The notes below the pieces were generated by a model. That model did not search any database. It had not been told where the DNA came from and saw nothing but the letters and a program-made list of their open reading frames with translations. From Planotetraspora silvatica (GTDB lineage Bacteria; Actinomycetota; Actinomycetes; Streptosporangiales; Streptosporangiaceae), in NCBI RefSeq assembly GCF_016863315.1, contig NZ_BOOQ01000047.1:1-64000 (forward strand): a DNA stretch of 64,000 bases. Direction: 5' to 3'. Shown here one piece after another: positions 1 to 64,000 of the stretch (the stretch's first letter is position 1; each line of letters opens with the position of its first letter). The position numbers were made by a program, and so were the translations under genes.

Positions 1-231
1 CCGCCACCGCCGGCCACGCACCGCTCCCGGAAAAGCCTCGGACAGGGCCTCGGACGGTGCCTCAGGCGGAGCCTCGGACAGAGCCTCAACCGGCGCCACC
101 GCCGGTACGCCATCGAGGCCGTCAGGGCCATCGGGTCCGTCAGCTGATCCCTCCTGATCAGGCTGATCAGGCTGATCAGGCGGGAAGCGTCCACACAGCG
201 GCGACCGATCAAGAACCCCCTGGCGTTCTGA
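1..231 (-). other. Low-complexity open frame at the left edge, no supported gene
   Basis: Downstream of the PPOX gene the minus strand stays open to the window edge in the same frame as that gene, after its TGA. The translation is low complexity (repeated PDQ, then repeated SEA/PPEAP units). The only in-frame conventional start is a GTG at 99, with no ribosome site. Three tandem copies of CTGATCAGG lie at 154-180. It may be the start of a gene that lies mostly outside the window, or simple intergenic repeat DNA. Confidence 0.25.
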
Positions 232-648
232 TCAATTGCGTACTCGGCGTCCGGAGATCTCCTCCGGCGCCATCACGATGAAGTGGATGAAATGATCATG
301 ACTTCTGGGTGCCCAGGGCGTCAGGGGGAGCAGGGACAGCCGGGAGATCTCATCGGGTTCCACCACTGCACGCGCATGTCCGATGGCGGTCACCGACCAG
401 CCGACCCGCATGGCGGCGTCGAAGTCGTCCACCTCGAAGGCCACGATGGAGTTCTTCGCGGCGCCCGCGACCTTGGAGCCGATGGTGGTGCGGATGACGA
501 CGTTGCCGTCGATCAGGCAGAAGGCCACCGGCTGCACGGCGGGGAGAGCGCGATCGGTGAAGACGATCCTGCCGATCGGGGTCGATGCCAGCAGATCCAA
601 GCACTCGTCCCGCGAGAGGATCTCCAGGCCGGCCGAGTCGAGCTTCAT
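232..648 (-). CDS. Pyridoxamine 5'-phosphate oxidase (PPOX)-fold flavin/F420-binding family protein
   Basis: A 138-residue protein, the usual size for the small PPOX-fold family with a split beta-barrel that binds FMN, F420 or heme. The N-terminal part (LSRDECLDLLASTPIGRIVF), the strand PAVQPVAFCLIDGNVVIRT and the segment GSKVAGAAKNSIVAFEVDDF match the typical pattern of small PPOX proteins found in DosR-type regulons. No signal peptide or membrane segment is seen, so it is probably cytosolic. It lies 52 bp downstream of a DosR/NarL-type response regulator on the same strand and is probably co-transcribed with it, which fits a role in redox or hypoxic stress. The substrate and cofactor cannot be told from sequence alone. 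Confidence 0.85.
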   Translation of the reverse strand: MKLDSAGLEILSRDECLDLLASTPIGRIVFTDRALPAVQPVAFCLIDGNVVIRTTIGSKVAGAAKNSIVAFEVDDFDAAMRVGWSVTAIGHARAVVEPDEISRLSLLPLTPWAPRSHDHFIHFIVMAPEEISGRRVRN

Positions 649-700
649 GCGAGCAAGCCTGCTCGATCAAGAGCGATACGGATAAGGGGCGAAGGTCCCG

Positions 701-1342
701 TCATTCCTGTCGATCGGCCTTCAATCGGGCGGCCAGCGCGGCCGCCTGCGTACGGCGCTGCATGCTGAGCTTGCTCAACAGATTGGACACGTAGTTCTTG
801 ACGGTCTTCTCCGCGAGGAAGAGCCGTTCACCGATCTGCCGGTTGGTGAGACCCTCACCGATCAGCTCCAGGATGTGCCGTTCCTGGTCGGAGAGGGCGG
901 CCAGCGGGTCCTTCTTCGTGGCCTGGTCGCGCAGGCGCCTCAGCATGGTCGCTGTGGTGTGCGGGTCGAGTAGTGACTGCCCCGCGGCCACGGTTCGCAC
1001 CGCGCCCACGAGATCCGATCCGTGGATCTGCTTGAGCACATATCCCGCCGCGCCTGCCATCACGGCGTTGAACAGCGCGTCGTCGTCAGCGAACGACGTC
1101 AGGATCAGGCAGGCCAGATCCGGCACCTTGGAGCGAACGTCCCGGCACACGTCGACGCCGCTTCCGTCGGGAAGCCGCACGTCGAGCACCACGACGTCCG
1201 GCTTCAGCGCCGGGATCCGCGCCATCGCCGACTCGGCGGTGGCCGCCTCGCCGGCGACCTCGATGTCCGGCTCGGACTCGAGGAGCGCCGCGACGCCCCG
1301 CCGGACGACCTCGTGATCGTCCACGAGGAAGACGCGAATCAT
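701..1342 (-). CDS. NarL/FixJ (LuxR)-type response regulator, DosR/DevR-like
   Basis: A 213-residue response regulator. The receiver domain (about 1-120) shows the acidic pair D8-D9 and the phosphoacceptor D54 in VVLDVRLPDG. The C-terminal LuxR helix-turn-helix (about 145-205) reads LSDQERHILELIGEGLTNRQ followed by EKTVKNYVSNLLSKL. The overall layout and the PPOX-fold protein immediately downstream resemble DosR/DevR-type hypoxia regulators of actinobacteria. No sensor kinase gene is adjacent. A near-palindrome resembling the DosR box lies 37-50 bp upstream of the start, so autoregulation is plausible. The response-regulator call is certain; the DosR-like assignment is an inference. Confidence 0.93.
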   Translation of the reverse strand: MIRVFLVDDHEVVRRGVAALLESEPDIEVAGEAATAESAMARIPALKPDVVVLDVRLPDGSGVDVCRDVRSKVPDLACLILTSFADDDALFNAVMAGAAGYVLKQIHGSDLVGAVRTVAAGQSLLDPHTTATMLRRLRDQATKKDPLAALSDQERHILELIGEGLTNRQIGERLFLAEKTVKNYVSNLLSKLSMQRRTQAAALAARLKADRQE

Positions 1343-1378
1343 GTGATCACGCTAACCGCGGTCCCGGCGGCCGCTGTA

Positions 1379-1392
1379 GGGGCCAAGGTCCC
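1379..1392 (-). promoter_or_regulatory. Candidate DosR-type operator
   Basis: GGGGCCAAGGTCCC is a near-perfect palindrome (one mismatch between arms), 37-50 bp upstream of the response-regulator start. It matches the general form GGGxCC-N2-GGxCCC known for DosR/DevR boxes in actinobacteria. Only one copy was found here. Confidence 0.35.
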
Positions 1393-1556
1393 GACATGCT
1401 CCGCCCGCATCCAACGGCCCGGACAGCAGGCGCGGACAGCCACGGCATGGGCCGCGAGCGCAAGAACGGCGAACGCCAGGAAAGACGGGCTCCAGGGGTG
1501 AACAGCCTGCCCTCAGAAGAACGACCGGAGAATCAGAAGATCGACCGGAGAAACGG

Positions 1557-2993
1557 TCACCGACGGAAGACACGACGCATCGCGCCTCGAAGCCGCTCCA
1601 TCGCGACCGTACGGCGCCTGCCCGTCTGGGGATCCCCGAAGCGCCGATTGTCGATCTGGGCATTGCGGGCTTGGCGGAGCTCGAGGCGGGCCGTCGCGGC
1701 GTCCGGCCGTTTCGACGGCGTGTGGTCGCGCATGCGCCGCACCAGGTCCATGACCTCGGGCGGAACCTGGCCGCCGTCGGCCTCTCCGTCCGGATCGGGA
1801 AAGGGGAGCTGACCGGTGAGCAATTGGAAGGCGATCACGCCCGCCGAGTACACGTCGGACGCCGGAGTCATCCGGTCGGGTCTGGCCCGGCATTCCGGAG
1901 CCACGTAGTGGGTGTCGAGGATGTTGGGGAGCTCCTGGGCGACCGTGTGTTTGCGCGGCCCCGGCTTGGCGTAGTCGAAGCCGGTCAGAATCGCACGGCT
2001 GTTCTCGGTGACGAGCACGCAGGCCGGCGTGAGAGCCCGATGGATGACCTTGTTGGCATGGACGTGGGCGAGCCCGAGCAGCATGTCCTCGAGCACGTCG
2101 AGCTTGGCTTCGGTCGTCAGCGGGTGCCCGGTGAGGTGCAGGTGCAGCGCCTGGCCGTGGACGTCGTCGAGAACGAGGACGAACCTGCTCTCGTCGTCGA
2201 TCGCGAAGAAGTCGCGGGAGCGTACGACGCACGGATGCGGTGGGATCTTGGCGAGTGACTGATAGGCGTTGGCGATGCGCCGCTGCTCCGCCGCGCGACG
2301 TTGCTGCTCCGCCATCGGATCGGCCCGATAGACCCGGAGCAGGACGGTCTCGCTGGTCGGGGCCGTGGCGTTGACCGCGCGGTATTCGGTGACCCTGCTG
2401 TCTCCGCCGAGCTGCTCCTCGACCTCCCAGTTGCCGTACCGAGGCGGCGCCGTGGGCCGGCGCACGGTTCCGTTGAGCGCCTCGATGACCGCGGTCCGGT
2501 ACGGCGTGGCGTCGCGGCTGCAGCCGTGCCGTACGCGGGAGACGTCGCTCAAGATGGTGACCAGCCCGGCCAGATCGGTGACGTGCCGTGCGTCGCGGCC
2601 ACTGGGGTCGATCAGGACGGCGCCGGGGGCGGTCAGCACGACGATGTTGTCCACGTACAGCCGCTCGAGTTCGCGGTGTTCGTCGATCAGGACGCCCTTG
2701 AGCGCCCGGGCCGTCCCTCTGAGTTTGGCCACAGGGGATCCGAACGCCTCCCTGTGCTGGGGGAACCATCGAGTGCCCGCCACTTCGAAGCGGCCGCGTG
2801 CGCCCTTGACGTCGATGACGCAGAGCGAGTGGCCGGTGAGCACGACGAGGTCGACCTCGAACAGGTCCGCGCCGCGTGGGATCTCGATGTTGTGGAGCAA
2901 CAGCCAATCGTCAGGGGCGTTGTCTCGCAGGTGCGCGATGACCCTTCGTTCGGCGTCATTGACGGGGCGTCCGCCACCGACGATCTGAGCCAT
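1557..2993 (-). CDS. NERD domain-pseudokinase fusion protein
   Basis: A 478-residue protein. Residues about 8-115 form a NERD (nuclease-related) domain, with LLHNIEIPRGADLFEVDLVV followed by SLCVIDVKG, the E-D-K-type core of PD-(D/E)XK folds. Residues about 185-440 follow a eukaryotic-type protein kinase layout (YVAPEC, SDVYSAGVIAFQLLTG), but the catalytic residues are lost. The HRD motif is HRA (about 318-320), the DFG position reads GFD (about 338-340), and the strand expected to carry the ATP-binding lysine has arginine (VLLRVYR). It therefore looks like a pseudokinase. The start at 2993 was chosen for its AGGGAAAG ribosome site; an upstream extension in the same frame is Pro/Gly-rich and unlike the family. 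The role is unknown; NERD-kinase proteins are often suspected in nucleic-acid-linked signalling or defence. Confidence 0.85.
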   Translation of the reverse strand: MAQIVGGGRPVNDAERRVIAHLRDNAPDDWLLLHNIEIPRGADLFEVDLVVLTGHSLCVIDVKGARGRFEVAGTRWFPQHREAFGSPVAKLRGTARALKGVLIDEHRELERLYVDNIVVLTAPGAVLIDPSGRDARHVTDLAGLVTILSDVSRVRHGCSRDATPYRTAVIEALNGTVRRPTAPPRYGNWEVEEQLGGDSRVTEYRAVNATAPTSETVLLRVYRADPMAEQQRRAAEQRRIANAYQSLAKIPPHPCVVRSRDFFAIDDESRFVLVLDDVHGQALHLHLTGHPLTTEAKLDVLEDMLLGLAHVHANKVIHRALTPACVLVTENSRAILTGFDYAKPGPRKHTVAQELPNILDTHYVAPECRARPDRMTPASDVYSAGVIAFQLLTGQLPFPDPDGEADGGQVPPEVMDLVRRMRDHTPSKRPDAATARLELRQARNAQIDNRRFGDPQTGRRRTVAMERLRGAMRRVFRR

Positions 2994-3187
2994 CTTTCCC
3001 TGCCGCCTCTCTGACCATAAATGAGAACTTGATCCTCCTGAGTATCGGTATTCCCGTACCACCACTGGATTCCCCCTGATTGTCCAAGTGCAACCTTTCG
3101 TCTGGCCCGCAATGGGCGAAATGCCAGTGAGGTGAAGTGAGGTGACCTGCGAGTTCGCCCTGCCGGGAGGTGGCCTTCGGGAGGCGT

Positions 3188-3261
3188 GGCCCGCGGGTGG
3201 GCCAGTGCGGGGCTGGCCGCCGCACGCGGAGTAGGGGCCCGCGGGTGGGCCAGCGCGGGGC
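3188..3261. repeat. Pair of 26-bp direct repeats in a 410-bp intergenic gap
   Basis: Copies at 3188-3213 and 3236-3261 differ at one base and are spaced 48 bp start to start. They lie between the divergent NERD-kinase gene and the epimerase gene (gap 2994-3404), which otherwise holds no convincing gene. Each copy also contains a short internal palindrome around GGCCCGCGGGTGGGCC. Confidence 0.6.
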
Positions 3262-3404
3262 GGTCCGTTCCACGTGGAGACGGGACGCCCCGGCGCGAAT
3301 GATGAGCGCCAGGGGTGAGCGATCATTCAGGCGGCGCGCCGAAGCGCCATGCCACGCGAGCCGCTGTCCGTTTGTCGACCTATTGACCGGGAAACGGATT
3401 GTTT

Positions 3405-4454
3405 ATGCGGATTATTGTGGTCGGCGCCACCGGGAACGTCGGGACCAGCGTGGTTTCGGCCCTCGAGTCCGAGCCCTCTGTCACCTCGATCGTCGGGGTC
3501 GCGCGACGGCAGCCTGAGTGGCGACCAGGCAAGACCTCCTGGCGAACGGCGGACGTGAGCAAGGACGACGTCACGGAGATCTTCGCCGGGGCGGACGCGG
3601 TGATCCATCTGGCCTGGGTGTTCCAGCCGACCCATGATCCGGTGACGACCTGGAGGACCAACGTCCTCGGCAGCATGCGTGTCTTCCGGGCCGCGGCGAC
3701 GGCGGGAGTGGGCGCGCTCGTCCACGCGTCGTCGGTCGGCGCCTACTCGCCGGGGCCGAAGGACGGCCCGGTCGACGAGACCTGGCCCACCCACGGCTGG
3801 CCCAACGCGGCGTACGCGAGGGAGAAGGCCTACCTCGAACGAGTCCTCGACGTCTTCGAGCACGATCACCCCGGCATCCGGGTCGTCCGCATGCGCCCCG
3901 GGTTCACCTTCAAGCGGGAATCGGCCACCGAGCAGCGGCGGCTGTTCGCGGGCCCGTTGCTGCCCCAGGGGCTGGTACGGCCGGGGCTGATCCCGTTGAT
4001 CCCGGACATCCCCGGGCTCCGGATCCAGGCACTGCATTCCGACGACGCCGGCCAGGCCTACCGCCTGGCTGTGACCCGGCCTGTCTCCGGCGCGTTCAAC
4101 CTCGCCGCGGACCCCGTCATCGATCCCGAAGTCCTGGCCGAGTTGTTCGGCGCACGCCGCGTGCCCGTGCCGCCGTGGCTGGCCAGATCGGTGATCGCCG
4201 CCGGCTGGCATCTGCACCTGATCCCGGCGTCACCGGGCCTGGTCGAGATGGCCCTGCGGATTCCCCTCATGGACGTGACCCGCGCCCGGACCGAGCTCGG
4301 CTGGCGCCCTCGCCGTACGGCCACGGAGGCCCTGAGCGAGCTGATCCAGGGCATGCACGCGGGGGCGGGGACGGCCACCCCGCCGCTCGCGTCGGTCTCA
4401 GGACTGCAGGACTGGATGAAGGAGCCGGCCGGTGGTGACGGACGGCGGCGGTAG
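3405..4454 (+). CDS. NAD-dependent epimerase/dehydratase (extended SDR)
   Basis: A 349-residue Rossmann-fold protein. The N-terminal nucleotide-binding motif is MRIIVVGATGNVG, and a YAREK sequence in the middle fits the extended-SDR YxxxK catalytic pair. These families typically act on sugar nucleotides or small carbonyl or hydroxyl metabolites using NAD(P). The ATG at 3405 is preferred over an in-frame TTG at 3399 because it gives the canonical beta-strand start and has a GGGAAACGG sequence upstream. The gene stands alone on the plus strand, followed 89 bp later by a small unknown gene. The substrate cannot be assigned. Confidence 0.85.
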   Translation: MRIIVVGATGNVGTSVVSALESEPSVTSIVGVARRQPEWRPGKTSWRTADVSKDDVTEIFAGADAVIHLAWVFQPTHDPVTTWRTNVLGSMRVFRAAATAGVGALVHASSVGAYSPGPKDGPVDETWPTHGWPNAAYAREKAYLERVLDVFEHDHPGIRVVRMRPGFTFKRESATEQRRLFAGPLLPQGLVRPGLIPLIPDIPGLRIQALHSDDAGQAYRLAVTRPVSGAFNLAADPVIDPEVLAELFGARRVPVPPWLARSVIAAGWHLHLIPASPGLVEMALRIPLMDVTRARTELGWRPRRTATEALSELIQGMHAGAGTATPPLASVSGLQDWMKEPAGGDGRRR

Positions 4455-4543
4455 CCGGTCACGCCCGAGGGCGTGTGGATCTCCGGCCGAGAGCTGCCGT
4501 ACTCCGTAGTCGCGGGCCTGCCACACACGAAGGGAGCGCTCCG

Positions 4544-4837
4544 ATGTCACTCGTCGATCAGGAATGTGTCAGGCAGTTGATCGAGTCCCCTGATCCGGAC
4601 GTGGCGCTGGTCTTCGTCCGGGGGGAATGCGTGATCCGCTCCCTTGGCGAGATCGAGCGGGAGATGCGGGAGATTGAAGAGGGAGTTCAGGCGGAAGGCG
4701 TGAAGCCGCACCGCACGCTGGTGATCGTACGGCGGGAGGACATCCCGGGAGTGCTCTCCGGCCAGCCGGTGACCGAGGAGCGGATCGCGTCGCTGGCCCA
4801 CTGCCTGGACAACGTCGCGAGGGATCTCGGCGCCTGA
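4544..4837 (+). CDS. Small conserved-looking protein of unknown function
   Basis: A 97-residue protein starting at an ATG preceded by GAAGGGAG. It is charged and soluble, with a predicted helical acidic centre (LGEIEREMREIEEGV) and no signal peptide or membrane segment. The codon pattern is that of a real actinomycete gene. I do not recognise a family. It ends 5 bp from the convergent methyltransferase gene. Confidence 0.7.
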   Translation: MSLVDQECVRQLIESPDPDVALVFVRGECVIRSLGEIEREMREIEEGVQAEGVKPHRTLVIVRREDIPGVLSGQPVTEERIASLAHCLDNVARDLGA

Positions 4838-4842
4838 GCGGG

Positions 4843-5868
4843 CTACCGTACGGCCAGTTCGACGATCGACAGCGTCCCGGCCGGATGGACGGCGATCGTC
4901 GTGAGGCCGGCGGATTCCCCCAGGGCGGAGAGTTCGGCGACGCCGCGCTCCTTGCCGCCGAAGTAGACGAGCATCCGCAGGTCCATGGCGGTGATCACCG
5001 ATTCGCCGTCGGTGCCGGTCTTCTCGACGACGAAGACGGATCCCTTGGCGCCGGCCGCCTTCGCGCAGGACCGCAGGATCGCCCGGGCCGCGTCGTCGTC
5101 CCAGTCATGGATGATCGCTGACAGAAGGTACCCGTCGGCGCCCGGCGGCAGGGCTTCGAAGAAGTCGCCGGCGGCGACGTCGCTCCGGTCGGCGAGGCCG
5201 GCGGCGGCCAGGGTGGCCCGCGCGGCCGCGGCGGTCTCAGACTGGTCGAACACCGTGCCGCGCAGCGTGGGGTAGGCCCGCAGCAGTGCCGCCATCAGGG
5301 TGCCGTTCCCACCGCCGACATCGATCACGTGCCCCAGCGATCCCCAGTCGTACGCCGAGATGATCGGTGGCGCCCACGCCGCCACGTCGACGCCCATCTG
5401 GGCGTCATAGGAGGCGGTGCGGACCGGATCGGCGGCCAGATCATCCCAGAAGGGACGGCCGAACTGCTCGGGAAAGGCCGGTCCGCCCGTCCTGACGCTG
5501 TGCAGCAGGTGGGCGAACGACAGGTCGGCGCGGCCGATCGCGCCTTCGAGGTCGAGCATCTCGCGAAGGCCCCCGGCACGAAGAGACTCGCCCAGCGGAG
5601 CGAGCGAGTACGCGCCCGATTCGTCCCTGACCAGCACGTCCGCCGTCGCGAGGTGCCGCAGCAGCCGTTCGAGCGCGTCCGCGTCGGCGTTCACGGCCTC
5701 CGACAGGTCCTTCGCCGTCCGCCGCCCCTCGGCGATGTGGTCGGCGATGCGCAGGGTCGCCGCCACGCGCACCGCCATCGGCGTCACCAGATCGGAGACC
5801 GTCCCCAGATCGACGCCTCCGTCGCCCCCGATGCCTCTGTCGCTCTCGTCGCCCTTGTGTCGTGCCAC
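4843..5868 (-). CDS. SAM-dependent O-methyltransferase (family 2, antibiotic-type)
   Basis: A 341-residue protein with the two-part layout of plant/actinomycete O-methyltransferases. The N-terminal winged-helix dimerisation domain (about 25-100) covers TPMAVRVAATLRIADHIAEG and DALERLLRHLATADVL. The C-terminal catalytic domain has the SAM motif VIDVGGGNGTL, an acidic residue after the next strand (VFDQSE), and the presumed catalytic histidine in IIHDWDDD. Relatives methylate phenolic hydroxyls of polyketides and other secondary metabolites, but no biosynthetic gene cluster is visible around it. The GTG at 5868 is chosen because a GGAGGAGAT ribosome site lies just upstream; longer in-frame starts lack one. 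Confidence 0.88.
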   Translation of the reverse strand: MARHKGDESDRGIGGDGGVDLGTVSDLVTPMAVRVAATLRIADHIAEGRRTAKDLSEAVNADADALERLLRHLATADVLVRDESGAYSLAPLGESLRAGGLREMLDLEGAIGRADLSFAHLLHSVRTGGPAFPEQFGRPFWDDLAADPVRTASYDAQMGVDVAAWAPPIISAYDWGSLGHVIDVGGGNGTLMAALLRAYPTLRGTVFDQSETAAAARATLAAAGLADRSDVAAGDFFEALPPGADGYLLSAIIHDWDDDAARAILRSCAKAAGAKGSVFVVEKTGTDGESVITAMDLRMLVYFGGKERGVAELSALGESAGLTTIAVHPAGTLSIVELAVR

Positions 5869-5983
5869 TGTGATCTCCTCCGCTTCGTGAACCGTTCGTC
5901 CCGGTCGTACCGGACGGACAGTTCTACCGCGTAGTCCAGCGAAGATCACCTGGTTTTCGGCGTGCGCCGTCAGCCGTGCGCCC

Positions 5984-6541
5984 TCAGCCGTGGTCGCCGC
6001 AGCAGGGCGTCGGGTTGGGTACTTCCGCCGGCATCAGCGTCCCGCCCGAGGCCGGCATGGTGAGGAGGGTCATCACGCCGTCCTCCCACACGGGCCGGAC
6101 GAAGTCGTTGGTCGCCACCGCCAGGGCGTCGTCCGCCGGCTCCGACTGCGCGAGCACGCGGACTTTCGCGACGGCCGACCGTTCGACCAGCTCACCGACC
6201 GTCACCGTGCCGACGAGATCGTCCCTGCCGGGGAACATGACGATCCGGCCGCTCGCCCGCGACGCGTGCGCCGCCGCCGCGAGCGCCGCGCCGTCCGGGT
6301 TCGAGCCCGTACGGCTCTCGCCCAGCGAGGCGGACACGCCCTCCGGGAGGAGGGCCAGGTCGACCGAGGTGGGGACGGTCACGGAGCAGGCCACATGAGG
6401 CATCCCCGCGGACACGAAATGGGTGCATCCGACCACGTCGGACGGCAGGCCGAGCACCTCCACCACAGTGTGGAGAAGGTGCTCGGCCTCGGTGACCGTC
6501 CGTGATCCGGAGTCGATGCCCAGGATCATCGGCGTCGTCAT
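5984..6541 (-). CDS. Unknown protein translationally coupled to the PHP hydrolase
   Basis: A 185-residue protein with no signal peptide or clear membrane segment. Its ATG overlaps the TGA of the preceding PHP-family gene in an ATGA junction, so the two are almost certainly co-translated. It ends in PCCGDHG, a Cys-Cys plus His tail that could bind metal, which is notable next to a His-rich metalloenzyme. The centre is Ala-rich (GAALAAAAHASRASG) and no family is recognised. A longer in-frame upstream start exists but would reach far into the PHP gene. Confidence 0.75.
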   Translation of the reverse strand: MTTPMILGIDSGSRTVTEAEHLLHTVVEVLGLPSDVVGCTHFVSAGMPHVACSVTVPTSVDLALLPEGVSASLGESRTGSNPDGAALAAAAHASRASGRIVMFPGRDDLVGTVTVGELVERSAVAKVRVLAQSEPADDALAVATNDFVRPVWEDGVMTLLTMPASGGTLMPAEVPNPTPCCGDHG

Positions 6542-8280
6542 CGGCGGGGCAGGATCCAGATCGGGTTGCTGTAGAACCAGAGGTCCTTCCACGGGTCGGC
6601 GTCACCGAAGACGTCGATCGCTGGGCCGTTCGGGTCGACCGACGCCCCGAGCAGGCCGGGAGCGGTGCGGTTGCCGTCGGTGCCGCGCAGACGCACGTAG
6701 ATGGGGCGGTCGACCGCGCCGACGTTGTACGTGAAGCTGACGGTGCCGGTGTTCTTGTTGACCTCGAAGGACTTGACGACCTTGGTCTTCGGCGTGGTGA
6801 AGGTGTCCTTGTTGGACGCCGGGCCGGTCACGTCGCCCTGGATGACGTCCACCCGAGCCAGGGTCGGGATGACCTGGGCCCAGTTGGGACGGTTCGCCAG
6901 CGTGATCTCGATGGAGACCTCGACCTTGGACCCCTGGCGGACGTGCAGCGCGCCGCCGAGGGTCACGCCGCGGGTGTCCGACGTACGGGCGCGGACGATC
7001 AGGCCGCTGATCAGGCCACCGTGGTCGACCCAGATGCGGCCGGCGCGCATGGCGTCCATGACCGCGCCGTAGCCGAAGTCCGTGGCGCCCACGTGGGTCC
7101 GGCTGTAGTAGCCCGGCCAGAAGTCACCCTGGGTGAGGACGGGGCCGCCGCCGTAGACCGGGTCGTTGTACCGGCCGTTGGCCTCGAAGTCGCTGTTCGG
7201 GCCGCGGAGGCTGGTGTCCTGGTACACCGTGTGGGCGTCGGAGTTCGCCGTGATCCACCAGGTCTTGCCCTCGGCCAGGAGGCTGTCCCACAGACCGCCG
7301 ACGGTCGAGGTCATCCAGTCGAAGCCGCCGAAGGTCTTGTAGCTCTCCGCCGGGTAGCCGGGCCAGGAGTCCGCGCTCGGGGTGCTGTCGTAGAAGCCGC
7401 GGCCACTGCCGGGGCCGTTCGGCTTGGGGATGCCCGCGGCCTGGTGGCCGGGAGCGCCCTCCATGCCGACCGCGATCGACGGCTGAGCGTCCCGCCAGCC
7501 GCGGATCTCGTGCGGCGAGTCGAGGCCCTTGCGGGCGGGGTGGTTGGCGAGGAACAGCGCGTCGTCGACGCGGCGCTTCTTGACCGCCTCGGCGAGGAAG
7601 TTGAGGCCGGCGATCGCGAGGGCCTCGTTCTGCGGCGTGCTGGCGGTCGCGTTCTTGACCGAGCCGTCGAAGGAGTTCTCGAACTCCTTCAGCGTGGCGA
7701 CCTCGTTGCGGCCGGGGGCCACGAAGACCGTGCCGTGCTCGGCGCCCGGAATGTTCCACTCCAGGCCCTGGAAGACCAGGGTGTCCTTGATGACCTTGCG
7801 GGCCGCGACGATGTCGGGGTTGACCTTGTCGACACCGATCTTGGCGTGCGCGACGCTGCCGTGGTCGGTGATGACCATCCAGTCCAGGCCGTACGCGTTG
7901 GCGTGCTGCACGTGGTCGATCACCCGGTACATGCCGTCCGAGCTGTGCTGCGTGTGGATGTGGTGGTCGCCCGCCAGCCACAGATAACCGTCCCGGGGCT
8001 CGCAGTTGCTGCGGCCGTAGGACTTGCCGGAGTCGGCGGCCGCCTGGCCAGGCGTCCCGAGGACTCCGGCGGCGGTGATCCCCGCGCCGAGCAGTCCGGC
8101 GCGCCGGAACATCTGACGGCGCGACACCTGACCGGGGGAGAGTTCCGAGTCCGGGATCGACATGTCGACGACCGGCGCCATGTCGCCCTGGTCGGCGGCG
8201 TGCTCGTGGGTGTGCCCGTGCTCGTCGTCGTGCGAATGACCGTGTGAGTGACCGTGCGGGTGCGTGTGCCCGTGGCTCAT
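6538..8280 (-). CDS. Tat-exported CehA/McbA-type PHP-domain metallohydrolase with His-rich N-terminus
   Basis: A 580-residue protein. Residues 1-32 are extremely His-rich (MSHGHTHPHGHSHGHSHDDE), a likely metal-collecting stretch. A Tat-like segment follows (SRRQMFRRAGLLGAGITAAG), indicating export of a folded, cofactor-loaded enzyme. The PHP phosphoesterase motifs are clear: GDHHIHTQHSSDG (metal ligands), MVITDHGSVAH and, further on, ANSDAHTVY. The layout matches CehA/McbA-type metallohydrolases, which cleave phosphate, carbamate or related esters. It is upstream of and overlaps the unknown gene ending at 5984. A GAAGGGG ribosome site precedes the ATG. An unusual point is that the His-rich stretch lies before the Tat signal rather than in the mature protein. 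Confidence 0.88.
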   Translation of the reverse strand: MSHGHTHPHGHSHGHSHDDEHGHTHEHAADQGDMAPVVDMSIPDSELSPGQVSRRQMFRRAGLLGAGITAAGVLGTPGQAAADSGKSYGRSNCEPRDGYLWLAGDHHIHTQHSSDGMYRVIDHVQHANAYGLDWMVITDHGSVAHAKIGVDKVNPDIVAARKVIKDTLVFQGLEWNIPGAEHGTVFVAPGRNEVATLKEFENSFDGSVKNATASTPQNEALAIAGLNFLAEAVKKRRVDDALFLANHPARKGLDSPHEIRGWRDAQPSIAVGMEGAPGHQAAGIPKPNGPGSGRGFYDSTPSADSWPGYPAESYKTFGGFDWMTSTVGGLWDSLLAEGKTWWITANSDAHTVYQDTSLRGPNSDFEANGRYNDPVYGGGPVLTQGDFWPGYYSRTHVGATDFGYGAVMDAMRAGRIWVDHGGLISGLIVRARTSDTRGVTLGGALHVRQGSKVEVSIEITLANRPNWAQVIPTLARVDVIQGDVTGPASNKDTFTTPKTKVVKSFEVNKNTGTVSFTYNVGAVDRPIYVRLRGTDGNRTAPGLLGASVDPNGPAIDVFGDADPWKDLWFYSNPIWILPRR

Positions 8281-8404
8281 GCTGTGTGCCCCTTCGTCCC
8301 GCCGGAAGGTAGATCATGTTCCGGCTACGTAGGCACGATTGCGAGGTTCAATTAACCGGGCGTAAACGTAGCGAGCCGCGAAAGGGGCCGGTTACTGTAC
8401 GGCT

Positions 8405-8436
8405 ACCATTCCGGTGTCTGTGTGTGCCGGAATGGT
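8405..8436. promoter_or_regulatory. Perfect 10-bp inverted repeat upstream of the PHP gene
   Basis: ACCATTCCGG (8405-8414) and CCGGAATGGT (8427-8436) are exact complements separated by 12 bp, about 125 bp upstream of the divergent PHP gene start. There is no T-run on either side. It is more likely a regulator-binding site than a terminator. Confidence 0.45.
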
Positions 8437-9030
8437 CACTGTGTGTTATTGAGCCAATCGCTACGTCGTGAGCAGGGGGCTCGCTTCACGGGTTTCACCG
8501 GATAGCCGAAGCGATTGGACTTCGCGGACGCGGGCGCGCCTCATCTCGTGGCGAAGTCCTTTGCGGGTGGCCGTTTCGACGTGAAACGGCGCGCGTTACG
8601 GGGCTGCCGATCATGCGGCGGGGCATTGGGTGGATCCACGCAGGGTGACGGGGGGACGTTCTGCCCTCCCTCACCGTCAGGCAACGGCGTGTCGCGTCGT
8701 TATCCCAATTTCCGGAAAAGGCCGACGGACATTTCGGACACGAAATCACCCTTTTCCGGGACAAAGGTGGACGTAAGTAGATAGACGTCTTGTGATTTTG
8801 TCGTCACTCTGCGTATGGACCCTAGAATGCCGCTCGAATCCATTGCGTACACGGTGTGTTACCTGTGACCATGAAATGGAAGGTCCGGAATCCCCTCCAG
8901 CCGGGTCGGCCGAGGTGGCGGTATTTTCCGTGGCTTGCGGGCAGACCCCAATGGAATGGAGTTCCCGGTTGGACCTTTAACCGTATTCGTGGTCACAAGC
9001 CGCGAATAGAGCATATCGGGGGAGGCCACA
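8437..9030. other. Gene-free region with overlapping stem-loops
   Basis: I see no convincing gene between the PHP gene and the small ORF at 9031. The region holds CCAATCGCT (8454-8462) complementary to AGCGATTGG (8510-8518). It also holds GGACTTCGC (8517-8525) complementary to GCGAAGTCC (8551-8559), and an 8-bp hairpin with a 5-nt loop at 8570-8590 (GCCGTTTC/GAAACGGC). The first two pairings share bases 8517-8518 and so compete at that point. A structured leader RNA is possible but unproven. Confidence 0.3.
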
Positions 9031-9219
9031 ATGACGGTTATTCGGCCTCGCGAAAGCGGGGGGCGCGGTCGTGACGGGCGGGGTCGCGACCCGGAGTACG
9101 GCTCCTGGATAGGAGAGGTGGCGAGAGTGGTCCGGGACGTGGTCGACAGCACGCCCCGGACCATCCGCCTCTGCATTCTGATCGCGGTTGCCGCCGCGTC
9201 ATGGGCATACCTCAAGTAG
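9031..9219 (+). CDS. Small membrane protein of unknown function
   Basis: A 62-residue protein with a strong GGGGGAGG ribosome site 7 bp before its ATG. The first half is very Arg/Gly-rich (RESGGRGRDGRGRD). The second half has a single predicted membrane helix (TIRLCILIAVAAASWAYL) ending three residues from the C-terminus, so it would be a tail-anchored type with a basic cytosolic head. It stands alone between two long gene-poor gaps. No family is recognised. Confidence 0.55.
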   Translation: MTVIRPRESGGRGRDGRGRDPEYGSWIGEVARVVRDVVDSTPRTIRLCILIAVAAASWAYLK

Positions 9220-10180
9220 CGCTGGTGACGTACCTGTGGCCGCGGGCCCTAGGTTAAGCCGAGCAGGTCCTCCAAACGGTCCGATTTACGGGATCGCGAC
9301 GATAATGAGGACCAACGCCAACGCTTGACCAGGGCCCGCCGCCAAGGCCGTGGGAGTCGTTTCACAGAGTCGTGGGCGACTTCCCATAGATGAACCGCCG
9401 GGTGGACCGCCGGCAGGTGCGTTCCTTCCGTTCCGGTGTTCGGCGGATGCCCCATGAATGCCCGTTAGGCGGCGGCTGTGCGTGGTCGGGTGCGGCTGTG
9501 CCCAGCCCGAGTCGGGGACGGCCGAGCGAATGGCCGAGCGAACGGCCGAGGAGATGGCCGAAGAGAATCGGACGCGAATCCGAAGCCGAGTCCCATTGAA
9601 TCCGCAGTGAATCCTCGCGATCGGCCCAGAACCCGTGTGCGATTAAGTGCTGAGATATCGCACGATTTCGGATCCGTCGGCCGGGTCACTGCGTGAACAT
9701 CCGGAGGAAATGGACCTGTGTGTCCACGCGAGCGTGCCGCATCCCCTCATTCCTCTCCTCCTCGGGCCCGGCCCGCCGGACCGCGTCGGGCTCTGCCGGT
9801 CGTCACTCTCCGGATCCGGCCGCGGGTCGCCGGCAGAGATCCGGCAGAGATCCGGCAGCAGACGGAGCAGTGGTTTGGCGTCATCTTTGAGCTTTTGGGT
9901 GATTTGCCGCCCTCGGTCGGGATAAGGGCGCGGTAGGTGAAGTAATCGCGATGCCGCCGACGCCTTCGATGTCGTCGGTGCATGCGTCTGGGAGGCGCGA
10001 CATCACGTCCGGACACCGCGGGTTCCGCCGTACACCGGCACCTGGGGGAGCGACGCGGACATGACGCCCGCATGACCGGTTCCATCAATCCGGAAGAGAG
10101 ATCGAGATGCGATCACGGCAAGTCGTGCGCCTGCCGGCGCCGGCCCGAACAGCGGGTGATCGGCGGGAAAGGGTCCGGCC
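9220..10180. other. 960-bp region without a supported gene
   Basis: Short open frames here are Arg/Pro/Ser-rich on both strands and look like composition artefacts. The notable content is a 12-bp tandem repeat (four units of GGCCGAGCGAAT type) at 9520-9567 and a GGCAGAGATCC direct repeat near 9830-9860. No promoter or RNA gene is evident. Confidence 0.5.
9520..9567. repeat. 12-bp tandem repeat, four units
   Basis: Units start at 9520, 9532, 9544 and 9556. The first two differ at one base and the last two diverge at their 3' half (GGCCGAGGAGAT, GGCCGAAGAGAA). Confidence 0.7.
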
Positions 10181-11362
10181 GTGACGACGGCGGTCCGCTC
10201 CCGCGGTGCGAGGGCGCATCCTGCCGTCGCCGCGCATGCGGCCCCCGTCCCGGCGCTCACCATGGGAGTGGAGGAGGAGTTCCTGCTGCTCGACCCCGAG
10301 ACGGGACGGGTGGTGCCCGGGGCCGATGTCGTCCGCGGGCGCGTCCGTGGTTCCATCGCGGCCCGGCTGGTCCCTGAGCTGACCCGATTCCAGGTCGAGA
10401 GCAACTCCGAGGTCCACACCGATCTGGACCGTCTCGGCGACGACCTGCTCGAATTGCGCAGGGTGGCCGCGTCGGCCGCCGCCGCGTCCGGACTGGGCCT
10501 GGTCGCCTGCGGGACGGCACTCAGCGGGAACGTGGGGATCCCGCCGTTGAGCCGGTCTCCCCGTTACCACGACATCGCCCGGGAGTTCCGCGCCGTCATC
10601 CGCGGGCAGGGCGTCTGCGGGTGCCACGTTCACATCGGGATGGACGATCACGAGGAGGCCGTGCAGGTCAGCAACCACACGCGCCCGTGGCTGCCGGTGC
10701 TGCTGGCGCTGACGGTCAACTCTCCGATCGCCGACGAGCTCGACACCGGGTACGCCAGTTGGCGGACGATGTTGATAGGCCGGTGGCCGAGCGCGGAGCC
10801 GCCGCCCTTCTTCCACTCGTTCGGGCACTACGAGAGCCTCGTCTCCGGCCTGCGGGCGAGCGGGGCGATCATGGATCGCGGCATGGTGTACTGGCTGGTC
10901 CGGATCTCCGATCACGTGCCCACGCTGGAGTTCCGCACCGCCGACGTCTGCGCGACGGTGGAGGAGACCGTGCTGCTCGCCGCGCTCGTCCGGGCGCTCG
11001 CCGCGACCGCCGTGCTCGACGTCCGGGCGGGGATCGCGGCACCGCAGATCGACCAGACACTGCTGCGGGCGGCCTTCTGGCGGGCGGCTCGGGACGGCAT
11101 GGACGGTCATGGGCTCGACCTGCTCACCGGTAGCCGAGTGCCCGCCTGGCGGCTGGTCCGCAGGTTGATCGACCGGGTACGGCCGAGCCTCGCGGCCAGC
11201 GGTGATCTGCGCACGGTGACCGCCGCCCTGGATTCCATCCGGCGCGTCGGTTCCGGAGCGGCGCGCCAGCGCGCCGCCTACGCACGCCGCGGCCACCTGC
11301 CGGATGTGGCCCGGCTGCTGATCGAGCAGACCGTCGCCGCACCCGCGCGCAGGGCTCTGTGA
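10181..11362 (+). CDS. Carboxylate-amine ligase, glutamate-cysteine ligase type 2 (YbdK/GCS2) family
   Basis: A 393-residue protein of the ATP-grasp-like GCS2 family, which joins a carboxylate such as glutamate to an amine such as cysteine. Family landmarks are MGVEEEFLLLD near residue 28, ELTRFQVESNSEVHTDLDRL, GCHVHIGMDD with paired histidines, and PTLEFRTADVCATVEET towards the C-terminus. The length fits YbdK-type enzymes (about 370 residues) plus a roughly 25-residue Ala-rich N-terminal extension. The GTG at 10181 has GGGAAAGGG upstream; a start closer to MGVEEEF is also possible. The physiological substrate is not evident. No ergothioneine or mycothiol genes are adjacent. Confidence 0.9.
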   Translation: MTTAVRSRGARAHPAVAAHAAPVPALTMGVEEEFLLLDPETGRVVPGADVVRGRVRGSIAARLVPELTRFQVESNSEVHTDLDRLGDDLLELRRVAASAAAASGLGLVACGTALSGNVGIPPLSRSPRYHDIAREFRAVIRGQGVCGCHVHIGMDDHEEAVQVSNHTRPWLPVLLALTVNSPIADELDTGYASWRTMLIGRWPSAEPPPFFHSFGHYESLVSGLRASGAIMDRGMVYWLVRISDHVPTLEFRTADVCATVEETVLLAALVRALAATAVLDVRAGIAAPQIDQTLLRAAFWRAARDGMDGHGLDLLTGSRVPAWRLVRRLIDRVRPSLAASGDLRTVTAALDSIRRVGSGAARQRAAYARRGHLPDVARLLIEQTVAAPARRAL

Positions 11363-11364
11363 AG

Positions 11365-11379
11365 ACCGGGGCCCGGTCC
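11365..11379. terminator. Weak hairpin between convergent genes
   Basis: GACCGG, a GGC loop and CCGGTC form a short stem directly after the ligase stop codon, facing the convergent TetR gene that ends at 11429. There is no T-run. Confidence 0.3.
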
Positions 11380-11428
11380 TCAAGGTCTCCAGGGCGCTCG
11401 GGGTGCGGGGTGAGGGGTGCTCGGGTGC

Positions 11429-12064
11429 TCAGTCCGCGCCGGTCGAGGTGTGCCTGAGCAGCCCGTAGAGCGCCGCGCCGCTGATCGCGTCGGCCTCCTC
11501 CGGGGTGAGCGGACGGTGGCCGGAGATCAGCCGGAAGACGAGGGGCCCGAAGAGGATGTCGATGGCGGTCTCCACGTCGATGGCCGGATCGACCTCGCCA
11601 CGCCGTACGGCACGCTCCCACAGCACCCCGATCGCCACGCGCCTGCCGTGCAGGAAGTAGACGCGGAAATAGGGCGCGGCGCCGGGGTCGCTCACACAGG
11701 CGGCCAGGAGCTGGGCGAACACGGTTCCCGCCGGACTGGCGTAGAAGGCGCTGACCAGGCGGACCTGCTCGGCGAGATCGCCGCGGGCCGTACCGGTGTC
11801 CGGCAGCGCAACGGTCTCGGCCATGCGACGCCCGAACGCCTCGGCCGCGACGGCGGTCTTCGACGGCCAGTGCTTGTAGAGGGTGGCCTTGCTGACCCCC
11901 GAGCGTTCGGCGATCGCGTCGACCGTCACGGCCGGGAGGCCGCCCTCGTCGAGCAGGTCGCAGGTCGCTCGGAGCGCGGCCTCGTGGACCCGGCGGCTGC
12001 GTGCGCCGGTCGGGTGCACGAGGATCCCCTCGGGTACCCGCGCGGGCTCAGCCTCGGGTGACAT
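11429..12064 (-). CDS. TetR/AcrR-family transcriptional repressor
   Basis: A 211-residue regulator. The N-terminal helix-turn-helix (about 25-70) reads LLDEGGLPAVTVDAIAERSG then VSKATLYKHWPSK, the classic TetR recognition helix. The remainder is a ligand-binding and dimerisation domain of the TetR_C type. It begins inside the last codons of the SDR gene (overlap about 17 bp), so the two form one operon. ATGs at 12064 and 12076 are both possible; neither has a clear ribosome site, which fits translational coupling. It probably represses its own operon through the palindrome upstream of the SDR gene. Confidence 0.9.
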   Translation of the reverse strand: MSPEAEPARVPEGILVHPTGARSRRVHEAALRATCDLLDEGGLPAVTVDAIAERSGVSKATLYKHWPSKTAVAAEAFGRRMAETVALPDTGTARGDLAEQVRLVSAFYASPAGTVFAQLLAACVSDPGAAPYFRVYFLHGRRVAIGVLWERAVRRGEVDPAIDVETAIDILFGPLVFRLISGHRPLTPEEADAISGAALYGLLRHTSTGAD

Positions 12065-12929
12065 CGGCGCCGACATCGGGATGGTCCGTCGAGACGGACA
12101 CGGCACGCCAGGTGTCGAGCTCGCGCCGTACGGTCGCCAGCTTCTCCTCCACCCGTTCCACGCAGTCGGCGCCGAGTTGCAGCCGCAACGGCGCGCGGGG
12201 CGACTCGGCGATGTCGACGATGGCCGCGGCGGCCTTGACCGGATCGCCGCGCTGGACATGGTTGACCATGACCGCGTTGTGGCGCATGGCGCCTGACGAG
12301 GCGGAGTAGTCGGAGATCTGAGCCGTCTCGGTGTGCAGGCTGCTCGCGTCGAGGAAGTCGGTGCGGAAATAGCCCGGCTCGACGATGGTGACCTTGATCC
12401 CGAGCGGTTCGAGCTCGGCGCTCATCGCCTCGGAGAATCCCTCCATCGCGAACTTGGTCGCGGAGTAGATGCCCCACCCGGGGGAGCCGGCGAACCCGCC
12501 GACCGAGCTGATGTTGATCACATGCCCGGACTTCTGCCGGCGCAACACGGGCAACACCGCTCGCTGCACGTTGAGCGTGCCGAACACGTTGGTGTCGAAC
12601 ACCGCTCGGGCGGCGGCGTCACTCGCCTCTTCGACCGCGCTGAGCAGGCCGCGCCCGGCGTTGTTGACGAGGACGTCGATACGCCCGAACGTCTGTACGG
12701 CACGAGCGACGGCCGCGTGCGACTGCGCCTCGTCGACGATGTCCAGATCGACGGGGAGAAGCCGGTCGTCCGCGCCGGGGAACCGGTCGTGTATCCGGTC
12801 GTATATGCGGTCGTGTATCCGGGAGCTGTCGCGGGCGGTCGCGACGACCTGGTGCCCGCGGGAGAGCGCCGCACGGACGATCTCGCTCCCGAAGCCTCGT
12901 GAGGCTCCGGTGACGAACCAGACGCTCAT
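12048..12929 (-). CDS. Classical short-chain dehydrogenase/reductase
   Basis: A 293-residue SDR with the cofactor motif TGASRGFG, the structural NNAG motif, the catalytic serine in NISSVGG and the YSATK active site. This is the NADP-type oxidoreductase group that includes many Streptomyces ketoreductase-like enzymes of unknown substrate. Near residue 40 it carries a tandem RIHDRIYDRIHDR insertion encoded by three 12-bp repeats (12783-12818). This lengthens the loop after the second beta strand, which normally sets cofactor preference. It heads an operon with the TetR gene. Confidence 0.92.
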   Translation of the reverse strand: MSVWFVTGASRGFGSEIVRAALSRGHQVVATARDSSRIHDRIYDRIHDRFPGADDRLLPVDLDIVDEAQSHAAVARAVQTFGRIDVLVNNAGRGLLSAVEEASDAAARAVFDTNVFGTLNVQRAVLPVLRRQKSGHVINISSVGGFAGSPGWGIYSATKFAMEGFSEAMSAELEPLGIKVTIVEPGYFRTDFLDASSLHTETAQISDYSASSGAMRHNAVMVNHVQRGDPVKAAAAIVDIAESPRAPLRLQLGADCVERVEEKLATVRRELDTWRAVSVSTDHPDVGADVTRG

Positions 12930-12997
12930 CTCGTCCTCCTCATGGAGTTCACCCTCAGCCGATCAAGCCGACAGCCGATCAAGCCGATGAAACTAAA

Positions 12998-13014
12998 CTG
13001 AACGACTAGTTCAG
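12998..13014. promoter_or_regulatory. Probable TetR operator of the SDR-TetR operon
   Basis: CTGAAC-gacta-GTTCAG, a perfect 6-bp inverted repeat, lies about 70-85 bp upstream of the SDR start within an AT-richer stretch. This is the form and position expected for autorepression by the operon's TetR protein. Confidence 0.55.
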
Positions 13015-13128
13015 ATTAGATCGCGGAGGCGGCATGGAGCAAGCGGCGTCAATTCCCCCGTCGGTTCTCAGCCCGGTTGACCAGCCCGGTTGACCAGCCT
13101 GTTTGCCGGCCCGGGTGCCAGGGCCGGT

Positions 13129-14496
13129 CTATGGCCGGTTGCCGGGCCGGCCGCTGTCGGTCATCGCACTCAGGCGCATGACGAATCGGGCGCCCCGGGG
13201 GGAGTCCTCCACTTTGAGCGTGCCGCCGTGGGCCTCGACGATTTCACGGGAGATCGCGAGCCCGAGGCCGGTTCCGCCGGGGTCGCGGCGACGGGCGTCG
13301 TCCAGGCGGGTGAACCGGGCGAAGACGCGTTCGCGGTCGCGGGGGGCGATGCCCGCGCCGTCGTCCGTCACGCTCACGACGGCCTGGCCGTTCTCCGACT
13401 CGACGGTCACCTCGACGCTGCTGTCGGCATGGCGGCGGGCGTTGTTCAACAGGTTGTCGATGACCCGCATCAACTGGATGCGGCAGCCGCTGACCCGTAC
13501 GTCGCCGGTCGCGTTCACATGCACGGGCACGGTGTCGATCCGGCCCGTCACCGCCTCCTTCGCCAAGGCGCCGAGCTCGATCGGCTCAGGCGGCTCCGGG
13601 TCGCTGGCGCGCAGACGGGCCAGCACCAGCAGGTCGCTGACGATGGCCTCGAGCCGGTTCGTGGTCGACAGCGCCGTCCGGAGGGTCTCCTGCGCGTCGA
13701 CGTCCTCGGGATGAGCGATCGCGTCCTCAAGGGCCACGCGCAGGCCCGCGATGGGCGTCCGCAGTTCGTGAGAGGCGTCCGAGGCGAATCGGCGCTGCTG
13801 CTTGACCGCGATTTCGAGCCGGTCGAGTGTCTGGTTGGCGGTCCGCGCGAGCATCGCGATCTCGTCCCTGCCGGGCGGCAGCGGCACCCTCAGGCTGAGG
13901 TCGCTGCCGGTGATCTCCGACATCCGTGCACGGATCGTCTCCACCGGACGGAGTGTCCGGCCGACCAGCGTCCAGGTGACCCAGGCGACGAAGGTCAGGA
14001 TCAGCAATATGCCCGCGAACAGGCCCAAGTCCAGCCAGCAGGTGGCGAGGATGGTCGGCTCGGGGAGTCCGGCGTAGACGACAGGCGAGTTCGCGGCGGG
14101 CGTCACCCGGATCGCCATGAGCAACACGCACTCGTGTCCGGGCTCACACGAGGTGATGTTCTGGAACCGGTCGTTCGACGGAGGGCGGACCGTGCTGATC
14201 GGAGGCCTGTTCCATGCCTGCTTGCTGGCCTGCAGGATGCGTCCGTCCGCGTCGACGATCTGGATCAGGTTGACCCTGGTCATGGAGGGCAACGTGTGCG
14301 GCACGCTGCCGTTCCGCACGGCCGCGCTCCACTGGCTGGCCACGGCCTTGGTGTCCTCGAACGCGTTGGCCTCGACCCGGTACCGGGTGGCCAGGTCGAC
14401 GCTCACGCCGATCGTGACCAGAAAAAGCAATGACAGGGCCGTCGCCATCATCGTGTAGCGCATGCGGATGGAACGGGGGCGGAGCACCGGCCTCAC
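13129..14496 (-). CDS. Sensor histidine kinase (orphan, HAMP-HisKA-HATPase)
   Basis: A 455-residue two-membrane-span sensor kinase. The first span is about residues 14-32 (MATALSLLFLVTIGVSV) and an extracellular sensor region with several cysteines follows. The second span (LGLFAGILLILTFVAWVTWT) leads into a HAMP domain (LRPVETIRARMSEI). The dimerisation box is DASHELRTPIAGL with the phospho-histidine, followed by the N box (DNLLNNARRH), DDGAGI and GGTGLGLAI. The GTG at 14496 was chosen because GGAAGGAG lies 6 bp upstream. No response regulator is adjacent. A paralogue at 15575-17047 shares the RPRSIR N-terminus and domain plan. Confidence 0.93.
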   Translation of the reverse strand: MRPVLRPRSIRMRYTMMATALSLLFLVTIGVSVDLATRYRVEANAFEDTKAVASQWSAAVRNGSVPHTLPSMTRVNLIQIVDADGRILQASKQAWNRPPISTVRPPSNDRFQNITSCEPGHECVLLMAIRVTPAANSPVVYAGLPEPTILATCWLDLGLFAGILLILTFVAWVTWTLVGRTLRPVETIRARMSEITGSDLSLRVPLPPGRDEIAMLARTANQTLDRLEIAVKQQRRFASDASHELRTPIAGLRVALEDAIAHPEDVDAQETLRTALSTTNRLEAIVSDLLVLARLRASDPEPPEPIELGALAKEAVTGRIDTVPVHVNATGDVRVSGCRIQLMRVIDNLLNNARRHADSSVEVTVESENGQAVVSVTDDGAGIAPRDRERVFARFTRLDDARRRDPGGTGLGLAISREIVEAHGGTLKVEDSPRGARFVMRLSAMTDSGRPGNRP

Positions 14497-14602
14497 CCGT
14501 CTCCTTCCGGCCGGGCCCACGGCCACGACGAAGACCGCGGCGGCACAGGGGTCCGGCGCGGGCGGTGGGGAACGGGCTGGAGCCGAGCCTGTCGGGGTGG
14601 CG

Positions 14603-14956
14603 TCATGGGCGACGGGCGTTCAGCAGGTCGAGAGCGCGCTCCGACCGGCTGCCCGGCTCGGCCTGGAAGATGATGAGCTGCTGGCCGGGCGCGCTGTTGA
14701 CGGCGAACGTCTCGCAGTTGAGCCTCAGGTCGCCGATGCCGCGGACGTGGAACAGCTTGGACCCCTGGATCTTGGGCTGCACGTCGTGGCGCTCCCACAG
14801 CCTGTAGTCGGTGCTGACCCCGGCCAGGGTCGCGAGCTCTTCCCGGCGAAGTCCCGGTGTCCGGCGTCGGCCCGTGCGTGACAGTCCGACGTCCTCGATT
14901 GCCGTGCATTCACGGCGAGCTCGGAGAAATTGTCCGAGAAGACTGGATCTGTCCAC
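14603..14956 (-). pseudogene. Internally deleted MmyB-type XRE regulator
   Basis: This 117-residue frame joins the two ends of a normally about 280-residue MmyB-type helix-turn-helix regulator. The N-terminal half (LGQFLRARRE, then GRRRTPGLRREELATLAGVS) matches the HTH start of the family. After TDY it jumps straight to LWERHDVQPK and continues with RLNCETFAVNSAPGQQLIIF and EPGSRSERALDLL, the family's usual C-terminus. The rest of the HTH and most of the ligand-binding domain (about 150 residues) are missing, while the frame stays open. It is most likely a decayed gene; a functional mini-protein cannot be excluded. Confidence 0.7.
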
Positions 14957-15238
14957 ATAGTCACTTTAGGGTGCTATGTCCTTTTTAAGGTGGCAGTGGT
15001 GCACCCAGGCAGAACGCACCCTGGCAGGTCAGGAGGCATGTGGCGGACTATTGGGTCATGGCGACAGCTCAAGATTCATCGTGGTCACCACTTCGGTGGA
15101 ACGCACAGTGATCATCGAGCACCGCCGGCGGGACAGCGGCCCCACGTTTCGATCCTTCCTACCACCGCTCACCGCCGTCACTGCGACTCGTTCCGCGGCT
15201 GGGGGGCCGCCGGGCCGAGAAGGGAGAACAGCAAGCTG

Positions 15239-15499
15239 ATGTTTCTTTACGGCATAGCGATCAGCGAACAGGAAGCGTTGTTCCTCATCGTCAGCGTCCT
15301 GTTCTGGGTAGCGATCATCGGTGGCGTGGGAGCCGTGCTCCGTACCAAGGTTCCCGTCTCCGGACGTGGAGCGGGATCTCGGGAAGAGGACATGTTGTTC
15401 CGGAGGTTCGTCGACGGCGAGATCGACGACGACGAGTACCGGTTCCGCCGTGAAGCCCTCCGTCAGATCCCTCACCCCTGCGGACACGACGGCTCCTGA
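15239..15499 (+). CDS. SHOCT-domain small membrane protein
   Basis: An 86-residue protein with a single membrane helix (about 13-35, ALFLIVSVLFWVAIIGGVGA). A C-terminal SHOCT-like segment follows (REEDMLFRRFVDGEIDDDEY). SHOCT domains are short C-terminal modules of largely unknown role, often in membrane proteins. The start has a GAAGGGAGA site about 12 bp upstream. The gene sits 75 bp before the second histidine kinase on the same strand and may be co-transcribed with it. Confidence 0.8.
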   Translation: MFLYGIAISEQEALFLIVSVLFWVAIIGGVGAVLRTKVPVSGRGAGSREEDMLFRRFVDGEIDDDEYRFRREALRQIPHPCGHDGS

Positions 15500-15574
15500 C
15501 CCAGAGCCGATCCGACGATCCGACCCCAAAACCAGATCCTGAGCGAGACCCGTGAGGGGGTGTGCCGGCACCTT

Positions 15575-17047
15575 ATGCCTCCGTCGCTACGACATCTGCG
15601 GCTGCGTCCGCGGTCGATCAGGGGGCGAGTGACAGCCCTGATCACCTTCTTCGCGGTGCTGTTGCTGGTGCCCGGAGGAGTGGCGGCGGCCGCGGTGGCG
15701 CGGCAACGGCTGACCGACATGGAGTGGGAGCACGCACACGCTCAGGCAGTCATCACGGCAGCGGACATCCGCGCCGGACATCTGACGAATCCGATCACTC
15801 CCCGTGTCACGGGAGCCGACCTCATCCAGGTCGTGGCCTCTGACCACCGTGTCGTCGCATCCTCCATCGGCGCCAAGGCGCTTCCGCCGTTGACCGACGC
15901 GTGGCCGACCAGGCAGGAACCCCGCCTGGACGTGCAGACCTGTGGGCTTCCCCATGTCGGCTGCGTCCGGCTGGAAGCGGTGCTCGTGCCGAGCGTTCCG
16001 GTGAAGCCCGCCGTGAACGGCCCGCCCAGCGGCTCTCCCGGCACCGTGGACACGGCGTCGGCCTTGCAGGGCCCGTTCATCGTCTACGTGGGCGAACGGG
16101 TGTCCAGCCCGATGTCCACGGGGATCTTCGACACGTTGTTCGCGATCCAGGTCGCCGGCCTGATCTTCCTCACCGCCTGGGCGACCTGGAAGGTCACCGG
16201 CCGGACGTTGCGCCCCGTGGGGGCGATCAGGGCTGAGCTGGCCGCGATCAACGTCAACGACCTGAGCAGCCGTGTTCCCGAACCGGTCGGCGAGGACGAG
16301 ATCGCACGGCTGGCCAGAACGATCAACAACACCCTCGGCCGGCTCGACCACGCTCAGCGCGGGCTGGAGCAGATGCTCGAGCAACAGCGGCAGTTCGCCT
16401 CCGACGCCTCCCACGAACTGCGCACCCCGATCGCGGGACTCCGTACGCAGTTGGAGGACGCCGTGCTCCATTTCGACGCGACCGACCTCCACGCGATGCT
16501 CGACCACGCGCTGGGCGACGTCGACCGCCTGGAGGCGATCGCCGCGGACCTGCTGCTCCTGGCCCGCCTGGGCACCGATGCGCCGGAGAACCGGGTCTCC
16601 CTCGACCTGGCCGAACTGGTCGAGGGAGAGGTCTCCACCCGGGCCGGCCGGCATCCGACCCATCTCCGCCTGGAGGCCGGCACCATGGTCGGCGTCGTTC
16701 CCGGGCAGATGCGCCGGGCGCTGTGCAATCTCCTGGACAACGCGCAGCGCCATGCCAAGGGCGCCGTGTCCGTCGACGTCCGCCGGGCCGGCGACGGCGC
16801 CGAGCTGATCGTCAGCGACGACGGGGAGGGCATCCCCGTGGCCGACAGGGAGCGGGTCTTCCTGCGGTTCACCCGGCTGGACACCGCTCGGAGCCGCGCC
16901 CACGGCGGAACGGGCCTGGGCCTGGCCATCGCCCAGGAGATCGCCCGCGCCCATCACGGCACGTTGTCCGTCGAGGACTCGCCCAACGGCGGCGCCCGCT
17001 TCGTCCTCCGTGTTCCCCTCGACGAATCGTCTCCGGCGAAGAGCTGA
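15575..17047 (+). CDS. Sensor histidine kinase (orphan, HAMP-HisKA-HATPase), paralogue of the 13129 gene
   Basis: A sensor kinase of about 490 residues. The first membrane span (VTALITFFAVLLLVPGGVAA) precedes a Cys-containing extracellular sensor. The second span (FAIQVAGLIFLTAWATWKV) leads into HAMP (LRPVGAIRAELAAI). Catalytic motifs are DASHELRTPIAGL, NLLDNAQRHAKG, DDGEGI and GGTGLGLAIAQEI. An in-frame GTG at 15560 is an alternative start, but its ribosome site would abut the codon. No response regulator gene is near. Five 12-bp tandem repeats overlap the stop codon region. Input and partner are unknown. Confidence 0.92.
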   Translation: MPPSLRHLRLRPRSIRGRVTALITFFAVLLLVPGGVAAAAVARQRLTDMEWEHAHAQAVITAADIRAGHLTNPITPRVTGADLIQVVASDHRVVASSIGAKALPPLTDAWPTRQEPRLDVQTCGLPHVGCVRLEAVLVPSVPVKPAVNGPPSGSPGTVDTASALQGPFIVYVGERVSSPMSTGIFDTLFAIQVAGLIFLTAWATWKVTGRTLRPVGAIRAELAAINVNDLSSRVPEPVGEDEIARLARTINNTLGRLDHAQRGLEQMLEQQRQFASDASHELRTPIAGLRTQLEDAVLHFDATDLHAMLDHALGDVDRLEAIAADLLLLARLGTDAPENRVSLDLAELVEGEVSTRAGRHPTHLRLEAGTMVGVVPGQMRRALCNLLDNAQRHAKGAVSVDVRRAGDGAELIVSDDGEGIPVADRERVFLRFTRLDTARSRAHGGTGLGLAIAQEIARAHHGTLSVEDSPNGGARFVLRVPLDESSPAKS

Positions 17048-17100
17048 CGGGGGAGCTGATGGGGGAGCTGACGGGGGAACCGGCGAGGGAGCCGGCGAGG
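17041..17100. repeat. 12-bp tandem repeat, five units, across a stop codon
   Basis: Units begin at 17041, 17053, 17065, 17077 and 17089 (GAGCTGACGGGG type, the last two GAxCCGGCGAGG). The kinase stop TGA at 17045-17047 lies in the first unit, so the array is at the very 3' end of the gene. Confidence 0.75.
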
Positions 17101-17107
17101 AGTCGTC

Positions 17108-17134
17108 GGGGCCGCCATCGGCACGTGCGGCCCC
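17108..17134. terminator. Bidirectional terminator-like hairpin between convergent genes
   Basis: GGGGCCGC (17108-17115) pairs perfectly with GCGGCCCC (17127-17134) across an 11-nt loop. It lies between the convergent histidine kinase and NAD(P)-binding genes. Confidence 0.5.
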
Positions 17135-17142
17135 GGAGCGGT

Positions 17143-17805
17143 TCAGCCCGCGGCCGCGTTGATCTCCCTGCTCCCCAGGATCCGGGCATCCGTCCCGCGT
17201 CGCGCGACGGCGATCATGGCTCTGCCCACGTTCGCCGTCGTGGTCACGTGGCCGGGCCACAGGCGCCTCAGGAGCGGGTAGGCGGGGGCGACGGCCCGGT
17301 ACATGACCTGGTACCACCGCGTCTTGGATCGCACTCCGTGCCCGGGCTGGACGTAGCCGAGACGGAACACGTACGCCGCGAACGGCAGACGGAGCAGCGC
17401 GTTCTCCGTGCGGCCCCGGACACGCGCCCACATCACGCGCCCCTTCTCCGACCGGTCGCTTCCCACGCCCGAGACGTAGACGAAGGTCATGCCGGGGTTC
17501 TGCTCGGCGAGGACGGTCGCCGCGGCGAGCGTGATGTCGTACGTGACACGGCGATAGTCGTCCTCGCTCATGCCGATGGAGGAGACGCCGAGGCAGAAGA
17601 AACACGCGTCCTGGCCGGAGAACTCCGCCTTGAGTGAGGAGAAGTCCGAAAAATCCTTATGTATTACCTCGCGGATCTTCTCGTCGCGGAGGCCGGTCGG
17701 TGTGCGCCCCACGACCAGGACCTCGTCCACCCCGGGATCGAGGAGGCATTCCCGCAGGACGCCCTGCCCGACCATGCCGGTCGCTCCGAAGACGACGACC
17801 TTCAT
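17143..17805 (-). CDS. NAD(P)-binding Rossmann-fold protein (atypical SDR / NAD-dependent epimerase type)
   Basis: A 220-residue protein starting MKVVVFGATGMVGQGVL, an NAD(P)-binding GxxGxxG motif. It continues with the VYVSGVGSDRS and RGRTENALL segments typical of HTATIP2/YwnB-like atypical short-chain proteins. These are often annotated as epimerases or flavin-type reductases but frequently lack a defined reaction. It is downstream of the molybdenum hydroxylase genes on the same strand (34 bp gap) and could be the last gene of that transcript. The substrate is unknown. Confidence 0.82.
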   Translation of the reverse strand: MKVVVFGATGMVGQGVLRECLLDPGVDEVLVVGRTPTGLRDEKIREVIHKDFSDFSSLKAEFSGQDACFFCLGVSSIGMSEDDYRRVTYDITLAAATVLAEQNPGMTFVYVSGVGSDRSEKGRVMWARVRGRTENALLRLPFAAYVFRLGYVQPGHGVRSKTRWYQVMYRAVAPAYPLLRRLWPGHVTTTANVGRAMIAVARRGTDARILGSREINAAAG

Positions 17806-17839
17806 CGTGACTCCTCCTTCTCGTTCCCGGACGGCTGAA

Positions 17840-20196
<2,357 letters not shown>

Positions 20197-20200
<4 letters not shown>

Positions 20201-21192
20201 GCCGCGCTCCCGTCGGTGAGCAGCCGGCGCAGCGTCGCCACGATCGTGCGCCGAGCCAGCTCGATCTTGAAGGCGTTCTGCGACTGGGCGACCGCGGGCG
20301 CGAGCTCGGCGTCCGCGGCCCGCTGGAACGACTCCTCGGTGGCCGGCGCCCCGAGCAGGACCTGTTCGGCCAGGTGGGCCCGCCACGGCTTCGCCGCGAC
20401 ACCGCCGAGGGCCAGCCGTACGGCGGACACCGCACCGTCGCCGGTCTCCAGCGCCGCGGCGACGGAGACCAGCGCGAAGGCGTAGGACGCGCGATCGCGG
20501 ACCTTGCGGTAGGCCGAGGTCGCCGCGACGGGGGTCTCCGGAAGTTCGACCGCCGTGATGAGCTCGTCGGGAGCCAGCGCGGTCTCGGCGTCCGGCGTCT
20601 CACCGGGCAGCAGGTGGAACTCGGTCATGGGGATGCGGCGGACGCCGCGGATGCTCTCGGCGACCACGGTCGCGTCGAGTGCGGCCAGCGCCACGCACAT
20701 GTCCGAGGGGTGTGTCGCGACGCAGGCCTCGCTCGCCCCCAGGATGGCGTGGTTGCGGGTGAACCCGCCGATCGCGTCGCAACCCCGGCCGGGCTCCCTC
20801 TTGTTGCACGCGGCGGCGCCGTCGTAGAAGTAGAGGCAGCGGGTGCGCTGGAGCAGGTTTCCGCCCACCGTCGCCATGTTGCGCAACTGGGCGGAGGCGC
20901 CGGTGAGGACGGCCTGGGACAACACCGGATAACGCGTCCTGATCAGCCGGTGCGCCGCGAGATGGCTGTTGCGGACCGTCGCGCCGATCCGGACCCCGCC
21001 GCCGGGCAGTTCCTCGATGCCGGACAGGGGGAGCCGGGTGATGTCGATGATCGTGTCGGGCCGCTCGATCTCCTCGCGCATCAGGTCGACGAGGTTCGTG
21101 CCGCCGCCGATGAACTTCGCGTTGGGCTCCGTGGAGATCGCCCGCAGCGCCGCCGGGACGTCGGTGGCGCTCACGTAGGAGAACGCTTTCAT
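20197..21192 (-). CDS. FAD-binding subunit of molybdenum hydroxylase
   Basis: A 331-residue flavoprotein subunit of the CO-dehydrogenase medium-chain/xanthine dehydrogenase type. The FAD motifs are KFIGGGTNLVDLMR and TVGGNLLQRTRCLYF. A Cys-containing insertion (ACNKREPGRGCDAIGG) in the centre is typical of PaoB-type subunits, where it can hold a 4Fe-4S cluster. It is placed between the 2Fe-2S and Mo subunit genes with ATGA overlaps on both sides, so the three are translationally coupled in 1:1:1 fashion. It transfers electrons from the iron-sulfur clusters to FAD and an external acceptor. Confidence 0.93.
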
Positions 21193-21800
21193 CGCACGGT
21201 CTCCATCGCGGTCTCCATCGCTGGTTCCGTCACTGGTTCCATGGCGTCGCGCCCGACCTCGCCGGGGACGGCCGCCGCGACTTCCCTGATCGCGCCGACG
21301 ATGCCGTTGTAGGCGCCGCAACGGCACAGGTTGCCGCTCATCCGCTCCCGGATCTCGGCGTCGGACAGCTCGATCGTGTCGGCCGACAGGTGCTCGGTGG
21401 CGGCGCTCGGCGCCCCCGCTCCGTGTTCCGCCAGCATTCCGATGGCCGAGCAGATCTGGCCTGACGTGCAGTAACCGCACTGGAAGCCGTCGTTGCGCAC
21501 GAACGCCGACTGCAGGGGATGCGCCCCCTCTCCGCCGCCGAGTCCCTCGATCGTGGTGATCTCGCGGCCGTCGTACTGGACGGCCAGGGCCAGGCACGAG
21601 TTGATCCGCTCGCCGTCGGCGAGAACCGTGCACGCGCCGCAGGCCCCCTGGTTGCAGCCCTTCTTCGTGCCGGTCAGGCCGAGGCGCTCGCGCAGCGCGT
21701 CGAGCAGGCTGACCCGCGGCTCCAGGTCGAGCGACTCCATGACTCCGTTCACGCGCATCCGTACCTCGACCACGGGCTGTCTCCCCATCGTGACGTCCAC
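21189..21800 (-). CDS. 2Fe-2S iron-sulfur subunit of molybdenum hydroxylase
   Basis: A 203-residue electron-transfer subunit. The N-terminal ferredoxin-like cluster site (GTKKGCNQGACGACTVLADG with a later Cys in INSCLALA) and the C-terminal alpha-helical cluster site (CGYCTSGQI and NLCRCGAYNGIV) are both complete. It is the first gene of the Fe-S, FAD, Mo operon. The C-terminal tail ends in imperfect METAMETV repeats encoded by 12-bp tandem repeats at 21198-21245. The GTG at 21800 and an ATG four codons later are both plausible starts; neither has a clear ribosome site. Confidence 0.93.
   Translation of the reverse strand: MDVTMGRQPVVEVRMRVNGVMESLDLEPRVSLLDALRERLGLTGTKKGCNQGACGACTVLADGERINSCLALAVQYDGREITTIEGLGGGEGAHPLQSAFVRNDGFQCGYCTSGQICSAIGMLAEHGAGAPSAATEHLSADTIELSDAEIRERMSGNLCRCGAYNGIVGAIREVAAAVPGEVGRDAMEPVTEPAMETAMETVR
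21198..21245. repeat. 12-bp tandem repeat inside the 2Fe-2S subunit gene
   Basis: Two exact units GGTCTCCATCGC (21198, 21210) and two related units starting TGGTTCC (21222, 21234) extend the protein's C-terminus. Confidence 0.65.
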
Positions 21801-21823
21801 TGCTGGATGCCGCCGACGTTAAC

Positions 21824-21856
21824 AGGACGGCGTTGCCTTAACAAGAGGACGGCGTT
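21824..21856. promoter_or_regulatory. 22-bp-spaced direct repeats between the Mo-hydroxylase operon and its TetR gene
   Basis: AGGACGGCGTT occurs at 21824-21834 and 21846-21856, spaced about two helical turns, in the 85-bp divergent promoter region. It is a candidate binding site for the adjacent TetR protein. Confidence 0.4.
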
Positions 21857-21885
21857 CTTTTAGCTCGGCGTATGCTTGCCGGGTC

Positions 21886-22584
21886 ATGACAGGGCAGGGA
21901 TTCGTCCGAGCCAGGCGGCCGGAGCACAAGCAACAGCGGCGTGAGGCGATCCTCGACGCCGCGCGCGACCTCGCCGAGCGATCCGGCGTCCGCAACGTCA
22001 GCCTGGGCGGCGTCGCGGCCGCCGTCAGCCTGGCGAAGTCCAACGTGGTGCGTTACTTCGGCACCCGCGAGGAGATCTACCTCGAACTCGCCGCCGAGGC
22101 GTGGCAGGAGTGGCGGAGCACGGTCTCCGAGCGACTGCGGACCTCGGCCGGCCCGGACGACATCCTCGCCGCTCTGACGGAGACGCTGGCCGACCGCCCG
22201 CTGTTCTGCGACCTGCTCAGCCACATGTCGACCAACCTGGAGCACAACGTCTCGGTCCCGGCGGCCCGCGCCTTCAAACGGGTCGTGCTCGGCGTGATCG
22301 CCGAGCTCGGAGCGCAGGTCGCACGGGCACACCCGGATCTGACGGAACCCGAAGGGGTCGAGCTGATCGGGGTGGCCACCGCTCTCGCCGGCACGCTCTA
22401 CCCGGTCTCGAACCCGTCGGCCACGCTCGTCGAGCTCTACGCGCAGGACCCGGATCTCGCCGCGGCGTGCCCGCCCTTCCTGCCCACGTTGCGGCGGTGC
22501 CTCGCCGCGTTCGCCGCCGGGGTTCCGACGCTGCGCGGCAGCGGCTCCGCCGTCACCTGGACAGCAGGACCAGCAGCAGGCTGA
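21886..22584 (+). CDS. TetR-family regulator, divergent from the Mo-hydroxylase operon
   Basis: A 232-residue TetR protein. The helix-turn-helix region (about 20-65) includes REAILDAARDLAERSG and VSLAKSNVVRYFGTREEIYL. The C-terminal region is a ligand-binding domain with several predicted helices. It is divergent from the 2Fe-2S/FAD/Mo operon with 85 bp between the starts, the usual arrangement for a local repressor of that operon. Its 3' end overlaps the convergent DUF1304 gene by 32 bp. Confidence 0.9.
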   Translation: MTGQGFVRARRPEHKQQRREAILDAARDLAERSGVRNVSLGGVAAAVSLAKSNVVRYFGTREEIYLELAAEAWQEWRSTVSERLRTSAGPDDILAALTETLADRPLFCDLLSHMSTNLEHNVSVPAARAFKRVVLGVIAELGAQVARAHPDLTEPEGVELIGVATALAGTLYPVSNPSATLVELYAQDPDLAAACPPFLPTLRRCLAAFAAGVPTLRGSGSAVTWTAGPAAG

Positions 22585-22915
22585 TCAGCGCGGGGACGGT
22601 CTGGACGAACAGGATCCGACGACTGGCGGTCGCGGCTCCGTAGAGTCCCGCGACCGCGATGCAGACGAGGAAGAAGACCTTCGCCTGGAAGCCCACCGGG
22701 TCGGCGGCGATCAGGCCCCAGACCAGACCGGCCGCGAGGAAGCCGTTGTAGAGGCCCTGGTTGCCCGCCAGGACCCGGGTCTTCTCCGCGAACTCCGGGT
22801 CGGTGCCGAAGGCCTTCATGGCTCTCGGGGAGGTCCAGCCGAACATCTCCAGGACCAGGATGTAGAGGTGGAGCAGCGCCATCACGGCCACTGCGACATT
22901 CGCCAACACCGTCAC
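22553..22915 (-). CDS. DUF1304 membrane protein
   Basis: A 120-residue protein with four predicted membrane helices. It has the DUF1304 signature, including LYILVLEMFGWTSPRAMKAF and the NQGLYNGFLAAGLVWGL segment in the second helix. The function of this family is not established. A GAGGAG ribosome site supports the GTG start. It is convergent with and overlaps the TetR gene's 3' end. Confidence 0.9.
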   Translation of the reverse strand: MTVLANVAVAVMALLHLYILVLEMFGWTSPRAMKAFGTDPEFAEKTRVLAGNQGLYNGFLAAGLVWGLIAADPVGFQAKVFFLVCIAVAGLYGAATASRRILFVQTVPALISLLLVLLSR

Positions 22916-22937
22916 GGCGCCACTCCTCGTAAGACGG

Positions 22938-22973
22938 AGAATCCTGGTACGGCGGGTGCCGTACCAGGATTCT
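22938..22973 (-). terminator. Strong terminator hairpin after the chitinase gene
   Basis: A perfect 16-bp stem (left arm 22938-22953, right arm 22958-22973) with a 4-nt loop. A further 14-bp palindrome TCGCCCTAGGGCGA lies at 22999-23012. Both sit just past the chitinase stop at 23035. Confidence 0.75.
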
Positions 22974-23034
22974 GTAGGGGTAGAACAACTCGCACAAATC
23001 GCCCTAGGGCGAATCCCGCCGGCTAGATGTACAG

Positions 23035-24420
23035 CTAGAAGCCGGCCGTGATGCGCGTGAAGTCCCAGTTGCCCTGGGAGGTGCCGCTGCAGGTCTCACT
23101 GACGCCACCGCCGGGGCACGGCCGGTCGCGGTTGACCGACCAGAAGGCCAGGCGGGTGAGGCCCTTGGACTTCGCGTAGTCGCGGATCTGGGTCCAGGTT
23201 CCGGTGGAGGTCATCTCCTGCTGGTCGGACACGCCGTTCATGCCGGAGATGCCCATGTGCGAGTAGGCCTGCGCGTCGGTCCAGCCGTACGCGCTCTTGA
23301 GCGCGTTCTTCAGGCCTTCGGACGCGTTGACCGTGCTCTGGTACATGTTCGAGCCGCCGCCGAAGTCGAATGGCATGATCGTGAAGTTGTCGACGGGCAC
23401 GCCGAGCGCCCTCGCCTGGTTGATCAGCCGGATGCCGTCGTCGGTCGGGCCGGTGGTGCTGGTGCCGAAGGTCAGCGCGACCTTGACGTTGGGGTTGTTC
23501 TGCTTGACGATCTTCAGGCCGTTGAGGATGCGGTCCTGGACCGTGTAGTTCGAGAACTCGTCGGTGTTCTCGATGTCGAAGTCGACCACGGCGGGGCCGA
23601 CCGCGTTGATGACCTGCTGGACCGCGTTGGCGTACGCCGACGGGGACGAGCAGTTGGGGCCGAGCTTGTTGCCGGACCAGCCGCCGAACGACACCTGGAC
23701 GCTGCCGCCCGCGTTCTTGATGGAGGAGATCGTCTGCGCGTCGACACCGCCGGTCAGCGGCCTCGCGCCGTCCCACATCGGGTTGCAGCCGCCGCCCGAC
23801 AGGATGAACGCCATGGTGAAGGACTTGACTCCGGTGGAGCTCATCACCGAGGTCGCGCTGGGCGGGCTGCCCCAGCCCATGTAGAGGTAGGGCGCGCCGG
23901 GCATCTTGGCGCCGGTGGGAGGCGGCGGGTTGGTGCCGCCACCGCTCGGCAGCGTCCAGCGCTGGTTCGACCCGGCGAAGCAGTCCCAGATCTGGAGCGG
24001 GGTGCCGTCGGCCGAGCTGGGGCCGGTGGCGTCCAGGCACTTGCCGAGAGCGCGCAGCGTGCCGTCGGAGTTCGCGGTCCACGACTGGGCGGCCGAGCCG
24101 TTGCAGTCGTAGATCTGCACCTTCGTGCCGTTGGCGCTGCTGGCGGCGGCCACGTCGAGGCACTTGCCGAGGGCGCGGATCGTGCCGTCGGCACCGACGT
24201 TCCACGACTGGGCCGCGGTGCCGTTACACGTGTAGAGCTGGACCTGTGTGCCGTTGGCGCTGCTGGCGGCCGCCACGTCGACGCACTTGCCGCCGAGGCC
24301 GGTGATCTGGCCGGTCGCGGCCATCGCGGGGGTCAGGCCGGTCGCGATCAGAGGGAGTGACGCGACCAGGGAGCCGAGGAGCAGCCGGAGCCGGAGCCGG
24401 CCGGAGCGTTTGGGGTTCAA
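23035..24420 (-). CDS. Secreted GH18 chitinase with N-terminal ricin-type (CBM13) lectin
   Basis: A 461-residue secreted enzyme. A signal peptide (about 1-35, ending TGLTPAMAA) is followed by a CBM13/ricin B-like domain (about 38-155). This has three QxW-type repeats (AAQSWNV, AAQSWTA, NQRWTL). A Pro-rich linker leads to a GH18 catalytic domain whose DxDxE motif is AVVDFDIENTDEF. It should bind and hydrolyse chitin or related beta-1,4-GlcNAc polymers outside the cell. The TTG at 24420 is preferred because an AAGAGG site lies 8 bp upstream and it gives a clean signal peptide. The lectin module is nearly identical at the DNA level to that of the neighbouring GH30 gene. Confidence 0.9.
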   Translation of the reverse strand: MNPKRSGRLRLRLLLGSLVASLPLIATGLTPAMAATGQITGLGGKCVDVAAASSANGTQVQLYTCNGTAAQSWNVGADGTIRALGKCLDVAAASSANGTKVQIYDCNGSAAQSWTANSDGTLRALGKCLDATGPSSADGTPLQIWDCFAGSNQRWTLPSGGGTNPPPPTGAKMPGAPYLYMGWGSPPSATSVMSSTGVKSFTMAFILSGGGCNPMWDGARPLTGGVDAQTISSIKNAGGSVQVSFGGWSGNKLGPNCSSPSAYANAVQQVINAVGPAVVDFDIENTDEFSNYTVQDRILNGLKIVKQNNPNVKVALTFGTSTTGPTDDGIRLINQARALGVPVDNFTIMPFDFGGGSNMYQSTVNASEGLKNALKSAYGWTDAQAYSHMGISGMNGVSDQQEMTSTGTWTQIRDYAKSKGLTRLAFWSVNRDRPCPGGGVSETCSGTSQGNWDFTRITAGF

Positions 24421-24540
24421 GGGGGATGCCTCTTTTCTGAGAGGGGTCAACGCTTCGACTGCGAGGTGAAGAAGAGGTGAGGGGTGAGGACCTCCCGGGA
24501 TCCGCCTTCCGCGTCGCCGGGTGGGCAGCCCCGACAACTG

Positions 24541-24560
24541 TTAGGAAGGTTTCTTTATAA
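24541..24560. promoter_or_regulatory. AT-rich promoter element upstream of the chitinase gene
   Basis: TTAGGAAGGTTTC followed by TTTATAATTAC is an imperfect palindrome (TTAGGAA against TTTCTTTA) in an otherwise GC-rich gap. It lies about 120-140 bp upstream of the chosen chitinase start. Similar TTAGGAAA-type boxes occur before glycosidase genes in actinomycetes; the regulator here is not known. Confidence 0.35.
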
Positions 24561-24649
24561 TTACTGAGCCGTAGTTAACTCCGGCGAACCGGGATGAGTC
24601 AAGAGTCCGGTTGATGTTCATGGAGCCGGGAGTCGACTCGAGCGTGGAG

Positions 24650-26503
24650 TCAGGCCTGGACGGTCCACTTCTGGTTGGAGCCGCCTGTGCAGTCCCAGAT
24701 CTGGAGCGGGGTGCCGTCGGCCGAGCTGGGGCCGGTGGCGTCGAGGCACTTGCCGAGAGCGCGCAGCGTGCCGTCGGAGTTCGCGGTCCATGACTGGGCG
24801 GCCGAGCCGTTGCAGTCGTAGATCTGCACCTTCGTGCCGTTGGCGCTGGCGGCGGCCGCCACGTCGAGGCACTTGCCGAGGGCGCGGATCGTGCCGTCGG
24901 CACCGACCGTCCATGACTGGGCGCTCGATCCGTTGCACGTGTACAGCTGGACCTGTGTGCCGTTGGCGCTGCTCGCGGCCGCGACGTCGACGCACTTGCC
25001 GCCGAAGCCGGTGATGGCCTTGCCGCCGGGTCCGGGACCGCCGCCCGACTGGGTGCCGGCCCAGGTGAAGGTGGCGGAGGTCTTGGTGGGCAGGCTGTAG
25101 GTGAACGACTGGCCGCCCCAGTTGACCTTGACCGTCTGGGTGCCCCCCGTCGTGTTGTAGGCGATGAGCGCCTTGGACCCGTCGGGGTTCTTCCACGCCA
25201 CGTTCTTCACCGCGGAGTTCGCGGTGGAGTCGATCCGATACGCGCCGGGCCGTACGAACTTGGTGAGGTGGCCCATCGTGTAGTACTCGATCGTGTAGTC
25301 GACCTGGCCGCTCCGGCCGTCGCCGTTGTGGACGGTGATCAGGCCGGTGCACGTGTCGCAGCCGCCGTTGTGCGGGCCGTGGTTCTGGTCGACGGCGAGG
25401 CTCCACTTGACCCAGCTACGGTCCCAGTTGCGGGTGTAGTCGATCAGGTTGTTCATGTCCTCGGTCTGCTGGTTCGCGATCCACGTCCCGCCCGAGTGTT
25501 CGGTCATGTACGCGTTGACCTGGGGGTACTGGTTGTGCACCGTCGTCTGGGTGGCGACGTCGCCCCCGTACCCGTGCCAGGCGATCCCGCCGAACAGCGG
25601 GTCGTTGCGGATGGCGGTGTCGGCGAGCAGCGGGGCGGCCCAGGTGTTGTAGGCGTCCCAGTTCCAGTCGTTGACGAGCGTCTTGGTGGTGATGCCGGCG
25701 TTGCGGAAGGCCGGCCACAGCGCGCTCTTGATGAAGTACTGGATGCCGGAGGTGTTCCACTGCATCGACGGATATCCGGCGCAGCAGGTGGGCTCGTTCT
25801 GCACCGACACGTAGTCGATGGGCACACCCTGCGCCTGGTAGGCCTGGATGTACTTCGCGAAGTACTCGCCGTACAGGCCGTAGTACTGCGACTGGAGCCA
25901 GCCCTGGTTCAGGGAGTTGTTGTCCTTCATCCACGCGGGCGCGCTCCACGGCGAAGCCATGACCTTGAGCGCCGGGTTGAGCGCCCTGGCCTGCTTGGTC
26001 AGCGGCAGGACGTCGGCGAGGTCGTGGTTGATCGAGAATCCGTTGAGGTCGCAGCAGGTGTCGTCGAAGGAGTAGTTGTTCCTGGCGAGGTCCGAGGAGC
26101 CCAGCGGGTTGCGGATGAAGCTCAGGCCGATGCCGTTGACGGGGTCGAACAACTTCTGCATGACCGAGGTGCGGGTGCTCGCACTGAGTGCGCCGCTGCT
26201 GTTCATCAGCCACGCGGCGGTGTCGGTGAACGACGCTCCGCCGCCCTCGAACTGCTGGTAGGTCGCGTTCTCGTTGACGGTGATCGTCTGGGCCGCCCCG
26301 GGACTCGTGGCGGCGAAGGACACGGGCGTCTGCTGCTGGAGCCCTCTGGTGACGGTACGGCCTCCGGAGTCGGAGGTCGTGGTGAGCCAGATGTCGACGC
26401 TCTCGCCCGCGGCCTGGGCGGCGGGGGCGCCGACGACGGTCAGCGCGCCGGCGGCCACCAGCAGGGCGGCGGGCAGCGCAAGGCGGAATCTTCGGAAGGG
26501 CAT
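24650..26503 (-). CDS. Secreted GH30-family glycosidase with C-terminal ricin-type (CBM13) lectin
   Basis: A 617-residue secreted protein. The signal peptide is about 1-31 (MPFRRFRLALPAALLVAAGA to AAQAA). The GH30 (beta/alpha)8 domain spans about 35-400. The acid/base glutamate lies in VSVQNEPTCC and the nucleophile in YMTEHSGG, and QQFEGGGASFTDTAAW is a family landmark. A beta-sandwich region follows, then a Gly-Pro linker and a CBM13 domain (about 500-617) with three QxW repeats. GH30 members act on beta-1,6-glucan, beta-1,6-galactan, xylan or glucosylceramide; the choice is not clear here. Its lectin module matches that of the chitinase almost base for base. A GAGGGAG site supports the start. 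Confidence 0.88.
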   Translation of the reverse strand: MPFRRFRLALPAALLVAAGALTVVGAPAAQAAGESVDIWLTTTSDSGGRTVTRGLQQQTPVSFAATSPGAAQTITVNENATYQQFEGGGASFTDTAAWLMNSSGALSASTRTSVMQKLFDPVNGIGLSFIRNPLGSSDLARNNYSFDDTCCDLNGFSINHDLADVLPLTKQARALNPALKVMASPWSAPAWMKDNNSLNQGWLQSQYYGLYGEYFAKYIQAYQAQGVPIDYVSVQNEPTCCAGYPSMQWNTSGIQYFIKSALWPAFRNAGITTKTLVNDWNWDAYNTWAAPLLADTAIRNDPLFGGIAWHGYGGDVATQTTVHNQYPQVNAYMTEHSGGTWIANQQTEDMNNLIDYTRNWDRSWVKWSLAVDQNHGPHNGGCDTCTGLITVHNGDGRSGQVDYTIEYYTMGHLTKFVRPGAYRIDSTANSAVKNVAWKNPDGSKALIAYNTTGGTQTVKVNWGGQSFTYSLPTKTSATFTWAGTQSGGGPGPGGKAITGFGGKCVDVAAASSANGTQVQLYTCNGSSAQSWTVGADGTIRALGKCLDVAAAASANGTKVQIYDCNGSAAQSWTANSDGTLRALGKCLDATGPSSADGTPLQIWDCTGGSNQKWTVQA

Positions 26504-26724
26504 GAGCGGGGTCTCCCTCGGGGGGTGGAGTGAAGACCGCCCGTACGGGCCCTGCCCGGCAGCGCACTCGGCGTGACGTAAGTGATAACACGCCTGACAC
26601 CGGTGTGCAACGGGTTGGCAACGGACAAGTGGCGAAAACGCCTGCCGTCAGTCCGCTGTCAGTTCACCATCAGTTCACCGTCGGCCCGTCGCCGATCCGT
26701 CGTCGGTGCGCCCTCGGTCCGTCG

Positions 26725-28038
26725 TCAGGGAGCCTCGATGCCGCCGTCGGGGCGCCGCACCCGGGTCGACCAGCGTTCGTGCAGGTGGGTGAGCGGCGGA
26801 TGCTCGGCAGCCAGCTTCTCGTCCAGGTCGATTCCCCAGCCGGGGGCCTGGTTCGGGTACAGGTAGCCGTTGACCGGGCCGAGCGTGCCGGGGAAGACCT
26901 CGTGGACGATGTCGGGATACACGTGCCCCTCCTGGATCTGGAAGGCCGGGGTCGTCACGTCCAGCGCCACATTGGCGGCGGCGCCGACCGGGGAGACGTC
27001 GGCCGGCGAATGCCAGGCCGTACCGACTCCGATCAGCTCGCACAGCGCGACCAGCTTGCGCGTCGGGGTGGCGCCGCCCACCGCGGAGACGTGGAGTCGC
27101 AGCAGGTCGACGCCGCCGTCGCGGACCAGTCGCGCCGCGTCGGTGACCGAGCTGATCTGCTCGCCCGCCGCGATGGGCATCGGCGCGGCCGCGCGGACCT
27201 CGGGAAGGCGGTCGTAGAACTCCGGTGCGATCGGGTCCTCAAGGAAGAACAGCCGGTACGGCTCCAGCGACCTGGCCAGGGCGATGGCCTGCTTGGGCGT
27301 GAGCCGGGAATGCACGTCGTGCATCAGGCCGGGCTCCTCACCCAGTTCGCGGCGGGCGCGCTCGAACAGCCCGGGGGTGTCACGCAGGTAGCGCTGCACA
27401 TCCCAGCCGTCGGGGTACGGCGAGCCGGCGTAGCCGCCGGGCGAACCGGGCGCGCCGTAGTGACCGAGCCCGGGGGCGCCCACCTGGAGCCGCACGTTCC
27501 GGTATCCCAGGGCCAGGATCGCCGCGGCCTCCTCGATCGTCTCCTCGACCGTCGCCCCTCCGGCGTGCAGGTACGTGTCGGCCGCGGCGCGCACCCGCCC
27601 GCCCCAGAGTTCGTGGACGGGCATGCCCGCGCGCTTGCCGGCGATGTCCCACAGTGCCTGGTCGACGCCGGACAGGGCGCTGTTCAGGACCGGGCCGCCG
27701 CGCCAGTAGGACGAGAAGTGCACCATGCGCGTGATGTCCTCGATGTCGGCCGGATGGCGGCCGATCAGGAGGGGCCCGACGTGCTGGTCGACCGCGGCCG
27801 CCACGGCGTGGAAGCGCTGGGTGAACGTCGCGCATCCCAGGCCGTACAGGCCCGGCTCGCTGGTATCGACCCGTACGACGACCAGGGGCGGCCCCTCGGG
27901 AGCCGTCACGATCGCGCGGACCCGGGTGATCCGCAGGGCGTCCCGGTCCGGCCAGGGCGCGGGGAACTCGGGGGAGGGGAACTCGGCCGACGGGGGCGCC
28001 GCTGATCCGGCCGTGACATCTCCAGCGTGCTCGGTCAT
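26725..28038 (-). CDS. Enolase-superfamily sugar-acid dehydratase, mannonate dehydratase (ManD/RspA)-like
   Basis: A 437-residue enolase-superfamily protein. The N-terminal capping domain includes RGGPVLNSALSGVDQALWDI. The barrel domain shows the ManD-type metal and catalytic elements: LMHDVHSRLTPKQA, LFFLEDP, AAGEQ, HVSAVGG and HSPADVSPVG. The C-terminus reads APGWGIDLDEKLAAEHP, typical of ManD/RspA proteins. These dehydrate aldonic acids such as D-mannonate to 2-keto-3-deoxy acids. The ATG at 28038 has a GGGGGAG site; the in-frame extension upstream overlaps the operator-like repeats and is rejected. The substrate could differ from mannonate. The 220-bp gap on its 3' side (26504-26724) holds only a pair of TCAGTTCACC direct repeats. 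Confidence 0.87.
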   Translation of the reverse strand: MTEHAGDVTAGSAAPPSAEFPSPEFPAPWPDRDALRITRVRAIVTAPEGPPLVVVRVDTSEPGLYGLGCATFTQRFHAVAAAVDQHVGPLLIGRHPADIEDITRMVHFSSYWRGGPVLNSALSGVDQALWDIAGKRAGMPVHELWGGRVRAAADTYLHAGGATVEETIEEAAAILALGYRNVRLQVGAPGLGHYGAPGSPGGYAGSPYPDGWDVQRYLRDTPGLFERARRELGEEPGLMHDVHSRLTPKQAIALARSLEPYRLFFLEDPIAPEFYDRLPEVRAAAPMPIAAGEQISSVTDAARLVRDGGVDLLRLHVSAVGGATPTRKLVALCELIGVGTAWHSPADVSPVGAAANVALDVTTPAFQIQEGHVYPDIVHEVFPGTLGPVNGYLYPNQAPGWGIDLDEKLAAEHPPLTHLHERWSTRVRRPDGGIEAP

Positions 28039-28067
28039 CGCGACTCCCCCTGTGGTGTGCGAGCTGC

Positions 28068-28112
28068 CCGTACAAGCTGTGCCGTACAAGCTGCACCGTA
28101 CAAATCGATTTG
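28068..28112. promoter_or_regulatory. Operator-like repeats upstream of the ManD-like gene
   Basis: Three direct copies of CCGTACAA at 28068, 28082 and 28096 (period 14 bp, the first two extended by GCTG) run into a perfect 12-bp palindrome CAAATCGATTTG at 28101-28112. The palindrome has the central CG typical of LacI-type operators. Both elements lie 30-75 bp upstream of the gene start. Confidence 0.5.
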
Positions 28113-28530
28113 CATTCGTAGATCGCGAGCAGTTTTTCCCGGACTCCTCGCCTTGTCAACGGCCCGGCCTCGACCCGGAGGAGTGCCTTGTGCGACGCCG
28201 GCGGCCGCCTAGAGCCGCTCTCGTGACAGACACGGACATCGAGTCGCCCGGCGACCGACGCCCACTTCTCGGCGATCATCGAGCCGGCCGGGATGGGTCC
28301 CCTCGGCCGATTCCGCCCTTTTCCGGCGATGCGTGAGAAATGGGGCTCTCGTGCTAGAGAGGGTCTCGTTGTGCCCAAAATGCTAATTATAGGTTTATGG
28401 TGAGTTCGCTGCTCAAAGCATTCTGAGTCGTAACCCCAGGGGCGACGCCCATAGAGTGACTTCCTGCTAGCGTAAGCCCTCTACCGTCCTCGCGGCATTC
28501 TCGAATGCCCGTTCGCATTGGTCGTGGGTT
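28113..28530. other. 418-bp promoter gap between the ManD-like gene and fxsA
   Basis: No gene is seen. An AT-rich segment at about 28361-28420, within otherwise GC-rich sequence, is the likely promoter region of the fxs operon. No confident -35/-10 pair could be assigned. Confidence 0.4.
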
Positions 28531-28704
28531 ATGAGCACTACTGCAATGACGCAGTTCAACGTGGCATCGAATGTCACGGATCTCCGGGACATTCCGCTGT
28601 CTCTCGTTCCCGCGTCCGATGTCGACCGTATTCTTGGACGTGTCCTTCCGGAGGCCGCGCCCGTCGAGTCGGTCTCCGTGGCGGCTTTCAACTCGTCGAT
28701 CTGA
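28531..28704 (+). CDS. fxsA: FxsA precursor peptide of an FxSxx-COOH RiPP
   Basis: A 57-residue ORF, below the usual gene-calling size limit. The protein starts MSTTAMTQFNVASNVTDLRD and ends VAAFNSSI, so its last five residues are F-N-S-S-I-COOH, exactly the FxSxx-COOH pattern that defines this peptide family. A LRDIPLSLVP segment in the centre probably serves in leader recognition. The acidic, unmodified leader is followed by a C-terminal core. The ORF is preceded by an in-frame stop and no other start, ends 15 bp before the radical SAM gene and has the same direction. FxsB-type maturases form a three-residue cyclophane on such cores. This is family knowledge; the modification here is an inference. 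No strong ribosome site is seen. Confidence 0.9.
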   Translation: MSTTAMTQFNVASNVTDLRDIPLSLVPASDVDRILGRVLPEAAPVESVSVAAFNSSI

Positions 28705-28719
28705 CCTCTAGGGGGGCCG

Positions 28720-31011
28720 GTGAACGGGCCCTTCACGCCATTCCGGCAATTCGTGGTCAAAGTACACAGTCGGTGCGATCTCGCCTGTGATCACTGCTAT
28801 GTCTACGAACATGCGGATCAATCATGGCAAGTACGTCCGAAAGTCATTTCGGACGAAACGGTCGCATGGTCGGCCGGTCGGATCGCGGAGCATGTAAAGC
28901 GACACGGCCTCGACCGCGTGCATATCGTGTTGCACGGCGGTGAACCGCTTCTCGCGGGCCGGGCCCGGCTGGCGCGCATCATGGCCGAGCTGCGTGGCCG
29001 ACTCGACGCGTTGTGCGATCTCGACCTTCGCGTCCACACCAACGGCGTGTTGCTCGACGACGCCTTCCTCGACGTCTTCGCCGAACACCGGGTGCTGGTC
29101 GGCATCTCGCTCGACGGCGACCGGATCGCCAACGACAGACACCGGCGCTACGCCGACGGTCGTAGCAGCTATGAACGCGTGATCCGGGCCGTCGAACTGC
29201 TGCGCCGACGTCGCGATCTGTATGCGGGTCTGCTGTGCACGATGGACGTCGCCAACGATCCGCTCGCCGTCTACAGGGCGCTGTGCGAGCTGGACCCGCC
29301 CCGCATCGACTTCCTGCTCCCGCATGCGACCTGGGACGCGCCTCCTCCGCGGCCGACTGAGACCGCCTACGCCGACTGGCTCATCCGGATCTTCGACGCC
29401 TGGATCGAAGAGGGGGCCAGGGTGCCGGTGCGCATGTTCGAGTCCATTCTGCGCACCAGCCGGGGAGAATCCAGCCTCACCGAATCGCTCGGCCTCGAGC
29501 CGGCCGACCTCGTCGTCATCGAGACGGACGGGGCCTACGAGCAGGCCGACTCCTTGAAGGTCGCCTTCGACGGGGCGCCTTCCACGGGGCTGAACGTCGT
29601 CACCGACGACCTCGACACCGTGGCCGCGCACACCGGCATCCTGGCCCGGCAGGAGGGACTCGGCGGGCTGTGCGACACCTGCCGGGCATGCCCGGTGGTC
29701 GAAAGTTGCGGCGGCGGCCTGTACGCGCACCGGTACCGGACGGGGTCCGCCTTCGCGAACCCGAGCGTCTACTCGGCTGATCTCCTCAAGCTCATCACTC
29801 ATGTCAGGCACAGGATCGCCATGCCCACGCACGCCCTGCCGTACGACACGATCGAGGCTCTCGCCGCCGGGTACGGCGGCGACGACGACATGCAGCACCT
29901 TCTGGCGGGGCAGCGGACGCTGCGTCGAGGACTCCTTGCCGGAGTGCACACCCATCATTCCGCTGCCGAGGGATGGGATCTGCTGACCCGGCTCGACGCG
30001 GAGCATCGTCCCGCTGTCGACGCGGTGCTGGATCACCCTTATGTCCGGGAATGGGCCGCCCGGTGCCTGACCGGCGGCGGGAGCCCCGGCTACCTCGCGA
30101 ACATCGCCGCCGCGGCCGCCGTCAAGGCAGGCGTCGACACGGAGATCACGCTGCAGGACGTGGACGGGGTCTTCCATCTGCCGACCCTGGGCGCGTTCGA
30201 AGCGGCGCGGGGCACCGACGCCCGGTTGCTCGTGAAGGACGAGCGGTTCACGCTGGCGGGGACTCCGGACGCCGTCTGGCATCCCGTGAGGAAGCTTCGG
30301 GCGAACGGATTCGAGGTCATCCTGGAGGACACCGATCCGCACCGTCACTGCCATGGTCATCAGACGGCCGGGCGCCTGTCCGAGGAGGAGGCCGGCGCGT
30401 GGCAGCGGGCGTTCGCCGACGCGTGGTCGCTGATCGAGTCCGATCACCCCCACTACGCGGCAGGGCTGCGTGGGGCTCTGTCCACTGTGGTCCCTCTGAC
30501 TCCTCCACCAGTCGGCGGGGACGCCAGTTCGGCGGCCAGGCACGCGTTCGGATCCGTCGCCATCGCCCTGCCCAAGGACGCGGCCACGCTCGCTCTCCTG
30601 CTGATGCACGAGTTCCAGCACGTCAAGCTCGGAGCGGTCCTCGACATGGTCGACCTGTACGACCGGCAGCACGCGGGCCTCTATTACGCCCCCTGGCGTC
30701 CCGACCTACGCCCGCTCGAGGGTCTCCTGCAGGGGACCTACGCGCACCTGGCCGTCTCGGACTTCTGGCGGGTGCGGCGCAGCACCGTGGCGGGTCAGAG
30801 CGATGTCCAGTTCGCCCTGTGGCGCAAGCACACGGCCGACGCGATCGAATCGCTCGACACCTCGCGGGCGCTGACCCCCCTGGGGCTGCGTTTCCTGGCC
30901 GGCATGCGGCGGTCCGCGGAGCCGTGGCTCGCCGAACCGGTTCCCCGTGAAGCGATCGACGCGGCCGCGGAACTGGCGGAACGGCATCGAGCGGCCTCAG
31001 GCGCCGAGTAG
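28720..31011 (+). CDS. fxsB: FxsB: radical SAM/SPASM peptide maturase fused to an HEXXH domain
   Basis: A 763-residue maturase. The radical SAM cluster CDLACDHCY (Cys19, Cys23, Cys26) binds the 4Fe-4S/SAM cofactor. A SPASM-type auxiliary cluster region follows at Cys318, Cys321, Cys324 and Cys330 (CDTCRACPVVESC). The C-terminal half contains HEFQH at 630-634, the metal-binding HEXXH motif typical of proteins linked to FxSxx peptides. Family knowledge predicts C-C cross-linking (cyclophane formation) on the FxsA core; the HEXXH domain may add an oxidation or processing step. The GTG at 28720 has an AGGGGGG ribosome site 4-10 bp upstream and 15 bp of spacing from fxsA, so the two are one operon. 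Confidence 0.95.
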   Translation: MNGPFTPFRQFVVKVHSRCDLACDHCYVYEHADQSWQVRPKVISDETVAWSAGRIAEHVKRHGLDRVHIVLHGGEPLLAGRARLARIMAELRGRLDALCDLDLRVHTNGVLLDDAFLDVFAEHRVLVGISLDGDRIANDRHRRYADGRSSYERVIRAVELLRRRRDLYAGLLCTMDVANDPLAVYRALCELDPPRIDFLLPHATWDAPPPRPTETAYADWLIRIFDAWIEEGARVPVRMFESILRTSRGESSLTESLGLEPADLVVIETDGAYEQADSLKVAFDGAPSTGLNVVTDDLDTVAAHTGILARQEGLGGLCDTCRACPVVESCGGGLYAHRYRTGSAFANPSVYSADLLKLITHVRHRIAMPTHALPYDTIEALAAGYGGDDDMQHLLAGQRTLRRGLLAGVHTHHSAAEGWDLLTRLDAEHRPAVDAVLDHPYVREWAARCLTGGGSPGYLANIAAAAAVKAGVDTEITLQDVDGVFHLPTLGAFEAARGTDARLLVKDERFTLAGTPDAVWHPVRKLRANGFEVILEDTDPHRHCHGHQTAGRLSEEEAGAWQRAFADAWSLIESDHPHYAAGLRGALSTVVPLTPPPVGGDASSAARHAFGSVAIALPKDAATLALLLMHEFQHVKLGAVLDMVDLYDRQHAGLYYAPWRPDLRPLEGLLQGTYAHLAVSDFWRVRRSTVAGQSDVQFALWRKHTADAIESLDTSRALTPLGLRFLAGMRRSAEPWLAEPVPREAIDAAAELAERHRAASGAE

Positions 31012-31043
31012 GTCCCACCACTTTTTCTGGGGTTTCACGATCG

Positions 31044-31072
31044 CGGCCTTTCCTCGCAAAGGCCGTGTTTCT
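31044..31072 (+). terminator. Hairpin plus T-rich tail between fxsB and fxsC
   Basis: CGGCCTTT (31044-31051) pairs perfectly with AAAGGCCG (31058-31065) and is followed by TGTTTCT. Just after it, TATAGT near 31073-31078 resembles a -10 box. It may be a terminator or attenuator, with a separate promoter for fxsC-fxsT. Confidence 0.5.
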
Positions 31073-31097
31073 ATAGTGAAAGCCCGGAAGGAGGCGG

Positions 31098-32312
31098 ATG
31101 ACGACTCCCCAGTCCTCGGCTCAGTCCTCGGGGCCGTACTTCTTCCTCAGCTACGCGCACGTGCCGCCATATGACCTCACCGACGGCGGCGATCCCAACC
31201 AATGGGTGGAAAAGCTGTTCAAGGTGCTCTGCGAGCACATCATGCATCTGACCCGGGTGCCCGCCGGAGCGGCCGGCTATATGGACCGGGAATTACGCGT
31301 CGGCGACAACTGGCCCCAAATGCTTTCGGAACGCCTCTCGAGTTGCCGGGTTTTCGTGCCTCTGTACTCACCGCGCTACTTCGAGAGTGATCACTGCGGC
31401 AAGGAATGGGCGGCCTTTCTCGACCGGGCACAGGGGCACACCGGGCCGGTGGCGATCCTGCCGGCCATCTGGGCTCCCATGCGGTCGATGACTCTTCCGC
31501 GGGCGGCCCAGGCGATTCAGTTCAACCACTCGGACCTCGGCTCCCGATACGCGGACGAGGGCTTCTACGGGATCATGAAGCTCAGCAAGTATCGGAACCA
31601 GTACCAGACGGCCACCTGGGGCCTCGCCCAGCGGATCATCGAAGTGGCGGAGACGTCCCCCATGCCGTACGGCAAGATCCGCGACTACACAGCCGTGCCG
31701 AGCGCCTTCACCGACCACACACCCGAGCGTCCGGTGACCGTCACCGTCGTCGCTCCCGACCTGCGCCACCTGCCCGAGGGGCGGGACGCCTACCACTACG
31801 GACGCACACCGCACGAGTGGGACCCGTTCCGCAGCCGCAACGGGATGCGCCCCCTCGCCGACTGCGCGGAGGATGTGGCACGTTCCCGCGGCTTCCTTCC
31901 TCATGTCGGCACCCTTGAGGATCACGGCGGCGAACTGGCGGCGGAGACGCCGCAGGCTCCGGCCGTGATGCTGGTGGACCCCTGGGCCACGACGCAGGAG
32001 GAGTGCCAGGAGTCGCTGCGACCGGTGAACCGGCCGGGTCGGCAGTGGATCTCCGTCATGGTGCCGTGGAACCGTGACGACCAGGAGACGGTCGAGCATG
32101 AGCCCCGGCTGAAGGGGCACCTCAGGGAAGCTCTCGGGCACAAACTGGCGGAGCCGGCGGCCGAGACGGACGTACGGAGCCTCGAGTTGTTCCGAAGTCT
32201 GTTGCCCGAGGCTCTGCACAAGGCGACCCAGCAGTACTTCAAGCACGCGCCCGCCTATCCACCAGAGGGCGCGAGAGTCGACAGACCCCGGCTGGTCGGG
32301 CCAGAGGAGTAG
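31098..32312 (+). CDS. fxsC: FxsC: TIR-like protein of the FxSxx-COOH system
   Basis: A 404-residue protein. The N-terminal TIR-like domain (about 12-170) starts GPYFFLSYAHVPPYDLTDGG. It contains the loop and helix pattern of TIR folds, including SCRVFVPLYSPRYFESDHCG followed by KEWAAF with the conserved Trp-Glu positions that carry NAD-hydrolase activity in enzymatic TIR domains. The C-terminal half (about 215-400) is the FxsC-specific region of unknown role. A GAAGGAGG ribosome site precedes the ATG. The next gene, fxsT, begins 2 bp after its stop, indicating tight coupling. Whether it cleaves NAD or acts as an adaptor is not known. Confidence 0.93.
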   Translation: MTTPQSSAQSSGPYFFLSYAHVPPYDLTDGGDPNQWVEKLFKVLCEHIMHLTRVPAGAAGYMDRELRVGDNWPQMLSERLSSCRVFVPLYSPRYFESDHCGKEWAAFLDRAQGHTGPVAILPAIWAPMRSMTLPRAAQAIQFNHSDLGSRYADEGFYGIMKLSKYRNQYQTATWGLAQRIIEVAETSPMPYGKIRDYTAVPSAFTDHTPERPVTVTVVAPDLRHLPEGRDAYHYGRTPHEWDPFRSRNGMRPLADCAEDVARSRGFLPHVGTLEDHGGELAAETPQAPAVMLVDPWATTQEECQESLRPVNRPGRQWISVMVPWNRDDQETVEHEPRLKGHLREALGHKLAEPAAETDVRSLELFRSLLPEALHKATQQYFKHAPAYPPEGARVDRPRLVGPEE

Positions 32313-32314
32313 GC

Positions 32315-35300
32315 ATGAGCGAGGGCCGGATCGTCACCTTCTACTCGTACAAGGGCGGCACCGGGCGCACGATGGCGCTGGCCAACACGGCGTGGATCCT
32401 TGCCAGCAGTGGTAAGCGGGTCCTGGTCGTCGACTGGGACCTCGAGTCGCCCGGATTGCACAAGTTCTTCCGACCATTCCTCGACACCGGCACGGTAGCG
32501 ACCACCTCCGGGGTCATCGACCTGATCACGACCTACCAGTGGGCGGCGATGAAGCCGGGGGCCCGCGCCCGCGAATGGCATCGGCAGTACGCCCGCGTGG
32601 AACCGCACGCCGTCTCGCTCGACTTCGAGTTCCCCGGCGAGGGCACCCTGGACTTCATCTCGGCCGGCAGGCAGAACCGTGACTACTCCTCCCTGGTCTC
32701 CGGTTTCGACTGGGACACCTTCTACGAACGCCAGGGCGGCGGGCAGTTCTTCGACGCGCTGCGCGAGGACATGAAGGCCTGCTATGACTACACGCTCGTC
32801 GACAGCCGTACCGGGCTGAGCGACATCGCGGAGATCTGCACCATGCAGATGCCCGACGTCCTCATCGCGTGCTTCACCCTCTCCGACCAGGGCATCGACG
32901 GCACCTCGTCGGTGGCACGGCACATCGACGATCGTTACGGCGAGCGCAACATCCGCATCCTCCCTGTGCCGATGCGCATCGAGACGGGCGAGAAGGAGAA
33001 ATGCGACGCGGGACGGACCCTGGCCAAGCGCAGGTTCGACAAGTTCCCGCGCGGGTTGACCCAGGAGGAGATCGACCGGTACTGGGGCGCCGTGGAGATC
33101 CCGTACACGCCCTTCTACGCCTTCGAGGAGATCCTGGCGACCTTCGGCGACGAGCCGGGTCGGCCGAGCTCCATGCTCGCCGCCTTCGAGCGGTTGACCG
33201 GCGTGATCACCGAGGGGGAGGTCGTTTCCTTCCCGCCGCTCGAGGAGTCCACGCGGATCCGCTATCTCGACACCTTCACGCGCCGCCACCCCACACACCA
33301 GACCGACGTCTACCTCAGCTACACGTCGAAGGACCGGATGTGGACGGACTGGATCGCCGCTCTGCTGGACCGATACGGCTACCGGGTGTCGCTGCGTGAG
33401 GTGGACTCCGACGAGGCCCTGGATTTCGCGGGAGACTCCCCGCGTACGGTCGTGGTGCTCTCTGACGCCTACATCCGCTCCTCCCGCAGCCACGAGGTGT
33501 GGCAGCGGCTCACGGAGGCGGAAGGTGCCGTCCGCGGCGAGCTGATTCCGATTCGGGTGTCCGAATCGCACTTTCCCTCGCCGTTCGGCGACCGTGCGCT
33601 CTCCGATCTCACCAGGATCGCGGAGCACACGGCCGCGGAGCGGGTCCTCAAGGCGTTCGGACGGATCGAAGAAGGGTCGGTGCTGGACACGACGGGGCTG
33701 GGGGCCCGGTATCCGGGAAGCGTGCCCGCGGTCTGGAACGTCTCCGACCGCAACGCGGTCTTCACCGGGCGGGGGGCCGTCCTCGACGAGTTGCGCACCC
33801 AGCTGGTGGGGGGCAGTTCCGCGGTGGTCCTCCCGCAGGCGCTCTACGGTCTCGGCGGGGTGGGCAAGACCCAGGTGGCGCTGGAGTACGCCCACCGGTT
33901 CCGCGCCGACTACGACCTGGTCTGGTGGATCTCGTCGGAGGATCGCGAGCGGATCAACTCGACCTTCGAGGAGCTCGCCCGTCAACTGCACATCCCGGTC
34001 GCCGACAACATCGCGGAGGTCGTCGCCGCCGTGCGTGAGTCGCTGCGTCTGGGCAACCCGTACGGCCGCTGGCTGCTGATATTCGACAATGCCGGCGACC
34101 CCGAGGACCTGAGGGGATTCTTCCCCGGCGGTTCCTCCGGCCACATCCTCATCACTTCGCGCAACCAGGCGTGGTCGGCCGTGGCGGCCCCTCTCGAGGT
34201 GGACGTCTTCAGCCAGGAGGAGAGCCTCGAGCACCTCAGCCGACGGGTGCCAGGACTGGCTTCACCGGATGCGATTCGCGTCGCCGAGGCCCTCGGCAAC
34301 CTGCCGCTCGCCGTCGAGCAGGCCGCGGCGTGGCTGGCGGAGACCGGCATCCCGGCCGTGACGTTCCTGGAACAACTGGAGACCGAGGCGGCCCGGGTGT
34401 TGTCCATGACGCAGCCGGCCGACTATCCGCACCCAGTCGCCGTGACCTGGAACCTGTCACTCGGCCGGCTCAAGGAGAGCTCGCCCGCCTCGGTTCGCCT
34501 CCTCCAACTGTGCGCCTTCTTCGCGCCGGAGCCGATCTCGATGCAGCTCCTCTACAGCGACGAGATGATGGAGTCGCTGCTTCCGTACGACGACACCCTG
34601 CGTGAGAAGCTCGTCCTCGGCCGTGTCATCCAGGAGATCGGCAGGTTCGCCCTGGCCAAGGCCGATCAGGGCAACAACACGATTCAGGTGCACCGCCTGG
34701 TCCAGGCCGTGATCCGAAGCCAGATGACGCAGGAGGAGCAGGACGAGGCCTGCCACGAGGTCCATCGCATCCTCGTCGGCGCGAGACCGCGCCAGGGCGA
34801 CGTGGACGACCCGGAGAACTGGATCCGCTACGACCTGATCTGGCAACACCTCCAGCCGTCGCGTGCAACCGAATGCACGGAGGAGGAGACCCGGCAACTG
34901 CTCACCGACCGTGTGCGGTACCTGTGGAAGCGCGGCGACTTCGACAGCGCTCTCGCGCTGGGCGACCGTCTCGCGAACTTCTGGGAGTCGGTGTTCGGAA
35001 TCCACGACAGGCAGCGGCTCCATCTGCTGTTCAACGTGGCCAACGTCAAGCGCTCGCAGGGCAAGTACGAGGAGGCGCGCGACCTCGACACGTGGGTCCG
35101 GGAACAGCAACTGCAGGTCGTCGGGGAGCGCCATCCGCACACGCTTCTCACCGCGGGAGGGCTCGCGGCCGACCTCCGCGGTCTGGGGGACTACCAGAAC
35201 TCGCTGGACATGGACAAGGTGACCTACCAGCAGTGGAAGACGCTGTTCGGCCAGGACCACCCGCGTACCCTCGCCTCGGCCAACAACCTCGCGCTGTGTT

Positions 35301-36205
35301 ACCGGCTGGTCGGCGACGCTGTGAGCGCGCGCGACCTCGACCACGACACCCGCCAGCGCCGGAACAGGGTGCTCGGCGGGAATCATCCGTACACGTTGTT
35401 CTCCGCCGCTCAGCTGGCCCGCGACCTGCGCGAGATCGGGCTCTATCGCGACTCGGTGGATCTCCTGCGCACAACCCTGCAGCACTATCGGGAGTCGCTC
35501 GGCGAGTCCTTCGTCGACACTCTGCGGGCGGCCAAGAGCCTGGCCGTCTCGTTGCGGAGGGCGGGCGAACAGACGGAGGCGTGGCATCTGGCCAAAGACA
35601 CAGAAGAGAGGTACATGCAGCGGTACGCCGGCACGCCGGACGCGCTCGCGGCGAGGCTCGAACTCGCCTGCTGCATGTCCGCTCTGGGCGACAAGACCGG
35701 TGCGCGTGACCTGGCAGGGGAGATCGCCCGCATCTATCAGGACACCCTGGGGGAAAATCACCCGGGAACGCATATCGCGCTGAACAACCTGGCGATCTAC
35801 CTGCGCGGAACCGGGGAGAACGCCAGGGCGGAGAGCATCGCGAGGACGTCGTACGAAGGGCTCCACTCCCACCTTGGGGCGGATCATCCCTTCACCCTGT
35901 CGGCGGCGATCAACCTCGCCAACTGCCTGGGCGACGAGGAGCGCCTGGCGGAGGCCGAGACGCTGGAACGTCGGACGCTCGGGGATCTGCGCGAAAAGCT
36001 GAGCGACACGCATCCGGACACACTCGCCTGCGAGGCCAACCTGGCGGTGACCCTGCGGTCGAACGGGCAGGTCGCCCAGGCAGAGCAGTTACGGGGACGC
36101 CTGCTCCCGGTCATGGGCCGGATCCTGGGTGACAACCACCCGACCTTGGTCTATCTCAAGGAGTGGCGGCGAATCAACAGAGACCTCGAGCCTCAGCCGT
36201 TCTGA
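32315..36205 (+). CDS. fxsT: FxsT: MinD/ParA-like ATPase-TIR-NB-ARC-TPR protein of the FxSxx-COOH system
   Basis: A 1296-residue multidomain protein. Residues 1-300 form a MinD/ParA-like ATPase with a deviant Walker A (KGGTGRT, 13-19) and LVDSRTGLSDIAEICTMQMP. A TIR domain starts near 331 (DVYLSYTSKDRMWTDW). The NB-ARC/STAND NTPase has Walker A GLGGVGKT (512-519), Walker B LLIFDNAGD and HILITSRNQ. From about 870 to the end there are TPR repeats with the recurrent HPxTL pattern. It resembles STAND signal-transduction ATPases that oligomerise on ligand sensing. An AGGAG site overlaps the FxsC stop. The gene is convergent with the hydrolase after it, 2 bp apart. The ATPase-TIR-NB-ARC-TPR order is the notable feature. 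Confidence 0.94.
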   Translation: MSEGRIVTFYSYKGGTGRTMALANTAWILASSGKRVLVVDWDLESPGLHKFFRPFLDTGTVATTSGVIDLITTYQWAAMKPGARAREWHRQYARVEPHAVSLDFEFPGEGTLDFISAGRQNRDYSSLVSGFDWDTFYERQGGGQFFDALREDMKACYDYTLVDSRTGLSDIAEICTMQMPDVLIACFTLSDQGIDGTSSVARHIDDRYGERNIRILPVPMRIETGEKEKCDAGRTLAKRRFDKFPRGLTQEEIDRYWGAVEIPYTPFYAFEEILATFGDEPGRPSSMLAAFERLTGVITEGEVVSFPPLEESTRIRYLDTFTRRHPTHQTDVYLSYTSKDRMWTDWIAALLDRYGYRVSLREVDSDEALDFAGDSPRTVVVLSDAYIRSSRSHEVWQRLTEAEGAVRGELIPIRVSESHFPSPFGDRALSDLTRIAEHTAAERVLKAFGRIEEGSVLDTTGLGARYPGSVPAVWNVSDRNAVFTGRGAVLDELRTQLVGGSSAVVLPQALYGLGGVGKTQVALEYAHRFRADYDLVWWISSEDRERINSTFEELARQLHIPVADNIAEVVAAVRESLRLGNPYGRWLLIFDNAGDPEDLRGFFPGGSSGHILITSRNQAWSAVAAPLEVDVFSQEESLEHLSRRVPGLASPDAIRVAEALGNLPLAVEQAAAWLAETGIPAVTFLEQLETEAARVLSMTQPADYPHPVAVTWNLSLGRLKESSPASVRLLQLCAFFAPEPISMQLLYSDEMMESLLPYDDTLREKLVLGRVIQEIGRFALAKADQGNNTIQVHRLVQAVIRSQMTQEEQDEACHEVHRILVGARPRQGDVDDPENWIRYDLIWQHLQPSRATECTEEETRQLLTDRVRYLWKRGDFDSALALGDRLANFWESVFGIHDRQRLHLLFNVANVKRSQGKYEEARDLDTWVREQQLQVVGERHPHTLLTAGGLAADLRGLGDYQNSLDMDKVTYQQWKTLFGQDHPRTLASANNLALCYRLVGDAVSARDLDHDTRQRRNRVLGGNHPYTLFSAAQLARDLREIGLYRDSVDLLRTTLQHYRESLGESFVDTLRAAKSLAVSLRRAGEQTEAWHLAKDTEERYMQRYAGTPDALAARLELACCMSALGDKTGARDLAGEIARIYQDTLGENHPGTHIALNNLAIYLRGTGENARAESIARTSYEGLHSHLGADHPFTLSAAINLANCLGDEERLAEAETLERRTLGDLREKLSDTHPDTLACEANLAVTLRSNGQVAQAEQLRGRLLPVMGRILGDNHPTLVYLKEWRRINRDLEPQPF

Positions 36206-36207
36206 GG

Positions 36208-37074
36208 TCAGGCGGCGGACAACCAGGTCAGTACGTCCGGCAGGACGCCGAGGGCGCCGAAATGTGCGGCGCCCTCCTGAATGACCACGCGGGCCCCAGG
36301 GATCTGCCGGCCGAGCCAGCGGGAGTGGTCGACGGGTGAGAACACGTCCTCGTCCCCGTGCCACAGCAGCGTCGGTACAGAGATGTCCGCCGGCTGGAAT
36401 CCCCATGGCGAGGTGAACGCCAGGGCGTCGTCGACCCACCCCGCCGCAGAGGTCCGGACGGCCTCCGCGAAATTGTGGGCGAGCATCAGGCGGATTCCGA
36501 AGTCCGCCATGACGTACCTGTCCGGTTCGGGGAGGTCGTCGTCGAAGGCGGGCACCAGCCGGGTCGGATCCGCTCGTATCCGCTCCACGGTGGGCGAGAG
36601 CAGTTCCATCATCGCGGCGTGACCGGTCTCTGCGGCCTTGTGCTCGATGACGTTGGACGGCGTCATGCCGTTGAACCAGTCCAGCCCTTCCGCTTCTCGT
36701 GGCGCCAGGGCGACGAGGGCGGCCACGCGCGTCGTCCTCTCGGGCAGCAACCCGGCGCAGGCCAGCGCGTGCGGAGCCCCTCCTGAGCGGCCGATCACCG
36801 CGAAGCAGTCGATGTGAAGAGCGTCGGCGATGGCTTCCACGTCGCCGGCGGCGTCGGCGACGGTCCGGCCCCTCCTCCGGTCGGACAGGCCGTACCCGGG
36901 CCGGTCATAGCTGATCAGCCTGATGCCGAGCCGGTAGAGGACCGACGCGCGCGGAAACGGCCCCAATCTGCTCCCCGGTGTGCCGTGTAACAGGAAGACC
37001 GGGCTCCCCTCCGGCTCACCCCTCTCGTCGACTGCCAGCGTCCGTCCGTCATGAGCCTTCACGAACGTCGTCAA
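36208..37074 (-). CDS. Alpha/beta-fold hydrolase
   Basis: A 288-residue alpha/beta hydrolase. The oxyanion-hole motif is HGTPG (about 31-35), the nucleophile elbow IGRSGG and the acid site HGDEDVFSP. The histidine is in GAAHFG near the C-terminus. No signal peptide is present. It is convergent with fxsT (2 bp gap) and so is not part of the fxs operon. Substrate unknown; esterase, lactonase and dehalogenase are all possible within the fold. The 194-bp gap before the next gene (37075-37268) appears empty. Confidence 0.9.
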   Translation of the reverse strand: MTTFVKAHDGRTLAVDERGEPEGSPVFLLHGTPGSRLGPFPRASVLYRLGIRLISYDRPGYGLSDRRRGRTVADAAGDVEAIADALHIDCFAVIGRSGGAPHALACAGLLPERTTRVAALVALAPREAEGLDWFNGMTPSNVIEHKAAETGHAAMMELLSPTVERIRADPTRLVPAFDDDLPEPDRYVMADFGIRLMLAHNFAEAVRTSAAGWVDDALAFTSPWGFQPADISVPTLLWHGDEDVFSPVDHSRWLGRQIPGARVVIQEGAAHFGALGVLPDVLTWLSAA

Positions 37075-37268
37075 GGCACCTCCCCGTCTCCCGATCGCAA
37101 TTTTCCCTTATTGGTGCCTTTCGTCATATAGCTGTTTCTGACGAATATTCCGCACCGCAATGAAAGTGCTGGGAAAACTGGGGTGCGATGACATGAAACG
37201 TGATCACCCGATTAGAGGAATTGCGCCATAGCCATTCCGTTGACGTCTATGCGGAATGGCCGGGCGTC

Positions 37269-38588
37269 TCAGGCGGCGAACAGGAGCAGCAACCCCATCA
37301 CGGTGTAGAGGACCATCAGCACCAGCAGGGGGATCTGCCCGGCGACGGCGGTGCGCCGCGGGAGCAGCGCCAGCGCACGGTCGTGGGCCAGCACGGTGCC
37401 GATCACGTGGCCGATGACGATGACCGTCACCTGGAGCATGGCGATGCCCGCGGGGGTGTTGCCGAGGCCGCCGACCGTCCAGCCGGCGGTGCCCAGCCAG
37501 TCGGCGCCGGTGCTCAGGGGGTCGGAGAGCAGCGCGATCGTCCGCTGCCCTTCGAGCAGAAAGAGCGTGTAGTAGTGCGCGACCAGATAGCCGACGGCGA
37601 TCGGCACGATCGAGTGGGCGAGCTCGCCCGCCATGACGCGTGGCTCCGTCGCGCCCCGTCGGCCGGCCAGGGCGGTCGCGCCGAGGAATGCGGCGAGAAC
37701 GAGGCCGATCACGACGACCAGGCCTGCCGTCCCCATGACGGGCGCCGGCAGCGGGCTCTCCTGGACGAACCGCACCCAGGCCGGGGTTCCGGAGAGGCTG
37801 TCGTACATCGTGGAGCCGAGGAGCACCACGACGAGCACCGGCAGACCGGGGGCCGGTCGTAACCCGGACATCCCGTCGAGGGAGTTCCGCCAGGCCACGA
37901 CGCCGTCATCACGCCGCACCACGGGAGCGAGCCTGCCGATGAGGCCGCTGTAGGCCTCGAACGCGTCTCCCTTGTCGAACCACCGTGCTCCGAAGACCGC
38001 CGCCCCCGCCAGCATGAGCACGGCGTACGCGCCCAGCCAGATCCCGATGACGGGCAGGGTGGCCCGGTCGGGGGCGACCAGTTCCAGCCACACGAACGCG
38101 AACAGCCCCGCGGCGGCGGGCCAGTAGCCGAGCCCGTCGGGCAGCGGCAGCAACCCGGCGTCGGGGTCACGGCGCAGCGCCCTGGACGCCAGCAGGTGCA
38201 GCGTCCGCAGCGGGTTGAGGGCGCGCCACACCGGCCCGAACAGCAGTGAGACGGGAATGAGGCCGACCCAGAACAGGACGTAGAAGGCGCCCGCCGTCGG
38301 GTTCTCCACCTGGTCGGGACCGAAGATCAGGCCGATGCAGAAGTACGCGGCGACGACGAGCCCGGCCGTCCGCCAGATCCGCACCCAGGCCTGGGAGGAG
38401 ACCGCCCGCTGGAACAGATCGGAGAACGGGCGGACCCGTGCGAGCGGCCCGCCCAGACGGGGCTCGGTCCACAACATGCCGAGGGCCGCGAACGACACCA
38501 GCAGCGCGATTACCGCACCCGCGAGCGCGGCGGAGAACGGGATCGGCAGATCCTGACGGCCGCCGACGCCGTGAGCGAGCAGCACCAC
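37269..38588 (-). CDS. Polytopic membrane protein of the CopC-cupredoxin operon
   Basis: A 439-residue integral membrane protein with about ten predicted helices, including the N-terminal FSAALAGAVIALLVSFAALG. A conserved-looking Trp-rich stretch (PVSLLFGPVWRALNPLRTLH) follows the third helix. No transporter signature is recognised; related actinobacterial proteins are annotated inconsistently. It begins 6 bp after the cupredoxin stop codon and is the last gene of a CopC, cupredoxin, membrane-protein run, so a role in copper handling at the membrane is inferred. The start GTG at 38588 follows a weak AGGGCGG site. Confidence 0.8.
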   Translation of the reverse strand: MVLLAHGVGGRQDLPIPFSAALAGAVIALLVSFAALGMLWTEPRLGGPLARVRPFSDLFQRAVSSQAWVRIWRTAGLVVAAYFCIGLIFGPDQVENPTAGAFYVLFWVGLIPVSLLFGPVWRALNPLRTLHLLASRALRRDPDAGLLPLPDGLGYWPAAAGLFAFVWLELVAPDRATLPVIGIWLGAYAVLMLAGAAVFGARWFDKGDAFEAYSGLIGRLAPVVRRDDGVVAWRNSLDGMSGLRPAPGLPVLVVVLLGSTMYDSLSGTPAWVRFVQESPLPAPVMGTAGLVVVIGLVLAAFLGATALAGRRGATEPRVMAGELAHSIVPIAVGYLVAHYYTLFLLEGQRTIALLSDPLSTGADWLGTAGWTVGGLGNTPAGIAMLQVTVIVIGHVIGTVLAHDRALALLPRRTAVAGQIPLLVLMVLYTVMGLLLLFAA

Positions 38589-38594
38589 GCCGCC

Positions 38595-38981
38595 CTAGCG
38601 GACCGCGAGCTGGAACAACTGCAGGCCCGACTCGTGCGTCTCGACCTCGAACAGGCCGTCCTGGTCGGCGACGAACTCGATCGTCGCCGGCGTTCCCGGC
38701 TGCAGGCTCGCGGCCTTGTCATAGCCGTGCACGTGCGCCTCGTCGGCCACATCGCTGGTCACCGTTATCCGTACGGTCTGGCCCTTGGTCACGTCGATCC
38801 GGCCCGGGGGAGGAGTCACACTCTTCGCGGCGATCGTCACATTGATCTCCTTGGCTCCCGCCACGGTGCTGGAGGCGGTGTCGGCACTCGATCCGGAGCA
38901 GGCGGCGGCGCCCCCCAGCAGGCCTACGCCGAGCACGAGGCCGGTGAGCAGCGAACGGAAGCGGGCAGGGTTCGGCGTCAT
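38595..38981 (-). CDS. Cupredoxin-like lipoprotein
   Basis: A 128-residue secreted lipoprotein. The signal peptide ends in a lipobox LLGGAAAC, so it is lipid-anchored outside the membrane. The mature part has a single cupredoxin-like beta-barrel (INVTIAAKSVTPPPGRIDV, AHVHGYDKAASLQPG). A histidine in the HVHG loop and another in the final THESG loop are candidate copper ligands; the Cys/Met ligand set of blue copper proteins is not evident. AGGAGAG sits upstream of its ATG. It lies between CopC and the membrane protein and probably passes copper or electrons between them. Confidence 0.85.
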   Translation of the reverse strand: MTPNPARFRSLLTGLVLGVGLLGGAAACSGSSADTASSTVAGAKEINVTIAAKSVTPPPGRIDVTKGQTVRITVTSDVADEAHVHGYDKAASLQPGTPATIEFVADQDGLFEVETHESGLQLFQLAVR

Positions 38982-39037
38982 GAGTGCTCTCCTGGGGGTG
39001 GAGGAGGGGGAATCCCTGTACTGGCGGAGGAGGTGGT

Positions 39038-39961
39038 TCAACGTCGCTTCGCGGTCTTGCCGCGTGGAGCCTTGCGCGGAGCGTCCACGCGCTGGGCCAG
39101 TGGTGATCTCCCGGGTGGGCCGGGGGCACGCCGGGCAGGAGCCGCTCCACCGGGTGAGGGCCGACGTGCGGCTCTGACCACCATGAAGCCCGTCCCCACG
39201 ACGAGGACGGCGGGAATCAGCCACACGAGCACGCCGGTGCCGGAATCGTCCTGCGCCGCGGCCTGCGCGCCCACCGCGGGCGACGGACCGCCCGTGTCGC
39301 ACCCGGTCTCCGGCACGCCCCGGGGAGTGCAACCGGCCGACGGGCTGGCGGACGTCGAGGTGCCGGCCTGCGGTACGGCGGCCGACGTGTCAGCCGCCAG
39401 GAGCGAGGCGTCCGGCTGGTTGGCCGGGGTCTGCCAGCCCTTGGGAGCCGCCGTCATCTTGCCCTTGTACGTGAACCTGAGCTGTCCCTGGACGTGCTCC
39501 CCGTCCGAGGCGATCGTCATGTACTTCGCGGTGTAGACACCCTGTTCCGGCCAGTACGCCACGGGGATCTTCGCGGGGTAGCCGGTGTGGTAGAGCTTCG
39601 GCTGCCAGACGCCGTCGATGAGGTGGTCCTCGCGGACCGGCTCGTCGAGCCGCTTGGGCTCATCCGTCAGCCACTGGCGGTCGACCCGGACCCCGCTCGG
39701 CGTGGTGACCGTGAAGTACGAGTTGGGCGCGGGCGGCTCGGTGAAGTAGAGGGAGACCGCCTCAATCGGCGCCCTGACCGTGCTGTCCTTGGCCGGGGTC
39801 GACATCCCGAGTTGGCCGTGGGCCGAGGCGGGCGACGACATGGTGGTCATGGCGGCGCCGCTGACGAGGGCCGCGAGGAGCATCAGGGACAACCGGCTCA
39901 GCCGCCGAGGGCCGCGACCTGTGACTGGTGAGGAAGAGGCCGGTGCTGGCGAAGAACGCAT
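39038..39961 (-). CDS. Secreted CopC-domain copper-binding protein
   Basis: A 307-residue protein. A signal peptide ending SSPASA is followed by the mature N-terminus HGQLGMSTPAKDSTV, where the first His is the typical Cu(II)-binding residue of CopC proteins. The domain continues to about residue 150 (AVSLYFTEPPAPNSYFTVTT, VYTAKYMTIASDGEHVQG). A Pro/Ser linker follows and then a C-terminal membrane helix (GVLVWLIPAVLVVGTGF) and a basic tail, so the protein is anchored. The first ATG was set at 39961; a longer in-frame start exists. It leads the copper operon. Confidence 0.88.
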   Translation of the reverse strand: MRSSPAPASSSPVTGRGPRRLSRLSLMLLAALVSGAAMTTMSSPASAHGQLGMSTPAKDSTVRAPIEAVSLYFTEPPAPNSYFTVTTPSGVRVDRQWLTDEPKRLDEPVREDHLIDGVWQPKLYHTGYPAKIPVAYWPEQGVYTAKYMTIASDGEHVQGQLRFTYKGKMTAAPKGWQTPANQPDASLLAADTSAAVPQAGTSTSASPSAGCTPRGVPETGCDTGGPSPAVGAQAAAQDDSGTGVLVWLIPAVLVVGTGFMVVRAARRPSPGGAAPARRAPGPPGRSPLAQRVDAPRKAPRGKTAKRR

Positions 39962-40183
39962 GACTTGGGACAAGCGCGGGGCCGATCCTTTCCGGTACCG
40001 AACACGTGCGCCGACCACGTCATACGTCGAGTTGTTCTCCCATGTTCGCCGGGTGCCGACCGGCTTACGCGAGAGACGCCTGGGGCCACATTGTCACCAG
40101 CAAGTTGATCGAGCGTCAACCCTCCGAAAACGGTGCGGGCCGGACACGTCGAGTGACGTGCCCGGCCCGGGAGTCGCAGACAT

Positions 40184-43100
40184 TTACACGAGCGACTTGT
40201 AGTTCTTCCAGCCGGTGCCGATTCGGGTTTTGGTTCCGAAGGTGCTGTGGGTGTTGCCGGAGTAGCGGTAGAGGTTGCCTGCGGTGTCGCGGGCCAGGAG
40301 GTCGTTGTGACCGTCCTGGGTGAGGTCACCGATGCCGACGACGGCGTTGTAGCCCTTGAATCCGGAGCCGATCTTGACGCGACTGCCGAAGCGGTTCTTG
40401 CCGCCGAACCAGCGCCACAGGTTGCCGGATTTGTCGGTGCCGATCATGTCGCCTCTGCCGTCGCCGTTGAGGTCGCCGACGCCGACGAGCTTGGTGTAGC
40501 CGGCCTGGCCGGTGGCGATGCGGACTCGGGCTTTGAAGGCGCCCTTGCCGGTGGCGGCGTAGAGCCACAGGGCTCCGGCCTTGTCGCGGGCGACCAGGTC
40601 GTCGTGCCCGTCACCGGTCAGATCGCCCGGGGAGGTCAGCAGGTTGTACCTGTTCCAGCCCGTGCCGATCAGCGTGTACTTGCGCGAGCGCGAGAAGAAC
40701 GGCAGGCCCGTGCCCCGGTACACCCGAACTGCGCCTTTGGAGTCACGGACCAGCATGTCCGCGTACCCGTCGTCGTTGAAGTCGCCGATCGGCACCAGCA
40801 ACGACGAGGTCGGCCAGTTGGCGGTATAGCCGGACTTGCTCAGGGTCTTGTTGGAGCCCGTCCACGAAAGCGCCTTACCGTCCGTCCGTACAGCCACCAG
40901 GTCGGGAACGCCGTCGCAGTCGTAGACATGGACAGGCGTACGGCCGCAGTACACGGTGACGGCGCCGCTGCCCACTTGCACAGCGGTGGTTCTCCCGTCG
41001 TACTTGGCGGACAGCTTCCAGGTGTACGCCCCGCTGTCGGGGATGGCGCCGTTCGCTTCCTTGCCGTTCCACGAGACGACGATGGGGCCGTCGCCTCGTG
41101 GGGCCGTCCCCCGCAACGTCGCCACCCGGCGACCGGTGATCTTATGGAAGGCGCTCATCTCCCAGGAGTCCACCGGGCGGCTCAGCCAGATTTCGGCGTA
41201 CCAGGGTATAGATCCCCTCGGCCTGACGATGGCCGGTGTCTGCATCGTGCCGATCACGGGCGCGGAGTTCGCCACACCGTCGACGTGTACGTGCACGCGG
41301 CCCGCGTCGTCCAGGTAGGCGATGTGGCCGCTGTACTTGTCCACAGCCCAGGTGATTCTGCGGTCGTCCTTGAGCTTGCCCGCCGGCAGGGCGACCAGAA
41401 CGCGTTCCGCGATCGGGCTGCCGGTGTGGAAGTCGGTGAGCTTCAACGCACCGGTATTCCGGTCATGTCGAACGACGTAGCCGTCCCCGAGCATGGACGG
41501 CCCCGAGGGCACCGCGAACCCATGGTTTTTCGCCAGGTCGTACACCCCGGCCTGCTTGCCGTCCCCGCAGGACCAGTAGAGCCAGCGGGCGCTCGCCTGC
41601 ATCTCGGTCGGCACACAGGCGACGCCGGTCTTCACCGTGCGGACCGGCTTGCCCGGGGTGGAGGCGTCAAGTGTCAGCTTCTCCGCCGTCACCGTGCCGG
41701 ACGTGCTTGTGGATGCGCTCCACAGCGTGTCGTACCAGAGAGCCGCAGCCTGCACGGGACGGCTGCGCACGATCTTGCCGTGGTCCGGAGCGATGACGTA
41801 CTGCGTCTTCGGATTGATGCCGTCGACCACCACATAATCGGCGGACGCGTCTACGACCTGTCTGCTGGTGATGTCAGGGATGCCCGGCTCCGCGCGGTCA
41901 GGCAGTTGGGTCTTCGTGTGAGACGGGCGGGTCTCAAGGTAGGTCAGACCGTCCGCCCCGGTCAGGTACGAAACCCCGTTGCGATTGCCTTCCACCGTCC
42001 GCACGCACTGGGAACCCACCGCACACTTCGCGATGGAATAGGCATCCGCGTACACCGACTCTGAATCACCCGCGACAGGTATCGCTCCGATGCCCACGTC
42101 ACGCTGATCAATGCCGATCTCGCTCTGGGAGGTGTCCACCACGGTGAGTTCGCCTCGGTAGAGGTTCAGTCCCAGCACCTGGGCGGGCAGGGGAGGCAGT
42201 GGTTCGATCACCTTTTGCGTCAACGTTCCGTCGGAGCCTTCGGTGAACCGGCGGATCGCCCAGTCGTCGATGCCGGAGCCGCCGACCGACAGCACGCTTC
42301 CGTCCACCGCCCTGTTCAAGTTCGTGTAGTGACTGAGCAGGGTCTTCGGCTCGCCACCGTCGAGCGGCCGGGCCGTCACCCGCCGACCGAGATAGGCGTG
42401 GGGGTCGGTCTCCGGCTCCGAGGTCAGGAGGGTGCCGCCGATGAGTGCCTCGGGTCTCGAATCCGCAGGGTAGGAGAACTCCCGCGCCGGGGCCGAAGGG
42501 TCGTCGCGGGGCACCCAGTGCAGGGTGTGGTCGGCCGCCTGCCACCAGGCGAGACGGTCGGAGCTGAGCATGACGTGAGTGTCCCAGCCCCCCACGTCTC
42601 CGGGTATGGGCGTGAAGACGGCGGTGGCGGCGTCGAGTACGGCGTAGTGGTACGTACCGCCGTGGCCGTAGAGGATCACCGCGGACCGATCGTCCGCGGC
42701 GCCCCGCTGGACCTCCTGATAGCTCAGAAACGCCCCCGAGGGGATTCCAGTGATGGGGAGAGAACCCGTGGATCCGGGGGCGGCGTCGATCAGGACCCCT
42801 GACCGGCCTCTCGCCGTAGGGGTGTTGTCGAGCGCCAGCATCTTGTCGCCGATGGTTCCCATGAAGCGGTAGTTCGGCGGCAGTTGCACGTCATGCTGTT
42901 CGCCGGTGTGCGGATCGAGCGGGGTGACCCACCCGGCTCCTTGCGTCGGGCTCGGCGACAGGACGAGTTGGACGTCTCCCGCGCCGATCGCGTAATGCAG
43001 GGAGCCGGTCGGCAGCCAGGCGACCGGCACGCTCGTCGACTCGCCGGATGCGAAGTCGGTCCAGGCCGGGGTGTCCGCGGTCTCGTCCTGGTGAAGGAAG

Positions 43101-43330
43101 CCGGTGGATCCGCCCCCCATCAAGCTGGCCCCTTGAGGGTGGGCTCGAGTACCCGGCAGGATGACGATCTCCTGGGATGCCGCGGCCTCCGCAGGTGGCG
43201 CGCTCGTGGTAAGTGGTACCGCGGTGGCGGCGAGCGCCGCTGCCGCTGCCGCCAGGCAGTGGGTGATGCGCCGTAAGGAACGTCCTCGTCGGCGCGGTGA
43301 CTCAGCCGGAACGTGGGTCGATGGCCCCAC
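40184..43330 (-). CDS. Large secreted FG-GAP (VCBS) repeat protein
   Basis: A 1048-residue secreted protein. The start GTG at 43330 has an ideal AAGGAGG site 4 bp upstream; a longer frame without it is rejected. A signal peptide (ITHCLAAAAAALAATAVPLT) precedes a long beta-rich region of unknown fold, a FlgD-like Ig segment (GKEANGAIPDSGAYTWKL), and at least four C-terminal FG-GAP/VCBS-type calcium-binding repeats with DFNDDGYADM, DLTGDGHDDL, DLNGDGRGDM and DLTQDGHNDL. The four DxDxDG loops probably build part of a beta-propeller that binds calcium. It is secreted or wall-attached. The substrate, if any, is unknown. Confidence 0.85.
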   Translation of the reverse strand: MGPSTHVPAESPRRRGRSLRRITHCLAAAAAALAATAVPLTTSAPPAEAAASQEIVILPGTRAHPQGASLMGGGSTGFLHQDETADTPAWTDFASGESTSVPVAWLPTGSLHYAIGAGDVQLVLSPSPTQGAGWVTPLDPHTGEQHDVQLPPNYRFMGTIGDKMLALDNTPTARGRSGVLIDAAPGSTGSLPITGIPSGAFLSYQEVQRGAADDRSAVILYGHGGTYHYAVLDAATAVFTPIPGDVGGWDTHVMLSSDRLAWWQAADHTLHWVPRDDPSAPAREFSYPADSRPEALIGGTLLTSEPETDPHAYLGRRVTARPLDGGEPKTLLSHYTNLNRAVDGSVLSVGGSGIDDWAIRRFTEGSDGTLTQKVIEPLPPLPAQVLGLNLYRGELTVVDTSQSEIGIDQRDVGIGAIPVAGDSESVYADAYSIAKCAVGSQCVRTVEGNRNGVSYLTGADGLTYLETRPSHTKTQLPDRAEPGIPDITSRQVVDASADYVVVDGINPKTQYVIAPDHGKIVRSRPVQAAALWYDTLWSASTSTSGTVTAEKLTLDASTPGKPVRTVKTGVACVPTEMQASARWLYWSCGDGKQAGVYDLAKNHGFAVPSGPSMLGDGYVVRHDRNTGALKLTDFHTGSPIAERVLVALPAGKLKDDRRITWAVDKYSGHIAYLDDAGRVHVHVDGVANSAPVIGTMQTPAIVRPRGSIPWYAEIWLSRPVDSWEMSAFHKITGRRVATLRGTAPRGDGPIVVSWNGKEANGAIPDSGAYTWKLSAKYDGRTTAVQVGSGAVTVYCGRTPVHVYDCDGVPDLVAVRTDGKALSWTGSNKTLSKSGYTANWPTSSLLVPIGDFNDDGYADMLVRDSKGAVRVYRGTGLPFFSRSRKYTLIGTGWNRYNLLTSPGDLTGDGHDDLVARDKAGALWLYAATGKGAFKARVRIATGQAGYTKLVGVGDLNGDGRGDMIGTDKSGNLWRWFGGKNRFGSRVKIGSGFKGYNAVVGIGDLTQDGHNDLLARDTAGNLYRYSGNTHSTFGTKTRIGTGWKNYKSLV

Positions 43331-43821
43331 GGATCCTCCTTGGTGATGTCTCGAGGCTGCGTGGTACAGCGGAGGACGGCGCGGGATCATCGAACCATGA
43401 GCTTGTCGCCGACACGATCTCCGCTCGGTTGGGACCCCGAGGGCAGCGCAGCCGTCATGACGACCCGTGGATGGATCTTCGTCGTGTCGGCCGGTGGGTG
43501 GAAAGGGCTGCCGGGTTCACCGTCATGAGGGAGGACGGCCGACAGGCCCGGGAGAGTACGGCGCAAGGCTGCCTCTTCTTGGGGGGAGGAGAGAGGCAGC
43601 AGAATACCGTTCCAAAGCGAAAAAACAAGGCCATTAATGCGTATACGACTCGTACTTATCTATTACGGCAAGAGCCGCATATCGGTCATCAGCACCTCGC
43701 TCACCGCATGTGTACGGCCGGCGCTCTGACACTACGACGCCCTGCAGTCGATCGCCGATCTCGTCGACGGAGCCGCCGGAACGAACTGAGGGCGCGACGG
43801 CAGACCGCAGCGCCGGTCATG
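43331..43821. other. 490-bp gap without a supported gene
   Basis: No coding frame is convincing in this interval between the FG-GAP gene and the kinase gene. It contains an AT-richer stretch near 43600-43690. The open frame running through it on the plus strand is antisense to the kinase gene and looks like a shadow. Confidence 0.5.
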
Positions 43822-45342
43822 TCAGCGAAGGAGTATGCCCCTGACCTTGCCGGTGAGGCTCAGGCCGGCCTGCCACTCCAGAGTGAACGGCTTCCTGAGA
43901 TCATCGGGCATCGGAAAGACCGCGTGGTCCGTGAACTTCTTGCCGGCCTTCACCGTCCAGTCCTTCCGGTGCGGATGGGCGGAACAGAAGGTCTCCTTCG
44001 AAGGGACGGCCTGGCCGCCGGCCAGCATGATCAGACTGGCGGTGGGAAGTTCGTCCTTACAGGTAAGCTGCCGCGTCCGTCCCCGCGGGCGGTAGTCGAC
44101 ATACGCGGTCAGAGTGTCCTTGCCCACCTCGAAGTAGTTCAGGACGAGAATCCACTGGCTCCCGGTATAGAACTGCCGATTGATGGGATATCGGCCGGGG
44201 GCCGGCCTCTTCGTTTCTGCCGGAGTCGTTTTGACCGGAGTCGCCGACGGGCTCACGCCCGCTGCCGCCTTCTGCGCGACGGCCGAACTCGTCGCCGTGG
44301 CCTTGGCTTCCGGTGCCCCGGCTTCCAGGTCCCGCGTGAGCTGCAGCACGGTGACCAGGCCGCCGACGAGCAGGACGCCGACGACGACCCCGGTGATCGC
44401 GGGGCGACGGGCCCATGACCGCCGAGGAGGGCTCGGCGACGTCTCCACCGAGGTGGCGTACTGGGTCAGGCGAGTGGTCAGCGTCGGCGGCAGCCAGTGG
44501 ACCGTCGTGTCCGTGTCGCTCATCATCATGGTCTGGATGACTTGCTCGACCGTGGGACGCGCCTCCGGGTCTTTCGCAAGGCATCGGCGCACCAGCGACA
44601 GGATCGGCTCTGGGCAGTCCGTGAGCGTGGGCTCCTCGTGCACGATCCGGTAGAGCACCGTGGCGTCAGGGCCCTCTCCGAAAGGGGTGCGGCCCGTGGC
44701 CGCGAAATAGACCGTGGAGCCCAGGGCGAACAGATCGCTGGCGGGGCCCGCCGGCTCTCCCCGGGCCTGCTCCGGCGACATGAACCGCGGCGACCCGATG
44801 CGCAGTCCGGTACGGGTGAACGGCGTGCTGTCGGCCGCACGAGCGATCCCGAAGTCGATGACCCTTGGCCCGTCCGGGGCGAGAAGGACATTGGACGGCT
44901 TGAGGTCGCGGTGCACGATTTCGGCTCGGTGGATGGCTTGCAGGGCCTCGGCGATGCCGGCGACCAGCACGCGCAGGGTGTCGACCGGCAACGGCCCGAG
45001 TTCCGTCACCGCCTCGGCGAGCGAGGGGCCGGGGATGCACGCCGTGGCCAGCCATGGCTGCGCCACCCGGGTGTCGGCGTCGACGACCGGGGCGGTGTAG
45101 ATGCTCTGCACCCGTTGCGCCGCCTCGATCTCCTGTTGGAAGCGTCGGCGGAACTCGGGATCCTCCGTGTATTCGGGCCGGATGACCTTGATCGCCAGTC
45201 GCCGCCCGCTCTGGGTGCTGCCCAGGTACACCCTGCCCATGCCACCGGCGCCCAGCCGGGCGAGAACGCGGTAACCGCCGATCTCGCGCGGGTCATCTGC
45301 GGCAAGGGGTTGGAACGGCGGATCGGACCATGCCGACTGCAA
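43822..45342 (-). CDS. Transmembrane serine/threonine protein kinase (PknB-like, no PASTA)
   Basis: A 506-residue Hanks-type kinase. Catalytic motifs are complete: GAGGMGRVYLG, the lysine in AIKVI, HRDLKPSN, DFGIA and SPEQA. A single membrane helix (about 331-352, ITGVVVGVLLVGGLVTVL) separates the cytosolic kinase from an extracellular domain of about 150 residues rich in Thr/Lys and aromatic residues, without PASTA repeats. The sensed signal is unknown. The TTG at 45342 has a GGAGGAG site, better than the upstream ATG. The gene lies between the secreted FG-GAP protein and a secreted lectin-like gene, all on the minus strand. Confidence 0.92.
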   Translation of the reverse strand: MQSAWSDPPFQPLAADDPREIGGYRVLARLGAGGMGRVYLGSTQSGRRLAIKVIRPEYTEDPEFRRRFQQEIEAAQRVQSIYTAPVVDADTRVAQPWLATACIPGPSLAEAVTELGPLPVDTLRVLVAGIAEALQAIHRAEIVHRDLKPSNVLLAPDGPRVIDFGIARAADSTPFTRTGLRIGSPRFMSPEQARGEPAGPASDLFALGSTVYFAATGRTPFGEGPDATVLYRIVHEEPTLTDCPEPILSLVRRCLAKDPEARPTVEQVIQTMMMSDTDTTVHWLPPTLTTRLTQYATSVETSPSPPRRSWARRPAITGVVVGVLLVGGLVTVLQLTRDLEAGAPEAKATATSSAVAQKAAAGVSPSATPVKTTPAETKRPAPGRYPINRQFYTGSQWILVLNYFEVGKDTLTAYVDYRPRGRTRQLTCKDELPTASLIMLAGGQAVPSKETFCSAHPHRKDWTVKAGKKFTDHAVFPMPDDLRKPFTLEWQAGLSLTGKVRGILLR

Positions 45343-45546
45343 GGGGGCTCCTCCATCGCTCGGCAAGAACACGCAGCAACATAATGCGCCATTCACCCAT
45401 TACTAGGCGATCTCCAAGCGACGACCATTCGCTGGTCGTTCTGCGAACTCTCACGTACGCGTAGAAGGCCACCGGAGTCTGAGCCACTGCGAGGCGAGCC
45501 GGTGACGGCAGTCGAACAGGGGCGACCCCCCACGGCCGCGCCGACA

Positions 45547-45578
45547 TGCCCACGGCCTCGATCTCGAGGGCGTGGGCA
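45547..45578 (-). terminator. Terminator hairpin downstream of the secreted lectin-like gene
   Basis: TGCCCACG (45547-45554) plus CCTCGA pair with TCGAGG plus CGTGGGCA (45571-45578), with one G-G mismatch between the stems and a tiny loop. It lies about 107-138 bp past the stop of the 45685 gene. The remainder of the 45343-45684 gap holds no convincing gene. Confidence 0.6.
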
Positions 45579-45684
45579 GGCGCGGTCCCGCCGGGCGGAG
45601 GACACGGGTGAACTTCCGCAGGACGGGACCTGGGCTCGGCCGGGGGAAATCGCGACCCGAATCAGCCGCTATGCCGAGGAGATC

Positions 45685-46209
45685 TCAGGACGTGAAGATG
45701 GCGAACTCGTCCTGGCCGTACGCGCAGGGCCACACTTCGGACGTGGTGGACACCGCCAGGCATCGGCCGTTCGCGCCTTCGTGCCAGGAACGGATGAAGT
45801 GCACATTGGCGCCGGAGACGGACCCCGTTCTCTGGAGCAGCCATTGCTGGTTCTTCGCACCACTGCAGGGATAAAGGTAGACGGCCTGGGTCGTCGTCGT
45901 GTCGAGTGACTTGTCGATGCACAGGTTGCTGTAGCGCAGTCTGAACTGGACGATCCACTGGCTGTTGTAGATGTCGACGACGGTCATGTCGAATTGGGAT
46001 GTGCCGCCGCTGAACTGGAGTGCCAGGCGACTTCTGGAAGTGACGCCCGTTGCCGCAACTTTCTGGGAAAGGCTGTTCTTCGGGCTCATGGAAGCGACGT
46101 ACGTCGCGTAGACGGCGGCATTCGCAGGAGCGGACGGCACCGTGAACAGCGCCGCGGCTACGAGAATGCTCCAGGTGACGACAAGAGACCGACGGATGAC
46201 GTTGCGCAT
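45685..46209 (-). CDS. Small secreted lectin-like (ricin B/QxW-type) protein
   Basis: A 174-residue protein. A signal peptide (about 1-31, VVTWSILVAAALFTVPSAPA) is followed by a beta-rich domain. It contains a QxW-type motif in GAKNQQWLLQ with flanking cysteines (NLCIDK, YLYPCSG), and RCLAVSTTSEVWPCAYGQD near the end. This resembles ricin B-type carbohydrate-binding folds but with few repeats, so it is a divergent or single lectin domain. GAGGAAAGGGAG precedes the ATG. It is transcribed towards the kinase gene on the same strand. The binding target is unknown. Confidence 0.75.
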   Translation of the reverse strand: MRNVIRRSLVVTWSILVAAALFTVPSAPANAAVYATYVASMSPKNSLSQKVAATGVTSRSRLALQFSGGTSQFDMTVVDIYNSQWIVQFRLRYSNLCIDKSLDTTTTQAVYLYPCSGAKNQQWLLQRTGSVSGANVHFIRSWHEGANGRCLAVSTTSEVWPCAYGQDEFAIFTS

Positions 46210-46485
46210 GACTCCCTTTCCTCGGGCGAACACTCTTCTGTTGTGGCCGGCTCCGCTGTGTGATGCCGACTGGCGCCAGACTATGGTGATCAATCCCAAT
46301 TCGCGCACATTGTGAATTAACGGCCGGTCATCCAGCCTCGCGCCGGGGAATCGACGGGAAAACGCCGACTACTTATGTGGGATTTGTCCGTAACCGAAAA
46401 CGGTGTGGGGGATCCCGATGCCGCCCGTGGGCGCCTGCAGAGTCCGAAGATCGGCCTGAGGCCGCCCATACCCTGGAAAACAGAA

Positions 46486-46515
46486 ATCCGGGCCGAGGAG
46501 AACCTCGTCCCGGAT
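46486..46515 (-). terminator. Intrinsic terminator of the tRNA-Leu gene
   Basis: ATCCGGG-C-CGAGG (46486-46498) pairs with CCTCG-T-CCCGGAT (46503-46515) around a 4-nt loop. On the minus strand it is followed by TTTCTGTTTTC, a U-rich tail. A second 8-bp hairpin (CGATCATT/AATGATCG, 46520-46538) lies between it and the tRNA. The rest of the 46210-46557 gap shows no gene. Confidence 0.75.
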
Positions 46516-46557
46516 CAGCCGATCATTGAAAATGATCGTTGCTCAGAAGTGACTCTG

Positions 46558-46643
46558 TGTCCGAGGGGGGACTTGAACCCCCATGCCCATCACTGGGCAC
46601 TAGCACCTCAAGCTAGCGCGTCTGCCTATTCCGCCACCCGGAC
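46558..46643 (-). tRNA. tRNA-Leu (anticodon GAG)
   Basis: An 86-nt class II tRNA on the minus strand. The acceptor stem begins GTCCGGG (46643 down) and pairs with CTCGGAC. The anticodon stem CTAGC/GCTAG encloses the loop TTGAGGT with anticodon GAG. A long variable arm and the T loop GGTTCAAGTCC are present. CCA is not encoded. Confidence 0.95.
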
Positions 46644-46859
46644 GTGGTGCCTGCACGCGAGACCGTCATCCCGCGTCGGCTGATACAGATTAGCACTGTC
46701 CCGTGGCTGGTTCATACCGAGAATCCGGCGCCGTACGGCTTGTGCCCGGCCCGTGGTGATGGCCCGGGGCGACCGGCGGCAGGATGGAGACGCGAGCCGT
46801 CCAGGCCGCCTGCCGTACAAGATCGCAAGCCGACCCGGCAGCGAGCGCGAGGAGGCGCA

Positions 46860-48170
46860 ATGACCCCATTGAACGGCGAGGACGAGGTCGTCGAGCTGTG
46901 TGGCGACCTCATCCGGATCGACTCGACGAACGCCGGGGACAACTCCGGTCCCGGTGAGCGGAAGGCCGCGGAATACGTGGCGGCCAAGCTCGCCGACGTG
47001 GGCCTCGAGCCGCAGATCCTCGAGTCCGACCACGGGCGGGCGAACGTGATCGCCCGCGTCGAGGGGGCCGACCCGGGCAGGGACGCCCTGCTGCTCCACG
47101 GGCACCTGGACGTGGTGCCGTTCACCGCGTCCGACTGGCGGCACCATCCACTGAGCGGCGAGGTCGCCGACGGCTGCGTCTGGGGGCGCGGCGCGGTCGA
47201 CATGAAGGACATGGACGCCATGATCCTCGCCGTCGTACGGCAGCGCCTCAGCGCCGGCCGCAAGCCTCCGCGTGACATCGTGCTCGCCTTCACGGCGGAT
47301 GAGGAGGCGGGTGGCAACTACGGCGCGCAGTGGCTGACGGAGAACCACCGTCACCTCTTCGACGGTTGCACGGAGGCGATCGGGGAGGTCGGCGGCTTCA
47401 GCGTGACCATGGGCGCGCAAGACGGCGGCTCACGGCGGCTCTACCTGATCGAGGCGGCGGAGAAGGGCATCGCCTGGATGCGGCTGACCGCCAAGGGCAG
47501 GGCCGGTCACGGCTCGATGCTGAACGATGAGAACGCGGTCACCGAGCTCGCCGAGGCCGTCGGCCGTCTCGGGCGCTACGAATGGCCCGTACGGCTCACC
47601 TCCACCGTTCAGGCCTTCTTCGACGAGGTTTTCGAGGTCGAGGTGAAGGCCGAGGACGCTGAGGCGGCGGTGGCCGAGCTCGGCCTGCTCGCCCGCATGA
47701 TCGGCGCCACGCTGCGCAACACGGCCAACCCGACCATGCTCGCGGCGGGATACAAGGCCAACGTCATCCCACAGGCGGCGACGGCTCACGTCGACGGGCG
47801 GTTCCTCCCGGGCTACGAGGACGAGTTCTTCCAGACGGTCGACGAGCTGCTCGGGCCGAACGTCACCAGGGAGTTCGTCTACCACGACGTCGCGGTCGAG
47901 ACCTCTTTCACCGGGCCTTTGGTCAAGGCCATGGCCGACGCCCTGCATGAGGAGGACCCCGGGGCGAAGGTCGTGCCGTACACGCTCAGTGGGGGGACGG
48001 ACCTCAAGGCCTTCAGCCGGCTCGGGATCCGCGGGTTCGGCTTCGCGCCGCTCCAACTTCCCCCGGACTTGGACTTCTCCGGGATGTTCCATGGCATCGA
48101 CGAGCGGGTTCCGGTTGATTCGCTCCGATTTGGGGTTCGAGTTCTTGACCGATTCCTCGATTACTGCTGA
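46860..48170 (+). CDS. M20-family metallopeptidase (ArgE/DapE/carboxypeptidase type)
   Basis: A 436-residue zinc peptidase. Metal-ligand motifs are LLHGHLDVVPF (His/Asp), GRGAVDMKDMDA (bridging Asp), TADEEAGG (Glu pair), GEVGG, and a final His in GMFHGIDERVP. A dimerisation domain spans about 190-300. The group hydrolyses N-acyl or dipeptide bonds; the exact substrate is not assigned. GAGGAGG lies just before the ATG at 46860. It is the first plus-strand gene after tRNA-Leu and stands alone. Confidence 0.93.
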   Translation: MTPLNGEDEVVELCGDLIRIDSTNAGDNSGPGERKAAEYVAAKLADVGLEPQILESDHGRANVIARVEGADPGRDALLLHGHLDVVPFTASDWRHHPLSGEVADGCVWGRGAVDMKDMDAMILAVVRQRLSAGRKPPRDIVLAFTADEEAGGNYGAQWLTENHRHLFDGCTEAIGEVGGFSVTMGAQDGGSRRLYLIEAAEKGIAWMRLTAKGRAGHGSMLNDENAVTELAEAVGRLGRYEWPVRLTSTVQAFFDEVFEVEVKAEDAEAAVAELGLLARMIGATLRNTANPTMLAAGYKANVIPQAATAHVDGRFLPGYEDEFFQTVDELLGPNVTREFVYHDVAVETSFTGPLVKAMADALHEEDPGAKVVPYTLSGGTDLKAFSRLGIRGFGFAPLQLPPDLDFSGMFHGIDERVPVDSLRFGVRVLDRFLDYC

Positions 48171-48264
48171 GAAATCTCTTGTGATCACGTGGTGTGCGGC
48201 TACAGTGACTCTGCGTTGAGGGCGGGATCCGCACCGGGCGGACTCCACGGACTCGGGAGGTCGT

Positions 48265-48888
48265 GTGACGCGCACGCCGGAGCTGCAGTGGGGGGCGCTC
48301 ATGCCCGCCGCTGTCCGGTGCGCGTCCGCCGGTCCCGAGTCCGGCAGGGGAAACCGGATGGCGCGGTTCGCGGCCGGTTCCCGTCTGGGTCCGCTTCTGG
48401 CCATCGGCGGGCTGATCGCCGTCGGATGGCTGCTCGGTGTGATCTTCGGTGTCTTCGGCACGGCGACGTCCGTGGCGCAGACGGCCCTCTCGCATGTCGC
48501 TGCCGGATCGGCGCTCTCCGATGTTTTCCCCACGGCGGACTCCAGCGGATCGCTCGCGACGAGCGCCGACGGGGTCTCCACGGGGAGTTCCGGTGATTTC
48601 CCCACGGCGAGTGACAACGCCCCGGCGAACGCCGCGGCCATGGCGGGGCGCACGGTCGACGGGCTGACCAGCCAGTCGAAGCCCGTGCTCCCCTCACCGT
48701 CCACTGTGGACCACGCCCCGGACAACCATGGGCTGGTCCCACAGACGGGCAGTGGATCCTCCATGTTCGGGGATCTCGCGCGGCCCATTCTCGAGCCGCG
48801 TCTCTCTTCGCTGCCCGCCCCCTTGGCGGCAGTGGTTCCCCCGGTCGTCCGCACAGCGGCGGATGACCCTTCTTTCTCTCCAGACTGA
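48265..48888 (+). CDS. Membrane-anchored low-complexity protein of unknown function
   Basis: A 207-residue protein starting at a GTG preceded by CGGGAGG. The first 40 residues are basic and Ala-rich. A single membrane helix follows (LLAIGGLIAVGWLLGVIFGV), and the rest is Ser/Ala/Pro-rich and unstructured, with repeated SSGS and PTAS elements. It lies 208 bp before the chaplin-like gene on the same strand and may act with it at the cell surface. I do not recognise a family. Confidence 0.6.
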   Translation: MTRTPELQWGALMPAAVRCASAGPESGRGNRMARFAAGSRLGPLLAIGGLIAVGWLLGVIFGVFGTATSVAQTALSHVAAGSALSDVFPTADSSGSLATSADGVSTGSSGDFPTASDNAPANAAAMAGRTVDGLTSQSKPVLPSPSTVDHAPDNHGLVPQTGSGSSMFGDLARPILEPRLSSLPAPLAAVVPPVVRTAADDPSFSPD

Positions 48889-49096
48889 TCCCGCCTCGGC
48901 ACCGGGTCCCCGTTCGACGGCGACCGGTGCCGGCGCCTGCCCTGAGCCGTTCACATGCGGCCCGGCGGGTTCCGCGCGGGTGACGCGGAATCTCTTCATC
49001 TCGTGACTGACGATCCAAGGTCCAGTGGTGCCTTGGCCTGGACGCATGTCCCGAGTTGTCAGGAAACCCCCTAAGAACGACATAGGAGCATTCATT

Positions 49097-51061
49097 ATGC
49101 GAACGTGGGCGAAGGGCTCAGCCCCCGCAGCGTTTCTCGCCGCCGGCGTCATGGCCCTCGGCAGCGGCACGGCTCACGCCGACACCGTGGGCGACGGCTC
49201 GATCGGTGGCGGCAACCAGCTCAACCTGCCGATAACCGTGCCGATCGACATCAGCGGGAACGCCGTGGCCATCGCCGGCGACGCCGACGCGTCCTCCAAG
49301 GGCGGAGCGTCGGTACAGGGCGGGAACGGCGGTGGCATCTCGGGCCGGACCTCGGGGGCGCACAGCATCCTCGGCGGCAACCAGGCCAACGTGCCGATCA
49401 CGGCGCCGATCAACGCCTGTGGCAACGCGGTGTCGTTGTTCGGAAACGCCGACGCGGGCTGCAAGGGCGGCTCGACGGTCAAGAACTCCGGCAGCGGCGG
49501 CGCCGGCGGGAACGTCACCTCCGGCCGCTCGTCCATCCTGGGCGGCAACCAGATCGTCGCGCCGATCACGGCGCCGATCAACGCCTGCGGCAACTCCGTG
49601 GCGATCTTCGGCAACGCGACCGCCGGCTGCAAGGGCGGCGCCTCGGTCCAGAGCTCCGGCAGGGGCGGCGCGGGCGGCAACCGTACGTCCGGGCGCTCGT
49701 CCATCCTGGGCGGCAACCAGATCATCGCGCCGATCACCGCGCCGATCAACGTCTGCGGCAACTCCGTCGCCGTCCTCGGCCGGGCGTTCTCCGGATGCCA
49801 GGGCGGCTCGTCCGTCTCCGGCGGAGGCGGCCACGGACACGGCGGTTACGGCGGCTGGAAGGGCGGCGGCCACGGCGGCTGGAACGGTGGTTGGAAGGGA
49901 CACGGCGGCTCGACCGGCCGTAACACCACCGACGGCCGTTCGTCCATCGGCGGCGGCAACCAGGTGGTCGCGCCGATCACGGCTCCGGTCAACGTGTGCG
50001 GCAACGCGATCGGCAACGGCAGCGCGAGCTGCGGTGGCGGCGTCAGCGTCAAGCAGCCGAAGCCGGGTGGCTGGAGCGGTCGTAACACCACCGACGGCCG
50101 TTCGTCCATCGGCGGCGGCAACCAGGTGGTCGCGCCGATCACCCTGCCGATCAACATCTGCGGCAACGCCGTGGCGCTCGCGGGCGACGCCTTCGGGGGC
50201 TGCCGCGGCGGCGCGTCCGTGAAGGGCGGCTGGGGCGCGGGTGGCGCGGGCCACAATGTCACTTCGGGCCGTTCGTCCATCCTGGGCGGCAACCAGATCG
50301 TCGCGCCGATCACGGCGCCGATCAACGCCTGCGGCAACGCCATCGCGGTGCTCGGCCGGTCGAACGCGAACTGCGCGGGCGGCGCCTCGGTCCTCGGCGG
50401 TGTCGGCGGAGGCCGCAACACCACCTCGGGCCGGTACGGAATCCTCGCGGGCAACCAGATCGTCGCCCCCATCACGGCTCCTGTGAACGTGTGCGGCAAC
50501 GCCGTCGCCGTTCTGGGCGACGCGGCCGCCGGCTGCCTGGGCGGCGCCCAGGTCGGCTCGCACCACGGCCGTTACGACCACCACGGCTGGGGCCGGACGC
50601 AGCACCAGGCCGCGTCTCGTGACGCGATGTCCGCGCTTCCGGGTGTCCCGGCGCTGTCGGGCCTCAAGGAGGCCAACGGCGTGCCCCAGCAGATGAGCGC
50701 CGCCGCCGCGCCGTCGGCGCCGTCCGTGGGCGACCTGCCGAGCATGGCGGGCCTCCCCGCGCTGCCGGGCGCGCCCATGGGTTCCAGCACGCTCCCCAGC
50801 GGCAGCCTGGACAAGACGGCGCGCACCCTGACCGGTCAGGACGCCGTCGGCGGCGTGACCGACGCGCTGCCGGTGAGCGACCTCGGCGAGGCCACCGACG
50901 CGCTGCCCCTCAAGAACCTCGGCCTGATGAGCGCGGAGCAGCCGGTCGGCGTGACCGGGATGAACTCCGGTTCGCTCGCCGCCCTGCTCCTTGGTGCCAT
51001 GTTCGCCGCTTCGGCGAGCCTGTTCGCCGTGACCCGGCGCATCCGCGTCGGCCGGAAGTGA
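49097..51061 (+). CDS. Chaplin-like secreted protein with eight repeats and a C-terminal anchor
   Basis: A 654-residue protein. A signal peptide (to GTAHA) is followed by eight repeats of 50-80 residues. Each has the chaplin-like core (GGNQIVAPITAPINACGN type) with Gly-rich linkers. Seven repeats carry the two cysteines seen in chaplins; the first (GGGNQLNLPITVPIDISGN) has none. A Gly/Trp-rich linker follows repeat 4. The C-terminus has a sorting-like VGVTG motif, a hydrophobic helix and a RRIRVGRK tail, so it is probably wall-anchored by a sortase. Chaplins assemble into amyloid surface layers on aerial hyphae. Far more repeats than the one or two of typical chaplins are present. Confidence 0.9.
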   Translation: MRTWAKGSAPAAFLAAGVMALGSGTAHADTVGDGSIGGGNQLNLPITVPIDISGNAVAIAGDADASSKGGASVQGGNGGGISGRTSGAHSILGGNQANVPITAPINACGNAVSLFGNADAGCKGGSTVKNSGSGGAGGNVTSGRSSILGGNQIVAPITAPINACGNSVAIFGNATAGCKGGASVQSSGRGGAGGNRTSGRSSILGGNQIIAPITAPINVCGNSVAVLGRAFSGCQGGSSVSGGGGHGHGGYGGWKGGGHGGWNGGWKGHGGSTGRNTTDGRSSIGGGNQVVAPITAPVNVCGNAIGNGSASCGGGVSVKQPKPGGWSGRNTTDGRSSIGGGNQVVAPITLPINICGNAVALAGDAFGGCRGGASVKGGWGAGGAGHNVTSGRSSILGGNQIVAPITAPINACGNAIAVLGRSNANCAGGASVLGGVGGGRNTTSGRYGILAGNQIVAPITAPVNVCGNAVAVLGDAAAGCLGGAQVGSHHGRYDHHGWGRTQHQAASRDAMSALPGVPALSGLKEANGVPQQMSAAAAPSAPSVGDLPSMAGLPALPGAPMGSSTLPSGSLDKTARTLTGQDAVGGVTDALPVSDLGEATDALPLKNLGLMSAEQPVGVTGMNSGSLAALLLGAMFAASASLFAVTRRIRVGRK

Positions 51062-51078
51062 CTCCAGCCCGAAGCGAC

Positions 51079-51103
51079 TCCGGCCGGGGACGACCCGGCC
51101 GGA
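51079..51103 (+). terminator. Terminator hairpin after the chaplin-like gene
   Basis: TCCGGCCGGG (51079-51088) pairs perfectly with CCCGGCCGGA (51094-51103) around a 5-nt loop, 18 bp after the stop codon. A second inverted repeat, CTTTCCGCC/GGCGGAAAG (51158-51201), follows. Confidence 0.7.
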
Positions 51104-51318
51104 ACTGATCCCAGCAGGAACTGGTTCCGGCTGGACGTAGCACCAAGCCCTTCACAGCTTTCCGCCGGAGGACGCCCGGTAGAGGTGGTTCTGGCGGAAA
51201 GTAACAAATATCACTCGTCCGAGTCAGGGTGAGGGACGGCGCATCAGTCGCCTGTCCAGCGCCGGGCGCGGACGACCAGAGACGCTCCCCCGCCGTCCAG
51301 GCGGTGGTGAGCACAGAT

Positions 51319-51359
51319 GCTTTGCCCGTTCCGGGGGCGCGGCCCGGGGCGGGCAAAGC
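51319..51359 (-). terminator. Large hairpin downstream of the DUF5703 gene
   Basis: GCTTTGCCCG (51319-51328) pairs with CGGGCAAAGC (51350-51359), with an inner CCGGG/CCCGG stem. It lies 32-72 bp past the DUF5703 stop on the minus strand, between convergent genes. The gap 51104-51390 has no gene. Confidence 0.6.
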
Positions 51360-51390
51360 GCATTTGTCCGACCGGTCGTGCGACTATTAC

Positions 51391-51576
51391 TCACATCGTC
51401 CGAACAGCGCGGATGACCTTGCGGCGCAACCGGACACGTCTGCTGCCGTCGGGATACAGCCGTAGCCGATCGATCTCCCAGCTCCCATGCTGGGCATGCT
51501 CCGTCAGCATCTGCCTGGCCACCTCCCGCGAGGTGTCGCGGGGCAGATAGATGTCCATGTAGGAGTAATCCAGCAC
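51391..51576 (-). CDS. DUF5703 family protein
   Basis: A 61-residue basic protein. It has the actinobacterial DUF5703 pattern: an N-terminal aromatic-rich strand (LDYSYMDIYLPRDTSREVA), a helix containing MLTEHAQHGSWE, and a C-terminal RLRLYPDGSRRVRLRRKVI. The function of this family is unknown. The start is a GTG at 51576 with GGAG 11 bp upstream. The gene is convergent with the chaplin-like gene and divergent from topA. Confidence 0.85.
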   Translation of the reverse strand: MLDYSYMDIYLPRDTSREVARQMLTEHAQHGSWEIDRLRLYPDGSRRVRLRRKVIRAVRTM

Positions 51577-51858
51577 AGCGATTAGTCTCCGAGGGCGTGC
51601 TAGGGAACCCGAACGGCTCTATTCTGCGTCCTCGTGGATAACGGGTCCAGGTGGGTTACATCCTCGGACAGAACCGGGTAGCCCGAGAGGGAAGGACTTG
51701 CGGATCCAGGTACCTTCAAATCGGCTCCCTGGCCGGGGACGAGCGAGGCGGCAGGCGCTGTGCCGCCCGGGGCCGGAGAGACGAAGGACACCAGTGATCG
51801 GGAACGCAAGGCCCGGAAACACGGGGAACGAACAGCGAACAGCGAGGTAGGAAGCAGC

Positions 51859-54534
51859 GTGCCAGCCAATAACGGCAACGCCGGCGGAACCCGCCTGGTG
51901 ATCGTCGAGTCGCCTGCCAAGGCGAAGACGATCGCCGGGTACCTCGGGCGCGGCTACATCGTGGAGTCCAGCATCGGGCACATCCGTGACCTCCCGGAGA
52001 AGGCCGATGACATCCCGGAGAAGTTCAAGGGAGAGGCCTGGGCACGTCTCGGCGTCAACGTCGACCATGAGTTCGAGCCGCTGTACGTCGTCAACCCCGA
52101 CAAGAGGTCGCAGGTCTCCAAGCTGAAGCAGCTGCTCAAAGAGGCCGACGAGCTCTACCTCGCCACTGACGAGGACCGCGAGGGCGAGGCCATCGCGTGG
52201 CACCTTCGTGAGGTGCTCAAGCCGAAGATCCCGGTGCACCGGATGGTCTTCCACGAGATCACGCCGCACGCCATCCAGGACGCGGTGTCCAATCCCCGCG
52301 ATCTCGATCTCCGGCTCGTCGACGCTCAGGAGACCCGCCGGATCCTGGACCGCCTCTACGGCTACGAGGTCAGCCCCGTCCTGTGGAAGAAGGTCAAGCC
52401 GCGGCTGTCGGCAGGCCGCGTGCAGTCGGTGGCGACCCGGTTGGTCGTCGAGCGCGAGCGGGAGCGCATGGCGTTCACCGCCGCCAACTACTGGGACCTG
52501 CAGGCGCTGTTCGACACGGGCCGCGCGGCCGACGACCCGAGCACCTTCACGGCCACGCTGACCGGGGTCGACGGCAAGCGCGTCGCCCAGGGCCGCGACT
52601 TCGCCTCCACGGGCACGTTGAAGAGCGCGGGCGTCCTTCACCTCGACGAGGCGTCCGCCGGAGCCCTGGCGGGCAGGCTCTCCGGCACCTCCTACGCCGT
52701 CCGGTCCGTCGAGCGCAAGCCGTACACGCGAAAGCCGTACGCGCCGTTCCGGACCACGACGCTGCAGCAGGAGGCGAGCCGCAAGCTGGGCTTCTCCGCG
52801 AAGTACACGATGCAGGTCGCCCAGCGGCTCTACGAGAACGGGTTCATCACCTACATGCGTACCGACAGCATCACGCTGTCGGAGACGGCCGTGGCCGCCG
52901 CGCGAGGCCAGGCCATCAAGCTGTACGGCGCGGCCTACGTGCCCGACAAGCCGCGCGTCTACACGAGCAAGGTGAAGAACGCCCAGGAGGCCCACGAGGC
53001 GATCCGCCCGTCCGGCGAGGAGTTCCGCACGCCCGGCGAGACCGGGCTGTCCGGCGACATGTTCCGGCTGTACGAGCTGATCTGGCAGCGCACGGTCGCC
53101 TCCCAGATGAAGGACGCCGTGGGCGAGTCGGTGTCGGTCAAGGTCGCCGGCACGTCGAGCACAGGGGAGAGCGTCGAGTTCAGCGCCACCGGCCGGACGA
53201 TCACGTTCTACGGGTTCCTCAAGGCGTACGTCGAGGGTGCCGACGATCCGGCGACCGACCGGGACGACTCGGAGAAGCGACTGCCCAACCTGGCCGAAGG
53301 CGACCGCCTGACGGCGAGGGACCTGACCGCGCTGGGCCACTCGACCAAGCCGCCCGCCCGATACACCGAGGCGTCGCTGGTCAAGGAGCTGGAAGACCGC
53401 GAGATCGGCCGTCCGTCGACGTACGCGTCGATCATCGGGACGATCCTCGACCGGGGGTACGTCTTCAAGAAGGGCACCGCCCTGGTGCCCTCCTTCCTGG
53501 CCTTCGCCGTGGTCAACCTGCTGGAACAGCACTTCGGCAACCTCGTCGACTACGACTTCACCGCCGACATGGAGAAGGTCCTCGACGACATCGCCAACGA
53601 CCGGGCCGAGCGGGTGCCCGAGTTGCGCCGGTTCTACTACGGCGAAGAGGGTGACGAGGGTCTCAAGGAGATGGTCACCGACCTCGGCGAGATCGACGCC
53701 AAGGAGATCAGCTCGTTCGCGATCAGGGGCAGCGACATCGTGATCAGGGTCGGCCGGTACGGGCCGTACCTCGATCGCGAGGGCGCCCGGGTGAACATCC
53801 CGGAGGACATGACCCCCGACGAGTTGACCGCCGACAAGGCCGAGGAGTTGTTCTCGCGCCCGAACGGCGATCGCGAACTCGGCGTCGACCCGGCCACCGG
53901 CCGCACGATCGTGGCCAAGGACGGCCGGTTCGGGCCCTACGTCACCGAGATCCTGCCGGAGGAGCAGCCGCCCGCCGACACGAAGAAGCGGACCAGGAAG
54001 GCCGACGTCGTCAAGCCGCGCACCGGCTCGCTGTTCAAGACGATGTCCCTGGACACGATCACCCTTCAGCAGGCGCTGATGTTGCTGACGCTTCCCCGCG
54101 TGGTCGGTGAGATCGACGGGGAGGAGGTGACCGCCCAGAACGGCAGGTTCGGCCCGTACATCAAGAGGGGCACGGACTCCAGGTCCCTCACGTCCGAGGA
54201 CGACCTGCTGACGGTCACGATCGAGCAGGCCAAGGAGCTGTTCGCGCAGCCGAAGCCGCGTGGCCGTGGCCGGGCGGCGGCCGCACCGCCGCTGCGTGAG
54301 CTGGGTGTGGACCCGAACTCCAAGAAGCCGGTCGTGGTGAAGGAGGGCCGCTTCGGGCCCTACGTCACCGACGGGGAGACCAACGCGTCCCTCCGCAAGG
54401 GCGACGGGGTCGAGGAGATCACGATCGAGCGCGCGGCCGAGTTGCTCGCGGAGCGCAGGGAGCGGGCACCGGCCCCGAAGAAGCCCACCACCAGGGCCAA
54501 GACGACCACGAAGAAGCCCGCCGCCAAGTCCTGA
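51859..54534 (+). CDS. topA: DNA topoisomerase I (type IA)
   Basis: An 891-residue type IA topoisomerase that relaxes negative supercoils. The TOPRIM domain (RLVIVESPAKAKTIAGYLG, then ATDEDREGEAIAWHL) carries the metal-binding acidic residues. The active-site tyrosine lies in GFITYMRTDSITLS. The C-terminus lacks Cys4 zinc fingers and instead has repeated GRFGPYV-type modules and a Lys-rich tail (TTRAKTTTKKPAAK), the actinobacterial form. The GTG at 51859 has an AGGAAG site; the longer frame begins in non-coding sequence. A perfect 10-bp hairpin spans the stop codon. It heads a block (MPE, tmk, holB, ricT) conserved in order in other actinomycetes. Confidence 0.97.
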   Translation: MPANNGNAGGTRLVIVESPAKAKTIAGYLGRGYIVESSIGHIRDLPEKADDIPEKFKGEAWARLGVNVDHEFEPLYVVNPDKRSQVSKLKQLLKEADELYLATDEDREGEAIAWHLREVLKPKIPVHRMVFHEITPHAIQDAVSNPRDLDLRLVDAQETRRILDRLYGYEVSPVLWKKVKPRLSAGRVQSVATRLVVERERERMAFTAANYWDLQALFDTGRAADDPSTFTATLTGVDGKRVAQGRDFASTGTLKSAGVLHLDEASAGALAGRLSGTSYAVRSVERKPYTRKPYAPFRTTTLQQEASRKLGFSAKYTMQVAQRLYENGFITYMRTDSITLSETAVAAARGQAIKLYGAAYVPDKPRVYTSKVKNAQEAHEAIRPSGEEFRTPGETGLSGDMFRLYELIWQRTVASQMKDAVGESVSVKVAGTSSTGESVEFSATGRTITFYGFLKAYVEGADDPATDRDDSEKRLPNLAEGDRLTARDLTALGHSTKPPARYTEASLVKELEDREIGRPSTYASIIGTILDRGYVFKKGTALVPSFLAFAVVNLLEQHFGNLVDYDFTADMEKVLDDIANDRAERVPELRRFYYGEEGDEGLKEMVTDLGEIDAKEISSFAIRGSDIVIRVGRYGPYLDREGARVNIPEDMTPDELTADKAEELFSRPNGDRELGVDPATGRTIVAKDGRFGPYVTEILPEEQPPADTKKRTRKADVVKPRTGSLFKTMSLDTITLQQALMLLTLPRVVGEIDGEEVTAQNGRFGPYIKRGTDSRSLTSEDDLLTVTIEQAKELFAQPKPRGRGRAAAAPPLRELGVDPNSKKPVVVKEGRFGPYVTDGETNASLRKGDGVEEITIERAAELLAERRERAPAPKKPTTRAKTTTKKPAAKS

Positions 54535-54544
54535 GGCGGCGGGC
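54516..54544 (+). terminator. Hairpin spanning the topA stop codon
   Basis: GCCCGCCGCC (54516-54525) and GGCGGCGGGC (54535-54544) are perfect complements around a 9-nt loop containing the TGA. Confidence 0.5.
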
Positions 54545-54617
54545 GGGCCCGCGGGAGCGGCGCGTTTGTCGGCGGTAGCTCGTAGCATCGTCGTCAGCCG
54601 GTCGAGGGGAGTCCGTC

Positions 54618-55955
54618 GTGGGGTTTGTGATCGCCATCGTGGTGGTCGTGGCGGTCGCGCATTACTACCTGTGGCGACGCCTGATCAGGCCGATGACGGC
54701 GCAGGGGTCCCGGGCCCGCCGGGTGGCGGTCTGGGCCCTGATCCTGCTGGCCGCCCCGCTGGTGCTGACGCGCGCCGGCGGCCGGCTCTTCGGCACCGGG
54801 TTCGAGCACTTCATCGCCTGGCCGGGCTACCTGTGGCTCGCGATCATGTTCTACCTGCTGGTGTTCACGCTCGTCATGGAGATCCCGCGGGCCCTGGCTC
54901 TTCTGGTGGTGCGGCGGATCGAGCGCCGCGAGGCCGGTTCCCCGGCGGCCGTCACGGCCGTCCAGGACGAGTTGCCGGTGGCGGCTCTGGCGGCGTCCGG
55001 CACGTCTTCCCCCGAGGTCGTCTCGGGGGCCTCTGGGCCCGCTGACATCGCCTCGCACGGCCGGGACGGCCGGCCGGGAGACGTGGCCGCCCCGGCCGCG
55101 GGCCGGATCGACCGGCGGATGTTCATCTCCCGTACGGCCTCCGCGGTCGTGGGCGTGGGTGCGCTCGCCACCGTCGGCTACGGCATGGCCACAGCCTTGG
55201 GCGACCCGATCATCGAGCGTGTCCCGGTCCGCCTGGCCCGGCTGGACCCGCGGATGAACGGGCTGCGGATCGCCGTGGTCAGTGACATCCATCTCGGCCC
55301 GCTGACGGGCATCGGGCACACCGAGCGCATCACCCGGATGATCAACGGGCTCCAGGCCGACGTGGTCACGATCGTCGGGGACCTGGTCGACGGCAGCGTC
55401 GCCGAGCTCGGCGCCCTCGCGGCTCCGCTCAAGGACCTGGAATCCCGCTACGGGTCGTATTTCGTCACCGGCAACCACGAGTACTACACGTCCGCTGGAC
55501 CCCAGGAGTGGATCGAGGAGCTGGACTCCCTGGGCGTCCGGTCGCTGCGCAACGAGCGGGTCGAGATCAGCCACGCCGGAGCCGTGCTCGACCTCGCCGG
55601 GGTCAACGACCTGAACGGCGCGGCGTACGGAGACGGCCCCGACTTCGGCAAGGCCCTGGACGGCCGTGACGCCGCCCGGCCGGTCGTGCTGCTCGCCCAC
55701 CAGCCGGTCCAGGTCGACACGGCCGCGGAGCACGGCGTCGACCTGCAGCTTTCCGGGCACACCCATGGCGGCCAGATAGCGCCGTTCAATCTGGTCGTCT
55801 CGCTGCAGCAGCCGGTGGTGGCGGGCCTCGCCGCGTTCCCGAGGGCCGGTGGGGGCGAGACACAGGTCTACGTCACCCGAGGCGCCGGTTACTGGGGTCC
55901 GCCGGTCCGGGTCGGCGCTCCGCCCGAGATCACCCTCATCGAGCTGCACGCCTGA
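54618..55955 (+). CDS. Membrane-anchored metallophosphoesterase
   Basis: A 445-residue protein. Three or four N-terminal membrane helices (about 1-100) precede a Ser/Ala-rich segment, another hydrophobic stretch (TASAVVGVGALATVGYGM), and a calcineurin-like metallophosphoesterase domain. Its metal motifs are VVSDIHLGPLTG, IVGDLVDG, GNHEYY, LLAHQP and SGHTHGG. It is probably a membrane-bound phosphodiesterase or pyrophosphatase of the YkuE/LpxH-like group; the substrate is not known. The GTG start follows GAGGGGAG. It lies 83 bp after topA. Confidence 0.92.
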   Translation: MGFVIAIVVVVAVAHYYLWRRLIRPMTAQGSRARRVAVWALILLAAPLVLTRAGGRLFGTGFEHFIAWPGYLWLAIMFYLLVFTLVMEIPRALALLVVRRIERREAGSPAAVTAVQDELPVAALAASGTSSPEVVSGASGPADIASHGRDGRPGDVAAPAAGRIDRRMFISRTASAVVGVGALATVGYGMATALGDPIIERVPVRLARLDPRMNGLRIAVVSDIHLGPLTGIGHTERITRMINGLQADVVTIVGDLVDGSVAELGALAAPLKDLESRYGSYFVTGNHEYYTSAGPQEWIEELDSLGVRSLRNERVEISHAGAVLDLAGVNDLNGAAYGDGPDFGKALDGRDAARPVVLLAHQPVQVDTAAEHGVDLQLSGHTHGGQIAPFNLVVSLQQPVVAGLAAFPRAGGGETQVYVTRGAGYWGPPVRVGAPPEITLIELHA

Positions 55956-56136
55956 ATTCCCGGCACGTTTGGCCCTGGGCATATCTGTTGAAAAGGGACG
56001 GTAGAAGGTGACTGTTCCTCGCGTCCACAGTGCGGGACAGGGCGGGACGTAATACCCTCAGGCGACGAGCAGGCAGGGCATATCCGGCCCGCTCGTCCCC
56101 CATACAGCCCAGCGAGCACCTGGATACGCTGACATC

Positions 56137-58194
56137 ATGAGCACCCCTGGCCGGGCAGCCCAGCGACGTAAGACGTCGCACGTTCTGGCGATAGCGCCGT
56201 TCCGCAGGCTCTGGACGGCGATGGGGGTGTGCAGCCTCGGTGACTGGCTCAACATCATCGCGCTGACGGCCCTCGCGGGTAACCTCACCCAAGGTTCGGG
56301 CTTCCAGGCGCAGAGCCTGGCCATCGGTGGCGTCTTCGTCGCCAAGATGTTGCCCGCGATCCTGCTCGGGCCGATCGCCGGAACCGTGGCGGACCGCTTC
56401 GACCGGCGCCTGACGATGGTCGTGGCCGACATCGTCAGATTCGCCGTGGTGTTGTCGATTCCGCTGGTCGGCAGCTACCAGTGGGTCCTCATCGCCGCGT
56501 TCCTGGTGGAATGCGTGAACCTCTTCTGGGTGCCCGCGAAGGACGCGACCGTCCCCAACCTCGTGCCCAAGGAGAGGCTGGAGGAGGCCAACCAGTTCAA
56601 CCTCCTGGTCACCTACGGCACCGCTCCCGTCGCCGCGGCCCTGTTCGCCGTCGGGTCGGCGTTGACGAGCATGGTGACGGCCGCCTTCCCGGCGTCCGGC
56701 GTGAAGCCCACCGACCTGGCACTCGGCATCAACGCCGTCGCGTACCTGGTCTCGGCCGTCCTGATCTTCACCTTGCGCAGCATCCCCAAGGACCACACCC
56801 GCCAGGCCTCCACCCTCTCGGTGCTCGGGCAGATCGTGGACGGCTGGCGCTTCGTCGGCGGCAACCGGGTCGTCAAGGGCCTGATCATCGGAATGCTCGG
56901 CGCGTTCGCCGCCGGCGGCGCCGTCGTGGGCGTCGGGAAGGCCTATGTCAGCGCCCTCCACGGGGGAGACGCGGGATACGGCGCGGTCTTCTGCGCGGTG
57001 TTCCTCGGCATGGGGCTCGGGATGTTCTTCGGGCTGCGCCTGCTCGGCGGGCTCTCCCGGCGGCGCATGTTCGGGCTGTCCATCATCTTGGCCGGGCTGA
57101 CCCTCGCGGCCATCGCGGTGATCCACGATCTCGTGATCGTCGTCATGCTCACCGTGCTGCTCGGAGCCTGCGCCGGCATCGCCTGGATCATCGGCTACAC
57201 GATGATCGGGCTGGAGGTCGAGGACGCCCTGCGCGGCCGTACCTTCTCCTTCCTGCAGTCACTGGCCCGCGTGGTGCTGTTGCTGGTCGTGGCCGTGGCC
57301 TCCGGGCTGGCCGCCGTCTTCGGCAGTCATCTCCTCGCCGTCGGCGGGATCAGCTACCAGTTCGACGGCTCCAACGTGGTGCTCCTGCTGGCCGCCCTGC
57401 TCGCCGTGGTCGTCGGCCTGCTCGCGTTCCGGCACATGGACGACCGCCGCGGCATCCCCATCGGTGTCGACCTGATGGCGGCGCTGCGGGGCGAGAAGTT
57501 CGTCCCCGAGGCCGAGGAACAGCCCCGCGGGTTCTTCGTGGCGTTCGAGGGCGGGGAGGGATCGGGCAAGACCACCCAGTCGCGCCTGCTCGCCATCTGG
57601 CTGCGCGACCAGGGGTTCGACGTCGTCCAGACCCGGGAGCCCGGCTCGACCAAGGTCGGCATGCGCCTGCGGGCCATCCTGCTCGACGCCACTCACCAGG
57701 GCCTGTCCGCCAGGTCCGAGACCTTGCTGTACGCCGCCGACCGGGCCGAGCACGTCGAGAAGGTCATCCGGCCCGCCCTGAAGCGCGGGTCCACGGTCGT
57801 CACAGACCGGTACGTCGACTCGTCGCTGGCCTACCAGGGTGCGGGCCGGGCTCTCGAGCCTGAGGAAGTGGCCCAGATCAATTCATGGGCGACGGGCGGG
57901 CTGCTGCCCGACCTGACCGTCCTGATCGATGTGCCGCCGTCGGTCGGGCTGCGCCGGATGGCCTCCCCCGCGGACCGGATCGAGGCCGAGCCGCTGGAGT
58001 TCCACGAGCGGGTCAGGCGCGAGTTCCGGACGCTGGCCGCCGCGGCTCCGGAGCGGTATCTCGTGGTCGACGGCACACTGCAGCAGGCCGAGGTGTCCCG
58101 CCTCATCCAGGACCGGGTTCGAGAGGTCCTTCCCGACCCCGTCCCCTACGAGGCCGAAGCCGCCACCGGCACCATCCCCGCCATCCGCGACTAA
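56137..58194 (+). CDS. tmk: MFS-type membrane domain fused to dTMP kinase
   Basis: A 685-residue fusion. Residues 1-440 are an MFS-like membrane domain of about ten to twelve helices (GGVFVAKMLPAILLGPIAGT, VADRFDRRLTMVVADIVRF, CAGIAWIIGYTMIGLEVEDA). From about 465 the thymidylate kinase starts: the P-loop FEGGEGSGKTTQ, TREPGSTKVG, VTDRYVDSSLAYQGAGR and LIDVPPS. The enzyme makes dTDP from dTMP. Similar fusions are known at this locus in actinomycetes, so it is not unique, but the purpose of the membrane domain is unknown. It lies between the metallophosphoesterase and holB. Confidence 0.95.
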   Translation: MSTPGRAAQRRKTSHVLAIAPFRRLWTAMGVCSLGDWLNIIALTALAGNLTQGSGFQAQSLAIGGVFVAKMLPAILLGPIAGTVADRFDRRLTMVVADIVRFAVVLSIPLVGSYQWVLIAAFLVECVNLFWVPAKDATVPNLVPKERLEEANQFNLLVTYGTAPVAAALFAVGSALTSMVTAAFPASGVKPTDLALGINAVAYLVSAVLIFTLRSIPKDHTRQASTLSVLGQIVDGWRFVGGNRVVKGLIIGMLGAFAAGGAVVGVGKAYVSALHGGDAGYGAVFCAVFLGMGLGMFFGLRLLGGLSRRRMFGLSIILAGLTLAAIAVIHDLVIVVMLTVLLGACAGIAWIIGYTMIGLEVEDALRGRTFSFLQSLARVVLLLVVAVASGLAAVFGSHLLAVGGISYQFDGSNVVLLLAALLAVVVGLLAFRHMDDRRGIPIGVDLMAALRGEKFVPEAEEQPRGFFVAFEGGEGSGKTTQSRLLAIWLRDQGFDVVQTREPGSTKVGMRLRAILLDATHQGLSARSETLLYAADRAEHVEKVIRPALKRGSTVVTDRYVDSSLAYQGAGRALEPEEVAQINSWATGGLLPDLTVLIDVPPSVGLRRMASPADRIEAEPLEFHERVRREFRTLAAAAPERYLVVDGTLQQAEVSRLIQDRVREVLPDPVPYEAEAATGTIPAIRD

Positions 58195-58225
58195 CCCTCC
58201 CCCGCGACACCCCTCCCGCTTTCGC

Positions 58226-58706
58226 CGTGATCATGCACAGGTTCATGGATGTGTCTTGTGACCTGCGCAAACGCCGGGCGTGATCATGCACAGGTTCGTG
58301 GATGGCCGCCTGACCAGCAACGATGCCCTGCGTGATCATACACACTTTCGGTGATCTGCCTGTTGACCTGGCCACACCCAAGTCGTGATCATGCACGGTT
58401 TCTTGAGTGTGCTGCTTGACGTGCGACTTCTTGCTTCGTGATCTGGCAATGAGCCGTAGCGTGTGGCGCATGATCGCGGAGGCCGTCCATGCAGGTGAGC
58501 CCACTGTTCGGCGAAGATGTGCATGATCACGAATTGTGTTCGTCCAGCTCGGAGGCGCTTTCCCCGAACCTGCGCATGATCACGTGCGGCGTTTCCGCAG
58601 GTCACAAGACACATCCACGAACCTGTGCATGATCACGCCGGGCGTGGGGGCAGGTCATGTGGCACATCAACGAGCCTGTGCATGATCACGCGGGGGAAGG
58701 GTGGGG
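58226..58706. repeat. Dispersed GTGATCATGCACAGGTT repeat cluster in an inverted-repeat layout
   Basis: At least four forward copies (from 58226, 58279, 58331, 58384) and four reverse copies (near 58515, 58563, 58609 and 58665) of a GTGATCATGCACAGGTT-type unit lie between tmk and holB, with degenerate copies between. The outer parts form an imperfect inverted repeat of about 75 bp: 58226-58300 against the complement of about 58564-58640, with only a handful of mismatches, including TGGATGTGTCTTGTGACCTG. The gap has no credible gene; the open frames it contains are repeat artefacts. The unit includes TGATCA palindromes. It could be a replication- or nucleoid-associated site, a mobile miniature repeat or a transcript terminator. 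Confidence 0.8.
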
Positions 58707-58738
58707 GCTGGGCAAGATCAGGGGGGTAGGTTGATGGG

Positions 58739-59923
58739 GTGAGTGTCTTCGGCGATCTGGTGGGGCAGGAGCGGGCCGTCGCCGTGCTCCAGAAGGCCGC
58801 CGCAGCCGCGGCCGACGCCGTCGCCGGGGGACGTGGTACCGGCATGACCCATGCCTGGTTGTTTACCGGCCCTCCGGGATCCGGGCGTTCCAACGCCGCT
58901 CGGGCCTTCGCCGCCGCTCTTCTCTGCCCCGACCAGGGCTGTGGACACTGTGACGCCTGTCACCAGGTCGATGTCGGTTCCCATCCCGACGTGACCTGGG
59001 TCCGCCCTGAGGGGCTCTCCTACAGTGCGAAGCAGACGCGCGATCTCGTGCTCAAGGGAGCCGGGGCCCCGACGCTCGGCCGCTGGCGGATCGTGCTCTT
59101 CGAGGACGCCGACCGTGCGACGGAGGCCGCGGCCAACGCTCTGCTGAAGGCCATCGAGGAGCCGCCGCCGAGGACGGTCTGGCTGCTGTGCGCCCCGTCA
59201 CCCGACGACATGATCATCACGATCCGGTCCCGCTGCCGCGTCGTGACCCTGCGTACCCCATCGACCGAGGCCGTCGTCAACGTGCTGATGACCAGGGACG
59301 ACGTCCCGCCCGACACGGCGCTGTTCGCCGCACGCGCGGCGCAGGGGCACATCGGCCGGGCTCGGCGGCTGGCGCTCGACGAGGAGGTACGGCGGCGCAG
59401 GGAGGACGTCCTCTCGATTCCCAAGTCGTTGTCCGGAGTGGGTGACTGCATCACCGCCGCGGAGCGGTTGGTGAAGACGTCGACCGCGGACGCGGACGCG
59501 GCGACGACGGCTCTGAACGAGGTCGAGACGACCGAGTTGCGCCAGGTGTACGGCGAGGGCTCGTCCGGCAAGGGGCTCAACAAGGGCCTGGTCCGCGGAG
59601 GGGCCGGGGCGTTGAAAGAGCTCGAGACCATGCAGAAGTCACGGGCTACCAGGATCAAGCGCGACTCCCTGGATCTCGCCCTGCTCGACCTCGTGGCGTT
59701 CTATCGCGACGTGCTGGCCGTCCAGTTCGGTGCGCAGGTCGAACTGGCCAACGAGGACCGGCGGCACGAGGTGGAGACCCTGGCACGCAACTCGTCGCCC
59801 GTCGACACGCTTCGCCGTACGGACGCGATCATGTTGTGCCGCGAGCGACTGGCGGCCAATGTGAATCCGCAGATCGCCGTGGAGGCCATGGCCCTGGCGC
59901 TCCGCGATCCCAATCTTGTGTGA
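58739..59923 (+). CDS. holB: DNA polymerase III subunit delta'
   Basis: A 394-residue clamp-loader subunit. The AAA+ fold has a degenerate P-loop (FTGPPGSGRSNAARAFAAA), the four-Cys zinc module CPDQGCGHCDACHQ, a DADRATEAAANALLKAIEEP segment equivalent to the Walker B/SRC region, and sensor 1-type TIRSRCRVV. It works with DnaX and HolA to load the beta clamp at replication forks. The start GTG follows a GGGGGG-rich region; another start a few codons in is possible. It follows the repeat cluster and precedes ricT, matching conserved actinomycete order. Confidence 0.93.
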   Translation: MSVFGDLVGQERAVAVLQKAAAAAADAVAGGRGTGMTHAWLFTGPPGSGRSNAARAFAAALLCPDQGCGHCDACHQVDVGSHPDVTWVRPEGLSYSAKQTRDLVLKGAGAPTLGRWRIVLFEDADRATEAAANALLKAIEEPPPRTVWLLCAPSPDDMIITIRSRCRVVTLRTPSTEAVVNVLMTRDDVPPDTALFAARAAQGHIGRARRLALDEEVRRRREDVLSIPKSLSGVGDCITAAERLVKTSTADADAATTALNEVETTELRQVYGEGSSGKGLNKGLVRGGAGALKELETMQKSRATRIKRDSLDLALLDLVAFYRDVLAVQFGAQVELANEDRRHEVETLARNSSPVDTLRRTDAIMLCRERLAANVNPQIAVEAMALALRDPNLV

Positions 59924-60123
59924 TCGCAGGGGTGATCGCTGCATTCGCGATATCCGGCCTGTCCGGAATCCCGGCTGATCGCATGGCCTGAGTTCGGGGG
60001 ATACGGGAGCTTTCGGCATGATGATCCCGGCGGAAGTCGACCGGAGGCCCTGACCAGTTGTGGTGTGAGCCACGTATGGTGGGGGCACGGCGGAAGCCGT
60101 ACGAGATCGAGGAGGGCCGGCTC

Positions 60124-60957
60124 TTGGGCATGATCATGGCCGTGAGCTTCACTCGTTACGGTCGGCTCTACTATCTCGACCCCGGTGGCCACAGCCCCAA
60201 GGTGGGAGACAAGGTTCTGGTGCCCACGGACACCGGTCCCGAGGTGGCCGAGTGCGTGTGGGCGCCGCAGTACGTGAGCGAGGACATCGACGGCCTTCCG
60301 GTCTGTCAGGGTGTCGCCGGAGACGAGCATCTGAGCCGCGACGAGGGCAACCGCCGCCGCAGGGCCGAGGCCCGGAGTGTGTCCAAGCGCCTGATCAAGC
60401 GGCACGAGTTGCCGATGAAGGTCGTCGGCGTCGACTATCTGGACGCCGACAACGTCTACACGGTCTACTTCTCCGCGCCGCACCGGGTCGACTTCCGGGC
60501 GCTCGTCCGGGATCTCGCCCGGAACCTGCGTGCGCGGGTGGAGTTACGCCAGATCGGCCCCCGAGACGAGGCCAGGCTTCAGGGCGGCATCGGCCCGTGC
60601 GGCCGCGATCTGTGCTGTGCGACGTTCCTGAAGGACTTCGAGCCCGTATCGGTCCGCATGGCCAAGGATCAGGATCTCCCGGTCAATCCGCTCAGGATCG
60701 CGGGGGCGTGCGGCCGTCTGATGTGTTGTCTGAAGTACGAGCACCCGCTCTACCAGGAATTCAGGGCATCTGCCCCACGTACCGGGCTCGCTGTGGACAC
60801 GCCGGAAGGCCCGGGAACCGTCGTCGGCCACAACGTTCCGTCAGACTCGGTGATCGTACGGCTGAACGACGGAGGTCGGCGCTGTGCCTGTTCCAAGGCC
60901 AGCGTCTGCGCCCCGCGCAAAGCGTATGACTCGGCCTACGGGACGGAAGAGGCGTGA
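60124..60957 (+). CDS. ricT: PSP1/RicT-type protein (YaaT family)
   Basis: A 277-residue PSP1-domain protein. It has the family's cysteine-rich sequence GPCGRDLCCATFLKDFEPVS and GACGRLMCCLKYEHPLY, which in RicT-type proteins takes part in iron-sulfur binding in the RicAFT complex. The N-terminus is AVSFTRYGRLYYLDPG. The TTG at 60124 (GAGGAGGG 7 bp upstream) and ATGs at 60130/60136 are alternative starts. The stop overlaps the GTG of the next gene as GTGA. In firmicutes RicT is needed for RNA processing and development; the actinobacterial role is less clear. Confidence 0.93.
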   Translation: MGMIMAVSFTRYGRLYYLDPGGHSPKVGDKVLVPTDTGPEVAECVWAPQYVSEDIDGLPVCQGVAGDEHLSRDEGNRRRRAEARSVSKRLIKRHELPMKVVGVDYLDADNVYTVYFSAPHRVDFRALVRDLARNLRARVELRQIGPRDEARLQGGIGPCGRDLCCATFLKDFEPVSVRMAKDQDLPVNPLRIAGACGRLMCCLKYEHPLYQEFRASAPRTGLAVDTPEGPGTVVGHNVPSDSVIVRLNDGGRRCACSKASVCAPRKAYDSAYGTEEA

Positions 60958-62498
60958 CCAACCGAATCATGGCCGCTTGCACAGCGGCCCTGCTGACTGC
61001 TCCGCTCATGGGCGCGTGCTCGACGAGCGAAGAACCCGCGGCGAGGGCCGGGAACGACGCCAGGACGGCGCCGACCCCGGCACTGCAGCCGTTCTACAGC
61101 CAGACGCCCGACTGGGCGGACTGCGGCGAGGGCTTCGAGTGTGCGAAGGTCAAGGTTCCGCTCGACTACGCGAAGCCGTCCGGAGAACAGATCGAGATCA
61201 GCGCGATCCGCCTGCCCGCGACGGGTAAGCGCATGGGCTCCCTGCTCATCAACCCCGGCGGGCCGGGTGCGTCGGGGATCCAGTACACGCGGGCGGCCCC
61301 GTTCCTGTTCACCGACGACCTGCGTGCCCGGTTCGACATCGTCGGCTTCGACCCGCGCGGGGTGGGGGAGTCGGCTCCGGTCAGGTGCATGTCGAGCAAG
61401 GAACTGGACGCCTACGTGGGCCTGGACGGCAGTCCGGACACGCCGACGGAGATCGCCGCCCAGGAGAAGGGCTCGAAGGCCTTCGCAGCCGCCTGCGAGG
61501 CGAAATCGGGGAACCTGCTCCCGTACGTCGGTACGGCCAACGCGGCCAGGGACATGGATGTGCTGCGCGGAGTCGTCGGTGATTCTGGGCTGACATATCT
61601 CGGCAAGTCCTACGGCACGTACCTCGGCGCGCTGTATGCGGATCTGTTTCCGAAGAGGGTGCGAGCCCTCGTCCTGGACGGCGCCGTCGACCCGGCGGTC
61701 TCCTCCTTCTCGGCCAACAAGGTGCAGGCCGAGGGGTTCGAGGTGGCGCTCAAGGCCTTCACCGAGGACTGTTTGCGTGTCAGCGCATGCCCCTTCACCA
61801 GCCGTACGGTCGACGGCGCGATGGCGGAGGTCGCGGACCTGTTGCAGAAGGCCGACGCGCACCCCTTGCGGAACGATCTCGGGGACGGACGCGTGATCAA
61901 CGAGGCCTGGACGGTCCTCGGCATCGTCACCCCGCTGTACGACCACCAGCAGTGGCCGAGACTGCGGACGGCCCTCGGCCAGGCCTTCAAGGGGAACGGG
62001 ACTGATCTCCTCCGCATGGCGGACGTCCTGGTGGACCGGCAGGCGGGCGGTGCCTACTCCAACCAGACCGAGTCGAACATGGCGATCAACTGCGTGGACC
62101 ATCCGTACCCGAAGGGCACGGCCACCTATGAGAAGGCAGCCGCCGACGCCGCCAAGGCGGCCCCGCATTTCGGGTCCTTCGTGATGTGGGGGTCGTTCCC
62201 CTGCTCGTTCTGGCCGGTGAAGGCCGCAGGTGACGACGCGGCGGACAGTGTCAAGCCGCTGAAGGCCGAGGGGGCCCCACCCATCCTCGTCGTGGGCACG
62301 ACGCGTGACCCCGCCACGCCGTACGAGTGGGCGAAGGGGCTGGCCTCGGAGCTGTCCTCGGGCGTCCTCCTGGGCTACGACGGCGATGGGCACACCGCCT
62401 ACCGGACAGGCTCAGCCTGCGTCGACTCGGCGGTCGACGACTACCTCATCTCGCTGCGAGTGCCCAAGAAGGGCATGCTCTGCCCAGAGGCCGGATAG
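60954..62498 (+). CDS. Secreted lipoprotein tripeptidyl aminopeptidase-like hydrolase (TAP-like)
   Basis: A 514-residue alpha/beta hydrolase. A lipoprotein signal peptide ends LMGACS (Cys about 22). The catalytic features are LLINPGGPGASG (oxyanion hole), GFDPRGVGESAPV, the nucleophile YLGKSYGTYLG, the acid GTTRDPATP and the histidine GDGHTAY. The C-terminal TAP-like domain is present. Relatives remove tripeptides from secreted proteins or peptides, or cleave esters. Its GTG overlaps the RicT stop by four bases, so the two are co-translated. The gene is immediately upstream of tRNA-Thr. Confidence 0.92.
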   Translation: MTNRIMAACTAALLTAPLMGACSTSEEPAARAGNDARTAPTPALQPFYSQTPDWADCGEGFECAKVKVPLDYAKPSGEQIEISAIRLPATGKRMGSLLINPGGPGASGIQYTRAAPFLFTDDLRARFDIVGFDPRGVGESAPVRCMSSKELDAYVGLDGSPDTPTEIAAQEKGSKAFAAACEAKSGNLLPYVGTANAARDMDVLRGVVGDSGLTYLGKSYGTYLGALYADLFPKRVRALVLDGAVDPAVSSFSANKVQAEGFEVALKAFTEDCLRVSACPFTSRTVDGAMAEVADLLQKADAHPLRNDLGDGRVINEAWTVLGIVTPLYDHQQWPRLRTALGQAFKGNGTDLLRMADVLVDRQAGGAYSNQTESNMAINCVDHPYPKGTATYEKAAADAAKAAPHFGSFVMWGSFPCSFWPVKAAGDDAADSVKPLKAEGAPPILVVGTTRDPATPYEWAKGLASELSSGVLLGYDGDGHTAYRTGSACVDSAVDDYLISLRVPKKGMLCPEAG

Positions 62499-62585
62499 CT
62501 CGGAAACCTTCGGCCGGCGGGGGTGATCAGGATGCACGAGAACCCCCGCTGAACCTGTAGACTTTCTCCTGCCGTTCTACGGCGT

Positions 62586-62662
62586 GCCGCCTTAGCTCAG
62601 TCGGCCAGAGCACTTCACTCGTAATGAAGGGGTCAAGGGTTCGATTCCCTTAGGCGGCTCCA
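62586..62662 (+). tRNA. tRNA-Thr (anticodon CGT)
   Basis: A class I tRNA: acceptor GCCGCCT/AGGCGGC, anticodon stem CTTCA/TGAAG enclosing the loop CTCGTAA with anticodon CGT, T loop GGTTCGATTCC, and CCA encoded at 62660-62662. A TAGACT -10-like box lies near 62558. Its 3' end marks a drop in base composition, as expected for an integration site. Confidence 0.95.
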
Positions 62663-62668
62663 GCTCAG

Positions 62669-62697
62669 AGGCCCTCCCGGATCATCCGGGAGGGCCT
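62669..62697 (+). terminator. Strong terminator after tRNA-Thr
   Basis: AGGCCCTCCCGGA (62669-62681) pairs perfectly with TCCGGGAGGGCCT (62685-62697) around a 3-nt loop, 7 bp after the encoded CCA. Confidence 0.8.
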
Positions 62698-62801
62698 TCT
62701 GCGTGGGTATACAGCAACTGGTACAGCAACGGTACAGACGCGTAGATCTGCTGTAGAGCGACAAGCCGACCTTCGATCAAGACGCTCTGGGTCGAAGTGC
62801 C

Positions 62802-64000
62802 TCAGGAGCGGACCAGCGTTGGGGATAGGCGGATCACAAGCATGCCTGCCGACAACACGACGGCAAGCCTCTCCCCGTCCCACTCAATAGCTAGCCCTTC
62901 GTGGTGGACCGGTATCACGCAAAGGCAGTCAAGCGTCGCAGGATCCCAAATGCGAACGGTCCGGTCGCTGCTGGTTGTCGCTAGGAAAGGCCGCCCGTCA
63001 AGGATCAAGGCGCATATGGCGTTCGCATCGCCTGCGTGGGCATTGAGGAGGCTCCTATGTTGACCGGTGGCAGGATCCCAGATACGCAGGGTTCGGTCGT
63101 TGCTAACGCTGGCGAGGAAGGCGCGATCACCAAGAGTGAAGGTGCAAACGTCGTTTACGTTCCCCGTGTGGCCAGTGAGAGCATTCTTGCGCCGACTGGT
63201 GGTTACATCCAAGATCCGGATGGTTCGATCGTGGCCGGTGGCGGCTAAAAGAATCTCACCGTTGAGGGCGAAAGCACACATTGCTCGCACCCTGTCATTG
63301 GCGAATCGGGCCAGCCGGCCGGTGCGGTTAGGGCGCGTGAACCGACGGTTGTTGTAGATGCGAGCAAAATGGTGATCGAGGAAGAGATCCCCGTGCGTGG
63401 GATCGTGGTAGATCCTCCAAGACGTCTCGCGTACGGTACGAGCCCACGGGAGATGGTCGGTCTCGTCAGATGGGTGACCAAACTCATGCTTGCTCACGGC
63501 AATAGGCCACGTGCGTACGGTTAGGTCGTTGGTGGCGATGGCCAGTAACAAATGACCTTCGATCATAGATGTGCAAATGGCGTTTATTTTGCCCGTATGG
63601 GAGGAGATAGTGGTCTGGCGCTGGCCCGTAGCCGCATCCCAGAGATCCACATCTCCATCCTTGCTGCCGGTAACTAGGAACGTTCGATCATAAAGGGAGA
63701 AGGCGTGTATGTCGGTGACGTTACTCGTACGGCCGGCAAGGGCGCGCTGCTCGTGGCCCGTCTCTGCGTCCAAAATGCGAATGGGCGAATAGTTGTTGGA
63801 AGTGGCAAAGAAGGCATGCCCCTCGGAATTGAATGCGCAAACCGTCCGCACGCTGTCAGCGCGACGTAGGACCTCATTGCTTTGAACCTGATTGGTGGTT
63901 GGGTCCCAGATACGGACAGTTCGATCGTCGCCTGTGGTGGCGAGGAGTGTGCGGCCCTCGATCGTGAGGGAGCATATTGCGTTGACTGGGGCGTTGTGCC
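62802..64000 (-). CDS. WD40-repeat protein, 5' end outside the window
   Basis: The minus strand is open from the stop at 62802 to the right edge, in phase with WD40 repeats throughout, so the gene continues beyond 64000. A GTG at 63851 lies inside repeats and is not a real start. At least six repeats are visible (NAICALILDGRPFLATTSSD, DRTVRIWDPATLDCL, NDVCTFTLGDRAFLASVSND and others). One degenerate spacer (near EFGHPSDETDHLPWARTVRE) lacks the WD ending. It ends in AVVLSAGMLVIRLSPTLVRS. Large bacterial WD40 proteins usually have N-terminal STAND, protease or kinase domains, which cannot be seen here. Base composition and codon use differ from its neighbours. Confidence 0.85.
   Translation of the reverse strand, partial: HNAPVNAICSLTIEGRTLLATTGDDRTVRIWDPTTNQVQSNEVLRRADSVRTVCAFNSEGHAFFATSNNYSPIRILDAETGHEQRALAGRTSNVTDIHAFSLYDRTFLVTGSKDGDVDLWDAATGQRQTTISSHTGKINAICTSMIEGHLLLAIATNDLTVRTWPIAVSKHEFGHPSDETDHLPWARTVRETSWRIYHDPTHGDLFLDHHFARIYNNRRFTRPNRTGRLARFANDRVRAMCAFALNGEILLAATGHDRTIRILDVTTSRRKNALTGHTGNVNDVCTFTLGDRAFLASVSNDRTLRIWDPATGQHRSLLNAHAGDANAICALILDGRPFLATTSSDRTVRIWDPATLDCLCVIPVHHEGLAIEWDGERLAVVLSAGMLVIRLSPTLVRS

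Follow-up and report, generated by a model that had tools for sequence, protein, structure and literature searches.

The window (i.e., the whole 64,000-nucleotide stretch of DNA that was analyzed) carries a complete fxsA-fxsB-fxsC-fxsT locus, with the four genes in this order on the forward strand (positions 28531 to 36205). The fxsA gene (28531 to 28704) encodes a 57-residue precursor peptide with the C terminus FNSSI, and its stop codon lies 15 nt from the GTG start of fxsB (28720 to 31011), which encodes a radical SAM/SPASM-HExxH maturase of 763 residues. These genes are followed by fxsC (31098 to 32312; 404 aa), which encodes a TIR-like protein carrying a second domain at its C terminus, and fxsT (32315 to 36205; 1296 aa), the product of which combines a KGGTGR-type ParA-like domain with TIR, NB-ARC, and TPR regions. 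A segment conserved upstream of fxsA (28466 to 28530, forward strand) contains TAGCGT and then GTTCG.ATTGG ahead of the ATG; these columns are invariant in 8 of 8 aligned sequences (i.e., the window and relatives, from Planotetraspora, Streptosporangium, and Microbispora).

Three of the four proteins exceeded the cutoffs of their NCBIfam models: FxsB scored 580.1 bits against TIGR04269 (cutoff, 370) and 166.5 bits against the mod_HExxH model TIGR04267 (cutoff, 40), FxsC scored 195.5 bits against NF040588 (cutoff, 130) and 140.4 bits against TIGR04276 (cutoff, 55), and FxsT scored 1048.7 bits against NF040586 (cutoff, 300) and 147.3 bits against AAA_KGGVGR (cutoff, 90). Pfam matches comprised TIR_2 in FxsC and FxsT as well as NB-ARC and TPR in FxsT, while FxsA had no Pfam match. 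Judged by sequence, the locus is an FxSxx-COOH (fxsABCT) system, an already known kind: it has an FxsA with an F-x-S-x-x-COOH end (model score below the cutoff) and the features of FxsB, FxsC, and FxsT. An earlier note, made from the sequence alone, had proposed this identity, and the ORF coordinates confirm the four ORFs with the positions and composition that it gave; the NCBIfam and Pfam matches likewise agree with its description of a radical SAM/SPASM-HEXXH maturase, a TIR-like protein, and an ATPase-TIR-NB-ARC-TPR protein. Its expectation that FxsA would match the FxSxx-COOH model was borne out in part, as TIGR04268 does match the peptide (E = 6.7e-6) but at 26.2 bits, which is 1.8 below the curated cutoff of 28.

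The small ORF before fxsB is a conserved feature. A search for a Met-started ORF of 40 to 90 aa ending in F-x-[SA]-x-x was positive at the start of fxsB for 77 of the 80 relatives versus 16 of 8820 control windows (290 nt), and chance is ruled out. Under looser rules, all 80 relatives had an equivalent ORF within approximately 200 nt of the fxsB match, with FxSxx ends in 76 and FQASI in 4; relatives thus do carry the ORF on which the earlier reading of the locus depended. The core, F-N-S-S-I-COOH (28687 to 28701, forward strand), is predicted to bear a Phe-Ser cyclophane. Its Phe was found in 202/202 precursors and Ser at position 3 in 189/202, figures that are biased because most precursors were found via the FxSxx pattern (i.e., 157 rows; the remainder were obtained with a purpose-built HMM and by eye, with 13 and 5 coming from two further outputs in addition to the HMM hits). 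Ser at core position 3 is not strictly required (Ala in 10 and Asn in 3 of the 202). These counts refer to loci with a fused FxsB ("type I," a label coined in this analysis); at loci with a standalone FxsB, FxsA was recovered at part of them.

The closest PDB match of the FxsB radical SAM domain was ChlB (9gm3; E = 1.1e-84). The triceptide maturases (3-CyFE) MscB (which we take to be an FxsB-family enzyme), XncB, and OscB, and also ChlB, are of the same SPASM radical SAM type and form three-residue cyclophanes. The link made by MscB joins C4 of Phe to Cbeta of Ser (PMC11002830), and by analogy a Phe-Ser cyclophane on F-N-S, as put forward in the earlier note, would be the expected radical SAM product. 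The peptide sequence fits a triceptide-type C-C link from the aromatic residue i to Cbeta of i+2 at F53-S55. However, the mass-spectrometric check put forward in the note, for a loss of 2 Da alone, takes no account of the HExxH domain, which is intact in FxsB. The C-terminal half of FxsB matched PDB entry 22nu (E = 9.5e-78) and, weakly, the ChlH structure 8s5f (E = 6e-4). It belongs to the family of alpha-ketoglutarate HExxH peptide hydroxylases (i.e., the same-named TIGR04267), as do ChlH, PosC/PflC, PesO, and BpmH, and its motif HEFQH is intact (residues 630 to 634; 30607 to 30621, forward strand). Since this domain is intact, and since its relatives hydroxylate peptides, with one pair also cutting the backbone oxidatively, a loss of 2 Da is unlikely to be the whole change in FxsA, which is likely to be modified further or cleaved.

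Where this domain acts may be read from its loss among relatives. HExxH was missing in 81 of 205 fused FxsB proteins, which is not a prevalence because the seed peptides of one search included LMHEFQHV, favoring intact HExxH, and the Streptomyces set was drawn via the HExxH-less model NF040587. Three fused proteins for which no FxsA was found were dropped, leaving 202; also removed were L220 (639 aa; limit, 640), two loci without a radical SAM match, identical proteins, 30 duplicates, and the spurious tails at L025, L032, and L074. An early tree of 157 fused rows held only 3 changes in HExxH state and had no power; after the addition of Streptosporangiaceae loci there were 8, on the first full tree and on a mixture-model tree alike (parsimony counts changes without direction, and "losses" is an interpretive reading).

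In the 202 fused systems, HExxH integrity covaries with the segment at -5 to -1 of the core (V-S-V-A-A in the window; 28672 to 28686, forward strand). V/I/L occurred at -3 in 114/123 systems with HExxH versus 15/79 without it and at -5 in 102/123 versus 15/79, while Ala occurred at -2 in 108/123 versus 5/79 and at -1 in 106/123 versus 4/79. Exceptions exist on both sides: among HExxH-less rows, L244 retains A-A, L330 and L335 retain Ala at -2, and L305 retains Val at -3 (L220, excluded by length, has Ala at -2), and among intact rows L242, L313, and L329 carry Trp, Met, and Val at -2, respectively. In phylogenetically independent pairs on the first tree, -3 changed the same way in 6.1 pairs, the opposite way in 0.0, and remained unchanged in 1.9 (median P = 0.031; range, 0.016 to 0.125), and the corresponding values at -5 were 6.1, 0.1, and 1.9 (median P = 0.031; range, 0.008 to 0.375). 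The median P values were 0.22 at -2 and 0.25 at -1, and no signal was seen on this tree at -8, -7, -6, -4, x (+1), +3, or +4; 11 positions were tested, and the P values are uncorrected. The better, mixture-model tree offered just 5 pairs on well-supported branches, and -3 was again one-sided (4.1 same, 0.0 opposite, and 0.9 unchanged; median P = 0.125). Because changes in V-x-V-A-A accompany the absence of HExxH and those of the ring Asn/Gln do not, this consistent but weak trend suggests that the hydroxylase acts just N-terminal to the ring, on V-x-V-A-A; the enzyme could instead dock on this segment and react elsewhere. Such activity would resemble that of characterized relatives: PosC/PflC hydroxylate Gln and cleave the backbone at Ala, and a variant with Val in place of Ala was hydroxylated by PosC at Val (PMC12636437). 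For the pes cluster, the target of the HExxH enzyme turned out to be a Pro limited to HExxH-encoding cases (PMC13060819).

The same covariation could reflect common descent or drift independent of the domain. A single clade holds 65 of the 79 HExxH-less rows (14 of which keep V/I/L at -3), and the P values of 0.03 to 0.125 are uncorrected. However, there are seven more HExxH-less lineages, -3 is altered in 7 of all 8 (tree read by eye; 51/65 rows in the large clade), and no pair ran in the opposite direction at -3 on either tree, so that we consider drift somewhat unlikely. If the domain does act on the peptide, its target might instead be the Asn/Gln within the Phe-x-Ser ring, as relatives act on Asp, His, or Gln (PMC12636437 and PMC13060819). 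The ring residue x is Asn/Gln in 116/123 intact systems versus 51/79 HExxH-less ones, but it did not track HExxH loss on the first tree (0.5 pairs the same way, 0.4 opposite, and 7.1 unchanged) or on the mixture-model tree (0.4, 0.5, and 4.1); x = Asn/Gln as the mark of the HExxH site was therefore set aside as the main reading, and ring hydroxylation appears unlikely.

As to chemistry, Kaur et al., citing Haft and Basu 2011, take the zincin-like domain of these systems for a peptidase (PMC7159879), whereas we favor a hydroxylase. A plain zinc metallopeptidase hydrolyzing FxsA to free its C-terminal peptide would suit the pre-core covariation equally well, and PflC is also proteolytic without a leader, which tempers a hydroxylase-only view (PMC12636437). 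Nevertheless, the characterized relatives are alpha-ketoglutarate hydroxylases, one of them fused to a radical SAM domain (PMC12636437 and PMC13060819), and TIGR04267 now carries the name peptide beta-hydroxylase in NCBIfam; a purely hydrolytic role is therefore very unlikely in our estimation.

On the basis of sequences and a structural model, FxsC resembles an effector protein and FxsT a sensor. FxsC had no PDB relative by sequence search; TIR domains headed the PDB matches of its AF2 model (pLDDT, 84.1; pTM, 0.59), the best with E = 9.2e-4. With positions picked by motif rather than by structure, Glu103 of FxsC was found in 120/128 proteins (8/128 lack Glu), and the Glu at position 394 of the FxsT TIR domain was found in 21/79. 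The NB-ARC P-loop Lys of FxsT and the Arg that occupies the Walker Lys place in its KGG.GR motif were each present in 79/79 full-length proteins (these counts cover uncut proteins above a length limit, i.e., 79 of 129 matches for FxsT and 128 of 157 for FxsC). The TPRs of FxsT match those of kinesin light chain. Among the PADLOC defense models, FxsA and FxsC had no match, FxsB reached 38.6 and 20.2 bits against pVip (viperin) models, and FxsT matched the candidate models PDC-M28B; the locus did not qualify as a named system.

A convergent alpha/beta-hydrolase gene (36208 to 37074, reverse strand), absent from the earlier note, lies beyond fxsT. Such a gene is next to fxsT in 67 of the 80 loci, and Ser97, Asp243, and His271 are present in 67/67 of the hydrolases. 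All 20 of the genomes chosen for their fused FxsB contain a close relative (E < 1e-90), and it was found in 0 of 40 genomes without a fused FxsB. No FxSxx-system model of NCBIfam matched the hydrolase. We propose that it is likely a fifth component of the locus.

Taken together, these observations are consistent with a peptide-gated receptor system. The radical SAM/SPASM domain of FxsB would, by analogy with characterized relatives, link Phe53 of FxsA to Ser55, and its alpha-ketoglutarate HExxH domain would then work on V-x-V-A-A ahead of the ring, resulting either in Val/Ala hydroxylation or in an oxidative backbone cut at Ala that frees a short cyclophane peptide. For candidate peptides of this kind, the computed [M+H]+ values are 707.336 (AAFNSSI minus 2H), 706.304 (this form with pyruvoyl in place of the first Ala), and 635.267 (the pyruvoyl form derived from AFNSSI minus 2H). 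The mature peptide would most likely stay in the cell and serve as ligand or gate for the TPR-containing STAND receptor FxsT, and FxsT in turn would control FxsC, a TIR protein that mostly retains Glu at the catalytic position; the hydrolase probably processes or inactivates the peptide or the peptide's product. We assign this combination (i.e., crosslink, pre-ring HExxH action, FxsT/FxsC gating, and the hydrolase as a further part) a probability of roughly 0.5, lowered from 0.55 because the mixture-model tree weakens the pair test; drift was raised slightly for the same reason. A more specific five-gene version, in which FxsB also trims its peptide oxidatively at V-x-V-A-A (e.g., to leave a pyruvoyl cap) and the hydrolase is a dedicated off-switch or the final processing enzyme, seems rather improbable. 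Equally doubtful is a mature peptide secreted as a toxin or antibiotic, with FxsC/FxsT serving immunity or regulation. Kaur et al. suggest a toxin or a signal (PMC7159879), and darobactin, a cross-linked radical SAM RiPP, acts on Gram-negative bacteria (PMC9055067), but no exporter family (NCBIfam and Pfam profiles) matched fxsABCT or the adjoining hydrolase, and FxsC/FxsT have the look of an effector and a sensor.

The locus itself is ordinary. The fxsABCT system already has a name in NCBIfam and an outline in a 2020 eLife article (PMC7159879), and the window shares with this system the same four genes (TIGR04268, TIGR04269, NF040588/TIGR04276, and NF040586), their order, and the C-terminal F-x-S-x-x; it differs in the FxsA score slightly under the cutoff and in the linked hydrolase, which is outside the NCBIfam system models. 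It likewise resembles the standalone AP-ATPase peptide-processing system that Kaur et al. describe from actinobacteria in its precursor, radical SAM/SPASM and zincin-like domains, and TIR-AP-ATPase-TPR protein with a ParA-like domain (PMC7159879), and FxsT has the AP-ATPase, TIR, TPR, and inactive MinD/ParA-like domains of their description. What is new here is the suggested pre-ring HExxH site on FxSxx peptides, in which FxsB would differ from ChlH, PosC/PflC, PesO, and BpmH, and the linked hydrolase as a likely fifth gene. That article was the only one found on FxSxx systems, and the hydroxylation site may already be published elsewhere; its section on these systems mentions neither an alpha/beta-hydrolase nor an AAC(3)-like gene. 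Triceptide bioactivities had not been elucidated according to a 2025 paper (PMC12257519). The locus pairs a triceptide-like peptide with NLR-like proteins, and the comparison yields three direct questions, namely, the HExxH site, the role of the linked hydrolase, and the switching of FxsT/FxsC by the mature peptide.

The AAC(3)-like gene, of which there is none in the window, lies between fxsB and fxsC in 76 of 157 loci (36/92 with HExxH versus 40/65 without it; raw counts that ignore kinship). Among plasmids, 163 records match FxsB, every one with <60% identity.

The fxsABCT locus (28531-36205) is a member of the known FxSxx system; new beyond that system are a covariation suggesting a hydroxylase site and a linked hydrolase gene. 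The open reading frames that the earlier note had proposed for all four genes were recovered at exactly the same positions. FxsB, FxsC, and FxsT scored far over the cut-offs of the NCBIfam models, and the precursor FxsA matched its model (E = 6.7e-6) yet remained 1.8 bits below the cut-off. An equivalent small ORF before fxsB, also expected by the earlier note, was seen in 80 of 80 fetched relatives, ending within about 200 nt of fxsB. These ORFs end in FxSxx in 76 loci and in FQASI in four; under a stricter count, 77 of the 80 relatives carried the ORF versus 16 of 8,820 control windows (290 nt each). The FQASI precursors (i.e., Ala at the expected Ser; loci L020, L025, L028, and L032) occur in Acrocarpospora and Herbidospora. 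The nearest FxsB relatives in the genome collection belong to Planotetraspora (89% identity).

The radical SAM domain of FxsB resembles that of ChlB (9gm3; E = 1.1e-84), and its C-terminal half, in which the HEFQH motif is intact, resembles the solved domain 22nu (E = 9.5e-78). MscB is presumably an FxsB-family enzyme. A review describes, in the part concerned, a link made by MscB from Phe C4 to Ser Cbeta (PMC11002830). Passages of two papers (PMC12636437, PMC13060819) describe hydroxylation of His, Asp, Phe, Gln, and Pro by members of the HExxH-domain family; one enzyme pair additionally cleaves the backbone, at Ala.

We pooled 205 different fused FxsB proteins from a genome-collection scan and class, Streptomyces, and family samples; HExxH is kept in 124 and absent in 81, proportions that are not prevalences because sampling was biased in both directions. 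FxsA was located for 123 HExxH-intact and 79 HExxH-less proteins. Upstream of the core Phe, V/I/L occurs at -3 in 114/123 intact versus 15/79 HExxH-less systems and at -5 in 102/123 versus 15/79, while Ala occurs at -2 in 108/123 versus 5/79 and at -1 in 106/123 versus 4/79. A tree built on just the radical SAM domain gave eight changes of HExxH state, which we read as losses. Sign tests of independent pairs, run with the first tree, gave a median p of 0.031 for both -5 and -3, 0.22 for -2, and 0.25 for -1. HExxH was tracked neither by Asn/Gln at x (the residue after Phe) nor by positions -8, -7, -6, -4, +3, and +4. The mixture-model tree provided five pairs on supported branches: at -3, 4.1 pairs went the same way and none the other (median p = 0.125), with same/other/no-difference values of 2.7/0.5/1.8 at -2 and 0.4/0.5/4.1 at x. 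For the pes cluster, part of PMC13060819 reports that a residue occurring only alongside an encoded HExxH enzyme was the true site. We read the covariation as suggestive evidence of the HExxH domain acting on, or docking at, V-x-V-A-A (-5 to -1).

An alpha/beta-hydrolase gene (36208-37074, minus strand) is convergent with fxsT, ends beside it, and is linked to most of the fused-FxsB loci compared. Of 80 loci with sufficient sequence, 67 have it next to fxsT. In six of the remaining 13, a partial match lies at a distance of about 1 kb; one more carries the gene at a different place in the locus, and the last six lack it. Ser97, Asp243, and His271, taken as the putative catalytic triad, are conserved in 67/67. 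We surveyed 60 genomes of the family picked by FxsB content; where FxsB is only standalone, the choice followed the best score. Relatives at E < 1e-90 were present in 20/20 genomes with fused FxsB and, among the matches listed, in 0/20 with only standalone FxsB and 0/20 without FxsB; a miss is possible in 15 of these latter 40 because scoring there covered 40 candidates out of more. Weaker relatives (E = 1e-42 to 6e-66) were among the matches listed for nine of the 40. In 64 loci that fall outside the fused class, the locus sequence covered contained no such gene. The hydrolase matched none of the FxSxx-system models and is not named in section 24 of PMC7159879, other portions of which place alpha/beta-hydrolases with caspases in other systems. 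On the other flank, the gene at 26725-28089 is not part of the conserved block, judging by a comparison with four loci from Streptosporangium and Microbispora.

Both HMM matches and the predicted fold assign a TIR domain to FxsC (top fold match, E = 9.2e-4). At positions chosen by motif, which we take to be the TIR signature, the presumed catalytic Glu is present in 120/128 FxsC and 21/79 FxsT proteins. In FxsT, the NB-ARC P-loop Lys is kept in 79/79, the ParA-like domain has Arg replacing the Walker Lys in 79/79, and the TPRs resemble those of kinesin light chain, which bind peptides. We infer a receptor, FxsT, that would be gated by the peptide and whose scaffold TIR would act on an enzymatic TIR partner.

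The genome of the window also contains a second Fxs-like system (L113, contig C32), in which a standalone FxsB-family protein (419-aa open frame) is encoded beside a separate HExxH gene; this system further includes an FxsT-like gene, which lies on the opposite strand, and a small ORF whose product ends in AGFQSAL. At another locus (L132), a precursor-like ORF with two GNFNSFI repeats adjoins a standalone FxsB, and no HExxH gene was located within about 5 kb. In 76 of 157 loci, L034 and L177 among them, an AAC(3)-family acetyltransferase-like gene separates fxsB from fxsC; the window lacks one at this place. The two such genes that were scanned scored under the NCBIfam AAC(3) cut-offs. Elsewhere in the window, a 1,068-aa protein (40184-43390, minus strand) with C-terminal FG-GAP repeats had no NCBIfam match. 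Two proteins with a lectin domain, one of them endo-1,6-beta-glucanase-like, are encoded at 23035-26503 (minus strand), and their genes share similar DNA segments.
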